A program made the translations under genes and the position numbers. A stretch of DNA of 64,000 bases from Conchocele bisecta (Eukaryota; Mollusca; Bivalvia; Lucinida; Thyasiridae): positions 24,479,505 to 24,543,504 of the forward strand of contig CM055274.1 in the NCBI GenBank assembly GCA_029237695.1, given 5' to 3'. Shown piece after piece: positions 1 to 64,000 of this stretch. Each line of letters begins with the position of its first letter. Position 1 is the stretch's first letter. The notes below the pieces were generated by a model. It was given only the letters and a program-made list of their open reading frames with translations, was not told the origin of the DNA and made no database searches.

Positions 1-12
1 NNNNNNNNNNNN
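1..12. other. assembly gap (N)
   Basis: Twelve N at the window edge. The sequence that follows is identical to the sequence after the 500-N gap at 36761, so both contigs begin at the same base. Confidence 0.99.
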
Positions 13-130
13 TTCATGTGTAAACAGTAGTGTGATTTTATTTTACCCAATTAAAATTTTGAAATACCCAATTGCTTCAGAAATGATGGAGTAACAATAC
101 TCAATTACTAATTCCTTATCTGGAGCCCTG
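13..130. mobile_element. right half of a palindromic MITE cut by the gap
   Basis: Contains the motif TTACCCAATTAAAATTTTG and ends in CTTATCTGGAGCCC. It matches one arm of the complete elements at 29635-30032 and 58745-59142. Only one arm is present because the contig starts near the hairpin axis. The same truncated arm starts copy B at 36761. Confidence 0.75.
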
Positions 131-191
131 GACAGAATGCCATAAACAAGGATATAGACTGGTAGAAATGACGACAGGAATAACAACTTAC

Positions 192-281
192 CATGAATAG
201 CAAGGTCATGGTCGACAGGAAGAGTTTCCATGCCTGGCGTGTGAATGGGTAGTACCAGTCCATTATGTTCGTCACTGGATC
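192..281 (-). CDS. anoctamin (TMEM16) exon: start of TM3 (copy A)
   Basis: A 90-bp, phase-0 exon of 30 codons on the minus strand. The acceptor is a TTTCAG before GATCCAGTG and the donor is ATG followed by GTAAGTTG. The peptide begins DPVTNIMDWYYPF and ends in the hydrophobic KLFLSTMTLLFM. Anoctamins have a matching 'NP(I/V)(S/T)...EPY.P' segment between TM2 and TM3, followed by the start of TM3. The previous exon (14007-14128) ends on a codon boundary with KSRL, so the two join in frame. The intron between them is 13.7 kb in this copy. The exon is identical base for base to 36940-37029. The family call is firm; the paralogue is not resolved. Downstream exons lie left of the window. Confidence 0.85.
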
Positions 282-333
282 CTGAAACAACACAACACAC
301 GTGGCTGTGACTGGAGAAATGGGGCTTATTGGA

Positions 334-774
334 GAGCTCCAGAAAAGATGTGTACTGGTGTGTTTTTACACACTTATTTTAGCTGAATATGCATTGATTA
401 TCAACAGAGTTACAAAGTACTCGCAGCAATGTGAAAATATGCATTGATTTTCAAATTGAGTAGTGGAAATACTGTAATACAGTTTCAAATTTACTAAACT
501 GTTTGCTTTTTGCGGCTCAACTATTAATTTAAAAGTAAATTAGTGTTTGCTCTTTGCAGCTGAAATAAGTAAATTTTCAACTTTATTACAGTATAAATAA
601 GTGAATAAGTAAGTATACACTCAAATATGTGAATGTTTAAATTTGTTTTATATATTTTGATCATTTGTTCCCTATTTAATAAAGAAGAAACTCAATAATC
701 CATAAATAAAATATGCATTTAATTTGAAATCAGGGGGTACAATACTCTTTAGACACATAGCTTATCTGCAGCTC
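334..774. mobile_element. MITE with GAGCTCCAGA ends
   Basis: Starts GAGCTCCAGAAAAG and ends CTTATCTGCAGCTC, an imperfect inverted pair, with an AT-rich interior containing repeated TATGCATTGATT motifs. It is related to 23304-23657. The allelic copy is 37082-37521. It lies in the intron 5' of the 192-281 exon. Confidence 0.6.
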
Positions 775-776
775 TG

Positions 777-1020
777 TTAACCCTTTCAACAGCACAGGCT
801 GTATAGTGGTATTGGCAAACAGTGAAGATCCAGATGAGCCGGCTCGTGACGAGCCGTCTCATCAGGATCTGCACTTTTTGCAAGTAATTTTCATATTTTT
901 GAGAGCAAAAACGCCCCCTTTTCATAAATTGACTAGTCTGAAAATCTTTTGTGACAATGGGATTGGTTGCAAAATTAACATATCAAATTCATACCAGTTA
1001 CAAAGGGGTGAAAGGGTTAA
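777..1020. mobile_element. TTAA-flanked MITE (TTAACCCTTTC type)
   Basis: Bounded by TTAACCCTTTC and GAAAGGGTTAA. The interior carries a short hairpin around GAGCCGGCTCGTGACGAGC. TTAA ends followed by CCCTTT are what piggyBac-type non-autonomous elements show; there is no transposase here. The allelic copy is 37523-37769. Confidence 0.65.
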
Positions 1021-1163
1021 GGTGTAAAAGTCTTGGTCTCCTAATCCTAACACAGTCATGTGGCAAAAATACCATTTGTTAGAAGTAGGAATGGCGTTTC
1101 ACTGACTGAAAGGTGATCTGTGCAGCAGACACTGATTAGACTGTGCGGATGCACAGGCTGATC

Positions 1164-1468
1164 TGTAGCCTATTTCACCAACATTGCAAAGTACACTTTT
1201 CTAGCAAAGTATACTTTCAGGGAGAAACTCAATTTTTCGATAAATTTATTAATTTTTATTATACTGAATTTATTACATTATCACAGCCAATTTGGCTGTG
1301 ATAATGTAATAAATTCAGTATAATAATTCTACATTCTTTTAATCATCAAATATATGGATTTGTTAGTTCTATATGAAATAATGCATTTCAGGAAAAATAA
1401 ACGATTATTCCCTCAAAGTATACTTTGCTAGATAAGTATACTTTGCAATGTTGGTGAAATCGGCTACA
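1164..1468. mobile_element. palindromic MITE, TGTAGCCTATTTCA family
   Basis: A near-perfect fold-back of about 305 bp with ends TGTAGCC and GGCTACA. Subterminal AAGTATACTTT repeats lie in each arm, and the hairpin tip is at AGCCAATTTGGCT. Seven copies occur in the window: three allelic pairs plus an A-only copy at 14489-14793. Confidence 0.8.
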
Positions 1469-1764
1469 GGGTCTCCACTGGTCGCAAATGTCATAAGCCC
1501 TATTTCTCAAATACTAGTCACAAATAACACTTGAAAAATTTAAATCTAATGGCTATCATCCGCTCTATCACCAAACATGTCCAATCCACCAAACAACGCT
1601 TTGTTTACTGCAATTAAGACTTACATATGTAGGAATATAGAGTGTATTTACTGTTTTCAGTGAAAGATTATATTTTTCATAGTGAACAACAAATGTTTGT
1701 CATTAAATCATTATATTCCAATATGTCCAGTAGTTAGTTTTCCACTTTGGTAACATACATTATA

Positions 1765-1892
1765 TAAATGGTGCGCTTGGTTGAGGGGGATATTGGGGAT
1801 TATCTCCCGATGGGAACATTATCTCCCGAGGGAGATAATGTTCTCGAGGGGAGATAATCCACAATATCCCCCTCAACCAAGTGCACCATTTA
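1765..1892. repeat. 128-bp inverted repeat
   Basis: Arms run TAAATGGTGCGCTTGG to CCAAGTGCACCATTTA, with internal alternating ATTATCTCCC and GGGAGATAAT motifs. It is a small fold-back at the left edge of the A-only block. No second copy was seen. Confidence 0.7.
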
Positions 1893-2530
1893 CTTTATTA
1901 TACCGAATATAACTAACATTTCACATTGCACACATTGCTTCCACTGGCTTCCACCATCTTTGTTTACATCTGCACAGCTGGTGCCCGGTTTACAATGCTT
2001 TACTGTTATAGGGGTAATAAAACGGGGGTACCAGTCAGCGTCTGCTTTCATCTCATTCGGTACTTTCGGTTTCGATGCGTAATAAGCTACAAGGTACTCC
2101 AATTAATGTTCGGTAGTTTCCGAGACTTCGGGTATCTTCGGGCGAAACGGTCGACAATTATATATTGTCTCATGGCATTGTTGCCCTCAGGGTACACATG
2201 GCCAATTGCTTTACAGAGTGGCCTGCGGTTCTCTTACCAGGCGAATTGCAATTCCTGGAGCGCAGGATTGCAATTCGCGTTCCCATTAATTGCAATTGGA
2301 CCGCAATCGGACTGCAATCATGTGACCGCGGTCCAAAGAGTTGGTTGCGGAATTGCAATACTTATAGGCTAGCGCAGTTCGCGCTGCGCTCCGGTTTTAA
2401 TTGCAATTTACGCTCCTTTGTTTCTGTAAACTGCGAAAGAATGACTGCTTTACGCTGGGCTCTGCGGTAAAACCAGCGGACCGCTCTGCTTAACCAATGC
2501 GGCAATAAAATCGAAATAGTTGACTATATA
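1893..2530. repeat. diverged relative of the satellite-associated block, inverted
   Basis: Contains several AATTGCAATT palindromes and a CTTACCAGG-type end near 2221-2260. In reverse orientation these match the right ends of the blocks at 11757-11775 and 13780-13838. Short overlapping open frames here have no recognisable domain and are not called as genes. Confidence 0.45.
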
Positions 2531-3248
2531 GAGAATATTAGTATAGTGTCATGAACGTGAATAAATATATGTCGAGGCTGAGAAATCAGGATGGGCGAGG
2601 CTTGCCGAGCACATCCTGATTTCGAGCCGAGTCAGATATTTATTCACGTTCATGACACTATAATAATATTCTATTTATCCCGTTAACCACATCAAAGTTG
2701 TTCAAATGTCTCTAAAAATGCATTTGTGGCCTCATAAGTTTGTCTTCTGAAGCGACAAGATTATCGTGTTACGTCATTCACATAATGACGTAACGTCATA
2801 CATAATGACGTATCTACTAGACGTGAACGAGAAAAAATACACGTACCTGCTTTTCACGTCTAGTAGCAACGTAGTTGACGGGATAACTATCTTTATCCCG
2901 TCAACTATGTCGCTACTAGACGTGAAAAGCAGGTACGTGTATTTTTTCTCGTTCACGTCTAGTAGATACGTCATTATGTATGACGTTACGTCATTATGTG
3001 AATGACGTAACACGATAATCTTGTCGCTTCAGAAGACAAACTTATGAGGCCACAAATGCATTTTTAGAGACATTTGAACAACTTTGATGTGGTTAACGGG
3101 ATAAATAGAATATTATTATAGTGTCATGAACGTGAATAAATATCTGACTCGGCTCGAAATCAGGATGTGCTCGGCAAGCCTCGCCCATCCTGATTTCTCA
3201 GCCTCGACATATATTTATTCACGTTCATGACACTATACTAATATTCTC
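2531..3248. mobile_element. tail-to-tail palindromic dimer of a modular hairpin element
   Basis: A 718-bp near-perfect palindrome centred near 2889. Each arm reads GAGAATATTAG, then a hairpin of about 140 bp, then TATTCTATTTATCCCG, a cargo of about 250 bp, and GTTGACGGGATAA. The two units meet at their GGGATAA ends across a few bases. A single unit is at 31630-31985. The 79-residue open frame reads almost identically on both strands only because of the palindrome. Confidence 0.8.
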
Positions 3249-4013
3249 TATATCTATACACTGTATGGTACGTCAATACAGTCACATTTGACTATTAGAT
3301 GACAAACGTATCCGTGTTCCAATCCAAAATTTTATCCCATCTATCTAATTCAAAGTGACTACCCTAGAAAGTCAGCGGTATTTGTGATCTGTTTTTTTGG
3401 TGCGCAATATAAATCGGCGGGTTATTGCCAGACAAACAGTGAAACATTGACCTTGACAATTTCTTGGACAAAACAAAATGTCGTCACTCACTCACTGCCG
3501 TTCCGAATATCAAGAACACATTAATAGACACCACCATGCTGACAATATATTTATTTTCATATAAAATCAAATGATAATGTGTGGTCTACGGTATAATATA
3601 GCAAAACAAAGCATCAATTTTGCGTTTTGTTTACTTTTTCGTCGGTATCAAATTACGTTTTCCTATTATGTTGACATTATTTCGACGCGATCCTATAGTC
3701 GACATGACAATTTCTGAGATCAATACAACTTTTCATAATGTCTTTCAATTTCAAGCTGCAAGGAGGCTGTGAATTGCATATTAACCATAATAACATGGTG
3801 AACATATTGATAATAATTTTAAAAGAAAAGCATATTTTAATTTTCGAAACCTGATCTATAAAAATTAAAATATTAAAAATTTATTTTGGAATAAGATTTA
3901 TATTACTGCAAACGTTCTGTTCTAGCTGTTGATTTCTATTGGCCCGATTCAAATTTTGTGAAGATAATATTTATTCCGGTGATAGCCATTTATTTAAAAT
4001 AAAACGGTTTACT
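3249..4013. other. unassigned A-only sequence
   Basis: AT-rich sequence within the A-only block. No repeat family, exon, long open frame or RNA signature was recognised. Confidence 0.5.
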
Positions 4014-4035
4014 TGTGTCACAGAGTGAGAAAGAT

Positions 4036-4110
4036 AAATAACGGCCCGGAATCGAACCAGGGACCTCATGTTTACCGTACCATGCCCATGACTCTACGAG
4101 CAAGCTAACA
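4036..4110 (-). pseudogene. tRNA-like sequence 1 (degenerate)
   Basis: The minus strand contains GGTTCGATTCCGGGC, a T-arm/B-box, preceded by a degraded D-arm region. It is homologous to the better copy at 4637-4708, including the flanking sequence GTGAGAAAGAT. The acceptor stem does not pair. It is best read as a tRNA-derived repeat head or relic. Confidence 0.45.
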
Positions 4111-4280
4111 AGGCACAGATCATACACACTTCATCCCCATGGTCAGTTGCGTACTGTGACATTCTTCTCCGCCAAATTGAAATTCGTTCTCGAATTCTAT
4201 GTTTAATTTTTGTCTCCGAATTCCATATGTTTGGGTACAATTTGGGAGTATTTATCAGTCGCGGTCCTTTGTTGGGCAAC

Positions 4281-4582
4281 AGAATACTCAATTATCATCC
4301 GTACCCAGAGTTCCGGTGCTCCATAGGTTTTTCCTGCAGAGTACCGAATCGGATCTCATTCGCGCTTTAGCTGTTAATTGTGACATATTTTTCTGTACTT
4401 ATTACACAGAAATGAAATAAATAAGTATAATATTGACATTTCTTTCAATTGAAAAATACAGAAAATATGTCGCAATTAACAGTTGAAGTGCAAATCAGAT
4501 GTGATTTGGTACTTTGCAGGGGAAACCTACGGAGAGCACCATTATAAACTCTCGGTACGGATGATGCGGGAGTATTCTGCAG
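4281..4582. repeat. inverted repeat between the two tRNA-like sequences
   Basis: The left arm contains CATCCGTACCCAGAG and AGCTGTTAATTGTGACATA. The right arm returns these as TATGTCGCAATTAACAG and CTCGGTACGGATGATG. The axis lies near 4430. With the flanking tRNA-like units, the 4.0-4.7 kb region is one larger folded repeat. Confidence 0.6.
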
Positions 4583-4636
4583 AGTTACTTCCCGCAACTA
4601 CGTTGGGCGCTAAATGTCACAGGGTGAGAAAGATGT

Positions 4637-4708
4637 GCACCAGCCCGGAATCGAACCGGGGATCTCTGGTTTACCACACCATCGCTCTACCTGCTGAGCA
4701 AATTGGGC
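4637..4708 (-). pseudogene. tRNA-like sequence 2 (Thr-like, GGU anticodon position)
   Basis: A 72-nt segment with a D-stem GCTC/GAGC, a four-pair anticodon stem with a 7-nt loop (GGT at the anticodon position) and a perfect T-arm CCCGG-TTCGATT-CCGGG. The acceptor stem mispairs at several positions, so a working tRNA is unlikely. A tRNA-derived pol III promoter inside a repeat is the more probable reading. Confidence 0.5.
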
Positions 4709-5389
4709 ACAAATACACATTTATTCATTATAGTGATCACTTCATTCAACCAAAAATTCACAAGCTAGAAGTTATGCCAAATTATTACAGTCAACGTCAC
4801 AGATTATGCTCTTGGCGACATTAGCGGACACAAATTTGTCCATCAATTTGATCAAATAAACAACGGAATCTGACAGATAACACTACGACGGCGCATGGAA
4901 ACATCATTATTCTGGTACTTGGAATCAAAATGGTGGATATTAAGATCAATATGTGAGGCGCTGACGGAACCTTTAACATTTTTTATCACGATAGCAGCTA
5001 CAGGGATTGTTGGACGCATTTATTTAGAGAAACAAGAGATTACAATGGATTGGATAATATACTAAGTGACATTTTGTTCTAACGTACACCAACATAGAGG
5101 ATTAAATTTGCGACAATGTTGGATTCTGGATTTTTGTGGACAGGTGACAGAAATCGGAGCTGGATAAGAACCGACAGACGTGATTCTGAATATGCGTGCT
5201 TGGTCTGTGGTTTTTCTTCCAGATCATGTCATGCAATGTTTTAATTTCACGTCATGTCAAAGCAGCACTATTGAATATAATGAATAACATTTAATATTCT
5301 ACACCAGAATTAAAGTTCATTCATCGTCTGATGTGTAACCGATAAATTAAGGTAAGTTACTTGTATATGACAACTTTTGCCTCACCACG
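4709..5389. other. unassigned A-only sequence
   Basis: No exon, repeat family or RNA gene was recognised. Confidence 0.45.
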
Positions 5390-5850
5390 ATAGAGGAGGG
5401 GGCATTTAGTGTTACCCTTGACCTTGTCCGTTCTTCCGTCCGTCACCAACCTAGTAACTCGAAAACTTTTAAACCGTAATAGCTACATACCTGAAACTTG
5501 GTACATGTATGTTTGATTCGACCCCATGGTCATGGATTATCTCCCCCTTTTCAAGTTAGAATTTTCCAATTTTGTCTTGTAGCACCTGAAACTTGGTATG
5601 TCCTTATGATGAGTAGATTTGCAAAGTTTATTTCATTCGCCCCCGAGTCTGGATTATATCCCTCTTATTTGAATTAGAATTTGAAAATTTTGCCTTGTAA
5701 CTCGTAAAACTTTTGTAATAGCTACAGCACTGAAATTTGATATGTAGCTTCCCTCTGATGAGTAGATGCGGAAAGTTTATTTCGATTTTTGATTCGAACC
5801 CCGTGTCATGGATTATCTCTCCCTTTTGGACACTGGAATTTTGCCTTGTT
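5390..5850. mobile_element. pearl-like tandem-repeat element, fragment
   Basis: Starts near GAGGAGGGGGCATTTAG, followed by TCCGTTCTTCCGTCCGTCA and two to three diverged units of roughly 150-200 bp. The units contain CTGAAACTTGGTA, TGGATTATCTCCC and TTTTGCCTTGTA. The layout matches the bivalve pearl-type elements elsewhere in the window. Confidence 0.55.
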
Positions 5851-6027
5851 TACTATCAAAGCGATATGTGGGGTATCCGTGTTCTATGAACACATTTTCT
5901 AGTTTAGTTATCTCCCTTTGTTTTTTCGCGCACTGATTTGTCCGGAGCATAACGCGAACACCCTTTGCAATATTTTTTATGAAACTTAACGCATGCATAG
6001 GTCTCACTGGACAGGGCGGAGCTAGCG

Positions 6028-6536
6028 TTAAAGGTACATGCCCACTCACTAGGCACAAAATGTTCTTTATGTCAGAGACATCATCGGATACATTTTCTGG
6101 CCAGATAAACAATCATTTACCATTACCCACGTATTGTTTGGCATTATTATACATTTTATATCAGAAGAAAATTTCCACATTGATATCAGGGACGATAACC
6201 GTGTTTCCTTAAAATGTTAACGGACATTACTATTTATTCTCTGTATTTATTTTTTGATGTGCAGTGATCAAACTTTATAATCCGTCAATTTTTTTTTCAG
6301 TTGATGCATTTAATTTAATAGTATAAATAATTATAAAATATCATGCCCCATTTGCACATGAAAATACCGATACCACCGCGCGTCACTATCAGTAAAATAA
6401 ATATTACCAAATGATTATATCTGTATAGCGGGCACTCGTAATGTTTTATATTAAAGTAGTGGAATAGTGACAATTATACACTTATTTAATTCCATAAAGA
6501 GCATTTTTAGCCTACTGAGTGGGCTTGCACCTTTAA
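6028..6536. mobile_element. TTAA-flanked MITE, AGGTACATGCCCACT family
   Basis: About 509 bp with ends TTAAAGGTACATGCCC and GGGCTTGCACCTTTAA. Subterminal GTAGGCAC/GTGCCTAC-like repeats are visible in most copies. Relatives are 7730-8246, 19013-19417, 30245-30763, 47529-48037 and 59365-59881. Confidence 0.7.
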
Positions 6537-7363
6537 AAAGGGGTTGGACAATTGTTTTCGCGACCGCCTGCGGACAGTGCGATATAGTCTGCACATTGAC
6601 GTCCATCTGTATTTTTTTTGCCGAGCCTGCTTGCGGAAAGCGAGACTTAGTGATCACAATGACGTCCGTGCGTCAGTCCGTCCGAAATCGGTGTATGTTT
6701 TTAAATACCATATCCTAAGTCACATTGACTTGAAACATCAAATGCTTATTAGTCATAATCCATATATTCATTCTGTGTCCCACTCATGCGGCCCCTGTGC
6801 CCCAAGGTCAAGGTCAAATGACATTGAAATTTTTGTTAAAGTTTTTGCATACCTTGTATCTCCACAACATTTACCCAGATTTACTTCAAACTTCAGATAA
6901 TTCTTTATTATCATCCATATTTTCATATTATAGCCCACGCTTGCGACCCACATGCCCAAGATCAAGGTCAAATGACTTTCAAATTTGCGTTAAAGCTTTT
7001 ACATACGTTAATTCAAACTTCAAATAAATATACTCGGACACCATCAAATGCCTCGGTGGGCTCAACATGCGGGCCATGGCCATCTGATTTTTATTTACTG
7101 TAGGTTAAAGTTTTTAAGAACACTATATCTCAGAAACAGCTTCGCCAATTCACTCGAAGCTTCACATGTTTGTTTATCATCATCCATATTTTCATTCTAT
7201 GCTCAACTCCTGCAACCCTGTGCCCAATATCAAGGTAAAATTACTTTCAAATTTACCTCAAAGTTTTTGACATGCCTGCATGTGGACAGTGCGATATAGT
7301 TGTCACTTTGGCCTACATACGTACGTACGTACATCCGTCCGGTTAAATTTTTTTGATTTAAGG
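6537..7363. mobile_element. pearl-like element with about 165-bp tandem units
   Basis: Several units carry CAAGGTCAAGGTCAAATGAC-type sequence, then TTAAAGTTTTTGCATACC and ATCATCCATATTTTCAT. Near 7060-7085 lies GCGGGCCATGGCCATCTGA, the end motif also seen at 8600-8625. ACGTACGTACGT at 7318-7332 is the microsatellite part. Confidence 0.6.
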
Positions 7364-8246
7364 TTAAGGTACATGCCCACTCAGTGGGCACAAACTGTTC
7401 TTTATAGCAATTAAATAAGTGTATAATTGTGTCACTATTCCACCAGTTCTAAAAATTATGTGTTCCCGCTATCCATATATAATAATTTAGTAATATTTAT
7501 TTTACTGATAATGACTAGCAGTGGTATCAAGCTATTTTCATATTCAAATGAGGCATGATATTTTTATGCCCCGGGTTTCGAAGAAACGGGTGGCATATAG
7601 TGTTTGGACCGTCCGTCCGTCTGTCCATCCGTCACACTTTTCGGTTAACCACTTTGTCAGTTTCTCAAATATGCTGCAGGTGGCATCCGTTCGACAGACG
7701 CATTTCTTGTTTTTAATAATTTATGCTAATTAAAGGTACATACCCACTCAGTAGGCACAACAATTAAAGTTATGTGTATTCTCAGTTATTTGTAGGAATT
7801 AAATAAGTGTATAATTTTGTCACTATTCCACCAGTTCTAAACATTACGAGTGCCCGTTATATGGATATAATCATTTAGTAATGTTTATTTCACTGATAGT
7901 GACACGCGGTGATATCAGGCTATTTTCATAGGCAAATGGGGCATGATATTTTTTATTTACTTATACTAATTAAATGTGTTTCCCTGAAATAATGTTTTCG
8001 ACAGATATAAAGTATGATCATTGCACATCAAAAAATAAATAGTAATGTCTTGGTAACATTTTAAGGAAACACGGTTATCGCCCCTGATAGCAGTGTGGAA
8101 ATTTACGTCCGATATAAAATGTATAATAATGCCAATAAATATGTGTATTAATGGTGAATTAATGTTTATTTTGCCAGAAAATGTCTCAGATGATGTCTCT
8201 GATATAAAGAACATTTTGTGCCTACTGAGTGGGCATGTACCTTTAA
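7364..8246. mobile_element. two AGGTACATG MITE copies with a pearl-type end between them
   Basis: A left fragment starts TTAAGGTACATGCCCAC at 7364 and breaks near 7566. Then comes a pearl-type terminal hairpin (ATGCCCCGGGTTTCGAAG with ACGGGTGGCATA) and a (CCGT)n tract. A fuller MITE follows from TTAAAGGTACATACCC (7730) to GGGCATGTACCTTTAA (8246). The order shows nested or successive insertion. Confidence 0.55.
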
Positions 8247-8640
8247 GAACACTATATCTCTGAAACCGCTTCACCAATTCACTCGGAAACTTCACATAAC
8301 GGTGTATTTGTCACCCCACTTATTTTCATTATTATTTATATGTGCCCAATGTCACGGTCAAATTACTTTGAAATTTCCCTTAAAGTTTTTGTTGGGCCCG
8401 GGCCCGCTTGCAGACAGAGCGATATAGTTGGCACATGGTGTGCATTCAGGATAAAGTTTTTGGGTTAAAGTGTTTTTTTAGTTAAAGTTTTTGGGTTATA
8501 CTATCAAAGCCTCGGCGGTGCGGCATGTTTTTATGTCAACGGGCTAAAGCTTTGTTGCAATAAAAAAAATTGTTTGTACTATCAAATGCCTCGGCGGGCA
8601 CGACATGCAGGCCATGGCCATCTAGTTATTATGGCATGCG
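8247..8640. mobile_element. pearl-like element, fragment
   Basis: Contains TGTCACGGTCAAATTAC, a GGGCCCGGGCCC palindrome, and ends with GCCTCGGCGGGCACGAC and GGCCATGGCCATCTAG, matching the terminus near 7085. It directly abuts the 38-bp satellite. Confidence 0.5.
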
Positions 8641-10206
8641 ATTTGATCAGTCGGCCATTACACCATGACTAGTTTAGCACTTGATCAGTCGGCCATCGCA
8701 AAAGAACTAGTTTAGCACTTGACCAGTCGGCCATCACACCAGGACTAGTTTAGCACTTGATCAGTCAGACATCGCTCCAGGACTAGTTTAGAACTTGATC
8801 AGTCGGCCATCGCACCAGGACTAGTTTAAAACTTGATCAGTTTCCCATCTCACCAGGACTAGTATAGCACTTGATCAGTCGGCCATCGCACCAGGACTAG
8901 TTTAGAACTTGTTCAGTCGGCCATCACACCAGACTAGTTTAGCACTTGATCAGTCGGCTATCGCACCGGGACTAGTTTTAGCCCTTGATCAGTCGGCCAT
9001 CGCACCAGGACAAGTATAGCACTCGATCAGTCGGCCATCGCACCAGGACTAGTTTAGAACTTAATCAGTCGGCCAGCGCTCCAGGACTAGTTTAGCACTT
9101 GATCTGTCGGCAATCTCACCATGACTAGTATAGAACTAGATCAGTCGGCCATCGCTCCAGGACTAGTTTAGCCCTTGGTCAGTCGGCCATCATACCAGGA
9201 CTAGTTTAGCCCTTGATCAGTTGGCCATCGCACCAGACTAGTGTAGTCCTTGATCAGTCGGCCATCGCACCAGGACTAGTATAGAACTTGATCAGTCGGC
9301 CATCGCACCAGGACTAGTTTAGCCCTTGATCAGTCGGTCATCGCACCAGGACTAGTAGAGCACTTGATCAGTCTGCCATCGCACCATAAGTAGTATAGCG
9401 CTTGATTAGTCACCCATTGCACCATGCCCAGTATAGCACTTGATCAGTTGGCCATCTCACCATGCCCAGTATAGCACGTGATCAGTCGGCCATGACATGC
9501 CCAGTATAGCACTTGATCAGTTGGCCATCTCACCATGCCCAGTATAGCACGTGATCAGTCGGCCATGCCGAGTATACATGTAGCACTTGATCAGTCGGCC
9601 ATTGCACCAGGACTAGTAGAGCACTTGATCAGTCTGCCATCGCACCATAACTAGTATAGCGCTTGATCAGTCGGTCATCGCACCAGGACTAGTAGAGGAC
9701 TTAATCAGTCTGCCATCGCACCATAAGTAGTATAGCGCTTGATCAGTCGCCCATTGCACCATGCCCAGCATAGCACTTGATCAATTGGCCATCTCACCAT
9801 GCCCAGTATAACACGTGATCAGTCGGCCATGCCGAGTATAGCACTTGATCAGTCGGCCATCACACCAGGACTAGTTTAGAACTTGATCAGTCGACCATCA
9901 CACCAGGAATAGTTTAGCCCTTGATCAGTCAGCCATCGCACCGAGAGTAGTTTAGCCCTTGATCAGTCGGCCATCGCACCAGGACTAGTATAGCACTCGA
10001 TCAGTCGGCCATCGCACCATGACTAGTTTAGAACTTGATCAGTCGGCCATCGCACCACGACTAGTTTAGAACTTGATCAGTCGGCCATTTAACCAAGACT
10101 ACTTTAGAACTTTATCAGTCGGCCATCGCACCAAGACTATTATTATAGCACTTGATCAGTCGGCCATCGCACCAGGACTAGTTTAGCACTTGATTAGTCG
10201 GCCACG
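8641..10206. repeat. 38-bp satellite array 1
   Basis: About 41 tandem copies of a unit containing TGATCAGTCGGCCATCGCAC and CAGGACTAGTTTAGCAC. Sub-variants include CCATGCCCAGTATAGCACG. Each full unit carries TGATCA and ACTAGT. The array ends at GTCGGCCACGTCATCCTG, the same boundary as array 3. Confidence 0.9.
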
Positions 10207-10423
10207 TCATCCTGCGTTACAGACAGAAGTGGTGGTCGGTGGGGGGGGGGGTGTAGTGTAGTCATAGACACAAACTGGTGGTGGTGATATAGACCGGAAC
10301 TTTTAGGATGCCAAATGTAGATGGCTGGTGTGTGTGGGGGATCATTGTTTTGTGTCCCCCGCGGTGGTGCGGAGTACAATGATGAATTACTTATGAATCG
10401 CAGGCGGGGAGTGTAGTATTTCA
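10207..10423. repeat. inter-satellite block 1 (internally deleted)
   Basis: Contains a G-rich tract, GGATATAGACC-like sequence, GGATCATTGTTTTGTG and then GAATCGCAGGCGGG. It is a shortened version of blocks 2 and 3: the middle section of about 500 bp is missing. Confidence 0.7.
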
Positions 10424-11034
10424 CATGCCCAGTAGTATATCACTTGATTAGTTGGCCATCTCACCATGCCCAGTATAGCACGTGATCAGTCGGCCATGCC
10501 GAGTATAGCACTTGATCAGTCGGCCATCGCACCAGGACTAGCAGAGCACTTGATCAGTCTGCCATCGCACCATAACTAGTATAGCGCTTGATCAGTCGCC
10601 CATTGCACCATGCCCAGTATAGCACTTGATCAGTTGGCCATCTCACCATGCCCAGTATAGCACGTGATCAGTCGGCCATGCCGAGTATAGCACTAGATCA
10701 TTCGGCCATCACACCAGGACTACCTTAGCACTTGATCAGTCGGCCATCGCACCAGGACTAGTATAGCACTCAATCAGTCAGCCATCACACCAGGACTAGT
10801 ATAGCACTCGATCAGTCGGTCATCGCACCGGGACTAGTTTATAACTTGATCAGTCGGCCATCATACCAGGACTAGTTTAGAACTTGATCAGTCAACCATC
10901 GCACCAGGAATAGTTTAGCCCTTGATCAGTCGGCCATCGCACTGAGACTAAATTTAGCCTTGATTAGTCGGCCATCGCACCAGGACGACTAGCATAGCAC
11001 TCGATCAGTCGGCCATCGCACCAGGACTAGTTTA
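10424..11034. repeat. 38-bp satellite array 2
   Basis: About 16 copies of the same 38-bp unit. It starts with the CATGCCCAGTA variant, as array 3 does, showing that block plus array duplicated as a higher-order unit. Confidence 0.85.
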
Positions 11035-11787
11035 GTGGTGGTCGGGGGTGGGGTGTGTTGTGTAGTCATAGACAAAAACTGGTCGTGGTGGTGATACACA
11101 TTGTTCCCACTGTGGGATATAGACCGGAACTTTTAGGACGCCAAATGTAGATGGCTGGTGTGTGTGGGGGATCATTGTTTTGTGTCCCCGGCGGTGGTGC
11201 GGAGTACAATGATGAATTACTGATGAATTACTGTATTGAACACACATGTATATGTACTGTGATACCGTACTTCACAATCCTCAGTTTTAAATTGTTTCTG
11301 TATCGTAAAACTGAACATTTATTCATTTTGAAAAACTTACAATTGTGGCAGATGATCGAAATGAAAACCGGATGTTTACATGCGAAATGAACCGGTGCAT
11401 CGGTATATTTTAACCGCACGATGACCCACTGTATATTCATACCATATCCGTACGGATATATCGTATATACGAACGGATATCATATGTTTTTGTATAATCG
11501 TATAGTACGTTTGTATAATGTAAACAAACTGTACTATGCGATGATACGGTAAGTTTTTAACGGAAATAGCGAAAGAATGACCGCACAAACGGTATCGCGA
11601 AAGAATGACCGCACAAACTGGACCGCGAAAGAATTACCGCACAAATGGTATCGCAAAAGAATGACCGAAACAACGGGACCGCGATTGGACCGCAATTAGA
11701 CTGCAATTTCAGAGCGGACGAATTGCAATTCAACGACCGCTGGATTGCAATTCTTGGTAAGTGAATCGCAGGCGGGAGTGTAGTATT
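11035..11787. repeat. inter-satellite block 2
   Basis: Contains GTGGTGGTCGG, GGATCATTGTTTTGTG, then AAAACTGAACATTTATTC. A run of four diverged 27-bp units follows (GCGAAAGAATGACCGCACAA), then AATTGCAATTC palindromes and the end GAATCGCAGGCGGGAG. No coding potential was recognised. Confidence 0.75.
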
Positions 11788-13082
11788 TCACCATGCCCAG
11801 TACGTATAGCACTTGATTAGTTGGCCATCTCACCATGCCCAGTATAGCACATGATCAGTCGGCCATGCCGAGTATAGCACTTGATCAGTCGGCCATCGCA
11901 CCAGGACTAGCAGAGCACTTGATCAGTCTGCCATCGCACCATAACTAGTATTATAGCGCTTGATCAGTCGCCCATTGCACCATGCCCAGTATAGCACTTG
12001 ATCAGTTGGCCATCTCACCATGCCCAGTATAGCACGTGATCAGTCGGCCATGCCGAGTATAGCACTAGATCATTCGGCCATCACACCAGGACTACTTTAG
12101 CACTTGATCAGTCGGCCATCGCACCAGGACTAGTATAGCACTCAATCAGTCGGCCATCACACCAGGACTAGTTTAGAACTTGATCAGTCGGCCATCACAC
12201 CAGTACTACTTTAGCACTTGATCAGTCGGCCATCGCACCAGGACTAGTATAGCACTCGATCAATCGGCCATTGCACCAGGCTAGTTTATAACTTGATCAG
12301 TCGGCCATCGCACCAGGACTTAGTTTTTGAACTTGATCAGTCGACCATCGCACCAGGAATAGTTAGCCCTTGATCAGTCGGCCATCGCACTGCGACTAGT
12401 TTAGCCCTTGATTAGTCGACCATCGCACCAGGACTAGATAGCACTCGATCGGTCGGTCGACATACTACGCACCGAGGAGCTAGTTTTAAGAACAATTTTG
12501 AAATCAGTCGGCCAATCGCCACCACGACTAAGTTATTTTAGAAACTTGAATCAGTCGGACAATCGCACCAAAACTAGTTTACCGTCCATTGATCTGACGC
12601 CATCGCACCATGAACTAGTGTTTAGAAACTTTTGATCAGTCGGTGGTCCACCCGCACCATGACTAGTTTTGCCCTTGCTCAGTCGGACCATCGCACCAGA
12701 ACTAGTTTAGAACTTGATCAGTCGGCCATCGCACCAGGACTAGTTTAGAACTTGATCAGTCGGCCACCGCACCACGACTAGTTTTGACCTTGCTCAATCG
12801 GCCATCGCACCAGGACTAGTTTAGAACTTGATCAGTCGGCCCATCGCACCACGACTAGTTTAGTTTAAACTTGATCAGTCGGCCATCTCACCAAGACTAG
12901 TTTATTAGCCCTTGCTCAGTCGGCCATCGCACCTGGACTAGTATAGCACTCGATCAGTCGGCCATCGCACCACGACTAGTTTAGAACTTGATCAGTCGGC
13001 CATCGTACCAAGACTAGTATAGCACTTGATCAGTCGGTCATCGCACCAGGACTAGTTTAGCACTTGATCAGTCGGCCACGTC
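11788..13082. repeat. 38-bp satellite array 3
   Basis: About 34 copies. Units between roughly 12430 and 12680 are disrupted by many small indels, either an old degenerate stretch or poor consensus quality. It ends at GTCGGCCACGTCATCCTG like array 1. Confidence 0.85.
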
Positions 13083-13850
13083 ATCCTGTTACAGACAGAA
13101 GTGGTGGTCGGGGGCGGTGGGTGTGGGTGGGTGTAGTGTAGTCATAGACAAAAACTGGTGGTGGTGGTGATACACATTGTTCCCACTGTGGGATATAGAC
13201 CGGAACTTTTAGGACGCCAAATGTAGATGGCTGGTGTGCGTGGGGGATCATTGTTTTGTGTCCCCGGCGGTGGTGCGGAGTACAGTGATGAATTACTGTA
13301 TATTGAACACACTGTATATGTACAGTGATACCGTACTTCACAATCCTCAGTTTTAAATATTGTTTCTGTATCGTAAAACTGAACATTTATTCATTTTGAA
13401 AAACTTCAAATTATGGCAGATGATCGAAATGAAAACCGGATGTTTACATTCGAAATGAACCGTGCATCGGTATACTTTTAACCACAGGATGACCCACTTT
13501 ATATTCATACCATATCGTTACGGATATATCGTATATACGAACTGATATCGTATGTTTGTATAATATTCGTATAGTACGTTTGTATAATCACTGATAATGT
13601 AAACAAACTGTACTATACGATGATACGGTAAGTTTTTACCGGAAATAGCGAAAGAATGACCGCACAAACGGTATCGCGAAAGAATGACCGCACAAACTGG
13701 ACCGCGAAAGAATGACCGCAAAAACGGGACCGCGTTTGGACCGCAATTAGACTGCAATTAGACTGCAATTCCAGAGGGGAAGAATTGCAATTCAAGGACC
13801 GCTGGATTGCAATTCTTGGTAAGCGAATCGCAGGCGGGAGTGTATACCAT
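13083..13850. repeat. inter-satellite block 3
   Basis: Close copy of block 2, with the same order of G-rich start, GGATCATTGTTTTGTG, AAGAATGACCGCAC repeats and AATTGCAATTC palindromes. It ends CGAATCGCAGGCGGGAG at about 13840, close to the right edge of the A-only block. Confidence 0.75.
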
Positions 13851-13973
13851 GTGGTAGGGAACTGACCAATACAAAGCGGCGAATTTACGATGAGGTATAA
13901 TAAGGTGCATTGTGTAATTCTTTGTATCATATTATTCAAATATGTCCAGTAGTTAGTTTTACACATTGTTAAC

Positions 13974-14000
13974 ACACATGCTAGGTACATTGTATAACAA
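13974..14000. repeat. single unit of the 24-bp minisatellite (copy A)
   Basis: One unit (ACATTGTTAACACACATGC then TAGGT) beside the exon donor at 14006. The same place in copy B holds about 125 units (39066-42070). Confidence 0.85.
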
Positions 14001-14006
14001 ACTTAC

Positions 14007-14128
14007 AAGTCTAGACTTTGTGCCGTAAAATTCTGGTCTGTCTGGCTCGTTTTCCTCAAACTGTTCCACGTCCCACTTGTAAGCCAACTCAGATTGCTTT
14101 CTCTTCCACACCTCCAGAAATAGCGTCC
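14007..14128 (-). CDS. anoctamin exon: TM2 end and cytosolic link (copy A)
   Basis: A 122-bp exon with acceptor CCCATAG and donor CTT followed by GTAAGTTT. The peptide contains TLFLEVWKRKQSELAYKWDV, then an acidic stretch EQFEENEPDRPEF and KSRL. The pattern 'W.T.FLE.WKR....Y.WD...EEE..RP' is the anoctamin signature at the cytosolic end of TM2. The first two bases (GG) complete a Gly codon begun in the previous exon, giving SVWGTLFLE. It differs from 42088-42209 by six transitions, all synonymous. Confidence 0.92.
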
Positions 14129-14143
14129 CTATGGGAGCAAAAA

Positions 14144-14450
14144 TGAGACACGCCATTGGATTTTATACAATATATATCACAATATTTTTTCAAAAATAAA
14201 GTCAAACGTTGATAAAATATTCAGAGTACATTCGGAATATAATTTTTGTCAAAACTTTTCTGAAAATTTTGTCAACATATGCAAATAGCACGCGATATAT
14301 GTTTGCACATATGTGCAAACAACGGAAACCATGTAACAATCTGACTTAGATAGTAGGTATCTGAAAACCTTTAACAAAAATCTCGGACATACAGTTGAAC
14401 AGACAGACTGGGTGGCGATGTACCACAAAACATTTTCTGAGTGCGGGTAC
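14144..14450. mobile_element. TGAGACACGCC MITE, degraded right part (copy A)
   Basis: Starts TGAGACACGCCATTGG 15 bp beyond the exon's acceptor side. The intact palindrome is in copy B (42225-42451). In A the distal arm is replaced by other sequence, including GAACAGACAGACTGGG shared with B near 43000. Confidence 0.5.
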
Positions 14451-14488
14451 ATACAAAACATTCAGCACTGAAAGACAGTGTCCTCCCT

Positions 14489-14793
14489 GTAGCCTATTTC
14501 ATCAACATTGCAAAGTATACTTTAGTAGCAAAGTATACTTTGAGGGAGAAATTTTCAATTTTATGATAAATTTATTAATTTTTATTATAATGAATTTATT
14601 ACATTATCACAGCCATTTTGGCTGTGATAATGTAATAAATTCAGTATAATAATTCTGCATACTTTTAATCATGAAATATATGCATTTGTTAGTTCTATAT
14701 GAAAGAATGCATTTCAGGAAAAATAAATGATTACTCCCTCAAAGTATACTTTGCTAGTAAAGTATACTTTGCAATGTTGATGAAATAGGCTAC
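14489..14793. mobile_element. palindromic MITE, TGTAGCC family, A-only insertion
   Basis: About 305 bp with ends GTAGCC and GGCTAC. Copy B has an empty site near 44034 (GTGTCCTCCCTGATCTCCC). Comparison leaves at most a 1-2 bp target duplication. Confidence 0.8.
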
Positions 14794-15010
14794 TGATCTC
14801 CTCCCTATATATACTGGTATATACATCTTAAGATAAACATACCCCCCCAACATTCTTCGAGAGATACAATGAAAAGTCTGGACCCCAGGGTGTCTGATCT
14901 AGAGAGGTTCCACTGCAATTCAGGTATATAAGCACTTCAGTTACATGGTATGTGCTTTGCAACAATCAATAAGCATTATCTTTAGGGGTACATCGATCAG
15001 TGTTACGATA

Positions 15011-15950
15011 CAGTAGAACTTCGATAACTAGAACAGGTCTGGCTCGAACACCATGGAAAACTCGAACTGGTTTGACAGTCCCGGCAAATTTCCTATATAA
15101 TTCATGTAATAAAACACCTTAAACTCGAACTATGAATTACTCGAACAGTCGAACCTGTGGATTAGTCCCGTGGACGGTCAAACAGTGGTAATTACCGCTA
15201 ATAACTCGAACAGGTAAGTCTGTGATCAGCTGTTTGTCTAACGAGGTGCGAATTCCACCATTGCGGGCGGTCGCGTTGAGTAGTTTCCCTTGACGCGGGA
15301 TAACATTAAATCACGAATCGCAAACAATAGCGGCGTGAATTACGGGCGTTATGATGTCCACGCTAAATTAAGTGATTTGAACAAAATTCATTTTATGTAA
15401 TGTTTAATTGGCTGTTGAGCGACTATTGACACATTTCTATGTCTATCGAGTGAATAATGCGTGCTTAGTTTGTGAATAAAACGAGACGAATTCGAGCAAT
15501 CGTCATTCTATGACAATTATGTCTGAGAGTACACTAGTATCTGTGTTAATTTATAGTGTTTTATAATTGTATACTGACATTGTTTCGTTTATATTTTCCG
15601 TTTGTATATTTATTCCAACCACTGTAACTATGTGCTATTTTTAGACACTGGAAATAAACCATTATTAATGTATAGACGCAAAGCGGAACATAGCGGTTTA
15701 TTTGACGTATAATTACATGTAAATATTGAATAAAACAGCAACTTTACAATTGTATTTGTTATTTTTCATTTCTCCCTCCAAATGTAATGCATATACATGG
15801 CATGTCACATCGGTCATCTCATATATTCACATAAGTGATTTTATTGACTGAATGTGACAGTACATTTTTGAAACTTCATTCCCTCGAACTATGCATCGCT
15901 TGAACTCAAACTCGATTCCGTTGCCGGTTCGAGCGATCAAAGTTCTACTG
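15011..15950. mobile_element. Tigger/pogo-like non-autonomous element, A-only
   Basis: A 940-bp element with ends CAGTAGAACTTCGATAAC and AAAGTTCTACTG, flanked by TA on both sides. Copy B shows the empty site with a single TA (AAGATATTTTTATT near 44680). Repeated 'CTCGAAC' motifs lie inside both ends. TA duplication and CAGT ends fit the Tc1/mariner pogo branch. No transposase frame remains. Confidence 0.8.
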
Positions 15951-15979
15951 TATTTTTATTATACAAATACGTGTCACCG

Positions 15980-16293
15980 GTAGCCTATTTCATCAACATT
16001 GCAAAGTATACTTTACTAGCAATACTAGCAAAGCATACTTTGAGGGAGTAATCATTTATTTTTCCTGAAATGCATTATTTCATATAGAACTAACAAATGC
16101 ATATATTTCATGATTAAAAGTATGCAGAATTATTATACTTAATTTATTACATTATCACAGCCAAATTGGCTGTGATAATGTAATAAATTTAGTATAATAA
16201 AAATTAATAACTTTATCATAAAATTGAAAATTTCTCCCTCAAAGTATACTTTGCTACTAAAGTATACTTTGCAATTTTGATGAAATGGGCTAC
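15980..16293. mobile_element. palindromic MITE, TGTAGCC family
   Basis: Ends GTAGCCTATTTCATC and GATGAAATGGGCTAC, axis at AGCCAAATTGGCT. It ends 22 bp from the donor of the 16316-16404 exon. The allelic copy is 44709-45012. Confidence 0.8.
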
Positions 16294-16315
16294 TTGTATG
16301 ACCAATGGTACGTAC

Positions 16316-16404
16316 CCCATACACTGATGAATAAGGCGAAGTACGGTGTGACATCGTTGTCAAATGATTCCTTGATGTTTTTAAACAGGTCCGTTAGTGT
16401 TGAA
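16316..16404 (-). CDS. anoctamin exon: end of loop 1 and TM2 (copy A)
   Basis: An 89-bp exon with acceptor TGTGTTTCAG and donor TATGGG followed by GTACGTACC. It encodes STLTDLFKNIKESFDNDVTP and then TM2 residues YFALFISVW. Its first base completes an Asn codon with the 54-bp exon (AA+T), making N-S-T. Its last base starts the Gly of WGTLFLE. The segment 'FDN..T..FA.F...W' is typical of anoctamin TM2. Only two synonymous differences from 45113-45201. The donor is GTACGT here but GTAAGT in copy B. Confidence 0.9.
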
Positions 16405-16426
16405 CTGAAACACAAAGAAACACATT

Positions 16427-17323
16427 TGAGACACGCCATGGGAATTTGTACCTTCTGACAACAGCATTCTTTAACTAGAAATGTGGCCTGTCGGCACACG
16501 AATGCCCCCACTGGCAGCCAAAGAAAACGAGGCATATTTGATTATAAGCCATTTACCCGAGCGTTAAGGTTTCGAACGAACCAAATGTGTGACCTTGACC
16601 CTGGGCTTAGCGGGGGCAGGGCGAATGTGGATTTGTCACAGGGTGGTAGAGGACCATTGGAGCAATGCGTGTGTGAAATGTAACGCAGATCCGATCAAGG
16701 ACACAGAAATTACAAGCCATTTACCAAAGCGTTAAGGTTTGGAACGCACCAAGTCTGTGACCTTGACCCTGGGCTTAGCGGGGGCGGGACGAATGTGAAT
16801 TTTTCACAGGGCGGTAGTGGAGCATTGGAGCAATGTGTGTGTGAAATGTGAAGCAGATCCGAGCATGTAAGCCATTTACCCAGCGTTAAGGTTTCGAAAG
16901 CACCAAGTCTGTGACCTTGACCCTGGGCTTAGCGGGGGCGGGACGAATGTGGATTTGTCACAGGGTGGTAGAGGACCATTGGAGCAATGCGTGTGTGAAA
17001 TGTGAAGCAGATCCGAGCAAGGAAACAGAAATTATAAGCCATTTACCCAGCGTTAAGGTTTCGGGACGTACGTACGTATGTACGTACGGACGCCGGTAAC
17101 ACTATATGCCCCCCTCACCATTCGGTGGCGGGGGCATAATAAATACATTTACCAAATTTAACACATTTTCCATAAATGAAGTCAAAGGTTGACAAAACTT
17201 TCCGAGTACTCTGAAATTTTTGTCAACTTCTTAACTAATTTAAGAAAATATCCAATTTTCTGTAAATATATTTCATGAAATATCGCAGATGTCCGTAGGT
17301 AAAAAATCACATGGCGTGTCTCA
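16427..17323. mobile_element. TGAGACACGCC MITE split by a pearl-like insertion
   Basis: Ends TGAGACACGCCATGGG and CATGGCGTGTCTCA. The element starts 23 bp beyond the exon edge, on its acceptor side. The uninterrupted allele is 45224-45433. In A it is opened by the insertion at 16475-17137. Confidence 0.7.
16475..17137. mobile_element. pearl-like (Helentron-associated type) element, A-only
   Basis: About three 175-bp units containing GTGACCTTGACCCTGGGCTT and GGAGCAATGCGTGTGTGAA. They are followed by (ACGT)n and a terminal hairpin ATGCCCCCC-TCACC-/-GGTGGCGGGGGCAT. Copy B has the empty site TTTAATAAATAC at 45268-45280. Short frames across the units are not genes. Confidence 0.7.
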
Positions 17324-17496
17324 TATATACATGACCCACGAATAGCGGTGTGGTTAGTGAGATTATGACCAGTGACTCTTCATTCCTTGGTAAACTCATG
17401 CAGCCTGGTACCGATCTCAATATATAACATCCGGATTACTGCTACACTATGGACGTCACACATAGGACTGCCAATACAGTTTAACACCACAAAATA

Positions 17497-17677
17497 CAGT
17501 CAAACCTGTGAATAAAGGCCAGTCATGAGAAGTGAAAATTCTGGCCTTTGTTCACAGGTGGCCTTTATTCGCAGGGTCATTTATCTAGTAATTGTGCCAT
17601 TGGGACAACAAACGTGTGGCCTCTACAGCCAGGTGATTGCTATTCGGAGGTGGTCTTTAGCACAGGTTCGACTTTTG
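17497..17677. mobile_element. short pogo-like MITE
   Basis: Ends CAGTCAAACCTGTGAATAAA and TTTAGCACAGGTTCGACTTTTG, with internal GGCCTTTATTC and GGTGGCCTTT motifs. The end is similar to the element at 43054-43995. The allelic copy is 45631-45811. Confidence 0.6.
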
Positions 17678-17837
17678 ATAAAGACCATGTATCGAAAATT
17701 TAATAAAAAGAGTGACTTTAAAATAATGTATACAGTAATGATTCAGTAATTCTGCTTGTGACTAAGTTAGACCCTGATCAGACAGCAGCTGTTACACAGG
17801 TTGAAAGCTCAATCAAAACATTTTTGTTGTGACCACT

Positions 17838-18062
17838 GGTTGAAGTAACGGACTGAGGTTTATAAATATATACATTTTTTTTCGAGAATTTATTAGGGAC
17901 ATAAACTTTGAATTAAAAGTCTGACAACACTGACTGAAGGAATTATGACATTTTTGGAATGAACACTACATGTCACAACCACAGTTTGAAGTAATGGACC
18001 GAGGTCTATAAATACATTAAATATGCCTAAAAGCATTAATAAACGGAAAAAAAAATAAGATA
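17838..18062. repeat. diverged fold-back, CCGAGGTCTATAAATAC family
   Basis: Two direct motifs GGTTTATAAATATATAC and GAGGTCTATAAATACATTA, then GCCTAAAAGCATTAATAAAC. It is related to the perfect palindrome at 31443-31596 and to 27080-27370. It is also present in copy B near 45972-46180. Confidence 0.5.
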
Positions 18063-18404
18063 AACAATATTTTTTGTACTCCCTCCATATATATGTTTAG
18101 CTTATTTTTTTTCGAAAAAAATGTTTTTTTGTGTTTCCTTATAATCCCATCCCAATTATATTTCAAAGTGATGAAAATTATTTAAAATCATACTTTTCAT
18201 CCTATTACCAGACTACAACAAAAGCATACACCAATAGTTAGTTAGTCATATGTCTTCTTTTCATGATGCGTTGCGTGAAAATCTGTGACTTACCTAACGT
18301 CAAAATCATAACAAGATTTAAGAAAGTTGCTCTGACAAAATAAAATGGAAAATATTTCACGCAATATTGTATTTCTGTTTTTTTTTTCACATTTGAAATT
18401 GTTC
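18063..18404. other. AT-rich intron, nothing recognised
   Basis: Poly-A/T-rich sequence with a weak AATAAGATAAACAATATTTTTT fold near 18050-18110. No gene or repeat family assigned. Confidence 0.4.
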
Positions 18405-18645
18405 AAGTTTTGTTTGTTGGTGTTTAACGACCTATCAACAGCTAAGGTCATTTAAGGCTGGACCAACGGGGGAGGGGGGGGGATTCCCCATTTTGCTGAT
18501 ACAAAAATCTTGATTAGTTTCCTCGAATCTCCCAAAAAGTATAGGTTTGGCCACTATTTGAACAGCTTTATCGAGGCGGTTCAAATGAGTGGTCACAACA
18601 TATACTTTTGATGAGATGGGGTATTCTGCAAGAAATGGATTAAGC
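18405..18645. mobile_element. SINE-like repeat (AACGACCTATCAACAGC motif)
   Basis: Contains GTGTTTAACGACCTATCAAC then AGCTAAGGTCATTTAAGGC, about 40 bp also present at 24784-24825. A conserved core of this kind in different sequence contexts suggests a SINE, but no pol III head was identified. Allele near 46540-46800. Confidence 0.35.
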
Positions 18646-18696
18646 AAAATTTAGAACACAGAAAACCGAAACAAGAACAAAATCAAGAGGACTTAC

Positions 18697-18750
18697 TTTG
18701 TCTCGCTAGTGGTGGTCTGCTGTGGCTCATCTTCATACGTCTTGTCTATG
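18697..18750 (-). CDS. anoctamin 54-bp exon: extracellular loop 1 (copy A)
   Basis: A 54-bp exon between acceptor TTGTAG and donor ACAAA followed by GTAAGTCC. Its first C completes AGC (Ser) with the upstream exon's AG. It then reads IDKTYEDEPQQTTTSET and ends AA, completed by the next exon's T to Asn. Both junction phases fit, which is the main support, because the acidic, Thr-rich loop is not conserved. The loop has no cysteine. Identical to 46856-46909. Confidence 0.8.
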
Positions 18751-19012
18751 CTACAACGATATTCAATCATGGTATATATACTGGTGTTACCATTCTACTC
18801 CAGCTCAAACTAGTGTGCTAGGCTGAATAATGTTTATTAACCACAAACCCACTAACCCAACATTAAAACTTAAAGGGTTTATGAAGGAATGCCTTGATAG
18901 GACCTTTGGTCGAACATCGGAATAGTGTGTTTGTGCTTCATTAAGCATCCATAAACCCATTATTCCAACATTCCGCCAAAAGCCTTTATCAATGAATCAT
19001 TGGATAAAGGCC

Positions 19013-19417
19013 TTAAAGATACATGCCCACTCAGTAGGCACAAAATGTTCTTTATATCAGAGACATCATCTGAGACATTTCCTGGCAAAATAAACATTAA
19101 TTCACTATTTCCCCACGTATTGATTGACATTAATATACATTTTATATCAGATGTAAATTTTCAAACTGATATCAGGGGAGATAACCATGTTTCCTTTAAT
19201 TTGTATAAATAATTAAAAAATATCATGCCTCATTTGCATATGAAAATAGCCTGATACCACCGCGCGTCACTATCAGTAAAATAAATATTAATTAATGATT
19301 ATATCTGTATAGCGGGCACTCGTATTTTTTAGAACTGGTATAATAGTGACACAATTATACACTTATTTAATTACTATAAAGAACAGTGTGTGCCTACTGA
19401 GTGGACATGTACCTTTA
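19013..19417. mobile_element. TTAA-flanked AGGTACATG MITE with internal deletion
   Basis: Ends TTAAAGATACATGCCCAC and GGACATGTACCTTTAA. Compared with 47529-48037 it lacks about 105 bp between CATGTTTCCTT and AATTTGTATAAAT. Confidence 0.7.
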
Positions 19418-19658
19418 AGACGAAATGTGAGAAGAATATGTTTGTGCTTCATTAAACGTCACTGAATACTTCAGTAGAATACATCTACTTCATTTCAGGG
19501 AAAAACCTTTTTTACGTCCGTTCAATAGCAAGGTCATATGCGACTGTGAACGGAGAAATGGGACTAAGTATTATGGAATGTGTGGATATTCAAACTTCAG
19601 ATCATCTATGCAACAACACCATGTTATATTTACCATTCCACTAGCATACAAAATTACC

Positions 19659-19874
19659 TTAACCCTTACACTGCTGAATTAAATTTGTCGTCTGCCGATT
19701 TTTTGTTTTTAATTTTCAGTTTTATCAAGAAAAAACATAGTTTGGCAGCACTTTAGAATCATTTCCATTTGAAATGATTCTAAAGTGCTGCAAAACTATG
19801 TTTTTTATTAAGATTACAGACAAAATATTAAACAGCAGACAACACGTTTCGTTTCCCAGCGCTCCAAGAGTTAA
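19659..19874. mobile_element. TTAA-flanked palindromic MITE, GTCGTCTGC family
   Basis: TTAACCCTTACACTGCTGAA at the left, GTCGTCTGC in the left arm, hairpin tip CATTTGAAATG, GCAGACAAC in the right arm and GAGTTAA at the end. Four loci in each copy: 19659, 26445, 28712 and 30760 in A, with B alleles. Confidence 0.75.
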
Positions 19875-20380
19875 CAAGAAACGAGGCAAAGCCACGAAGG
19901 CCAGGTTTTTTCCAAGCATAGACACTTGGATAACAAAATTAATTTACCCACTTTTTTTAGGACTAGAATGGTCCGTGGCCTGGCATGTCGCGCCTTGGGG
20001 CGAGGCATGGACACTAAAAAAATAGATATAGTAGATGGAAAAACTTTAACCAAAAAACTTTAATCAGACACACGGATGTACGGACGTACAGACGGACGTA
20101 TGCCAAAATGCCGACGATATCGCGCTGAAAATGATGATAAACACCCATGTGAAGTATCAAGGTAATGGGTGAAGCAGTTGCAGAGATATAGTACACAAAA
20201 AAACTTTAACAAAAAAATTCAAAGTAATTTGACCTTGACATTGGGCATAGGGGCCGCACGGTTCGGGGGTAGAATGAAAATATAGATGATGATAAACACC
20301 CATGTGAAGTTTCAAGGTAATGGGCGAAGCAGTTGCAGAGATATAGTATAACGAAAAACTTTTAATAAAAAAAATTTAAC
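19875..20380. mobile_element. pearl-like element with two about 150-bp units
   Basis: Contains CCTTGGGGCGAGGCATGG, GACGGACGTACAGACGG, and two units with AAACACCCATGTGAAGT and GGTAATGGG(T/C)GAAGC; one has TTGACCTTGACATTGGG. Present in both copies (B about 48490-48990). Confidence 0.6.
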
Positions 20381-20748
20381 CACACGTACGTTAAACAGTT
20401 AACGTTGAAAATGGCTAAGTCAATTACGTAGAAATAATAGGTGAAAGTAAAAAAAATGGTCACATGTTGGATAGTTTTATGTGGTAGGCACCCCTTGGTT
20501 ATGAAGCTGTGAAAGTTTGGTGGTCCTAGGTGGTACAGTACCAAAGAAATGGACTTAAACACGAAAACTTAACATTGTAAACGCGAAAAGTTAACATTGA
20601 AAATGGGTCAAGTTTAAAAAAAGGTAACATGTTGGATAGTGATATGTGGTGGGCACCCCTTGATTATGAAGCTGTGAAAGTTTGATGGTCCTAGGTGGTA
20701 CAGTAACAAAGAAATGGACTCAAACACAAAAACTTAACATTGATTGTG
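20381..20748. repeat. two-unit direct repeat of about 190 bp
   Basis: AACATGTTGGATAGT-type sequence, GGCACCCCTTG(G/A)TTATGAAGC and GGTCCTAGGTGGTACAGTA occur twice, at about 20460-20545 and 20620-20710. Conserved in copy B (48990-49350). Confidence 0.7.
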
Positions 20749-20749
20749 G

Positions 20750-20995
20750 ACGCCGCCCGCCCGGCTTTCGCCAATCCAATAGCCTGAATTGTTTTAAAAA
20801 AACCTGGCTAAAAACGGAATACCATGCTAGTGTCTTCTACTATCAAGTATATCTGACTCAGCTCGGAATCGGTAGGAATTCCTGGGCAAGCCGAGGAATT
20901 CACACGCGTTTCCTAGCCTTGCCTGATAAACTTGGTATCAAAAGTCAATGGCCTTGTAAACTTTCACAGTCTTTCATTGCCAGAATGAGTTAAAA
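20750..20995. repeat. imperfect hairpin resembling the modular element core
   Basis: Contains TATCTGACTCAGCTCGGAAT, GGGCAAGCCGAGGAATTC and TTTCCTAGCCTTGCC. The order resembles the core of 2531-3248 (CTGACTCGGCTCGAAATC, CGGCAAGCC, CTCAGCCTCG). Present in both copies. The relationship is suggestive only. Confidence 0.4.
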
Positions 20996-21041
20996 AATAC
21001 AGCTAAGAGGTCTGAATTAACATTCCAATCCAAGATATTAC

Positions 21042-21357
21042 CTTCTGACTAAACCATAGATAAATATTGCAACGCCGAACAGCATAGGCAGCCAAAGCGT
21101 AGAGATCAACGTGCCTGACCAAGCGAAATAAAATGCAATCTTTTCGCCGAAATAGTTCCGAATTTTCCACAATGGCTGAAACTTGAAAATCTTGGTCCAT
21201 GTCAACTGTAAAGCTAGTCTTGAATCCGATTGAAGGACTTTGTCACTCTGAGGTAGTGTTTTGTTCTTCTTGTCTTCAGCGTCGGGGTCGTAGTTGGACT
21301 CCTCATGGAGAATGAACGTGTTTGTGTAGATTTCCTCCAGCTTCATATAGTCCAAAC
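21042..21357 (-). CDS. anoctamin exon: end of N-domain and TM1 (copy A, intact)
   Basis: A 316-bp exon with 104 full codons, acceptor CCTGCCAG and donor AGAAG followed by GTAATATC. Residues 1-56 form a hydrophilic cytosolic part (LDYMKLEEIYTNTFILHEES, then an Asp/Lys-rich stretch). FKFQPLWKIRNYFGEKIAF follows at 57-75, and TM1 at about 73-101 (YFAWSGTLISTLWLPMLFG, then VAIFIYGL). '(F/Y)KxQPLxxIRxYFGEKIxxYFAW' is the diagnostic anoctamin block just before TM1. The leading GT completes Gly with the upstream exon and the trailing AG joins the 54-bp exon as Ser. The frame is open throughout; the copy at 49652-49968 has one extra base. Confidence 0.95.
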
Positions 21358-21426
21358 CTGGCAGGGATAAGATTGGTTGGTTTATTGTTTGATTGATTTA
21401 TCTGTCACATACAGGATGGATTTATC

Positions 21427-21620
21427 TTAACCCTTTCAACCTTGGATATCATACATTGTGTTGTTGTTTTTTCATACTAATTTTGGAACTATTCCATTGA
21501 TGACAAAATGCTGATTTCCTTTTGAGCTGAATTAATAGTGACAATTAAATGCCGTCTCATCTGGATCTACAGAGTTTGGACAAGTTGGCTTTCTGGCCTC
21601 TGGGGTTGAAAAGGATAAGA
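21427..21620. mobile_element. TTAACCCTTTC-type MITE, degraded
   Basis: TTAACCCTTTCAACC at the left and GGGGTTGAAAAGGATAA at the right form a decayed terminal pair. The interior shares GCCGTCTCATCTGGATCTA with the family at 777-1020. In B at about 50038-50228. Confidence 0.5.
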
Positions 21621-21766
21621 TATGCAGATCTTCACAATCTCCCATTGGAAATTTTGTTTGACATGTACATGAATTCTATAATGGTCATTCACAAATGGAC
21701 AAAAGTGGAGTCCTTTTTTTCACATACCCACATAGTATTTTTGTAAAAGCTCATGGACAAACTTAC

Positions 21767-21837
21767 CAACTTTCTGCATGTCACCCAGCTCACTTCATCA
21801 TCTTGAGCAACCCCCAACAGTTTCCCGATGGACTTCG
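21767..21837 (-). CDS. anoctamin upstream exon (copy A, frame disrupted)
   Basis: A 71-bp segment with acceptor CTGTTTTCAG and donor AAAGTTG followed by GTAAGTTT. It aligns with the 69-bp exon 50377-50445. It has one more A in GGGAAAC, one less A in AAGATG and a two-base TG insertion in GAAGTGAG. In the frame needed to reach the next exon it breaks near the middle, while copy B reads through. This is an allelic defect or consensus indels. The family assignment rests on position and phase only. Confidence 0.6.
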
Positions 21838-21889
21838 CTGAAAACAGAAAAAATATATACAGTGAAATCGCGATGGCTCGAAATGCAAT

Positions 21890-22952
21890 GACTCGTAATG
21901 ACCTTGACCTTGGGATCAGCGGGGGTTGGATGTCATGGATTTGGCACAGCATGGTAGTAGAGCCTTACAGGAATGCATGTGTGAAATATTAAGCATTTTA
22001 GACGAAGGAAATAGAAGTTATAACATATTTCTCTGATGTTAAGTTTTGTAAAGAGACTAAGTATTTGACCTTCACCTTGGGATCAGTGGGGGTTGGACGT
22101 CGTGGATTTGGCACAGCACGGTAGTAGAGCCTTACAGGAATGCATGTGTGAAATATTAATAATTTTAGACAAAGGAAATAGAAGCCATAACATATTTCTC
22201 TGATGGTAAGTTTTGCAAAGAGACTAAGTATGTGACCTTGACCTTAGGATCAGCGAGTGTTGGACGGCTGTAGATATGTCACAGCATGATAGTACAACCT
22301 TAGAGGAATTCAAAAGTGAAATATTAATAATTTTCAATGAAGGAAATAGAAGTTATAACTTATTTCTCTGATGTTAAGTTTTGAGACCAAGTATTTGACC
22401 TTGATCTTGGGATCAGCGGGGGTTGGACAGTCGTGGATTTGGCACAGCATGGTAGTAGAGCCTTACAGGAAAGCATGTGTGAAATATTAAGCATTTTAGA
22501 TGAATGAAATAGAAGTTATAACATATTTATCTGATGTTAAGTTTTGTAAAGAGACTAAGTATTTTACCTTGACCTTGGGATCAGCGGGGGTTGGACGGCC
22601 GTGGGTTTGGCACAGCACGGTAGTAGAGCCTTACAGGAATGCATTTGTGAAATATTAAGCATTTTAGATGAAGGAAATAGAAGTTACAACAATATTTCTC
22701 TGATGTTAAGTTTTGTAAACAGACTATGTATTTGACCTTGACCTTGGGATCAGTGGGGGTTGGACAGTCGTGGATTTGGCACAGCATGGTAGTAGAGCCT
22801 TACAGGAATGCATGTGTGAAATATTAAGCATTTTAGATGAAGGAAGTAGAAGTAACAATATTTCTCTGATGTTAAGTTTAGTGACACACGGACGGACGCA
22901 CGGACAACCCGACTCCAGTATACCCCCCACAACTGGTTGCGGGGGGTATAAT
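21890..22952. mobile_element. pearl-like element with six about 166-bp units
   Basis: Units start TGACCTTGACCTTGGGATCA and contain GGCACAGCATGGTAGTAG and GGAATGCATGTGTGAAATA. The array ends with ACGGACGGACGCACGG and a terminal hairpin ATACCCCCC-ACAACTGGTTG-CGGGGGGTAT. Repeat core, (ACGG)n and terminal hairpin are the bivalve pearl/Helentron-associated layout. Frames crossing it are not genes. Allele 50505-51560. Confidence 0.8.
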
Positions 22953-23303
22953 TATACCATAAAGTAGCAAGTGAAAGATTTTCTTTTGTGACAAATAAAA
23001 AACATATATGGACAATTATTGCAGCCCTGCTTTATCACAGTGTGACCCATATTACAAATTTCAATAAAGCCAGTGGCCAGTCATTATATGTCGACAGATA
23101 TAGGGTTTATGTTGTTCCCAAATACTGCTGGAAAGATAACAAATTGTAAAGCCGGTCAACTTCAGTATTCTATTTCAAACTTAAAATGGAAGTAGAAATA
23201 TTATTTGATAAAAGAAAGTAAAGTGCAGATATTGTATACAATAACAAAGAAATACCAACAAAATAGATCCGCAGAAAGTACTATTGTTATTTCCAACTAC
23301 AAG
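22953..23303. other. unassigned sequence
   Basis: Nearly identical in the two copies (B 51560-51912). No exon, repeat family or RNA signature recognised. Confidence 0.4.
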
Positions 23304-23657
23304 CAGCGCTCCAGATAAGGTGCGTATTGGCGTATTTTACGCACTTATTTTAGCAGATTATGCATTGATTATCAAAAGTGGGAGTACAAAATACTCACAG
23401 CAATTTGAAAATATGCATTGATTTTCAAATTGAGTAGTGAAAATAATGTAATAAAGTTAAAAATTTACTTAGTTGAGCTGCAGATTTTTGCAGCTCAAAT
23501 TAGTGAATTTTTAAATTTGTTTTTTTTATTTTTGTTATCATTTGTTCCCTAATTAATAAGAAAGAAAATCGATAATACATTTGTAAAAGTAAAATATGCA
23601 TTGAATTTGAAATCTGGGGGTATAATACTCTTTAAATACAAAACATATCTGGAGCAC
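23304..23657. mobile_element. MITE with GCTCCAGATAAGG ends
   Basis: Left end GCGCTCCAGATAAGGTGCGT, right end CATATCTGGAGCAC. It shares TATGCATTGATT motifs with 334-774. Allele 51913-52261. Confidence 0.65.
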
Positions 23658-23748
23658 TGTACAAGTAGCGTTACTAGCAATACATTGTACCAAAATACAT
23701 GTAGATGCACATACAGACGGAATACAGTGTTTTAGCAACATATCATAA

Positions 23749-23983
23749 TTAACTCTTTGCATGCTAGTGGTGAAAATATATAGCGGTGAGTATATTTTTT
23801 ATTTCTCTCTGTAAATATGTCTTGGAATTTCATTAGAATTGAGTCCTCTGGACTCAATTCTAATGAAATTCCAAGACATATTCATGATATTTACAAGGAG
23901 AAATAAAAGAAAATATGATGATTTTTGTCCGCTATTTTTTAACTATTTATAGCCCACAAGTTTCCCAGCATGCAAAGAGTTAA
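23749..23983. mobile_element. TTAA-flanked palindromic MITE, CTCTTTGCATGC family
   Basis: TTAACTCTTTGCATGC and GCATGCAAAGAGTTAA ends, with hairpin tip GAGTCCTCTGGACTC. A second locus is 31071-31279. Allele 52354-52588. Confidence 0.8.
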
Positions 23984-24380
23984 ATATTAGAGAGTTAAAT
24001 ATTAGAGAGATGTATAGAATACAATGACAGTTTTTCTTCACATGTGTTTTAATCTATTAATTAGAACTAGCAAAATACAATGTACAAACAGAATTAGAGG
24101 AAAGTCATTGGCTTGCCATACCAATATACATGTACCCACTTCCAACATTCTATGTCCAAAATGCGAGATAATCCATGATGACGGGGGTCGAAACAAAGAT
24201 ATAGGGTTATGGGTTTTTCGGCTAAGGGCTGTAACTAATGTTGTGAGAACTTGTAGCCCAAGCCCATTGTACTTATATGCAATAAACCATGTCTAAACTG
24301 GAAATAAAGATAAAGAATCTACACATCAAGGTTCTACCTATTACAGGTGAAAGGTTTTACAAGTGTTACACAGGCATACC

Positions 24381-24569
24381 AGAGCTCCAGTTAAGGTGCG
24401 TAATTTGGGGACACATTTCTTATTTCTCTATCAAAAATGGCATGTTGGGAGTGCTTTAGAATCGTCTCAATGAGACGATTCTAAGGACTCCCAACTTGCC
24501 ATTTTTGGTGAACAAATAAGAAAGATTTGCCACAAATTGAACAAATTACGCACCTTAACTGGAGCTCTA
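24381..24569. mobile_element. palindromic MITE with GAGCTCCAGTTAAGG ends
   Basis: AGAGCTCCAGTTAAGGTGCG left, CGCACCTTAACTGGAGCTCT right, tip CGTCTCAATGAGACG. Near-perfect fold-back of 189 bp. Allele 52989-53178. Confidence 0.8.
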
Positions 24570-24774
24570 GGCATACTTGCAAAAATGGCCAAAAATGGGA
24601 ATCCAAAAATGGGAGATAATTCATGGCCTCAGTGAGGGTTGAATCAAAAATCAGATTTCACTTTGCATATCTACTCACCATCAACGTTCTGCATACCAAG
24701 TTTCAGTCATCTACCCCTTAAGATCTAAAAGTTTTACACTTGCAAGAAACGTGGCAAACTGACGAACAGTTTCT

Positions 24775-25110
24775 TATTTTGCTGGGGTTTAACGGCCTAT
24801 CAACAGCTAAGGTCCTTTAAGGCCGGGTAAATTGGTTTAGTACTAAACCCCATATATTACCTGTACAAATGGGGGGGAAACCAGAACTGAATAAATAAAA
24901 AAGCTATTTATCCAGCCCTGAAATCAGAATAATCCTGATCTGATGCCAGGTCCTCGCCACACAAGAATCACTTGGCCCCTCCCAAAACAGTAGGACCAGT
25001 AATAATATTACTTACTTTTATAATGGGCAATAAGCAAATTCAACTCCCAGGTAACAAACGAGCCAAATATAAAAAACGTACCTGAGGGCTAAAACCAGGC
25101 AAATTGCGAT
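24775..25110. mobile_element. SINE-like repeat, second locus
   Basis: GGGTTTAACGGCCTATCAAC then AGCTAAGGTCCTTTAAGGC, the motif shared with 18405-18460. AGGTCCTCGCCACACAAG and CTTGGCCCCTCCC follow. Allele 53385-53710. Confidence 0.4.
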
Positions 25111-25267
25111 TCCTATAAAGGAGGAACCCCTAAAGTTAATTTACACCGTCACATTCACCCGACCAACCACCCACTGAAAAAGTGGGTCAAGTTAACACGC
25201 ATTGCTAGTAATTAGTAAGAATGAAGTAATTTGTACTATAGCAGCTAGCAAGAGAGCATTGTAAAAA

Positions 25268-26147
25268 GTTTGTTTAAATATTGTAACAAGAAATGCGTCT
25301 GTCGAACGCGGGAAACTGTGAGAAAGTGGTTAAGTGATTTAAGTAACCTGGTGAAGGTCAAAAGGTGAAGGTCATATAAATTATGAAAAGGCAGGTGTGG
25401 CACACATACCAATGAATGAAGTGTTGAAGTATTGAAGCGATTAAGCAACTTATGTAGATGATATGGCCAGTTTGAGAAACTGTGACAAACTGGTTAACCA
25501 AAATTGTTAAGTGATTTAAGTAACCTGGTGAAGGTCAAAAGGCGAAGGTCATATAAATTATGAAAAGGCAGGTGTGGCACACATACCAATGAATGAAGTG
25601 TTGAAGTGTTGAAGCGATTAAGCAACTTATGTAGATGATATGGCCAGTTTGAGAAACTGTGACGAACTGGTTAACCAAAATTGTTACGTGATTTAAGTAA
25701 CCTGGTGAAGGTCAAAAGGCGAAGGTCATATAAATTATGAAAAGGCAGGTGTGGCACACATACCAATGAATGAAGTGTTGAAGTATTGAAGCGATTAAGC
25801 AACTTATGTAGATGATATGGCCAGTTTGAGAAACTGTGACGAACTGGTTAACCAAAATTGTTAAGTGATTTAAGTAACCTGGTGAAGGTCAAAAGGCGAA
25901 GGTCATATAAATTATGAAAAAGGCAGGTGTGGCACACTACCAATGAATGAAGTATTGAAGTATTGAAGCGATTAAGCAACTTATGTAGATGCTATGGCCA
26001 GTTTGAGAAACTGTGACAAAGTGATTAACAGAAAAGTGTGACGGACGGACGGACGGACGGACGGACAGACAGACGGACGGACGGACGGACAGACGGACGG
26101 TCCAAACACTATATGCCACCCGTTTCTTTGAAACCTGGTGGCATAAA
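25268..26147. mobile_element. pearl-like element with about 177-bp units and (ACGG)n
   Basis: About four units with TTTAAGTAACCTGGTGAAGG, CAAAAGGCGAAGGTCATA and AAGGCAGGTGTGGCACAC. Then ACGGACGGACGG runs (26040-26100) and a terminal hairpin TATGCCACCCGTTTC-TTT-GAAACCTGGTGGCATA. Copy B (53880-55250) has more units and an extra insertion. Confidence 0.8.
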
Positions 26148-26149
26148 AA

Positions 26150-26368
26150 TGTAGCTGTGACTGGATAAATTGGGCTTATGGGTTTTGCGATCAGTGTAGA
26201 TCCTGATCAGGATCTACACTGTTCGCCATTCCATCAATGAAACATCCGGCATGATTCTAACAAGCCATATAGATCATTATCAACCTGAAGCTACGGGAGT
26301 GTGCTATTTGATCAGGAGCTACAAGGTCAGAAATCCCATAAACTCCATTTCTTCAGTCACAGCCACAA
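26150..26368. mobile_element. MITE with GTGACTGGA ends
   Basis: TAGCTGTGACTGGATAAAT left, CTTCAGTCACAGCCACA right, internal GATCCTGATCAGGATC palindrome. Related to 35466-35670. Allele 55259-55476. Confidence 0.6.
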
Positions 26369-26444
26369 ATGAGGCTTAACCAGAAATTTATATTACTGAA
26401 AAAAAGAAAAAAAAACTTTAAAGGCCCTTGGTTTCAGATGTGGA

Positions 26445-26657
26445 TTAACCCTTACTATGCTGAATTAAATTCTGTCGTCTGCTGGAAATGTTTTATTTTC
26501 AATATTTCTCGATAAAAACCTGGTTTTGACAGCACATGAGAATCGTCTCCAGTGGAGACGATTCTCATGTGCTGTCAAAACCAGTTTTTTGTTAAGAATT
26601 AAAGCAAAAATGAAAAACAGCAGACGACAATTTCCGTCAACAGCTTAGGAAGGGTTA
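26445..26657. mobile_element. TTAA-flanked palindromic MITE, GTCGTCTGC family
   Basis: TTAACCCTTACTATGCTG left, GGAAGGGTTAA right, tip CGTCTCCAGTGGAGACG. Allele 55555-55773. Confidence 0.75.
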
Positions 26658-26799
26658 AGTATGAGCAAACTATTGGTGAAAGAGCATTTAACTGTATATT
26701 TGTCATCGGTTTTCTGAACATATATATGTGGCTGTGACTGGAGAAATAGTTATGCTTCCATTCCAACGAGCATTCCACTGGTCACAGTCACATAGAAGC

Positions 26800-27380
26800 C
26801 AGGGGCCCATTTCACTTAACTTTGTACAACTAAAATGTTTAATCTAACTAAAAGGGTTAATCTCTTATTTATCTGGTGTGACTAGGGTATACTTAGGAAT
26901 TATGGGGCCCGTTTCATTAAACTTCATATGACTAAAATGTTTGTTTGTAAGTGCAAAGTTATGATAGTCTGTAAATTTTACATTAACAATGTTTTCTTGT
27001 AAACAAGTATTGGATGTGCATTTATTGAGCATAGCCTATAGGAAAGTCTGTAAATTTCAATTGATGGATTTACATTCATTTTTAGCTTATTTTTTTGTCA
27101 TTTATTGATGCTTTTAGGCATATTTAATGTATTTTATAGACCTCGTCTGTTACATCAACCTGTGGTTGAAGTAACAGACCGAGGTCTATAAATACATTAT
27201 ACTTAAAAGCATTAATAAGCGAGAAAAAAAATAAAAAAAGTAAGCTGAAAAAAAGTACCTGTGTATAGGAGGGAGTGAAGAATTTTGTTATTTGTTTTCA
27301 CTTATTAATGCTTTTAGGTATGTTTAATGTAGTTATAGACATCGGTCCGTTACTTCAACCTGTGATTCCAGCTGCAATTT
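26800..27380. mobile_element. composite: GGGCCCGTTTCA MITE broken by a CCGAGGTCTATAA fold-back
   Basis: GGGGCCCGTTTCATTAAAC at 26904 begins a relative of 33579-33810. It is interrupted near 27080 by a palindrome with TTGATGCTTTTAGGCATA, CAACCTGTGGTTGAAG and AAAAGCATTAATAAGCG. The B allele (56160-56480) is the cleaner palindrome. Confidence 0.5.
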
Positions 27381-27733
27381 GCTAGATAGATGCTGTATCT
27401 TGACATACTGAATCTCAAATAGTGCAGGCATTGATCAGAACTTAAAATGCCATAAACCCCATTTTTCCTGTCACATGTCGCAAATAATGATTCATAAAAA
27501 TTATATTCTAATAGTTAAAGCACAGCCTTTTGCAAATATAACTAAACAAACATTCAACAAGAGAAATTGAGACATATTTTTTATCTGCTTGCAATACCCT
27601 TACAATTGCTTAGTTATATAGAATGAGTAAATTTAATTTATCACATTCCCCACTATATTGGGAAATGGCTTCAAATGTCATTTCACTTAACCCATTTCAT
27701 GCTGATAACAACCAATTTTTACACAAAACAATC

Positions 27734-28312
27734 TATAGTCTGTTTCACGAAAGCTGCCCAAATTTTACGGCTATATAAACAATGCAAAAACAATATTTTT
27801 TCTGATAATATTAAATGTTAGCAAAATTTAAGAATGAGCCTTCTTTTTATTTCGTGAAATTTTGTCAAATATTGGTTTTATTATTTGATTTCTCTAAGGG
27901 AATTTAACATGAGGGAAAAAGGGGTAGAGGAGTTGTGGGAGGAGTCAAAAAACGAAAAAAAATGAAAATTGACTCCGAAACCTGGCTAGACAGTTTGGAA
28001 ATGATCTAATTAAGAAAAACAAAACAAAAGTTAAATTTAAAAATAGGTCAAGTATTTCTGAAATTGTAAACAATTTCCCCATGTTAAATCCCCATAGACA
28101 TCTTCACTCTGTGAAGATGTCTATGGGGATTTAACATGGGGAAATTGTTTTTCGCAATAAAATCAATATTTGACCAAATGTCACGAAATAAAAAGAAGCT
28201 CATTCTTAAATTTTCCATTAATTTAATACTATCGAAAAAAATATTGTTTTTAAATTGTTTATATGGCCGCAAAATTTGGGCAGCGTTCGCGAAACGGACT
28301 ATAATTCTTCTT
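27734..28312. mobile_element. long palindromic MITE with a strong central hairpin
   Basis: Ends TATAGTCTGTTTCACGAAAG and GCGAAACGGACTATA. The core 28068-28150 is a near-perfect hairpin with TTTCCCCATGTTAAATCCCC arms and tip CACTCTGTG. Allele 56843-57410. Confidence 0.75.
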
Positions 28313-28359
28313 CTTATTTCTCATTCAACGTACATGTTAATTGTTACACTCAGATAAAT

Positions 28360-28451
28360 ACGGTGGCACAGAGGTGACATGAAAATATTTTTAACTATTG
28401 TGTGTGCACGCAATAGTAAAAAATATTTCCATGTCCCCTCTGTGCCACCGT
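28360..28451. repeat. 92-bp hairpin
   Basis: Arms ACGGTGGCACAGAGG and CCTCTGTGCCACCGT, with GTGTGTGCACGCAATAG at the tip. It lies in a larger weaker inverted pair (TTATTTCTCAT near 28314, ATGAGAAATAA near 28478). Allele 57467-57558. Confidence 0.75.
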
Positions 28452-28639
28452 AGATAAGCCATATACATGTATTTTTTATGAGAAATAAGACAAAAATACA
28501 ACAAATAGCTTTATTCATTTGCTGAGTCGCCTAAAGAGCAAGTGAGCAGGGTTCATGTATACCCTGGGCCTACACATGGAACAAACAACAATAATTTACA
28601 ACATAAAAAAAAGAAACAGTTATTCTTGAATGAAAATCT

Positions 28640-29075
28640 TACGGACGGACGAACAAATGAACGACGACGGACGTACATTCTAACATTTTGGGTTTATGGA
28701 CTATTTGTTCTTTAACCTTACAATGCTGAATTAGATGTTGTCATCTGCTGTTTATGTTTTATTTGCCATTTTACTCATGAAAAACATGGTTTGACAGTAC
28801 TTTAGAATCATTTCCAATGGAAATGATTCCAAAGTGCTGTCAAACCATGTTTTACTTAGAAAGAATACAGCAGAAGACAACATTTTCGGTTCCCGCCTTT
28901 TAAGGGTTAAAACATCAAAGGAATAGCCTCTAAACTACAATAGGCTTAGGGCTGTACAGAATAAGGCTATTGTATTATTTTGTCTTGGGCGGACGGGCGG
29001 AAGAATTGACGGACAAACCGACAGACGGAATGATGAAAACTATATAAGCCTCGACATTCTTCGCATGTCTGCAGT
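28640..29075. mobile_element. (ACGG)n element, CATTTTGGGTTTATGG type, with nested MITE
   Basis: ACGGACGGACGAACAA, ACATTTTGGGTTTATGG and, after the nested MITE, AAAGGAATAGCCTCTAAAC and GGCGGACGGGCGGAAG. The same type is the B-only insertion at 54846-55200. Confidence 0.55.
28712..28910. mobile_element. TTAA-flanked palindromic MITE, GTCATCTGC variant
   Basis: TTAACCTTACAATGCTG left, TTTTAAGGGTTAA right, tip CATTTCCAATGGAAATG. Nested in 28640-29075. Allele 57822-58021. Confidence 0.75.
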
Positions 29076-29160
29076 ATAATAAGCATGTAAGGCTCTAACA
29101 GGCATGGATAGCAAACATGATCTCTGTTGAATGTTTTTGTTTTGTTAATGAAGCGTTATC

Positions 29161-29496
29161 AAGGTGTATGATCACGTGGTACTAACAACAACAAGTACGT
29201 ATTCTTTTATAGTGTCCTTATTACGTAACGGATTTCGATGAAATATGGCGCATCAAACGCGTCTTGTTAAGCTGCATTTGGTGGTCTCTGTATTTTCGCC
29301 CAAACTTCTGTTGCTTTTGCGAAGAATCTGTGCAAAACTCCCTGGACCACCAAATGCAGTTCATGAAGACGCGTTTGCTGCACCATATTTCATCAAAATC
29401 CGTTTCATATTAAGGAAAATATAAAATAATACTTTCAAGATTTCAACACTTTCAGCCACTAATGTTGTTGTTAATACCATGTGATCATGCTCCTTG
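29161..29496. mobile_element. palindromic MITE with AAGGTGTATGATCACGTGG ends
   Basis: Arms contain ATGATCACGTGGTACTAAC and GTTAATACCATGTGATCAT, inner arms TGCATTTGGTGGTC and GACCACCAAATGCA. The 70-residue frame on the B allele lies wholly inside the fold-back. Allele 58273-58605. Confidence 0.75.
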
Positions 29497-29634
29497 GTTA
29501 TGCAGAAGCTCTATCACATCTACAATACAAGACAAATAAAGCACTAGATACTTTGGGTCACTAAAATGTTCTGCAAGCTGTCTGTGTCTGCAAAGAACAT
29601 GTGCATATAAATGAATGTCAAGCAAATACATCAG

Positions 29635-30032
29635 ACCTCCAGATAAGGAATTAGTAATTGCGTATTTTCATTCCATCATTTCTGAAGCAATTGGGTATTT
29701 CAAAAATTTAATTGGGTAAAATAAAATCACACTACTGTTTACACATGAACAGACAGCAATTATTGATTAGTTTGCTTCGAAATGAAAACATGTCTTGGCA
29801 TTTCATTAGAATTGTCTCCTTGGAGACAATTCTAATGAAATACCAAGATGTGTTTTCATGGAAAGTAAGAAAAATATGCTATATTTGTGGTCTGTTTATT
29901 ATTTTCTGCAGCATGATAAAGGTACCATATAAATTGTTATTGCTTTTTGATACTCGCTACTTCTGATTTCAATTGGTTTTTTGGCAATTTTAATTGGGTA
30001 TTTAAGCAAATACGCAGCTTATCTGGAGCTCT
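29635..30032. mobile_element. palindromic MITE with CTCCAGATAAGG ends, intact
   Basis: CCTCCAGATAAGGAATTAG left, GCAGCTTATCTGGAGCTCT right, tip TTGTCTCCTTGGAGACAA, ACCCAATT-type motifs in both arms. This is the full version of the arm at each contig start. Allele 58745-59142; B-only copy 44132-44539. Confidence 0.8.
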
Positions 30033-30244
30033 GCACATGCACTTTAAGCATTGAAGCATACAAATAATTATAATTAAATCATCTATACTGATAAAAATGA
30101 ACTAAGCAACAGATGTGTTAAAGATGTGTGCAACTCATGATAATATTTATATTATTTCCCATTTATAATAACTACTATACACAGAGGCCCATTTCTTACA
30201 ATCAAAAAATTTGTACAAATATTTTTATTAATTTGCTTGTCACG

Positions 30245-30763
30245 TTAAAGGTACATGCCCACTGGGCACAAAATGTTTTTTATAGGAATTAAACAAATGT
30301 ACAATTGTGTCACTATTCCACCAGTTCTAAAAATTATTAGTGCCCGTTATACAGATATAATCAATTAGTAATATTTATTTTATTGATAGTGACTCGCGGT
30401 GGTATCAGGCTATTTTCATTTGCAAATGAGGCATGGTATTTTCAATTATTTATACTAATTAAATGTGTCGCCTGAAAAAATAATATTTTCGACAGATTAT
30501 AAAGTATGATCATTGCACACCAAAATATAAATACAGAGAATAAAAAGTAATGTCTGTTAACATTGTAAGGAAACACGGTTAACACCCCTGATATCAGTGT
30601 GGACATTTACGTCTGATATAAAATGAATAATAATGCCAATCAATACGTGGGGTAATGGTGAATGAATGTTTTGTTTGCCAGAAAATGTCATATATGTATA
30701 CAGAATATACAAAAATATCTGTCTCCCTGTATTTTAGCTTACTGAGTGGGCATGTACCTTTAA
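30245..30763. mobile_element. TTAA-flanked AGGTACATG MITE
   Basis: TTAAAGGTACATGCCCACT left, GTGGGCATGTACCTTTAA right. Its right TTAA is also the left TTAA of the next element. Allele 59365-59881. Confidence 0.75.
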
Positions 30764-31002
30764 CCCTTAGATCGCTCAACTCACAACAAGTGTCGTCTGC
30801 TGTTGCTTTTATATCTTGCCTTATTTCTCAATAAAAACATGTTTTGACAGCACTTCAGAATCATTTCCAATGGAAATGATTCTGAAGTGCTGTCAAAGCA
30901 TGTTGTAAATTATTCTAAAGTGCTGCCAAAACATGATAAAAATGGAGAATAGAAAATAAACAGCAGACGACAAAAAAATTGAGATAGCGGTCTAAGGGTT
31001 AA
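30760..31002. mobile_element. TTAA-flanked palindromic MITE, GTCGTCTGC family
   Basis: TTAACCCTTAGATCGC left, GCGGTCTAAGGGTTAA right, tip CATTTCCAATGGAAATG. Allele 59879-60123. Confidence 0.75.
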
Positions 31003-31070
31003 TTTGGTTAACTAACGTTACAATTTTGCTCATTACATTTTTCAACAATGGCTGTTAGTGTAAATGTTAT

Positions 31071-31279
31071 TTAACTCTTTGCATGCTGCAGACAAAAATT
31101 CATCATATTTCTTTTATTTCTCCTTGTAAATATTATGAATATGTCTTGGAAGTTCATTAGAATTGAGTCCTGAGGACTCAATTCTAATGAAATTCCAAGA
31201 CATATTTACAGAGAGAAATCAAACATATAGTCCTAATTTGTTTGGCGGATATTTTCGCCGCTAGCATGCAAAGAGTTAA
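31071..31279. mobile_element. TTAA-flanked CTCTTTGCATGC MITE
   Basis: TTAACTCTTTGCATGC and GCATGCAAAGAGTTAA, tip GAGTCCTGAGGACTC. In copy B the right end is lost (60192-60361). Confidence 0.8.
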
Positions 31280-31442
31280 TAATTAAACTTTGCACATACA
31301 AACTTCTTAGTCTAACGAAGCTTAGTGAAACGGGCAACATATTGTGTATAAGCAAATAAACATGCTGACACTTTGTTTTGTCTGTGCATGGCATTCCATA
31401 CTGTGGGAAACGTTGATTTGCAATTATCGCACAGTGCACACA

Positions 31443-31596
31443 TGCAGCATATATGCACAGGTTGAAGTAACGGACCGAGGTCTATAAATACATTAAATAT
31501 GCCTAAAAGCATCAATTCATTTATTGATGCTTTTAGGCATATTTAATGTATTTATAGACCTCGGTCCGTTACTTCAACCTGTGCATATATGCTGCA
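31443..31596. repeat. perfect 154-bp palindrome, CCGAGGTCTATAAATAC family
   Basis: TGCAGCATATATGCACAGG through GTCTATAAATACATTAAA to the tip ATCAATTCATTTATTGAT, then the exact reverse complement. Allele 60390-60543. Confidence 0.85.
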
Positions 31597-31629
31597 ATCA
31601 TCAGTTTGATAACCTACATGAAACAATAT

Positions 31630-31985
31630 TTATCCCGTCAACTATGTCGCTACTAGACGTGAAAAGCAGGTACGTGTATTTTTTCTCGTTCACGTCTAGT
31701 AGATACGTCATTATGTATGACGTTACGTCATTATGTGAATGACGTAACACGATAATCTTGTCACTTCAGAAGACAAACTTATGAGGCCACAAATGCATTT
31801 TTAGAGACATTTGAACAACTTTGATGTGGTTAACGGGATAAATAGAATATTATTATAGTGTCATGAACGTGAATAAATATCTGACTCGGCTCGAAATCAG
31901 GATGTGCTCGGCAAGCCTCGCCCATCCTGATTTCTCAGCCTCGACAGATATTTATTCACGTTCATGACACTATACTAATATTCTC
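31630..31985 (-). mobile_element. single modular hairpin element (A-only insertion)
   Basis: On the minus strand: GAGAATATTAG, hairpin, TATTCTATTTATCCCG, cargo, GTTGACGGGATAA. It is nearly identical to one arm of 2531-3248. Flanks are TAT on both sides, and copy B has the empty site with one TAT (AACAATATGAATAC near 60572), giving a 3-bp target duplication. Confidence 0.85.
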
Positions 31986-32378
31986 TATGAATACAAAGCA
32001 CAATCAACTACATTGCTGAAATATCTGCAATAAATGAATAGTGTGATGCTGTGCTGTGATGATATTAGAGTGGTGTCAAATCTATTAGCAAATTTACCGC
32101 TGGAATGAAGGTTAGACACGTCACACGGCACATCAAAGTGTACAAGGACACTATTATACTTCAAAGTTACAATATATGCCCATCGAGGTATGATCAGAAA
32201 ACAGAGGAAGAGAAAGTGAGACAATTTGAAGGATTTCTTCCCCTTCCCATGTAAATCAAACTAAGTTAGTGTACAGATGTATGTCAAGAACTTTAGCAAT
32301 CTGTAGATTGGCAAATTAAACTTTGCTTCCTTACAGGAATGCATGTGTGAAATATTAGGCATTTTAGATGAAGGAAAT

Positions 32379-32646
32379 ATAGAGAATAGTAGGTTAGTGC
32401 CGTGAATGGGAAAAAATATCTGGCAAGGCTCAGGAAACGGGATGGGCGAGGCTCTGCCGGGCACATCCCATTTCCGTGCCGCGCCAGATATTTTTCCCAT
32501 TCATTCGGCACTAACCTACTATTCTATTTATCCCGTCAACACCTACAAATGGCTGTAAAATGCAAAAATAGTATTGACTGGATATCAAAAATGTTTCACG
32601 GCACCGTGTTTCACGGCACATACGCACTGTGTTGACGGGATAAATA
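32379..32646. mobile_element. modular hairpin element, second family (copy A)
   Basis: GAGAATAGTAGG, a hairpin with core GGATGGGCGAGGCTCTGCC, then TATTCTATTTATCCCGTC, a cargo of about 80 bp and GTTGACGGGATAA. Same ends and core as 2531-3248, but the stem arms and cargo differ. It is inserted inside a pearl-type unit (ATTTTAGATGAAGGAAATA left, ACATATTTCTTTGATG right). Confidence 0.75.
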
Positions 32647-32939
32647 AGTTAAAACATATTTCTTTGATGCTAAGTTTAGTGACGGACACACGGATGGACA
32701 ACCGGACTCCATTAGTGTTGTTAGCAAAGCTTCTAATTGAAGGTGTCAGTGGAAGAAGGCTGCTAACTCCCTCATGGAGTTAGCTCCCTTCTTTCACTTG
32801 ACTCCTTTAAGTATGACAGTAAGCATTAATAGGTTTATGAAATACATATTGGTTGGGCTGCAGTTATGCCTTTATATCATGATCAAGTGATTCACTATAA
32901 TTGGTTTCTTTAAATTCTAACCAGTGTAGCTCTTGACCT
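32647..32939. other. end of pearl-type unit and unassigned spacer
   Basis: GACGGACACACGGATGG follows the interrupted unit. Then comes a hairpin CTAACTCC-CTCAT-GGAGTTAG near 32760-32780. Nothing else recognised. Confidence 0.45.
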
Positions 32940-33244
32940 GTAGCCTATTTCACCAACATTGCAAAGTATACTTTTCTAGCAAAGTATACTTTGAGGGAGT
33001 AATCATTTATATTTCCCGAAATGCATTATGTCATATAGAACCAACCACTGCATATATTTGATGATTCAAAGTGTGCAGAATTATTATACTGAATTTATTA
33101 CATTATCACAGCCAAAATGGCTGTGATAATGTAATAAATTCAGTATAATAAAAAATAATAAATTTATCCTGAAATTGAAAATATCTCCCTCAAAGTATAC
33201 TTTGCTAGATAAGTATACTTTGCAATGTTGGTGAAATAGGCTAC
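32940..33244. mobile_element. palindromic MITE, TGTAGCC family
   Basis: GTAGCCTATTTCACCAAC left, GTTGGTGAAATAGGCTAC right, tip AGCCAAAATGGCT. Allele 61527-61837. Confidence 0.8.
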
Positions 33245-33259
33245 AGGTTTTTCTTTACA

Positions 33260-33490
33260 CAATGATACAGATCTAAATTTTTATGTTATGAAAATCGAAC
33301 ATGATGCCCCGACAAAATGGTGAACAGTGTAGTCCAGCTTTTATTGCGAAAAAAATGCAGCTCCTGATCAAATAGTACGCTCCCAGAGCCTGATAATGAT
33401 TTTTATAGCTGGTAAGAAGCACGACAAATCTTCCATTGATGGAATGGCAAACAGTGTAGACCCTGATCAAACCGTGCGGATGCCAGCCAA
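33260..33490. repeat. relative of the GTGACTGGA MITE interior
   Basis: CCTGATCAAATAGTACGCTC and TCCATTGATGGAATGGCAAAC match, inverted, the interior of 26150-26368 and 35466-35670. The ends are not clear. Allele 61850-62080. Confidence 0.45.
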
Positions 33491-33578
33491 GCTCCAGATA
33501 AACATATTTTGGGGGTGAATCAGCATTGCTGATTGGGAAATCTTCATTGAAATAGATCTGAGGGAGTACAAATCAGGG

Positions 33579-33810
33579 CCCGTTTCACTAAACTTTGTAC
33601 GACTAAAATATTTGTATTAAAGTGCAAATTTATGATCGTCTGGAAATTTCAATTGATGGATTTACATTTATTGAACATAGGTTGCATATGTTCAATAAAT
33701 GTAAATCCAACAATTGTTTACAAGAAAACAGAGTTAATGTGAAATTTACAGACTATCATAAGTTTGCACTTACAAACATTTTAGTCGTACAAAGTTTAGT
33801 GAAAAGGCCC
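33579..33810. mobile_element. palindromic MITE, GGGCCCGTTTCACTAAAC family
   Basis: GGGCCCGTTTCACTAAACTT left, AAGTTTAGTGAAAAGGCCC right, tip AACATAGGTTGCATATGTT. Nested in a GCTCCAGATAA-type element (33488 to about 34000). Allele 62169-62402. Confidence 0.75.
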
Positions 33811-34026
33811 TCAGCATTGACAATTCAGCATTAGAAAACAGATGGGACATATTTGTGTATATCTGTTCAGTTTAACATGTTTTATGATTCACTACTACAA
33901 TTCAAATTTGGTGGTAGAATAATCTTTGAAAATCTAATTTTAGCATTGAAAAATATTTAGGGGATAAAATACTGTTTAAGAATAGGTAAACCTTATCTGG
34001 TATAGTGAGAGTATACAGAAATATTC

Positions 34027-34464
34027 ATTAGGAATGAATGGCCTTTTTTTGGAATTTATCGGGGATATTAACTTGGAAAAGTCGCTGGAATACTGGACGA
34101 AGCGATAAAAAATTACAATTTTATTTTTTTTTTTTTATTTTTTTTTTTTTTTTTGATTTTTTTTTTTTCGAAAATTGTAATTTTTTTAAGGCCTCGTCAG
34201 TATACGCGACTTTTCCAAGATTATGTCCCCGATAAAGTCCACAAAAAGGCCATTCATTCCTTATAATTCCAGCATTTGAAATAAATTCATCAAGAAAATG
34301 TGTTTATTTTCCGTTTTCATAAGAATTATTTTAACTGCGCCCGACGGTTACGGAAAGTAGTTCGGCATGGGAGTTTACTGGGATATAAATTTTGAACAGA
34401 GACTTGCTACGGACCAATCAAATGTTAGGGAATCATGATTGTGTAAATATTTTTGTGCTGGAAT
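34027..34464. mobile_element. double-fold-back element, AGGAATGAATGGCC type, with poly-T centre
   Basis: First inverted pair GGAATGAATGGCC / GGCCATTCATTCC, with a T-rich run (34115-34170) at its axis. Second adjacent pair TAATTCCAGCA / GTGCTGGAATTA. Allele 62612-63033; B-only copy without the T run 47041-47397. Confidence 0.7.
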
Positions 34465-34837
34465 TATTATAAAAAGGTGCGGCTTTCAACAACATGTTTG
34501 GTTGTCCAGTGTCACTGCAATAACTGTTAGTATAATGAAAACATAAATATAAAGTAAGATACAAACCATTTTTCCTAAAATCTATGAATGAGAAAATAAA
34601 ATAAACGTAAGTTTAATAATATCGTCTGAGCAAAGGCAGGAAAAAAACATATACATGTGCATGAAAACAAATAGTTATATTGGTGAAAGTGACATCATGC
34701 AACTTGATGTTGATACCCTGGTAGTGATGAGATGTAAAAAGGCAAAATTCACACATAGTTTAATCCACAGTTAGCCGCATGCTACTGAAGGTGCATGCTG
34801 TAGAAGGAAACTAAATAGAGGCAGAACATTATGAGAT

Positions 34838-35461
34838 ACGCCACGTGATTGTGTATCCAAGAAATGTGTGACATCTCATGAAAAATATGTACAAAATTTA
34901 AGAAATTTCTGTAAATGACGTCAAAAGTTGACAACATTTTCATATCAAATTATATTCAGCATGTGATATGAATTGTTTGTATTTCAGGAATAATCGCACA
35001 TGGTCTTACTGTCTGTTCCACGTTTTTCTGCAGACAAACTTTCGGCCATTAAACACATTATTAAATCTAAAAAATATTTTAAAAATAAGTACTTTTTTAT
35101 CAATAACAAAAAAGTCACCCTCCCCAAAAAAAATTATTTGATGAAATTCCATTAAATATTTATTTTATTGCGAAAAAACGATTTTCCTATGGGAATTTAA
35201 CATGGGGGCTAAAAATAGATTTTTTTTAAATATTTTTTTATTTGTGGACCTAATTTCAAAATCTAACTCGTTTTTTTATCCTTCAGGAATTTGACGGAAT
35301 TTCACCAAATAAATATTTTTGGGGAGGGTGACTTTTGTGTTATTGATGAAAAAGTACTTACTTTTAAATATTTTTTAGATTTAATGTGTTTAATAGCCAA
35401 AAGTTTGTCGGCACAAAAACGTGGAACAGACAGTAGGTACAAAATCACATGGCGTATCACA
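34838..35461. mobile_element. large fold-back ending in GAGATACGCCA-like motifs
   Basis: ATGAGATACGCCACGTGAT left and AATCACATGGCGTATCACA right. The inner palindrome has AAGTCACCCTCCCCAAAAA and TTTTTGGGGAGGGTGACTT arms. Related ends occur at 16427 and 42225. In copy B (63393 on) the right half is replaced from 63909. Confidence 0.65.
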
Positions 35462-35465
35462 TAAT

Positions 35466-35670
35466 TATGTAGTTGTGACTGGAGAAATGGAGCTCATGTG
35501 ATCAGTCTGATCAGGATCTGCACTGCTTGCCATTCCATCAATCAAACACCAATCATGCGTCTAACAAGCAAAATAGATCACTATCAGGTCACAGAAGTGT
35601 GCAATTTGATCAAGAACTACACTGGTCACAAATACCATAGTCCCCATTTCTCCAATCGCAGCCACACTTT
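35466..35670. mobile_element. MITE with GTGACTGGAGAAATGG ends
   Basis: GTTGTGACTGGAGAAATGG left, CCATTTCTCCAATCGCAGC right. Same family as 26150-26368. No allele visible because copy B leaves the window. Confidence 0.6.
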
Positions 35671-35689
35671 GGGATTGAAGAAATATGCA

Positions 35690-35945
35690 AAGTACATGTA
35701 CATGTACATACAACACTTACTTACACATGTACATACAGCACTTACTTACCACATGTACATACAACACTTACTTACATTGTTCATACAAACACTTACTTAC
35801 ACATGTACATAAACACTTACTTTCATAATGTAACAGACAACACTTACTTACATGTACAAATAAACACTTAACTTACACAAATGTCTTACACACTTACTTA
35901 ACAGACATACAACACTTACTTACACATGTTACTTACACACTTTTT
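35690..35945. repeat. degenerate minisatellite, CACTTACTTACACATGTACATA
   Basis: About nine imperfect copies of a 25-28-bp unit with ACATGTACATACAACACTTA spacing variants. Confidence 0.8.
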
Positions 35946-35956
35946 TACTTAACAAG

Positions 35957-36260
35957 TTTAAAGGTACATGCCCATTCAGTAGGCACAAATTGTTCTATAT
36001 GGGAATTAAATACCGTAAAGATTCTAATAGACACCCATGCTCTAATAGACGCCCACCCCTCACTTTTTACGTTGAAAATGACACATTTTTTGGCCGATTT
36101 TCACGAAATTAGTGCCTCTAATAAACGCCCAGTACCGACTTGAAACAAAATCGGAGCTAATTGTCCAATTAAATTTTGTTTCTTTCCATTATTTCGAAAG
36201 CAACTTCCTTTAAAATCGGGGAAAAAACATAATTGCTACTTTCACTTTCAAAAGCGGAAG
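35957..36260. mobile_element. truncated AGGTACATG MITE and an unidentified element end
   Basis: TTTAAAGGTACATGCCCATT starts the MITE, which breaks after GGAATTAAATA. Next is CCGTAAAGATTCTAATAGAC, with repeated CTAATAGACGCC-like motifs, running into the gap. The second part looks like a transposon terminus but is not identified. Confidence 0.45.
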
Positions 36261-36760
36261 NNNNNNNNNNNNNNNNNNNNNNNNNNNNNNNNNNNNNNNN
36301 NNNNNNNNNNNNNNNNNNNNNNNNNNNNNNNNNNNNNNNNNNNNNNNNNNNNNNNNNNNNNNNNNNNNNNNNNNNNNNNNNNNNNNNNNNNNNNNNNNNN
36401 NNNNNNNNNNNNNNNNNNNNNNNNNNNNNNNNNNNNNNNNNNNNNNNNNNNNNNNNNNNNNNNNNNNNNNNNNNNNNNNNNNNNNNNNNNNNNNNNNNNN
36501 NNNNNNNNNNNNNNNNNNNNNNNNNNNNNNNNNNNNNNNNNNNNNNNNNNNNNNNNNNNNNNNNNNNNNNNNNNNNNNNNNNNNNNNNNNNNNNNNNNNN
36601 NNNNNNNNNNNNNNNNNNNNNNNNNNNNNNNNNNNNNNNNNNNNNNNNNNNNNNNNNNNNNNNNNNNNNNNNNNNNNNNNNNNNNNNNNNNNNNNNNNNN
36701 NNNNNNNNNNNNNNNNNNNNNNNNNNNNNNNNNNNNNNNNNNNNNNNNNNNNNNNNNNNN
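36261..36760. other. 500-N scaffold gap
   Basis: Exactly 500 N. The round size suggests a fixed scaffolding spacer rather than a measured distance. Confidence 0.99.
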
Positions 36761-36880
36761 TTCATGTGTAAACAGTAGTGTGATTTTATTTTACCCAATT
36801 AAAATTTTGAAATACCCAATTGCTTCAGAAATGATGGAGTAACAATACTCAATTACTAATTCCTTATCTGGAGCCCTGGA
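36761..36880. mobile_element. half MITE at the start of copy B
   Basis: Identical start to position 13 (TTCATGTGTAAACAGTAGTG). One arm of the CTCCAGATAAG element; the other arm is in the gap. Confidence 0.75.
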
Positions 36881-36939
36881 CAGAATGCCATAAACAAGGA
36901 TATAGACTGGTAGAAATGACGACAGGAATAACAACTTAC

Positions 36940-37029
36940 CATGAATAGCAAGGTCATGGTCGACAGGAAGAGTTTCCATGCCTGGCGTGTGAATGGGTAG
37001 TACCAGTCCATTATGTTCGTCACTGGATC
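36940..37029 (-). CDS. anoctamin exon: start of TM3 (copy B)
   Basis: Identical in sequence, splice sites and phase to 192-281 (30 codons, DPVTNIMDWYYPF to TLLFM). Joined in frame to 42088-42209 across a 5.06-kb intron, 3.0 kb of which is the 24-bp minisatellite. The next 3' exon lies in or beyond the 500-N gap. If the two contigs are haplotypes this is the same exon seen twice, not a paralogue. Confidence 0.85.
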
Positions 37030-37081
37030 CTGAAACAACACAACACACGTGGCTGTGACTGGAGAAATGGGGCTTATTGGA

Positions 37082-37521
37082 GAGCTCCAGATAAGATGTG
37101 TACTGGTGTGTTTTACACACTTATTTTAGCTGAATATGCATTGATTATCAACAGTGTTACAAAGTACTCGCAGCAATGTGAAAATATGCATTGATTTTCA
37201 AATTGAGTAGTGGAAATACTGTAATACAGTTTCAAATTTACTAAACTGTTTGCTTTTTGCGGCTCAACTATTAATTTAAAAGTAAATTAGTGTTTGCTCT
37301 TTGCAGCTGAACTAAGTAAATTTTCAACTTTATTACAGTATAAATAAGTGAATAAGTAAGTATACACTCAAATATGTGAATGTTTAAATTTGTTTTATAT
37401 ATTTTGATCATTTGTTCCCTATTTAATAAAGAAGGAACTCAATAATCCATAAATAAAATATGCATTTAATTTGAAATCAGGGGGTACAATACTCTTTAGA
37501 CACATAGCTTATCTGCAGCTC
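37082..37521. mobile_element. MITE with GAGCTCCAGATAAG ends
   Basis: Allele of 334-774. Here the left end is the consensus GAGCTCCAGATAAG. Confidence 0.6.
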
Positions 37522-37522
37522 T

Positions 37523-37769
37523 GTTAACCCTTTCAGCACCACAGGCCTGTATAGTGGTATTGGCAAACAGTGAAGATCCAGATGAGCCGGCTCGTGACGA
37601 GCCGTCTCATCAGGATCTGCACTTTTTGAAAGTAATTTTCATATTTTTGAGAGCAAAAACGCCCCCTTTTCATAAATTGACTAGTCTGAAAATCATTTTG
37701 TGACAATGGGATTGGTTGCAAAATTAACATATCAAATTCATACCAGTTACAAAGGGGTGAAAGGGTTAA
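37523..37769. mobile_element. TTAA-flanked MITE (TTAACCCTTTC type)
   Basis: Allele of 777-1020, with small indels. Confidence 0.65.
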
Positions 37770-37904
37770 GGTGTAAAAGTCTTGGTCTCCTAACACAGTC
37801 ATGTGGCAAAAATACCATTTGTTAGAAGTAGGAATGGCGTTTCACTGACTGAAAGGTGATCTGTGCAGACACTGATTAGACTGTGCGGATGCACAGGCTG
37901 ATCT

Positions 37905-38208
37905 GTAGCCTATTTCACCAACATTGCAAAGTACACTTTTCTAGCAAAGTATACTTTCAGGGAGAAACTTTCAATTTTTGATAAATTTATTAATTTTTAT
38001 TATACTGAATTTATTACATTATCACAGCCAATTTGGCTGTGATAATGTAATAAATTCAGTATAATAATTCTGCATTCTTTTAATCATCAAATATATGCAT
38101 TTGTTAGTTCTATATGAAAAAATGCATTTCAGGAAAAATAAACGATTACTCCCTGAAAGTATACTTTGCTAGAAAAGTATACTTTGCAATGTTGGTGAAA
38201 TCGGCTAC
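37905..38208. mobile_element. palindromic MITE, TGTAGCC family
   Basis: Allele of 1164-1468. Confidence 0.8.
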
Positions 38209-38456
38209 AGGGTCTCTCCACTGGTCGCAAATGCCATAAGCCCTATTTCTCAAATACTAGTCTCAAATAACACTTGTAAAATTTAAATCTAATGGCTAAC
38301 ATCTACTCTATCACCAAACATGTCCTAACCACCAAACGACGCTTTGTTTACTGCAATTAAGACTTACATATGTAGGAATATAGAGTGTATTTACTTTTTT
38401 CAGTGAAAGATTATATTTTTCATAGAGTGAACAACAAATGTTTGTCATTAAATCAT

Positions 38457-38955
38457 TTTATTATATACCTACCCATGAAATACATAGTTACACGATGTAA
38501 ATAAAAGTCATATGTTCTCATCGATGAAATAAACAACTTCCGGTGAAAATACGACTACTTCCGCTATATATATTCATATTCTGTATTTAGAAAGAAAACA
38601 GCGCAAATACTGAAAATACACATTCATTACCGTATACAGTCTGAAAAAACTGCTAATTTCCATGGAGCGGTATATACTAAATAGAATATTCATATTTTTG
38701 CAATGAATATGATATATATGTTCATCGAGTGGTGTGAAATGTCCATATTACATTTCACACCACTCGATGAACATAATATACACCACTCGATGAACATAAT
38801 ATATCATATTCGTTGCAAAAATATGAATATTCTATTTATTATATACCGCTCCATGGAAATTAGCAGTTTTTTTCAGACTGTATACGGTAATGAATGTGTA
38901 TTTGCAGCCTATTTGCGCTGTTTTCTTTCTAAATACAGAATATCCTCTATATATT
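38457..38955. mobile_element. B-only palindromic element
   Basis: Absent from A near 1705 (AAATCATTATATTCCAATATG). Outer arms GTATTTAGAAAGAAAACAGC and GCTGTTTTCTTTCTAAATAC. Inner pair AAATAGAATATTCATATTT / AAATATGAATATTCTATTT. The central hairpin has a GTTCATCGAGTGGTG stem. One arm carries a tandem 23-bp duplication of the stem end (CACCACTCGATGAAC repeated). TATTCTATTTAT is shared with the modular hairpin elements. Confidence 0.7.
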
Positions 38956-39065
38956 CCAATATGTCCAGTTAGTTAGTTTTCCACATTGGTAACATACATG
39001 GTGCATTGTATAATACATGGACAATTCTTTGTATCATATTATTCAAATATATCCAGTAGTTGATT

Positions 39066-42000
39066 TTCCATTGTTAACACACCTGCTAGGTACATTGTTA
39101 ACACACCTGCTAGGTACATTGTTAACACACATGCTAGGTACATTGTTAACACACCTGCTAGGTACATTGTTAACACACCTGCTAGGTACATTGTTAACAC
39201 ACCTGCTAGGTACATTGTTAACACTTAACACACATGCTAGGTACATTGTTAACACACCTGCTAGGTACATTGTTAACACACCTGCTAGGTACATTGTTAA
39301 CACACCTGCTAGGTACATTGTTAACACACCTGCTAGGTACATTGTTAACACACCTGCTAGGTACTTTGTTAACACACCTGCTAGGTACATTGTTAACACA
39401 CCTGCTAGGTACATTGTTAACACACATGCTAGGTACATTGTTAACACACATGCTAGGTACATTGTTAACACACCTGCTAGGTACATTGTTAACACACCTG
39501 CTAAGTACATTGTTAACACACATGCTAGGTACATTGTTAACACACCTGCTAGGTACATTGTTAACACACCTGCTAGGTACATTGTTAACACACCTGCTAG
39601 GTACATTGTTAACACACCTGCTAGTTAACACACATGCTAGGTGCATTGTTAACACACATGCTAGGTACATTGTTAACACACCTGCTAGGTACATTGTTAA
39701 CACACCTGCTAGGTACAATTGTTAACACACCTGCTAGGTACATTGTTAACACACCTGCTAGGTACATTGTTAACACACCTGCTAGGTACATTGTTAACAC
39801 ACCTGCTAGGTACATTGTTAACACACCTGCTAGGTACATTGTTAACACACATGCTAGGTACATTGTTAACACACCTGCTAGGTACATTGTTAACACACCT
39901 GCTAGGTACATTGTTAACACACCTGCTAGGTACATTGTTAACACACATGCTAGGTACATTGTTAACAAACACATGCTAGGTACATTGTTAACACACCTGC
40001 TAGGTACATTGTTAACACACCTGCTAGGTACATTGTTAACACACCTGCTAGGTACATTGTTAACAACACCTGCTAGGTACATTGTTAACACACCTGCTAG
40101 GTACATTGTTAACACACCTGCTAGGTACATTGTTAACACAGATGCTAGGTACATTGTTAACACACCTGCTAGGTACATTGTTAACACACCTGCTAGGTAC
40201 ATTGTTAACACACCTGCTAGGTACATTGTTAACACACCTGCTAGGTACATTGTTAACACACCTGCAGGTACATTGTTAACACACTATGCTAGGTACATTG
40301 TTAACACACCTGCTAGGTACATTGTTAACACACCTGCTAGGTACATTGTTAACACACCTGCTAGGTACATTGTTACACACATGCTAGGTACATTGTTAAC
40401 ACACCTGCTAGGTACATTGTTAACAACACCTGCTAGGTACATTGTTAACACACCTGCTAGGTACATTGTTAACACACATGCTAGGTACATTGTTAACACA
40501 TGCTAGTACATTGTTAACACACATGCTAGGTACATTGTTAACACACATGCTAGTACATTGTTAACACACCTGCTAGGTACATTGTTAACACACATGCTAG
40601 GTACATTGTTAACACACCTGCTAGGTACATTGTTAACACACCTGCTAGGTACATTGTTAACACACCTGCTAGGTACATTGTTAACACACCTGCTAGGTAC
40701 ATTGTTAACACACTGCTAGGTACATTGTTAACACACCTGCTAGGTACATTGTTAACACACCTGCTAGGTACATTGTTAACACACATGCTAGGTACATTGT
40801 TAACACACCTGCTAGGTACATTGTTACTGCTAGGTACATTGTTAACACACCTGCTAGGTACATTGTTAACACACCTGCTAGGTACATTGTTACACCTGCT
40901 AGGTACATTGTTAACACACATGCTAGGTACATTGTTAACACACCTGCTAGGTACATTGTTAACACACCTGCTAGGTACATTGTTAACACACCTGCTAGGT
41001 ACATTGTTAACACACCTGCTAGGTACATTGTTAACACACATGCTAGGTACATTGTTAACACACCTGCTAGGTACATTGTTAACACACATGCTAGGTACAT
41101 TGTCATGCTAGGTACATTGTTAACACACATGCTAGGTACATTGTTAACACACCTGCTAGGTACATTATTAACACACATGCTAGGTACATTGTTAACACAC
41201 ATGCTAGGTACATTGTTAACACACATGCTAGGTACATTGTTAACACACATGCTAGGTACATTGTTAACACACCTGCTAGGTACATTGTTAACACACCTGC
41301 TAGGTACATTGTTAACACACCTGCTAGGTACATTGTTAACACACATGTAGGTACATTGTTAACACACATGCTAGGTACATTGTTAACACACCTGCTAGGT
41401 ACATTGTTAACACACCTGCTAGGTACATTGTTACACATGCTAGGTACATTGTCATGCTAGGTACATTGTTAACACACATGCTAGGTACATTGTTAACACA
41501 CCTGCTAGGTACATTATTAACACACATGCTAGGTACATTGTTAACACACATGCTAGGTACATTGTTAACACACATGCTAGGTACATTGTTAACACACATG
41601 CTAGGTACATTGTTAACACACATGCTAGGTACATTGTTAACACACCTGCTAGGTACATTGTTAACACACCTGCTAGGTACATTGTTAACACACCTGCTAG
41701 GTACATTGTTAACACACATGCTAGGTACATTGTTAACACACATGCTAGGTACATTGTTAACACACCTGCTAGGTACATTGTTAACACACCTGCTAGGTAC
41801 ATTGTTAACACACAGCTAGGTACATTGTTAACACACATGCTAGGTACATTGTTAACACACCTGCTAGGTACATTGTTAACACACCTGCTAGGTACATTGT
41901 TAACACACCTGCTAGGTACATTGTTAACACACCTGCTAGGTACATTGCTAACACACATGCTAGGTACATTGTTAACACACATGCTAGGTACATTGTTAAC

Positions 42001-42070
42001 ACACATGCTAGGTACATTGTTAACACACCTGCTAGGTACATTGTTAACACACCTGCTAGGTACATTGTAC
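39066..42070. repeat. 24-bp minisatellite, about 125 copies
   Basis: Unit TTAACACACCTGCTAGGTAC then ATTG. The main variant has A for C (ACACATGC). A few units have short deletions, for example TTGTCATGC at about 41100 and 41450. Unit length divisible by three and lack of stops create long open frames on both strands (THLLG, NTPARYIV, VNNVPSRC, TMYLAGVL); these are artefacts. The array ends 17 bp from the donor edge of exon 42088-42209. Copy A has one unit here. Confidence 0.97.
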
Positions 42071-42087
42071 ATGTATAACAAACTTAC

Positions 42088-42209
42088 AAGTCTAGACTTT
42101 GTGCCATAGAATTCTGGTCTGTCTGGCTCATTTTCCTCAAACTGTTCCACGTCCCACTTGTAGGCCAACTCGGATTGCTTTCTCTTCCACACCTCCAGAA
42201 ATAACGTCC
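42088..42209 (-). CDS. anoctamin exon: TM2 end and cytosolic link (copy B)
   Basis: A 122-bp exon encoding the same 40 residues as 14007-14128 (TLFLEVWKRKQSELAYKWDV, acidic stretch, KSRL). Six transitions separate the two, and all are synonymous (one Leu CTA/TTA, five third-position). Acceptor CCCATAG, donor CTT followed by GTAAGTTT. The intron downstream starts with 17 bp of unique sequence and then the minisatellite. Confidence 0.92.
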
Positions 42210-42224
42210 CTATGGGAGCAAAAA

Positions 42225-42451
42225 TGAGACACGCCATTGGATTTTATACAATATTTATTACAATATTTTTTCAAAAATAAAGTCAAAAGTTGATAACATA
42301 ATTATGTACATTCAGAATATAATTCCGCATGTACTCTGACAATTTTGTCAACTTTTGACGCCATTTACGGAAAATATTGAATAATTTTGTAAACATATTT
42401 CATGAAATCACGCAGATGTCCGAAGGTACAAAATCTCCATGACATGTCTCA
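42225..42451. mobile_element. TGAGACACGCC MITE, intact
   Basis: TGAGACACGCCATTGGATTT left, AATCTCCATGACATGTCTCA right. Inner GTCAAAAGTTGA / TCAACTTTTGAC arms. Begins 16 bp from the exon's acceptor edge. Confidence 0.7.
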
Positions 42452-42580
42452 AATGATGATACAGTGAATTGGGGTTCATGTACATTCAACAGAAACGTCA
42501 CATACAAATGGGAATTCACCTGTATAGGGGCGGGGAGGTGGGGTGAAGGGCATTGTAAATACGGCACTAAACTTACAATA

Positions 42581-42781
42581 CAGTAGAACCTCTCTAACCG
42601 GACACCTACACAATAAATACAATTTATGTCTGCTTAATTGTGTGTTTATTGTGACCTTCATGAAGGTCACAATAAACATATACCGGTTTGCAGTGCCCAT
42701 ATGCCTGATTTACAGTGGAGCCTCTCTAAACCGGACACCCTGGGGACTTCCCAGGGTGTCCGGTTTAGAGCGGTTGCACTG
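42581..42781. mobile_element. short Tigger-like MITE, B-only region
   Basis: CAGTAGAACCTCTCTAACC left, GTTTAGAGCGGTTGCACTG right, TA on both sides. Internal hairpins GTGACCTTCATGAAGGTCAC and CACCCTGGGGACTTCCCAG. Confidence 0.65.
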
Positions 42782-42839
42782 TACAAGAAATCAGTAACAG
42801 TGATGGATGTACCCCTGAAAACATTTAATGCAAATTTCT

Positions 42840-43020
42840 AACTCATTTGACCTTGACCAAGAGTACAGGGATTGCATGGGTGGGCTATACAATGAAAATA
42901 TGAACGATGGCAAGTAAGTAAAGTTTCAAGCCAATCTGACTTGTGGAACAGAGATAGTAGGTAGCTGAAAGTCTTTAACAAAAATCTCGGACATACAGTT
43001 GAACAGACAGACTGGGTGGC
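42840..43020. repeat. single pearl-type unit
   Basis: CATTTGACCTTGACCAAGAG, CAATGAAAATATGAACGATG and GAACAGACAGACTGGG. Copy A keeps only the last part (14330-14420). Confidence 0.45.
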
Positions 43021-43053
43021 GATTATATGTACCACAAAACATTTTTGAAGGTA

Positions 43054-43995
43054 CAGTCAAACTTGTGTTAAGAGACCACTCAAGGGAACTGCCAAAAGTG
43101 GTCTCTTAACAGAGGTGGTCTCTTAATAGGGACAGCCATGTGGAGTGGGTACACGGATGATATATAAAAAACAACACAGTGACAACACAGTCAAGTAAGA
43201 ACATGTATACACTTATATGTATGTTTATTAAAGTAATAACATGTACAATGGAAAACATAACTTTGAATAGTAATATGGAATTAAATCAACATAAAAGTAT
43301 GAGAATGTATTTACACACCATCAGTTACACAAGTATGTACAGTCAAACTTGTACTTGCGACCACTTGTATGTGCAAAATGGACTGAATCTGGGTTTTGCC
43401 AACACCCATCTGGTCGGCTACGGACCGACAACTCTTCCCGGCTTCCATCATTTTCAGTGCCTTCACACGGTCCTCTAGCGTCAAGCATTTTCGTTTGGTA
43501 GACATGGTTACACATTCGTTGTGGTAATTTGGTGTAACGAAATGGCATTTTGCACAGGTTTATATGTGCCCACATTAACTCAAATTAATAATTTGCGACA
43601 AGCCAATTAAGGGTCATCTTACTCGTCAATAATTACGGTTAACATTATTCACAGCGGATTAATTAGCTCACGAACCCATTCCTCGTTAGTTGAAGTTCTG
43701 CGACTTACACCGATCAGGTCAATTAAGAATCAAGCAACACGTTTTATGGATCATAGCCACCGCTTATAGCCGTGTTTCGAGCCGTGTTTTCATGGGTGCT
43801 GACAGTCGCCGACGGTCGTTAAACGCGTCGTATTTTGACGGAATGGGCCGTATTTATACGGTCGCTGGTCGCAGACAGCAGGTGGTCGTTCATTGCAAGT
43901 ACGTTATTATGGGAAATTCGTCAGGCGGGATTCAAACCGGTCGCTTACAGCAGGTGGTCGTTTATTACAAGTGGTCGTTAGCACAAGTTCGACTC
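43054..43995. mobile_element. Tigger/pogo-like deletion derivative, B-only
   Basis: A 942-bp element with ends CAGTCAAACTTGTGTTAAG and TTAGCACAAGTTCGACTC, flanked by TA on each side. Copy A has the empty site with a single TA (GCGGGTACATAC near 14448). A second internal CAGTCAAACTTGTACTTGCG at 43341 suggests two related ends in tandem. It contains the transposase relic at 43377-43505. Confidence 0.75.
43377..43505 (-). pseudogene. pogo/Tigger transposase N-terminal fragment
   Basis: A 43-codon piece starting MSTKRKCLTLEDRVKALKMM and ending SVADQMGVGKTQIQSI. This is the N-terminal psq/CENP-B-type helix-turn-helix typical of pogo-branch transposases. The frame then runs directly into the inverted-repeat end sequence (GTGGTCGCAAGTACAAG), so the rest of the DNA-binding region and the DDE domain are deleted. 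It cannot encode an active transposase; it could be mobilised in trans. Confidence 0.7.
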
Positions 43996-44131
43996 TACAT
44001 ACAAAAGATTCAGCACTGAAAGACAGTGTCCTCCCTGATCTCCCTATATATACTGGTACATACATCTTAAGATACACATACCCTCTACCATTCTTCAAGC
44101 GATACAGAGATACCTCTCTAACTCAGACACC

Positions 44132-44539
44132 AGAGCTCCAGATAAGCTGCGTATTTCCTTAAATACCCAATTAAATTTGCCAAAAACCCAATTGAAATCA
44201 GAAGTAGCGAGTATCAAAAAGCAATACAAATTTTACGGTACCTTTATCATGCTGCAGAAAACAATAAACATACCACAAAATTCATATAGCATATTGTTCT
44301 TATTTTCTAAGAAAACACATCTTGGTATTTCATTAGAATTGTCTTCAAGGAGACAATTATAATGAAATGCCAAGACTTCTTTTCATTTCGAAGCAAACCA
44401 TTCAATAATTGCTGTCTGTTGATGTGTAAACAGTAAGTGTGATTTTATTTTACCTAATTAAAATGTTTAAATACCCAATTACTTAAGAAAATGATGGAGT
44501 GACAATACTCAATTACTAATTCCTTAATTGAAGCACTGA
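44132..44539. mobile_element. CTCCAGATAAG palindromic MITE, B-only
   Basis: AGAGCTCCAGATAAGCTGCG left, ATTCCTTAATTGAAGCACTG right (decayed), tip TTGTCTTCAAGGAGACAA. Copy A lacks it near 14895. It sits inside a Tigger-like sequence (ACCTCTCTAACTCAGACAC left, GATTTAGAGAGGTTCCACTG right). Confidence 0.65.
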
Positions 44540-44708
44540 GAGACCTTGGGAGGACCCAGAGTGTCTGATTTAGAGAGGTTCCACTGTAATTCAGGTATAT
44601 GAGCACTTCAATACATGGGTATGTGCTTTGCAACAATCAATAAACATTATCTTTAGGGGTACATCGATCAGTGTTAAGATATTTTTATTATACAAATACG
44701 TGTCACCT

Positions 44709-45012
44709 GTAGCCTATTTCATCAACATTGCAAAGTATACTTTACTAGCAAAGTATACTTTGAGCGAGCAATCATTGATTTTTCCGAAATGCATTATTTC
44801 ATATAGAACTAACAAATGCATATATTTCATGATTAAAAGTATGCATAATTATTATACTGAATTTATTACATTATCACAGCCAGAATGGCTGTGATAATGT
44901 AATAAATTCAGTATAATAAAAATTAATAAATTTATCATAAAATTGAAAATTTCTCCCTCAAAGTATACTTCGCTACTAAAGTATACTTTGCAATGTTGAT
45001 GAAATGGGCTAC
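44709..45012. mobile_element. palindromic MITE, TGTAGCC family
   Basis: Allele of 15980-16293. In B about 50 bp ending in a repeated ATGTTGATGAAATGGGCTAC piece follows, as if the end were partly duplicated. Confidence 0.75.
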
Positions 45013-45112
45013 ATGTGTTAGATGGGCCACATGTCATAAGCATAGAGGCTCCTGGATACCCACGGCTGCAATGTTGATGAAATGGGCTACTGGTATGACC
45101 AATGGTACTTAC

Positions 45113-45201
45113 CCCATACACTGATGAATAAGGCGAAGTACGGTGTGACGTCGTTGTCAAATGACTCCTTGATGTTTTTAAACAGGTCCGTTAGTGTTGA
45201 A
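45113..45201 (-). CDS. anoctamin exon: end of loop 1 and TM2 (copy B)
   Basis: An 89-bp exon encoding the same residues as 16316-16404 (STLTDLFKNIKESFDNDVTP and TM2 YFALFISVW). Two synonymous differences (Asp GAT/GAC, Glu GAA/GAG). The donor is TGGG followed by GTAAGTACC, closer to consensus than copy A's GTACGT. The split Asn and Gly codons at its edges join the neighbouring exons. Confidence 0.9.
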
Positions 45202-45223
45202 CTGAAACACAAAGAAACACATT

Positions 45224-45433
45224 TGAGACACGCCATGGGAGTTTGTACCTTCTGACAACAGCATTATTTAATAAATACATTTACAAAATTTAACACATTT
45301 TCCATAAATGAAGTCAAAAGTTGACAAAACTTTCAGAGTACATGCTAATTTAAGAAAATATCCAATATTCTGTAAATATATTTCATGAAATATCGCAGAT
45401 GTCCATAGGTAACAAATCGCATGGCGTGTCTCA
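45224..45433. mobile_element. TGAGACACGCC MITE, uninterrupted allele
   Basis: TGAGACACGCCATGGG left, CGCATGGCGTGTCTCA right. This is the empty-site allele for the pearl-like insertion 16475-17137. Starts 23 bp from the exon. Confidence 0.7.
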
Positions 45434-45630
45434 TATATACATGACCCACGAATAGCGATGTGGTTAGTGAGATTAGGACCAGAGTGACTGTTCATTCCTT
45501 GGTAAACTCATGCAGCCTGGTACCGATCTCAATATATTGGCATACATACACAGTAGTGTATAACATCCGGTTTACTGCTACACTATGGACGTCACATAGG
45601 ACTGCCAATACAGTTTAACACCACAAAATA

Positions 45631-45811
45631 CAGTAAAACCTGTGAATAAAGGCCAGTCATGGGAAGTGAAAAATCTGGCCTTTGTTCACAGGTGGTCTTT
45701 ATTTGCAGGGTCATTTATATAGTAATTGTGTCATTGGGACAATAAAAGTGTGGCCTTTACAGCCAGGTGATTGCTATTCGGAGGTGGTCTTTAGCACAGG
45801 TTCGACTTTTG
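45631..45811. mobile_element. short pogo-like MITE
   Basis: Allele of 17497-17677; left end CAGTAAAACCTGTGAATAAA. Confidence 0.6.
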
Positions 45812-46855
45812 ATAAAGACCACGTATCGAAAATTTAATAAAAAGAGTGACTATAAAATAATGTATACAGTAATGATTCAGTAATTCTGCTTGTGACTAAG
45901 TTAGACCCTGATCAGACAGCAGCTGTTACACAGGTTGAAAGCTCAATCAAAACATTTTTGTTGTGACCACTGGTTGAAGTAACGGACTGAGGTTTATAAA
46001 TATATACATTTTTTTTCGAGAATTTATCAGGGACATAAACTTTGAATTAAAAGTCTGACAACACTGACTGAAGGAATTATGACATTGGAATGAACACTAC
46101 ATGTCACAACCACAGGTTGAAGTAATGGATCGAGGTCTATAAATACATTAAATATGCCTAAAAGCATTAATAAACGAAAAAAAATATAAGCTAAACAATA
46201 TTTTTTGTACTCCCTCCATATATATGTTTAGCTTATTTTTTTTCGAAAAAAATGTTTTTTTTGTGTTTCCTTATAATCCCATCCCAATTATATTTCAAAG
46301 TGATGAAAATTATTTAAAATCATACTTTTCATCCTATTACCAGACTACAACAAAAGCATACACCAATAGTTAGTCATATGTCTTCTTTTCATGATGCGTT
46401 GCATGAAAATCTGTGACTTAACGTCAAAATCATAACAAGATTTAAGAAAGTTGCTCTGACAAAATAAAATGGAAAATATTTCACGCAATATTGTATTTCT
46501 GTTTTTTTTTCACATTTGAAATTGTTCAAGTTTTGTTTGTTGGTGTTTAACGACCTATCAACAGCTAAGGTCATTTAAGGCTGGACCAACGGTTTCGACG
46601 ATCCCATATTCAACCTGCTGCATTGGGGGGAGGGGGGGGGGATTCCCCATTTTGCTGATACAAAAATCTTGATTAGTTTCCTCGAATCTCCCAAAAAGTA
46701 TAGGTTTGGCCACTATTTGAACTGCTTTATCGAGGCGGTTCAAATGAGTGGTCACAACATATACTTTTGATGAGATGGGGTATTCTGCAAGAAATGGATT
46801 AAGCAAAATTTAGAACACAGAAAACCGAAACAAGAACAAAATCAAGATGACTTAC

Positions 46856-46909
46856 TTTGTCTCGCTAGTGGTGGTCTGCTGTGGCTCATCTTCATACGTC
46901 TTGTCTATG
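46856..46909 (-). CDS. anoctamin 54-bp exon: extracellular loop 1 (copy B)
   Basis: Identical to 18697-18750: IDKTYEDEPQQTTTSET with split Ser and Asn codons at its two ends. Acceptor TTGTAG, donor ACAAA followed by GTAAGTCA. The donor flank changes by one base from copy A. Confidence 0.8.
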
Positions 46910-47040
46910 CTACAACGATATTCAATAATGGTATATATACTGGTGTTACCATTCTACTCCAGCTCAAACTAGTGTGCTAGGTTTAATAATGTTTATTAAC
47001 CACAAACCCACTAACCCAACATTAAAACTTAAAGGGTTTA

Positions 47041-47397
47041 TTATAGGAATGAATGGCCTTTTTGTGGAATTTATCGGGGTATAAACTTGGAAAAGTCGCG
47101 GGAATACTGGACGAAGGCCGGAAGGCCTCGTCCAGTATTCCCGCGACTTTTCCAAGTTTATATCCCCGATAAATTCAACAAAAAGGCCATTCATTTCTTA
47201 TAATTCCAGCATTTGAAATAAATTCATCAAGAAAATGTGTTTATTTTCCGTTTTCTTAATAATTATTTTAACTGCGCCTCACGGTTACGGAAAGTAGTTC
47301 GGCGTGGGAGTTTACTGGGATACAAATTTTGGACAGAGACTTGCTACGGGCCAATCAAATGTTAGGGAATTGTGTAAATATTTTTGTGCTGGAATTA
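47041..47397. mobile_element. double-fold-back element, B-only, TTA duplication
   Basis: Copy A reads AAAGGGTTTATGAAGG across the site (18885). B inserts TTATAGGAATGAATGG through GTGCTGGAA, with TTA on both sides. Two adjacent inverted pairs: one folding at GAAGGCCGGAAGGCCTC, one TAATTCCAGCA / GTGCTGGAATTA. Same family as 34027-34464. Confidence 0.8.
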
Positions 47398-47528
47398 TGA
47401 AGGAATGCCTTGATAGGACCTTTGGTCGAACATTGGAATAGTGTGTTTGTGCTTCATTAAGCATCCACAAACCCATTATTCCAACATTCCGCCAAAAGCC
47501 TTTATCAATGAATCACTGGATAAAGGCC

Positions 47529-48037
47529 TTAAAGATACATGCCCACTCAGTAGGCACAAAATGTTCTTTATATCAGAGACATCATCTGAGACATTTCCTG
47601 GCAAAATAAACATTAATTCACTATTTCCCCACGTATTGATTGACATTAATATACATTTTATATCAGATGTAAATTTTCAAACTGATATCAGGGGTGATAA
47701 CCATGTTTCCTTAAAATGCTAACGGCCGTTACTATTTATTCTGTATTTATTTTTTGATGTGCAATGATCATACTTTATAATCTGTTGAAAATACTATTTT
47801 TTTTAGGCGACACATTTAATTTGTATAAATAATTCAAAAATATCATGCCTCCTTTGCATATGAAAATAGCCTGATACCACCGCGCGTCTATATCAGTAAA
47901 ATAAATATTAATTAATGATTATATCTGTATAGCGGGCATTCGTAAGTTTTAGAATTGGTGGAATAGTGACACAATTATACATTTATTTAATTCCTATAAA
48001 GAACAGTGTGTGCCTACTGAGTGGGCATGTACCTTTA
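47529..48037. mobile_element. TTAA-flanked AGGTACATG MITE, full length
   Basis: Allele of 19013-19417 without its internal deletion; ends TTAAAGATACATGCCCAC and GTGGGCATGTACCTTTAA. Confidence 0.75.
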
Positions 48038-48275
48038 AGACGAAATGCGAAAAAAATATGTTTGTGCTTCATTAAACGTCACTGAATACTTCAGTAGAAT
48101 ACATCCTTCATTTCAGGGAAAAACATTTTTACATCCGTTCAACAGCAAGGTCATATGCGACTGTGAACGGAGAAATGGGACTAAGTATTATGGAATGTGT
48201 GGATATTCAAACTTCAGATCATCTATGCAACAACACCATGTTATATTTACCATTCCACTAGCATACAAAATTACC

Positions 48276-48488
48276 TTAACCCTTACACTGCTGAATTAAA
48301 TTTGTCGTCTGCCGATTTTTTGTTTTTAATTTTCAGTTTTATCAAGAAAAACATAGTTTGGCAGCACTTTAGAATCATTTCCATTTGAAATGATTCTAAA
48401 GTGCTGCAAAACTATGTTTTTATTAAGATTAAAGACAAAATATTAAACAGCAGACAACACGTTTCGTTTCCCGCGCTCCAAGAGTTAA
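48276..48488. mobile_element. TTAA-flanked GTCGTCTGC MITE
   Basis: Allele of 19659-19874. Confidence 0.75.
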
Positions 48489-49350
48489 CAAGAAACGAGG
48501 CAAAGCCACGAAGGCCAGGTTTTTTCCAAGCATAGACACTTGGATAACATAATTATACCCACTTTTTTTAAGACTAGATGGCCGTGGCCTGCATGTCGCG
48601 CCTTGGGGCGAGGCATGGACACTAAAAAAATAGATATAGTAGATGGAAAAACTTTAACCAAAAAACTTTAATCAGACACACGGATGTACGGACGTACAGA
48701 CGGACGTATGCCAAAATGCCGACGATATCGCGCTGAAAATGATGATAAACACCCATGTGAAGTATCAAGGTAATGGGTGAAGCAGTTGCAGAGATATAAT
48801 ACACAAACAAACTTTAACAAAAAAATTCAAAGTAATTTGACCTTGACATTGGGCATAGGAGCACGTTCGGGGGGGAAGGTACAATGAAAATATAGATGAT
48901 GATAAACACCCATGTGAAGTTTCAAGGTAATGGGCGAAGCAGTTGCAGAGATATAGTATAACGAAAAACTTTTAATAAAAAAAATTTAACCACACGTACG
49001 TTAAACAGTTAACGTTGAAAATGGCTAAGTCAATTACGTAGAAATAATAGGTGAAGGTAAAAAAAATGGTCACATGTTGGATAGTTTTATGTGGTAGGCA
49101 CCCCTTGGTTATGAAGCTGTGAAAGTTTGGTGGTCCTAGGTGGTACAGTACCAAAGAAATGGACTTAAACACGAAAACTTAACATTGTAAACGCGAAAAG
49201 TTAACATTGAAAATGGGTCAAGTTTAAAAAAAGGTAACATGTTGGATAGTGATATGTGGTGGGCACCCCTTGATTATGAAGCTGTGAAAGTTTGATGGTC
49301 CTAGGTGGTACAGTAACAAAGAAATGGACTCAAACACAAAAACTTAACAT
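48489..49350. repeat. pearl-like units and two-unit direct repeat
   Basis: Allele of 19875-20748: GACGGACGTACAGACGG, AAACACCCATGTGAAGT units, then the two GGTCCTAGGTGGTACAGTA copies. Confidence 0.6.
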
Positions 49351-49651
49351 TGATTGTGGACGCCGCCCACCGGCTTTCGCCAATCCAATAGCCTGAATTG
49401 TTTTAAAAAAACCTGGCTAAAAACGGAATACCATGCTAGTGTCTTCTACTATCAAGTATATCTGACTCAGCTCGGAATCGGTAGGAATTCCTGGGCAAGC
49501 CGAGGAATTCACACGCGTTTCCTAGCCTTGCCTGATAAACTTGGTATCAAAAGTCAATGGCCTTGTAAACTTTCACAGTCTTTCATTGCCAGAATGAGTT
49601 AAAAAATACAGCTAAGAGGTCTGAATTAATTCATTCCATCCAAGATATTAC

Positions 49652-49968
49652 CTTCTGACTAAACCATAGATAAATATTGCAACGCCGAACAGCATAGGCA
49701 GCCAAAGCGTAGAGATCAACGTGCCTGACCAAGCGAAATAAAATGCAATCTTTTCGCCGAAATAGTTCCGAATTTTCCACAATGGCTGAAACTTGAAAAT
49801 CTTGGTCCATGTCAACTGTAAAGCTAGTCTTGAATCCGATTGAAGGACTTTGTCACTCTGAGGTAGTGTTTTGTTCTTCTTGTCTTCAGCGTCGGGGTCG
49901 TAGTTGGACTCCTCATGGAGAATGAACGTGTTTTGTGTAGATTTCCTCCAGCTTCATATAGTCCAAAC
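49652..49968 (-). CDS. anoctamin exon: end of N-domain and TM1 (copy B, +1 base)
   Basis: 317 bp, the same exon as 21042-21357 but with one extra T in the + strand run GTGTTTTGTG (about 49929-49936; A has GTGTTTGTG). The extra base breaks the frame about a dozen codons into the exon. The sequence encoding FKFQPLWKIRNYFGEK and TM1 is unchanged. As written, this copy cannot give a full protein. A single homopolymer indel in an otherwise identical exon suggests a consensus error, but a real null allele is possible. Confidence 0.85.
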
Positions 49969-50376
49969 CTGGCAGGGATAAGATTGGTTGGTTTATTGTT
50001 TGATTGATTTATCTGTCACATACAGGATGGATTTATCTTAACCCTTTCAACCTTGGATATCATACATTGTGTTGTTGTTTTTTCATACTAATTTTGGAAC
50101 TATTCCATTGATGACAAAATGCTGATTTCCTTTTGAGCTGAATTAATAGTGACACTTAAATGCCGTCTCATCTGGATCTACAGAGTTTGGACAAGTTGGC
50201 TTTCTGGCCTCTGGGGTTGAAAGGATAAAGATATGCAGATCTTCACAATCTCCCATTGGAAATTTGTTTGACATGTACATGAGATTCTATAATGTCATTC
50301 ACAAATGGACAAAAGTGGAGTCCTTTTTTTCACATACCCACATAGTATTTTTGTAAAAGCTCATGGACAAACTTAC

Positions 50377-50445
50377 CAACTTTCTGCATGTCACCCAGCT
50401 CTTCATCATTCTTGAGCAACCCCCAACAGTTCCCGATGGACTTCG
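50377..50445 (-). CDS. anoctamin upstream exon (copy B, open frame)
   Basis: A 69-bp exon with acceptor TTTTCAG and donor AAAGTTG followed by GTAAGTTT. In the frame set by the next exon it reads KSIGNCWGLLKNDEELGDMQ then KV, and its final G completes Gly at the junction to LDYMKLEEIY. Position and phase support it as the coding exon before TM1. This N-terminal part is poorly conserved in anoctamins, so similarity alone does not prove it. The allele at 21767-21837 is disrupted. No exon further upstream was recognised. Confidence 0.65.
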
Positions 50446-50504
50446 CTGAAAACAGAAAAAATATATACAGTGAAATCGCGATGGCTCGAAATGCAATGAC
50501 TCGT

Positions 50505-51560
50505 AATGACCTTGACCTTGGGATCAGCGGGGGTTGGATGTCATGGATTTGGCACAGCATGGTAGTAGAGCCTTACAGGAATGCATGTGTGAAATATTAA
50601 GCATTTTAGACGAAGGAAATAGAAGTTATAACATATTTCTCTGATGTTAAGTTTTGTAAAGAGACTAAGTATTTGACCTTCACCTTGGGATCAGTGGGGG
50701 TTGGACGTCGTGGATTTGGCACAGCACGGTAGTAGAGCCTTACAGGAATGCAGTGGTGAAATATTAATCATTTTAGACAAAGGAAATAGAAGCCATAACA
50801 TATTTCTCTGATGGTAAGTTTTGCAAAGAGACTAAGTATGTGACCTTGACCTTAGGATCAGCGAGTGTTGGACGGCTGTAGATGTGTCACAGCATGATAG
50901 TACAACCTTAGAGGAATTCAAAAGTGAAATATTAATAATTTTCAATGAAGGAAATAGAAGTTATAACTTATTTCTCTGATGTTAAGTTTTGAGACCAAGT
51001 ATTTGACCTTGATCTTGGGATCAGCGGGGGTTGGACAGTCGTGGATTTGGCACAGCATGGTAGTAGAGCCTTACAGGAAAGCATGTGTGAAATATTAAGC
51101 ATTTTAGATGAATGAAATAGAAGTTATAACATATTTATCTGATGTTAAGTTTTTGTAAAGAGACTAAAGTATTTTACCTTGACCTTGGGATCAGCGGGGG
51201 TTGGACGGCCGTGGGTTTGGCACAGCCGCACGGTAGTATAGAGCCTTACAGGAATGCATTTGTGAAATATTAAGCATTTTAGATGAAGGAAATAGAAGTT
51301 ACAACAATATTTCTCTGATGTTAAGTTTGTAAACAGACTATGTATTTGACCTTGACCTTGGGATCAGTGGGGGTTGGACAGTCGTGGATTTGGCACAGCA
51401 TGGTAGTAGAGCCATTACAGGAATGCATGTGTGAAATATTAAGCATTTTAGATGAAGGAAGTAGAAGTAACAATATTTCTCTGATGTTAAGTTTAGTGAC
51501 GCACGGACGGACGACGCACGGACAACCCGACTCCAGTATACAACTGGTTGCGGGGGGTAT
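50505..51560. mobile_element. pearl-like element with six about 166-bp units
   Basis: Allele of 21890-22952. The terminal hairpin is damaged: the left C-run is lost (CCAGTATACAACTGG). Confidence 0.75.
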
Positions 51561-51912
51561 ATATACCATAAAGTAGCAAGTGAAAGATTTTCTTTTGTGA
51601 CAAATAAAAAACATATATGGACAATTATTGCAGCCCTGCTTTATCACAGTGTGACCCATATTACAAATTTCAATAAAGCCAGTGGCCAGTCATTATATGT
51701 CGACAGATATAGGGTTTATGTTGTTCCCAAATACTGCTGGAAAGATAACAAATTGTAAAGCCGGTCAACTTCAGTATTCTATTTCAAACTTAAAATGGAA
51801 GTAGAAATATTATTTGATAAAAGAAAGTAAAGTGCAGATATTGTATACAATAACAAAGAAATACCAACAAAATAGATCCGCAGAAAGTACTATTGTTATT
51901 TCCAACTACAAG

Positions 51913-52261
51913 CAGCGCTCCAGATAAGGTGCGTATTGGCGTATTTTACGCACTTATTTTAGCAGATTACGCATTGATTATCAAAAGTGGGAGTACAAAA
52001 TACTCACAGCAATTTGAAAATATGCATTGATTTTCAAATTGAGTAGTGAAAATAATGTAATAAAGTTAAAAATTTACTTAGTTGAGCTGCAGATTTTTGC
52101 AGCTCAAATTAGTGAATTTTTAAATTTGTTTTATTTTTGTTATCATTTGTTCCCTAATTAATAAGAAAGAAAATCGATAATACATTTGTAAAAGTAAAAT
52201 ATGCATTGAATTTGAAATCTGGGGGTATAATACTCTTTAAATACAAAACATATCTGGAGCA
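51913..52261. mobile_element. MITE with GCTCCAGATAAGG ends
   Basis: Allele of 23304-23657. Confidence 0.65.
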
Positions 52262-52353
52262 CTGTACAAGTAGCGTTACTAGCAATACATTGTACCAAAA
52301 TACATGTAGATGCACATACAGACGGAATACAGTGTTTTAGCAACATATCATAA

Positions 52354-52588
52354 TTAACTCTTTGCATGCTAGTGGTGAAAATATATAGCGGTGAGTATAT
52401 TTTTTATTTCTCTCTGTAAATATGTCTTGGAATTTCATTAGAATTGAGTCCTCTGGACTCAATTCTAATGAAATTCCAAGACATATTCATGATATTTACA
52501 AGGAGAAATAAAAGAAAATATGATGATTTTTGTCCGCTATTTTTTAACTATTTATAGCCCACAAGTTTCCCAGCATGCAAAGAGTTAA
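52354..52588. mobile_element. TTAA-flanked CTCTTTGCATGC MITE
   Basis: Allele of 23749-23983. Confidence 0.8.
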
Positions 52589-52988
52589 ATATTAGAGAGT
52601 TAATATTAGAGAGATGTATAGAATACAATGACAGTTTTTCTTCACATGTGTTTTAATCTATTAATTAGAACTAGCAAAATACAATGTACAAACAGAATTA
52701 GAGGAAAGTCATTGGCTTGCCATACCAATATACATGTACCCACTTCCAACATTCTATGTCCAAAATGCGAGATAATCCATGATGACGGGGGTCGAAACAA
52801 AGATATAGGGTTATGGGTTTTTCGGCTAAGGGCTGTAACTAATGTTGTGAGAACTTGTAGCCCAAGCCCATTGTACTTATATGCAATTAATAAACCATGT
52901 CTAAACTGGAAATAAAGATAAAGAATCTACACATCAAGGTTCTACCTATTACAGGTGAAAGGTTTTACAAGTGTTACACAGGCATACC

Positions 52989-53178
52989 AGAGCTCCAGTT
53001 AAGGTGCGTAATTTGGGGACACATTTCTTATTTCTCTATCAAAAATGGCATGTTGGGAGTGCTTTAGAATCGTCTCAATGAGACGATTCTAAAGGACTCC
53101 CAACTTGCCATTTTTGGTGAACAAATAAGAAAGATTTGCCACAAATTGAACAAATTACGCACCTTAACTGGAGCTCTA
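52989..53178. mobile_element. palindromic MITE with GAGCTCCAGTTAAGG ends
   Basis: Allele of 24381-24569. Confidence 0.8.
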
Positions 53179-53384
53179 GGCATACTTGCAAAAATGGCCA
53201 AAAATGGAATCCAAAAATGGGAGATAATTCATGGCCTCAGTGAGGGTTGAATCAAAAATCAGATTTCACTTTGCATATACTCACCATCAACGTTCTGCAT
53301 ACCAAGTTTCAGTCATCTACCCCTTAAGATCTAAAAGTTTTACACTTGCAAGAAACGTGGCAAACTGACGAACAGTTTCTTATT

Positions 53385-53710
53385 TTGCTGGGGTTTAACG
53401 GCCTATCAACAGCTAAGGTCCTTTAAGGCCGGGTAAATTGGTTTAGTACTAAACCCCATATATTACCTGTACAAATGGGGGGGAAACCAGAACTGAATAA
53501 ATAAAAAAGCTATTTATCCAGCCCTGAAATCAGAATAATCCTGATCTGATGCCAGGTCCTCGCCACACAAGAATCACTTGGCCCCTCCCAAAACAGTAGG
53601 ACCAGTAATAATATTACTACTTTTATAATGGGCAATAAGCAAATTCAACTCCCAGGTAACAAACGAGCCAAATATAAAAACGTACCTGAGGGCAAAACCA
53701 GGCAAATTGC
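53385..53710. mobile_element. SINE-like repeat
   Basis: Allele of 24775-25110. Confidence 0.4.
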
Positions 53711-53879
53711 GATTCCTATAAAGGAGGAACCCCTAAAGTTAATTTACACCGTCACATTCACCCGACCAACCACCCACTGAAAAAGTGGGTCAAGTTAACA
53801 CGCATTGCTAGTAATTAGTAAGAATGAAGTAATTTGTACTATAGCAGCTAGCAAGAGAGCATTGTAAAAAGTTGGTTTA

Positions 53880-54845
53880 AATATTGTAACAAGAAATGCG
53901 TCTGTCGAACGCGGGAAACTGTGAGAAAGTGGTTAAGTGATTTAAGTAACCTGGTGAAGGTCAAAAGGTGAAGGTCTATTAAATTATGAAAAGGCAGGTG
54001 TGGCACACATACAATGAATGAAGTGTTGAAGTATTGAAGCGATTAAGCAACTTATGTAGATGATATGGCCAGGCCAGTTGAGAACTGTGACAAACTGGTT
54101 AACCAAAATTGTTAAGTGATTTAAGTAACCTGGTGAAGGTCAAAAGGCGAAGGTCATATAAATTATGAAAAGGCAGGTGTGGCACACATACCAATGAATG
54201 AAGTGTTTGAAGTGTTGAAGCGGATTAAGCAACTTATGTAGATGATATGGCCAGTTTGAGAAACTGTGACGAACTGGTTAACCAAAATTGTTACGTGATT
54301 TAAGTAACCCTGGTGAAGGTCAAAAGGCGAAGGTCATATAAATTATGAAAAGGCAGGTGTGGCACACATACCAATGAATGAAGTGTTGAAGTATTGAAGC
54401 GATTAAGCAACTTATGTAGATGATATGGCCAGTTTGAGAAACTGTGACGAACTGTTAACCACAATTGTTAAGTGATTTTAAGTAACCTGGTGAAGGTCAA
54501 AAGGCGAAGGTCATATAAAATTATGAAAAGGCAGGTGTGGCACATATCCAATGAATGAAGTGTTGAAGTATTGAAGCGATTAAGCAACTTATGTAGATGA
54601 TATGGCCAGTTTGAGAAACTGTGACGAACTGGGTTAACCAAAATTGTTACGTGATTTAAGTAACCTGGTGAAGGTCAAAAGGCGAAGGTCATATAAATTA
54701 TGAAAAGGCAGGTGTGGCACACATACCAATGAATGAAGTATTGAAGTATTGAAGCGATTAAGCAACTTATGTAGATGCTATGGCCAGTTTGAGAAACTGT
54801 GACAAAGTGATTAACAGAAAAGTGTGACGGACGGACGGACGGACG
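53880..54845. mobile_element. pearl-like element with about 177-bp units
   Basis: Allele of 25268-26147 with one or two extra units. It ends in ACGGACGGACGG where the B-only segment begins. Confidence 0.8.
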
Positions 54846-55250
54846 GACGTCCTTACGTGACATCCCTTAGGTGGTTTTTACTATATAAAAGATCAAAGGA
54901 ATGACCACCTAAGGAACAATAGGCTTAAGTGGTCAACGGAATAAATCTATTGTTTTCTTTTGTCTTAGGCCACGCCTCTAACCACCTAAGACCCTGTATG
55001 TGTGCCCGGACAGACGGACGGACGGACGGACGGACGGACGTACCAACATTTTGGGTTTATGGGCTATTTGCTATATAAAAGATCAAAGGACTAGCCCCTA
55101 AACTTCAAAAGGTTTTATGGGCTAATGGTATAAGTTCAAAGAACTTCAAAGGAAACTAACCCTTACCCTAAGCTCCTAAACCCCTGATGTTTGCCCGGAC
55201 AGACGGACGGTCCAAACACTATATGCCACCCGTTTCTTTGAAACCTGGTG
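54846..55250. mobile_element. B-only extension, two (ACGG)n-linked units
   Basis: Two diverged units, each with ATATAAAAGATCAAAGGA, and each followed by a GCCCGGACAGACGG tract. The first has TAGGTGGTTTTTACTATA, the second CATTTTGGGTTTATGGG. The segment then rejoins the common terminal hairpin (ATGCCACCCGTTTC). Confidence 0.65.
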
Positions 55251-55258
55251 GCATAAAA

Positions 55259-55476
55259 ATGTAGCTGTGACTGGATAAATTGGGCTTATGGGTTTTGCGA
55301 TCAGCGTAGATCCTGATCAGGATCTACACTGTTCGCCATTCCATCAATGAAACATCCGGCATGATTCTAACAAGCCATATAGATCATTATCAACCTGAAG
55401 CTACGGGAGTGTGCTATTTGATCAGGAGCTACAAGGTCAGAAATCCCATAAACTCCATTTCTTCAGTCACAGCCAC
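55259..55476. mobile_element. MITE with GTGACTGGA ends
   Basis: Allele of 26150-26368. Confidence 0.6.
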
Positions 55477-55554
55477 AAATGAGGCTTAACCAGAAATTTA
55501 TATTACTGAAAAAAAGAAAAAAAAACTTTAAAGGCCCTTGGTTTCAGATGTGGA

Positions 55555-55773
55555 TTAACCCTTACTATGCTGAATTAAATTCAAGTCTGTCGTCTGCTGG
55601 AAATGTTTTATTTTCAATATTTCTCGATAAAAACCTGGTTTTGACAGCACATGAGAATCATCTCCAGTGGAGACAATTCTCATGTGCTGTCAAAACCAGT
55701 TTTTTGTTAAGAATTAAAGCAAAAATGAAAAACAGCAGACGACAATTTCCGTCAACAGCTTAGGAAGGGTTAA
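55555..55773. mobile_element. TTAA-flanked GTCGTCTGC MITE
   Basis: Allele of 26445-26657. The 55479-55763 open frame runs through it and is not a gene. Confidence 0.75.
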
Positions 55774-55909
55774 GTATGAGCAAACTATTGGTGAAAGAGC
55801 ATTTAACTGTATATTTGTCATCGGTTTTCTGAACATATATATGTGGCTGTGACTGGAGAAATAGTTATGCTTCCATTCCAACGAGCATTCCACTGGTCAC
55901 AGTCACATA

Positions 55910-56480
55910 GAAGCCAGGGGCCCATTTCACTTAACTTTGTACAACTAAAATGTTTAATCTAACTAAAAGGGTTAATCTCTTATTTATCTGGTGTGACTAG
56001 GGTATACTTAGGAATTATGGGGCCCGTTTCATTAAACTTCATATGACTAAAATGTTTGTAAGTGCAAAGTTATGATAGTCTGTAAATTTTACATTAACAA
56101 TGTTTTCTTGTAAACAAGTATTGGATGTGCATTTATTGAGCATAGCCTATAGGAAAGTCTGTAAATTTCAATTGATGGATTTACATTCATTTTTAGCTTA
56201 TTTTTTTGTCATTTATTGATGCTTTTAGGCATATTTAATGTATTTATAGACCTCGGTCTGTTACTTCAACCTGTGGTGGTTGAAGTAACAGACCGAGGTC
56301 TATAAATACATTAAATATACTTAAAAGCATTAATAAGCGAGAAAAAAAATAAGCTGAAAAAAAGTACCTGTGTATAGGAGGGAGTGAAGAATTTTGTTAT
56401 TTGTTTTCACTTATTAATGCTTTTAGGTATGTTTAATGTAGTTATAGACATCGGTCCGTTACTTCAACCTGTGATTCCAG
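55910..56480. mobile_element. GGGCCC MITE and CCGAGGTCTATAA fold-back composite
   Basis: Allele of 26800-27380. The fold-back is cleaner here (GACCTCGGTCTGTTACTTCA / TGAAGTAACAGACCGAGGTC). Confidence 0.5.
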
Positions 56481-56842
56481 CTGCAATTTGCTAGATAGAT
56501 GCTGTATCTTGACATACTGAATCTCAAATAGTGCAGGTATTGATCAGAACTTAAAATGCCATAAACCCCATTTTTCCTGTCACATGTCGCAAATAATGAT
56601 TCATAGAAATTATATTCTAATAGTTAAAGCACAGCCTTTTGCAAATATAATTAAACAAACATTCAACAAGAGAAATTGAGACATATTTTTTATCTGCTTG
56701 CAATACCCTTACAATTGCTTAGTTATATAGAATGAGTAAATTTAATTTATCACATTCCCCACTATATTGGGAAATGGCTTCAAATGTCATTTCACTTAAC
56801 CCATTTCATGCTGATAACAACCAATTTTTACACAAAACAATC

Positions 56843-57410
56843 TATAGTCTGTTTCACGAAAGCTGCCCAAATTTTACGGCTATGCAAAAAACAATGCAAA
56901 AACAATATTTTTTCTGATAATATTAAATGTTAGCAAAATTTAAGAATGAGCCTTCTTTTTATTTCGTGAAATTTTGTCAAATATTGGTTTTATTATTTGA
57001 TTTCTCTAAGGGAATTTAACATGGGGGAAAAAGAGGTAGAGGAGTTGTGGGAGGAGTCAAAAAACGAAAAAAAATGAAAATTGACTCCGAAACCTGGCTA
57101 GACAGCTTGGAAATGATCTAATTAAGAAAACAAAAGTTAAATTTTAAAAATAGGTCAAGTATTTCTGAAATTGTAAACAATTTCCCCATGTTAAATCCCC
57201 ATAGACATCTTCACTCTGTGAAGATGTCTATGGGGATTTAACATGGGGAAATTGTTTTTCGCAATAAAATCAATATTTGACCAAATGTCACGAAATAAAA
57301 AGAAGCTCATTCTTAAATTTTCCATTAATTTAATACTATCGAAAAAAATATTGTTTTTAAATTGTTTATATGGCCGCAAAATTTGGGCAGCGTTCGCGAA
57401 ACAGACTATA
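56843..57410. mobile_element. long palindromic MITE with central hairpin
   Basis: Allele of 27734-28312. Confidence 0.75.
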
Positions 57411-57466
57411 ATTCTTCTTCTTATTTCTCATTCAACGTACATGTTAATTGTTACTCTCAGATAAAT

Positions 57467-57558
57467 ACGGTGGCACAGAGGTGACATGGAAATATTTTTT
57501 ACTATTGTGTGTGCACGCAATAGTAAAAAATATTTCCATGTCCCCTCTGTGCCACCGT
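57467..57558. repeat. 92-bp hairpin
   Basis: Allele of 28360-28451, slightly better paired (CATGGAAATATTTTTTAC arm). Confidence 0.75.
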
Positions 57559-57749
57559 AGATAAGCCATATACATGTATTTTTTATGAGAAATAAGACAA
57601 AAATACAACAAATAGCTTTATTCATTTGCTGAGTCGCCTAAAGAGCAAGTGAGCAGGGTTCATGTATACCCTGGGCCTACACATGGAACAAACAACAATA
57701 ATTTACAACATAAAAAAAAGAAACAGTTATTTCTTGAATGAAAATCTTA

Positions 57750-58175
57750 CGGACGGACGAACACATGAACGGACGGACGGACGTACATTCTAACATTTTG
57801 GGTTTATGGACTATTTGTTCTTTAACCCTTACAATGCTGAATTAGATGTTGTCATCTGCTGTTTATGTTTTATTTGCCATTTTACTCATGAAAAACATGG
57901 TTTGACAGTACTTTAGAATCATTTCCAATGGAAATGATTCCAAAGTGCTGTTAAACCATGTTTTACTTAGAAAGAATACAGCAGAAGACAACATTTTCGG
58001 TTCCCGCCTTTTAAGGGTTAAAACATCAAAGGAATAGCCTCTAAACTACAATAGGCTTAGGGCTGTACAGAATAAGGCTATTGTATTATTTTGTCTTGGG
58101 CGGACGGGCGGAAGAATTGACGGACAAACCGACAGACGGAATGATGAAAACTATATAAGCCTCGACATTCTTCGC
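57750..58175. mobile_element. (ACGG)n element with nested TTAA MITE (57822-58021)
   Basis: Allele of 28640-29075; ACGGACGGACGG is longer here. The nested MITE has ends TTAACCCTTACAATGCTG and TTTTAAGGGTTAA. Confidence 0.6.
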
Positions 58176-58272
58176 ATGTCTGCAGTATAATAAGCATGTA
58201 AGTCTCTAACAGGCATGGATAGCAAACATGATCTCTGTTGAATGTGTTTTTGTTTTAATGAAGAACGTTATC

Positions 58273-58605
58273 AAGGTGTATGATCACGTGGTACTAACAA
58301 CAACAAGTACGTATTCTTTTATAGTGTCCTTATTACGTAACGGATTTCGATGAATATGGCGCATCAAACGCGTCTTGTTAAGCTGCATTTGGTGGTCTCT
58401 GTATTTTCGCCCAAACTTCTGTTGCTTTTGCGAAGAATCTGTGCAAAACTCCTGGACCACCAAATGCAGTTCATGAAGACGCGTTTGCTGCACCATATTT
58501 CATCAAAATCCGTTTCATATTAAGGAAAATATAAAATAATACTTTCAAGATTTCAACACTTTCAGCCACTAATGTTGTTGTTAATACCACGTGATCATGC
58601 TCCTT
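58273..58605. mobile_element. palindromic MITE, AAGGTGTATGATCACG ends
   Basis: Allele of 29161-29496. Confidence 0.75.
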
Positions 58606-58744
58606 GGTTATTCAGAAGCTCTATCACATCTACAATACAAGACAAATAAAGCACTAGATACTTTGGGTCACTAAAATGTTCTGCAAGCTGTCTGTGTCTG
58701 CAAAGAACATGTGCATATAAATGAATGTCAAGCAAATACATCAG

Positions 58745-59142
58745 GCCTCCAGATAAGGAATTAGTAATTGCGTATTTTCACTCCATCATCTCTGATTAAG
58801 CAATTGGGTATTTCAAAAATTTAATTGGGTAAAATAAAATCACGCTACTGTTTACACATGAACAGACAGCAATTATTGATTAATGAATGAAAATGAAAAC
58901 ATGTCTTGGCATTTCATTAGAATTGTCTCCTTGGAGACAATTCTAATGAAATACCAAGATGTGTTTTCATGGAAAGTAAGACAAATATGCTATATTTGTG
59001 GTCTGTTTATTGTTTTCTGCAGCATGATAAAGCTACCACAAAAATTGTGATTGCTTTTTGATACTCGCTACTTCTGATTTCAATTGGGTTTTTGGCAATT
59101 TTAATTGGGTATTTAAGCAAATACGCAGCTTATCTGGAGCCC
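58745..59142. mobile_element. CTCCAGATAAGG palindromic MITE
   Basis: Allele of 29635-30032. Confidence 0.8.
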
Positions 59143-59364
59143 TGCACATGCACTTTAAGCATTGAAGCACAAATAATTATAATTAAATCATCTATACTGA
59201 TAAAAATGAACTAAGCAACAGATGTGTTAAAAGATGTGTGCAACTCATGATAATATTTATATTATTCCCATTTATAATAATTACTATACACAGGGGCTCA
59301 TTTCATTAAACTTCTTACAATCAAAAAGTTTGCACAAATATTTTTATTAATTTGCTTGTCATGA

Positions 59365-59881
59365 TAAAGGTACATGCCCACTGGGCACAAAATGTTTTTT
59401 ATAGGAATTAAACAAATGTACAATTGTGTCACTATTCCACCAGTTCTAAAAATTATGAGTGCCCACTATACAGATATAATCAATTAGTAATATTTAATTT
59501 ATTGACAGTGACTCGCAGTGGTATCAGGCTATTTTCATTTGCAAATGAGGCATGGTATTTTCAATTATTTATACTAATTAAATGTGTCGCCTGAAAAAAT
59601 AATATTTTCGACAGATTATAAAGTATGATCATTGCACACCAAAATATAAAGACAGAGAATAAAATGTAATGTCTGTTAACATTCTAAGGAAACACGGTTA
59701 TCACCCCTGATATCAGTGTGGACATTTACGTCTGATATAAAATGTATAATAATGCCAATCAATACGTGGGGTAATGGTGAATGAATGTTTTGTTTGCCAG
59801 AAAATGTCATATATGTATACAGAATATACAAAAATATCTGTCTCCCTGCATTTTAGCTTACTGAGTGGGCATGTACCTTTA
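59365..59881. mobile_element. AGGTACATG MITE
   Basis: Allele of 30245-30763; the left end is TAAAGG without full TTAA, the right end TTTAA. Confidence 0.75.
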
Positions 59882-60123
59882 ACCCTTGGATAGCTCTCAA
59901 CTCACAACAAGTGTCGTCTGCTGTTGCTTTTATATCTTGCCTTATTTCTCAATAAAAACATGTTTTGACAGCACTTCAGAATCATTTCCAATGGAAATGA
60001 TTCTGAAGTGCTGTCAAAGCATGTTGTAAATTATTCTAAAGTGCTGCCAAAACATGATAAAAATGGAGAATAGAAAATAAAAAGCAGACGACAAAAAAAT
60101 TGAGATAGCGGTCTAAGGGTTAA
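59879..60123. mobile_element. TTAA-flanked GTCGTCTGC MITE
   Basis: Allele of 30760-31002. Confidence 0.75.
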
Positions 60124-60191
60124 TTTGGTTAACTAACGTTACAATTTTGCTCCTTACATTTTTCAACAATGGCTGTTAGTGTAAATGTTAT

Positions 60192-60361
60192 TTAACTCTT
60201 TGCATGCTGCGGACAAAAATTCATCATATTTCTTTTATTTCTCCTTGTAAATATTATGAATATGTCTTGGAAGTTCATTAGAATTGAGTCCTGAGGACTC
60301 AATTCTAATGAAATTCCAAGACATATTTACAGAGAGAAATCAAACATATAGTCCTAATTTG
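60192..60361. mobile_element. CTCTTTGCATGC MITE, right end deleted
   Basis: Matches 31071-31240, then breaks at CCTAATTTGTT and joins sequence that lies at about 31420 in copy A. Confidence 0.75.
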
Positions 60362-60389
60362 TTATTTGCAATTATGCACAGTGCACACA

Positions 60390-60543
60390 TGCAGCATATA
60401 TGCACAGGTTGAAGTAACGGACCGAGGTCTATAAATACATTAAATATGCCTAAAAGCATCAATTCATTTATTGATGCTTTTAGGCATATTTAATGTATTT
60501 ATAGACCTCGGTCCGTTACTTCAACCTGTGCATATATGCTGCA
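60390..60543. repeat. perfect 154-bp palindrome
   Basis: Allele of 31443-31596, identical. Confidence 0.85.
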
Positions 60544-60966
60544 ATCATCAGTTTGATAACCTACATGAAACAATATGAATACAAAGCACAATCAACTACA
60601 TTGCTGAAATATCTGCAATAAATGAATAGTGTGATGCTGTGCTGTGATGATATTAGAGTGATGTCAAATCTATTAGCAAATTTACCGCTGGAATGAAGGT
60701 TAGACACGTCACACGGCACATCAAAGTGTACAAGGACACTATTATACTTCAAAGTTACAATATATGCCCATCGAGGTATGATCAGAAAACAGAGGAAGAG
60801 AAAGTGAGACAATTTGAAGGATTTCTTGCCCTTCCCATGTAAATCAAACTAAGTTAGTGTACAGATGTATGTCAAGAACTTTAGCAATCTGTAGATCGGC
60901 AAATTAAACTTTGCTTCCTTACAGGAATGCATGTGTGAAATATTAGGCATTTTAGATGAAGGAAAT

Positions 60967-61233
60967 ATAGAGAATAGTAGGTTAGTGCCGTGAATGGGAA
61001 AAAATATGTGGCAAGGCTCAGGAAACGGGATGGGCGAGGCTCTGCCGAGCACATCCCGTTTCCGTGCCGCGCCAGATATTTTTTCCCATTCACGGCACTA
61101 ACCTACTATTCTATTTATCCCGTCAACACCTACAAATGGCTGTAAAATGCAAAAATAGTATTGACTGGATATCAAAAATGTTTCACGGCACCGTGTTTTA
61201 CGGCACATACGCACTGTGTTGACGGGATAAATA
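60967..61233. mobile_element. modular hairpin element, second family (copy B)
   Basis: Allele of 32379-32646 with a cleaner hairpin: arms CGTGAATGGGAAAAAATAT and ATATTTTTTCCCATTCACG, core GGATGGGCGAGGCTCTGCC and GAGCACATCC. Then TATTCTATTTATCCCGTC, a short cargo and GTTGACGGGATAA. Confidence 0.8.
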
Positions 61234-61526
61234 AGTTAAAACATATTTCTTTGATGCTAAGTTTAGTGACGGACACACGGACGGACAACCGGACTCCATT
61301 AGTGTTGTTAGCAAAGCTTCTAATTGAAGGTGTCAGTGGAAGAAGGCTGCTAACTCCCTCATGGAGTTAGCTCCCTTCTTTCACTTGACTCCTTTAATTA
61401 TGACAGTAAGCATTAATAGGTTTATGAAATACATATTGGTTGGGGTGCAGTTATGCCTTTATATCATGATCAAGTGATTCAATATAATTGGTTTCTTTAA
61501 ATTCTAACCAGTGTAGCTCTTGACCT

Positions 61527-61837
61527 GTAGCCTATTTCACCAACATTGCAAAGTATACTTTTCTAGCAAAGTATACTTTGAGGGAGTAATCATTTATATT
61601 TCCCGAAATGCATTATGTCATATAGAACCAACCACTGCATATATTTGATGATTCAAAGTGTGCAGAATTATTATACTGAATTTATTACATTATCACAGCC
61701 AAAATGGCTGTGATAATGTAATAAATTCAGTATAATAAAAAATAATAAATTTATCCTGAAATTGAAAATATCTCCCTCAAAGTATACATGTACTTTGCTA
61801 GATAAGTATACTTTGCAATGTTGGTGAAACAGGCTAC
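61527..61837. mobile_element. palindromic MITE, TGTAGCC family
   Basis: Allele of 32940-33244, with a CATGTA insertion in the right arm. Confidence 0.8.
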
Positions 61838-62168
61838 AGGTTTTTCTTTACACAATGATACAGATCTAAATTTTTATGTTATGAAAATCGAACATGATGC
61901 GACGACAAAATGGTGAACAGTGTAGTCCAGCTTTTATTGCGAAAAAAATGCAGCTCCTGATCAAATAGTACGCTCCCAGAGCCCGATAATGATTTTTATA
62001 GCTGGTAAGAAGCACGGCAAATCTTCCATTGATGGAATGGCAAACAGTGTAGACCCTGATCAAACCGTGCGTATGCCAGCCAAGCTCCAGATAAGCATAT
62101 TTTGGGGGTGAATCAGCATTGATTATTGGGAAATCTTCATTGAAATAGATCTGAGGGAGTACAAATCA

Positions 62169-62402
62169 GGGGCCCGTTTCACTAAACTTTGTACGACTAA
62201 AATATTTGTAAGTGCAAATTTATGATCGTCTGGAAATTTCAATTGATGGATTTACATTTATTGAACATAGGTTGCATATGTTCAATAAATGTAAATCCAA
62301 CAATTGTTTACAAGAAAACAGAGTTAATGTGAAATTTACAGACTATCATAAGTTTGCACTTACAAACATTTTAGTCGTACAAAGTTTAGTGAAATTTAAG
62401 GC
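62169..62402. mobile_element. GGGCCCGTTTCACTAAAC palindromic MITE
   Basis: Allele of 33579-33810. Confidence 0.75.
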
Positions 62403-62611
62403 CCCCAGCATTGACAATTCAGCATTAGAAAACAGATGGGACATATTTGTGTATATCTGTTCAGTTTAACATGTTTTATGTTTCACTACTACAATTCAAA
62501 TTTGGTGGTAGAATAATCTAATTTTAGCATTGAAAAATATTTAGGGGATAAAATACTGTTTAAGAATAGGTAAACCTTATCTGGTCTAGTGAGAGTATAC
62601 AGAAACATTCA

Positions 62612-63033
62612 TTATAGGAATGAATGGCCTTTTTGTGGAATTTATCGGGGATATAAACTTGGAAAAGTCGCTGGAATACTGGACGAAGCGATAAAAAATT
62701 ACAATTTATTTATTTATTTTTTTTATTTTTTTTCGAAAATTGTAATTTTTTAAGGCCTCGTCCAGTATTCCCGCGACTTTTCCAAGTTTATATCCCCGAT
62801 AAAGTCCACAAAAAGGCCATTCATTCCTTATAATTCCAGCATTTGAAATAAATTCATCAAGAAAATGTGTTTATTTTCCGTTTTCATAAGAATTATTTTA
62901 ACTGCGCCCGACGGTTACGGAAAGTAGTTCGGCATGGGAGTTTAATGGGATATAAATTTTGGACAGAGACTTGCTACGGACCAATCAAATGTTAGGGAAT
63001 CATGATTGTGTAAATATTTTTGTGCTGGAATTA
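62612..63033. mobile_element. double-fold-back element with short T-rich centre
   Basis: Allele of 34027-34464; the T-rich axis is shorter here. Confidence 0.7.
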
Positions 63034-63392
63034 TTATAAAAAGGTGCGGCTTTCAACAACATGTTTGGCTGTCCAGTGTCACTGCAATAACTGTTAGTAT
63101 AATGAAAACATAAACATAAAGTAAGATACAAACCATTTTTCCTAAAATCTATGAATGAGAAAATAAAATAAACGTAAGTTTAATAATATCGTCTGAGCAA
63201 AGGCAGGAAAAAAACATATACATGTGCATGAAAACAAATAGTTATATTGGTGAAAGTGACATCATGCAACTTGATGTTGATACCCTGGTAGTGATGAGAT
63301 GTAAAAAGGCAAAATTCACACGTAGTTTAATCCACAGTTAGCCGCATGCTACTGAAGGTGCATGCTGTAGAAGGAAACTAAATAGAGGCAGA

Positions 63393-63908
63393 ACATTATG
63401 AGATACGCCACGTGATTGTGTATCCAAGAAATGTGTGACATCTCATGAAAAATATGTACAAAATTTAAGAAATTTCTGTAAATGACGTCAAAAGTTGACA
63501 ACATTTTCATATCAAATTATATTCCGCATCTGATATGAATTGTTTGTATTTCAGGAATAATTGCACATGTTCTTACTGTCTGTTCCACGTTTTTCTGCAG
63601 ACAAACTTTTGGCCATTAAACACATTATTAAATCTAAAAAATATTTAAAAGTAAGTACTTTTTTATCAATAACAAAAAGTCACCCTCCCCAAAAAAAATT
63701 ATTTGATGAAATTCCATTAAATATTTATTTTATTGCGAAAAAACGATTTTCCTATGGGAATTTAACATGGGGGCTAAAAATAGATTTTTTTAAAATATTT
63801 TTTTATTTGTGGACCTAAAATCAAAATCTAACTCGTTTTTTTTTATCCTTCAGGAATTTGACGGAATTTCACCAAATAAATATTTTTGGGGAGGGTGACT
63901 TTTGTGTT
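63393..63908. mobile_element. GAGATACGCCA fold-back, left half
   Basis: Matches 34838-35338. At 63909 the sequence departs to CAGTGCAGTCTCCATTTT instead of the second arm, so B has another insertion or rearrangement here. Confidence 0.6.
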
Positions 63909-63948
63909 ACAGTGCAGTCTCCATTTTTGTTCCACCGTAGACAACACT

Positions 63949-64000
63949 TGCAAACTCAACGCGAACGCAACGCGAACGCAACGCGAACGCAACGCGAACG
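63949..64000. repeat. 11-bp tandem repeat CAACGCGAACG
   Basis: At least four perfect copies running off the window edge. Not present in copy A. Confidence 0.85.

What the first reader, a model, noticed from the sequence alone, without database searches (positions are those of the whole stretch)
2531..3248. Modular structured element family: shared ends and hairpin core, exchanged arms and cargo
The elements at 2531-3248 and 31630-31985 (family 1) and at 32379-32646 and 60967-61233 (family 2) have the same plan. It is GAGAATA, a hairpin of about 140 bp, TATTCTATTTATCCCG, a cargo, then GTTGACGGGATAA. The hairpin core (GGATGGGCGAGGCT, TGCCGAGCACATCC) is conserved. The stem differs between families (CGTGAATAAATAT against CGTGAATGGGAAAAAATAT), and in each the opposite arm changes to match. 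Cargo length and sequence also differ. Conserved ends and core with covarying arms suggest that the folded form matters for mobility or replication. I do not recognise this as a described family.
Basis: partly seen in the sequence, partly recalled or inferred. Interest (0 to 1): 0.8.

Follow-up and report, generated by a model that had tools for sequence, protein, structure and literature searches.

The report
Hairpin-ended, rolling-circle-like mobile DNA
Short, non-coding mobile DNA elements in this genome end in a giant hairpin whose two arms change together, and they look like passengers of a rolling-circle (Helitron-like) jumping machinery whose driver gene was not found.

Summary
Each element runs 5' TTATCCC...cargo...GGGATAAAT-AGAATA-[giant hairpin]-TATTCTCTAT 3'. 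The 5' end is repeated, inverted, just before a 145-147 nt terminal hairpin. The 2531-3248 feature is a head-to-head dimer of the 359-bp unit seen singly at 31630-31988. The two family-2 copies are one insertion carried through a ~28.6-kb duplication, so they are not independent. The other duplicate lacks the 31630 element and gives an exact empty site.

The unnamed 1.89-Gb genome holds many near-identical copies. Of 73 units examined, 70 end in TAT while 5' flanks vary, so there is no target-site duplication. Five loci carry head-to-tail arrays joined end to end. Three further families have their own end repeats, matched at both ends. Hairpin-arm changes between families are largely compensatory.

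Best explanation: non-autonomous, Helitron2/Helentron-like rolling-circle elements with an unusually large 3' hairpin. Mechanism is inferred; membership is not established. No autonomous partner was found: stretches beside 10 of 77 Helitron_like_N matches were read, and none showed these ends. Rated a new variant of a known kind.

The parts
2528..2886 (-). family-1 unit (359 bp), left half of a head-to-head dimer; 5' end at 2886, 3' hairpin end at 2528
2887..2892 (.). 6-bp spacer CTATCT between the two 5' ends of the dimer
2893..3251 (+). family-1 unit (359 bp), right half of the dimer; 2 differences from the left half
31630..31988 (+). single family-1 unit, TTATCCC...TTCTCTAT
   Evidence: empty site in the duplicate copy
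31630..31642 (+). 5' ATIR TTATCCCGTCAAC
31829..31843 (+). inverted 3' ATIR GTTAACGGGATAAAT, directly before the hairpin
31844..31988 (+). 3' terminal hairpin, 145 nt, ending TATTCTCTAT
60547..60627 (+). empty site (duplicate copy without the 31630 element); junction 60576^60577
32379..32643 (-). family-2 unit, copy 1 of the segmental duplication; hairpin 32379-32525
60967..61230 (-). family-2 unit, copy 2 (same insertion); hairpin 60967-61112
20816..20966 (+). old copy of a third family's hairpin (family G type), ends decayed, no 5' end recognised
49425..49575 (+). the same old hairpin in the second duplicate

Best explanation
These are non-autonomous rolling-circle elements that work like Helitron2/Helentron passengers. 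A HUH-type Rep encoded elsewhere would nick at the 5' TTATCCC end after a host (W)AT. One strand would be displaced up to the 3' end, where the giant hairpin beside the 3' ATIR acts as terminator, and would be cut after ...TTCTCTAT. The ends would join into a circle, which inserts at AT-rich sites without target-site duplication or, if copied more than once, inserts as a head-to-tail array. The paired arms are kept because the fold is read as single-stranded DNA, or because the arms are copied from one another during replication. Shown: ends, absence of duplication, one exact insertion, arrays with joined ends, covarying arms and ATIRs. Inferred: the Rep, the circle, and the terminator role of the hairpin.
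For: Exact empty site. TAT after TTCTC in 70 of 73 distinct units while host 5' flanks end TAT in 25 of 67. Head-to-tail joints in 5 loci, 8 joints, 7 reading CTCTAT|TTATCC. ATIR immediately upstream of the 3' hairpin in 5 families whose ATIR sequences differ between families (families 1 and 2 share one) but match at the two ends. Covarying arms: family 1 vs G 18 double and 0 single changes in 44 shared pairs, family 2 vs G 17 and 0 in 47; in the whole structure 21 pairs have changes on both sides against 3-6 with partners slid. Seventeen of 73 units run on into an extra 3' module, which in 14 of the 17 matches to its last base, the same terminus, as expected of terminator bypass. Helitron_like_N is present in the genome, 77 matches. 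Helraiser behaves alike: its 3' hairpin stem could be exchanged with about 90% activity kept while the loop could not (PMC4778049, passages); here arms differ while part of the apical core is kept. ATIR layout as in Helitron2 (PMC3627910); TNAT^A insertion preference in Fusarium Helitron2-like elements (PMC5148889, passages).
Against: No RepHel element with these ends was found: stretches beside 10 of 77 Helitron_like_N matches, none with a paired ATAAATAGAATA...TATTCTCTAT end. The 3' ATIR lies 113-151 bp from the 3' end, not 20-30 (or 38-51) as published. A 5' hairpin inside the ATIR is present in family G by inspection but not seen in families 1 and 2. T on both sides of the insertion point, as in Helentrons, in only 10 of 45 units. 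The head-to-head dimer of the window, the only one among the 60 loci, is not a simple rolling-circle product.
Confidence: 0.7

Rival explanations
1. A different HUH lineage (Replitron-like, or an IS200/IS605-like single-strand cut-and-paste enzyme) moves them.
For: Large structured single-strand end, no target-site duplication, a short motif (WAT) before the 5' end similar to the TAT at the 3' end.
Against: The ATIR plus 3' hairpin layout is the published Helitron2 pattern, and tandem insertions are reported for Helitrons. No such other enzyme was looked for here.
Confidence: 0.15
2. Tyrosine or serine recombinase element (Crypton or IS607-like) that moves as a circle.
For: Circle-like joints, no target-site duplication, and a roughly two-fold target signal (A at -8, T at +2).
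Against: Gives no reason for covarying hairpin arms and matched ATIRs.
Confidence: 0.07
3. Cut-and-paste terminal-inverted-repeat MITE (TA target), of which the 718-bp dimer is the true element.
For: The dimer has 361-bp inverted repeats and could be flanked by TA.
Against: 64 of 73 units are neither in the dimer nor in a head-to-tail array; single units have no inverted repeats at their two outer ends and insert without duplication.
Confidence: 0.03
4. The arm covariation comes only from copying one arm from the other during replication, with no selection on the fold.
For: Palindrome arms can be rewritten by fold-back synthesis (general knowledge); no call excludes it.
Against: Imperfect pairing persists in the same stretch near the apex in families 1 and 2, though not at identical pairs, which full rewriting would erase. 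One-sided changes remain in the duplicated family-2 copies.
Confidence: 0.3

Closest known systems
Helitron2 / Helentron and their non-autonomous HINE/DINE-1 elements
   Same: 5' end repeated inverted directly before a 3' hairpin; no target-site duplication; AT/T-rich targets; compensatory changes reported for Helitron-1N1_CQu and -1N2_CQu (PMC3627910 passages and section 9; PMC4067079 and PMC7492417 passages)
   Different: 3' hairpin is 113-151 nt instead of a short stem-loop, so the 3' ATIR is far from the end; target WAT^W more than T^T; no 5' ATIR hairpin seen in families 1 and 2; no autonomous partner found
Fusarium FoHeli1/FoHeli2 (Helitron2-like)
   Same: ATIRs, insertion between TNAT and A, joined-end product (PMC5148889, passages)
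   Different: 3' inverted repeat 38-51 bp from the end; autonomous copies known; different sequences
Canonical Helitron1 (Helraiser)
   Same: 3' hairpin as terminator with exchangeable stem, circle with joined ends, 3' bypass that transduces flanking DNA (PMC4778049, passages)
   Different: 5' TC and 3' CTRR ends absent; here ATIRs are present
Replitrons
   Same: HUH class considered (recalled; no paper on them was read)
   Different: not tested here

Membership tests
Helitron2/Helentron | 5' ATIR 0-2 bp from the 5' end | tested here: met
   families 1, 2, G with flanks from several copies; H and K judged from one copy each
Helitron2/Helentron | 3' ATIR immediately upstream of a 3' hairpin | tested here: met
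Helitron2/Helentron | 3' ATIR about 20-30 bp (38-51 in FoHeli) from the 3' end | tested here: not met
   113-151 bp
Helitron2/Helentron | 5' hairpin that includes the 5' ATIR | tested here: inconclusive
   CAGG-TAA-CCTG in family G by inspection; not in the predicted folds of families 1 and 2
Helitron2/Helentron | no target-site duplication | tested here: met
   empty site; flanks
Helitron2/Helentron | insertion at TT (Helentrons) | tested here: not met
   T on both sides in 10 of 45 units with host flanks on both sides
Helitron2/Helentron | RepHel-encoding partner with the same ends | tested here: inconclusive
   stretches beside 10 of 77 Helitron_like_N matches, mostly one side only, none with these ends
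Canonical Helitron1 | 5' TC and 3' CTRR | tested here: not met
   TTATCC...CTCTAT
TIR cut-and-paste MITE | terminal inverted repeats at both outer ends plus target-site duplication | tested here: not met
Crypton / IS607-like | recombinase gene in a relative with the same ends | not tested
   no such search was made
Replitron | single-Tyr HUH transposase in a relative with the same ends | not tested
   no such search was made

The most novel reading that the evidence does not exclude
A rolling-circle transposon group separate from Helitron1 and Helitron2, defined by a near-fixed TATTCTCTAT terminus and a giant 3' hairpin whose stems are interchangeable between families, with end repeats that change in matched pairs. 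It would be driven by an unidentified HUH enzyme that reads DNA shape at the stem and sequence at the apex and terminus, and could yield inverted dimers by hairpin replication, as parvoviruses do.
Probability: 0.15. Interest if true: 0.8.

Novelty: new variant of a known kind. Interest (0 to 1): 0.55.

Why it matters
One reconstructed Helitron is known to tolerate a foreign stem but not a foreign loop in its 3' hairpin (PMC4778049, passages). Here one genome holds several young families in which hairpin arms, and end repeats, were replaced in matched pairs while the terminus stayed nearly fixed: a natural version of that swap in a Helitron2-like setting, with a far larger hairpin. Joined-end arrays and chained 3' ends are preserved beside them, so the terminator role of the hairpin could be tested directly once the enzyme is found.

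Tried and rejected
Target-site duplication of TAT: suggested by the window (TAT on both sides of the 31630 and family-2 elements) but rejected when 42 of 67 host 5' flanks did not end in TAT.

Relatives outside the genome: none found. Viral contigs gave 0, 0 and 1 match, the one being a short chance-like match. A 17-letter pattern in prokaryote genomes gave 14 matches, no more than a rough estimate of about 30 by chance (my arithmetic), with 19-24 bp of similarity where any was reported. Plasmids and phages: no match. Rfam at gathering threshold: only a tRNA. Pfam: 0 of 10 window ORFs matched, of 29 listed at 100 aa or more.

Autonomous partner: stretches beside 10 of 77 Helitron_like_N matches were read (L082-L087, L094-L098), on one side only except for one match. 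Single motif-like matches occur, but no paired ATAAATAGAATA...TATTCTCTAT end. A 66-nt palindrome shared by two of them lies about 190 bp inside the end of their homology, so it is not their terminal hairpin.

No 5' end was recognised for the old hairpin at 20816. The covariance model was built from 8 sequences that include the window's own, which match by construction. Its 187 matches count most hairpins on both strands; two (L037, L066) look like an unrelated palindromic repeat. It was searched in 64 held sources only, not in the genome.

Bias to note: loci are the best 30 of 40 scored copies per query, so they are the most query-like. The family-1 query ran 10 bases past the 5' end and the family-2 query included TAT on both sides, so ranked copies are biased at those flank positions. 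Family-1 TAT at the 3' end (32 of 34), family-1 T at -1 (23 of 28) and family-2 A at -8 (31 of 39) are free of this.

Full report
What is there. The window is rich in satellites and palindromes, and 0 of 10 scanned ORFs matched Pfam. It belongs to an unnamed 1.89-Gb assembly. It looks molluscan to me, from recalled features such as HINE-like tandem repeats; this was not tested. A segment of about 28.6 kb spacing occurs twice (roughly 16-35 kb and 44.7-63.9 kb; 17794 of 18079 ungapped columns identical).

Anatomy. Read in the element's direction, family 1 is TTATCCCGTCAAC, 186 bp of cargo, GTTAACGGGATAAAT, then a 145-nt hairpin from AGAATA to TATTCTCTAT (359 bp in all). Family 2 is the same plan with 90 bp of unrelated cargo (best cargo match 20 bases, E = 0.02), 146-147 nt of hairpin and different arms. 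The 2531-3248 feature is two family-1 units head to head around 6 bp; its halves differ at 2 of 359 positions. It is the only such dimer among the 60 loci.

Insertion. The second duplicate lacks the 31630 element; 359 bp were inserted, with a 3-bp ambiguity TAT. From 60 loci (the best 30 of 40 scored copies per query) I took 75 units and dropped the 2 rows of L021, the same place as L016, leaving 73. TTCTC is followed by TAT in 70 of 73, while host 5' flanks end TAT in 25 of 67. So TAT belongs to the 3' end and nothing is duplicated. The preferred site is A at -8 (55 of 67), T at -1 (58 of 67) and T at +2 (39 of 45), with the query bias described under Tried and rejected. Tandem repeats near 22-23 kb resemble the family-2 flanks without the element and read like a diverged empty site (by inspection).

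Arrays. Five loci seen among the scored family-1 copies hold head-to-tail arrays of 2 to 4 units at about 359-bp spacing; 7 of 8 joints read CTCTAT|TTATCC and one reads CTCTTT|TTATCC. This is expected from rolling-circle copying or circle insertion. L077 holds a tandem array of the first ~50 bp of family 1, and L076 also has a unit facing its array tail to tail, 91 bp away.

More families. Flanks of the fetched loci gave family G (TTATCAGGTAAC ends, 150-151 nt hairpin with a related core; 5220 first-look candidates, 40 scored, full-length matches 95-100% identical), family H (TTATTATACACC ends, 113-nt hairpin with an unrelated core, one copy with both ends, L022) and family K (a family-2 type hairpin with a different ATIR, one copy, L070). 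Window 20816-20966 is an old G-type hairpin. In all five families the two ATIRs match each other; the printed comparison is out of register by one base for H and was read by eye. Each hairpin starts AGAATA; four end TATTCTCTAT and the K copy ends TGGTCTCTAT. One G copy (L056) has a shortened, 115-nt hairpin.

Covariation. On 8 hairpins (families 1, 2, G and the old copy), with 61 pairs found in at least two of three representative folds: 88.6% of cells paired; 21 pairs and 67 cells with changes on both sides; covariation score 0.351 against 0.124 in shuffles (0 of 500). Slid partners give 36-46% paired and 3-6 double-changed pairs. Two measures are weaker: the number of double-changed pairs is reached by 18 of 500 shuffles and further pair types by 92 of 500. 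The apical helix is poorly kept (59% of cells paired over 4 pairs). With the 5 window sequences alone, on pairs shared by families 1 and 2, all five measures exceed all 500 shuffles. Sequences are few and related within families, so independent events amount to about two or three replacements of arms. After the duplication, family-2 copies accumulated one-sided changes, so pairing is not maintained in resident copies.

Chained 3' ends. Sixteen of 39 family-2 units and 1 of 34 family-1 units continue into a ~175-bp module that holds its own palindrome and, where complete (14 of 17 match to the last base), ends with the family-2 3' arm and TATTCTCTAT. L060 has three in a row. This fits bypass of a terminator and use of a new one, as proposed for Helraiser (PMC4778049, passages).

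Known relatives. Helitron2 was described by ATIRs and hairpins at both ends (PMC3627910, passages and section 9); Helentrons and HINEs prefer TT (PMC4067079, passages); oyster HINEs have 11-12 bp subTIRs (PMC7492417, passages); Fusarium elements insert between TNAT and A (PMC5148889, passages). Helraiser kept about 90% activity with a foreign hairpin stem but not with an altered loop (PMC4778049, passages), which parallels exchanged arms around a partly kept core here. The present elements share the Helitron2 plan and absence of duplication but differ in hairpin size, target and, in two families, the 5' hairpin. I therefore say they work like Helitron2 and leave membership open.

Novelty. Listings from nine paper searches showed no title or abstract start describing a Helitron-like family with a terminal hairpin of this size. 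The library is open-access only and no repeat database was at hand, so this is weak evidence of absence.

Noticed in passing
window 16000-35342 and 44700-63909: Segmental duplication, 98.4% identical in ungapped columns, with several insertion differences between the copies (e.g. 31243-31415, 47038-47394) that could date repeats.
   Followed up: partly
window 13-1717 and 36761-38462: Second duplicated block, 97.5% identical.
   Followed up: no
window 39069-42068: Tandem array of about 126 copies of a 24-bp unit, open in several frames.
   Followed up: no
window 8643-13078: Arrays of a 38-bp repeat with 30-bp and ~182-bp higher-order units.
   Followed up: no
window 31443-31596 and 60390-60543: 154-bp near-perfect palindrome, related to other palindromes in the window.
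   Followed up: no
L018 about 2098-2789: Short tandem array (about 38 bp) made from the family-2 hairpin arm and terminus: a satellite apparently born from a transposon end.
   Followed up: no
L077 465-1062: Tandem array of about 12 copies of the first ~50 bp of family 1, upstream of a full unit.
   Followed up: no
L087 and L094: Two Helitron_like_N neighbourhoods share a 66-nt palindrome about 190 bp inside the end of their homology.
   Followed up: partly
L037 2022-2169, L066 200-345: A separate palindromic repeat (TGAATGGCC...GGCCATTCA) with a near-perfect stem of about 65 bp.
   Followed up: no
window 4636-4708: tRNA match on the minus strand (Rfam, 41.4 bits).
   Followed up: no
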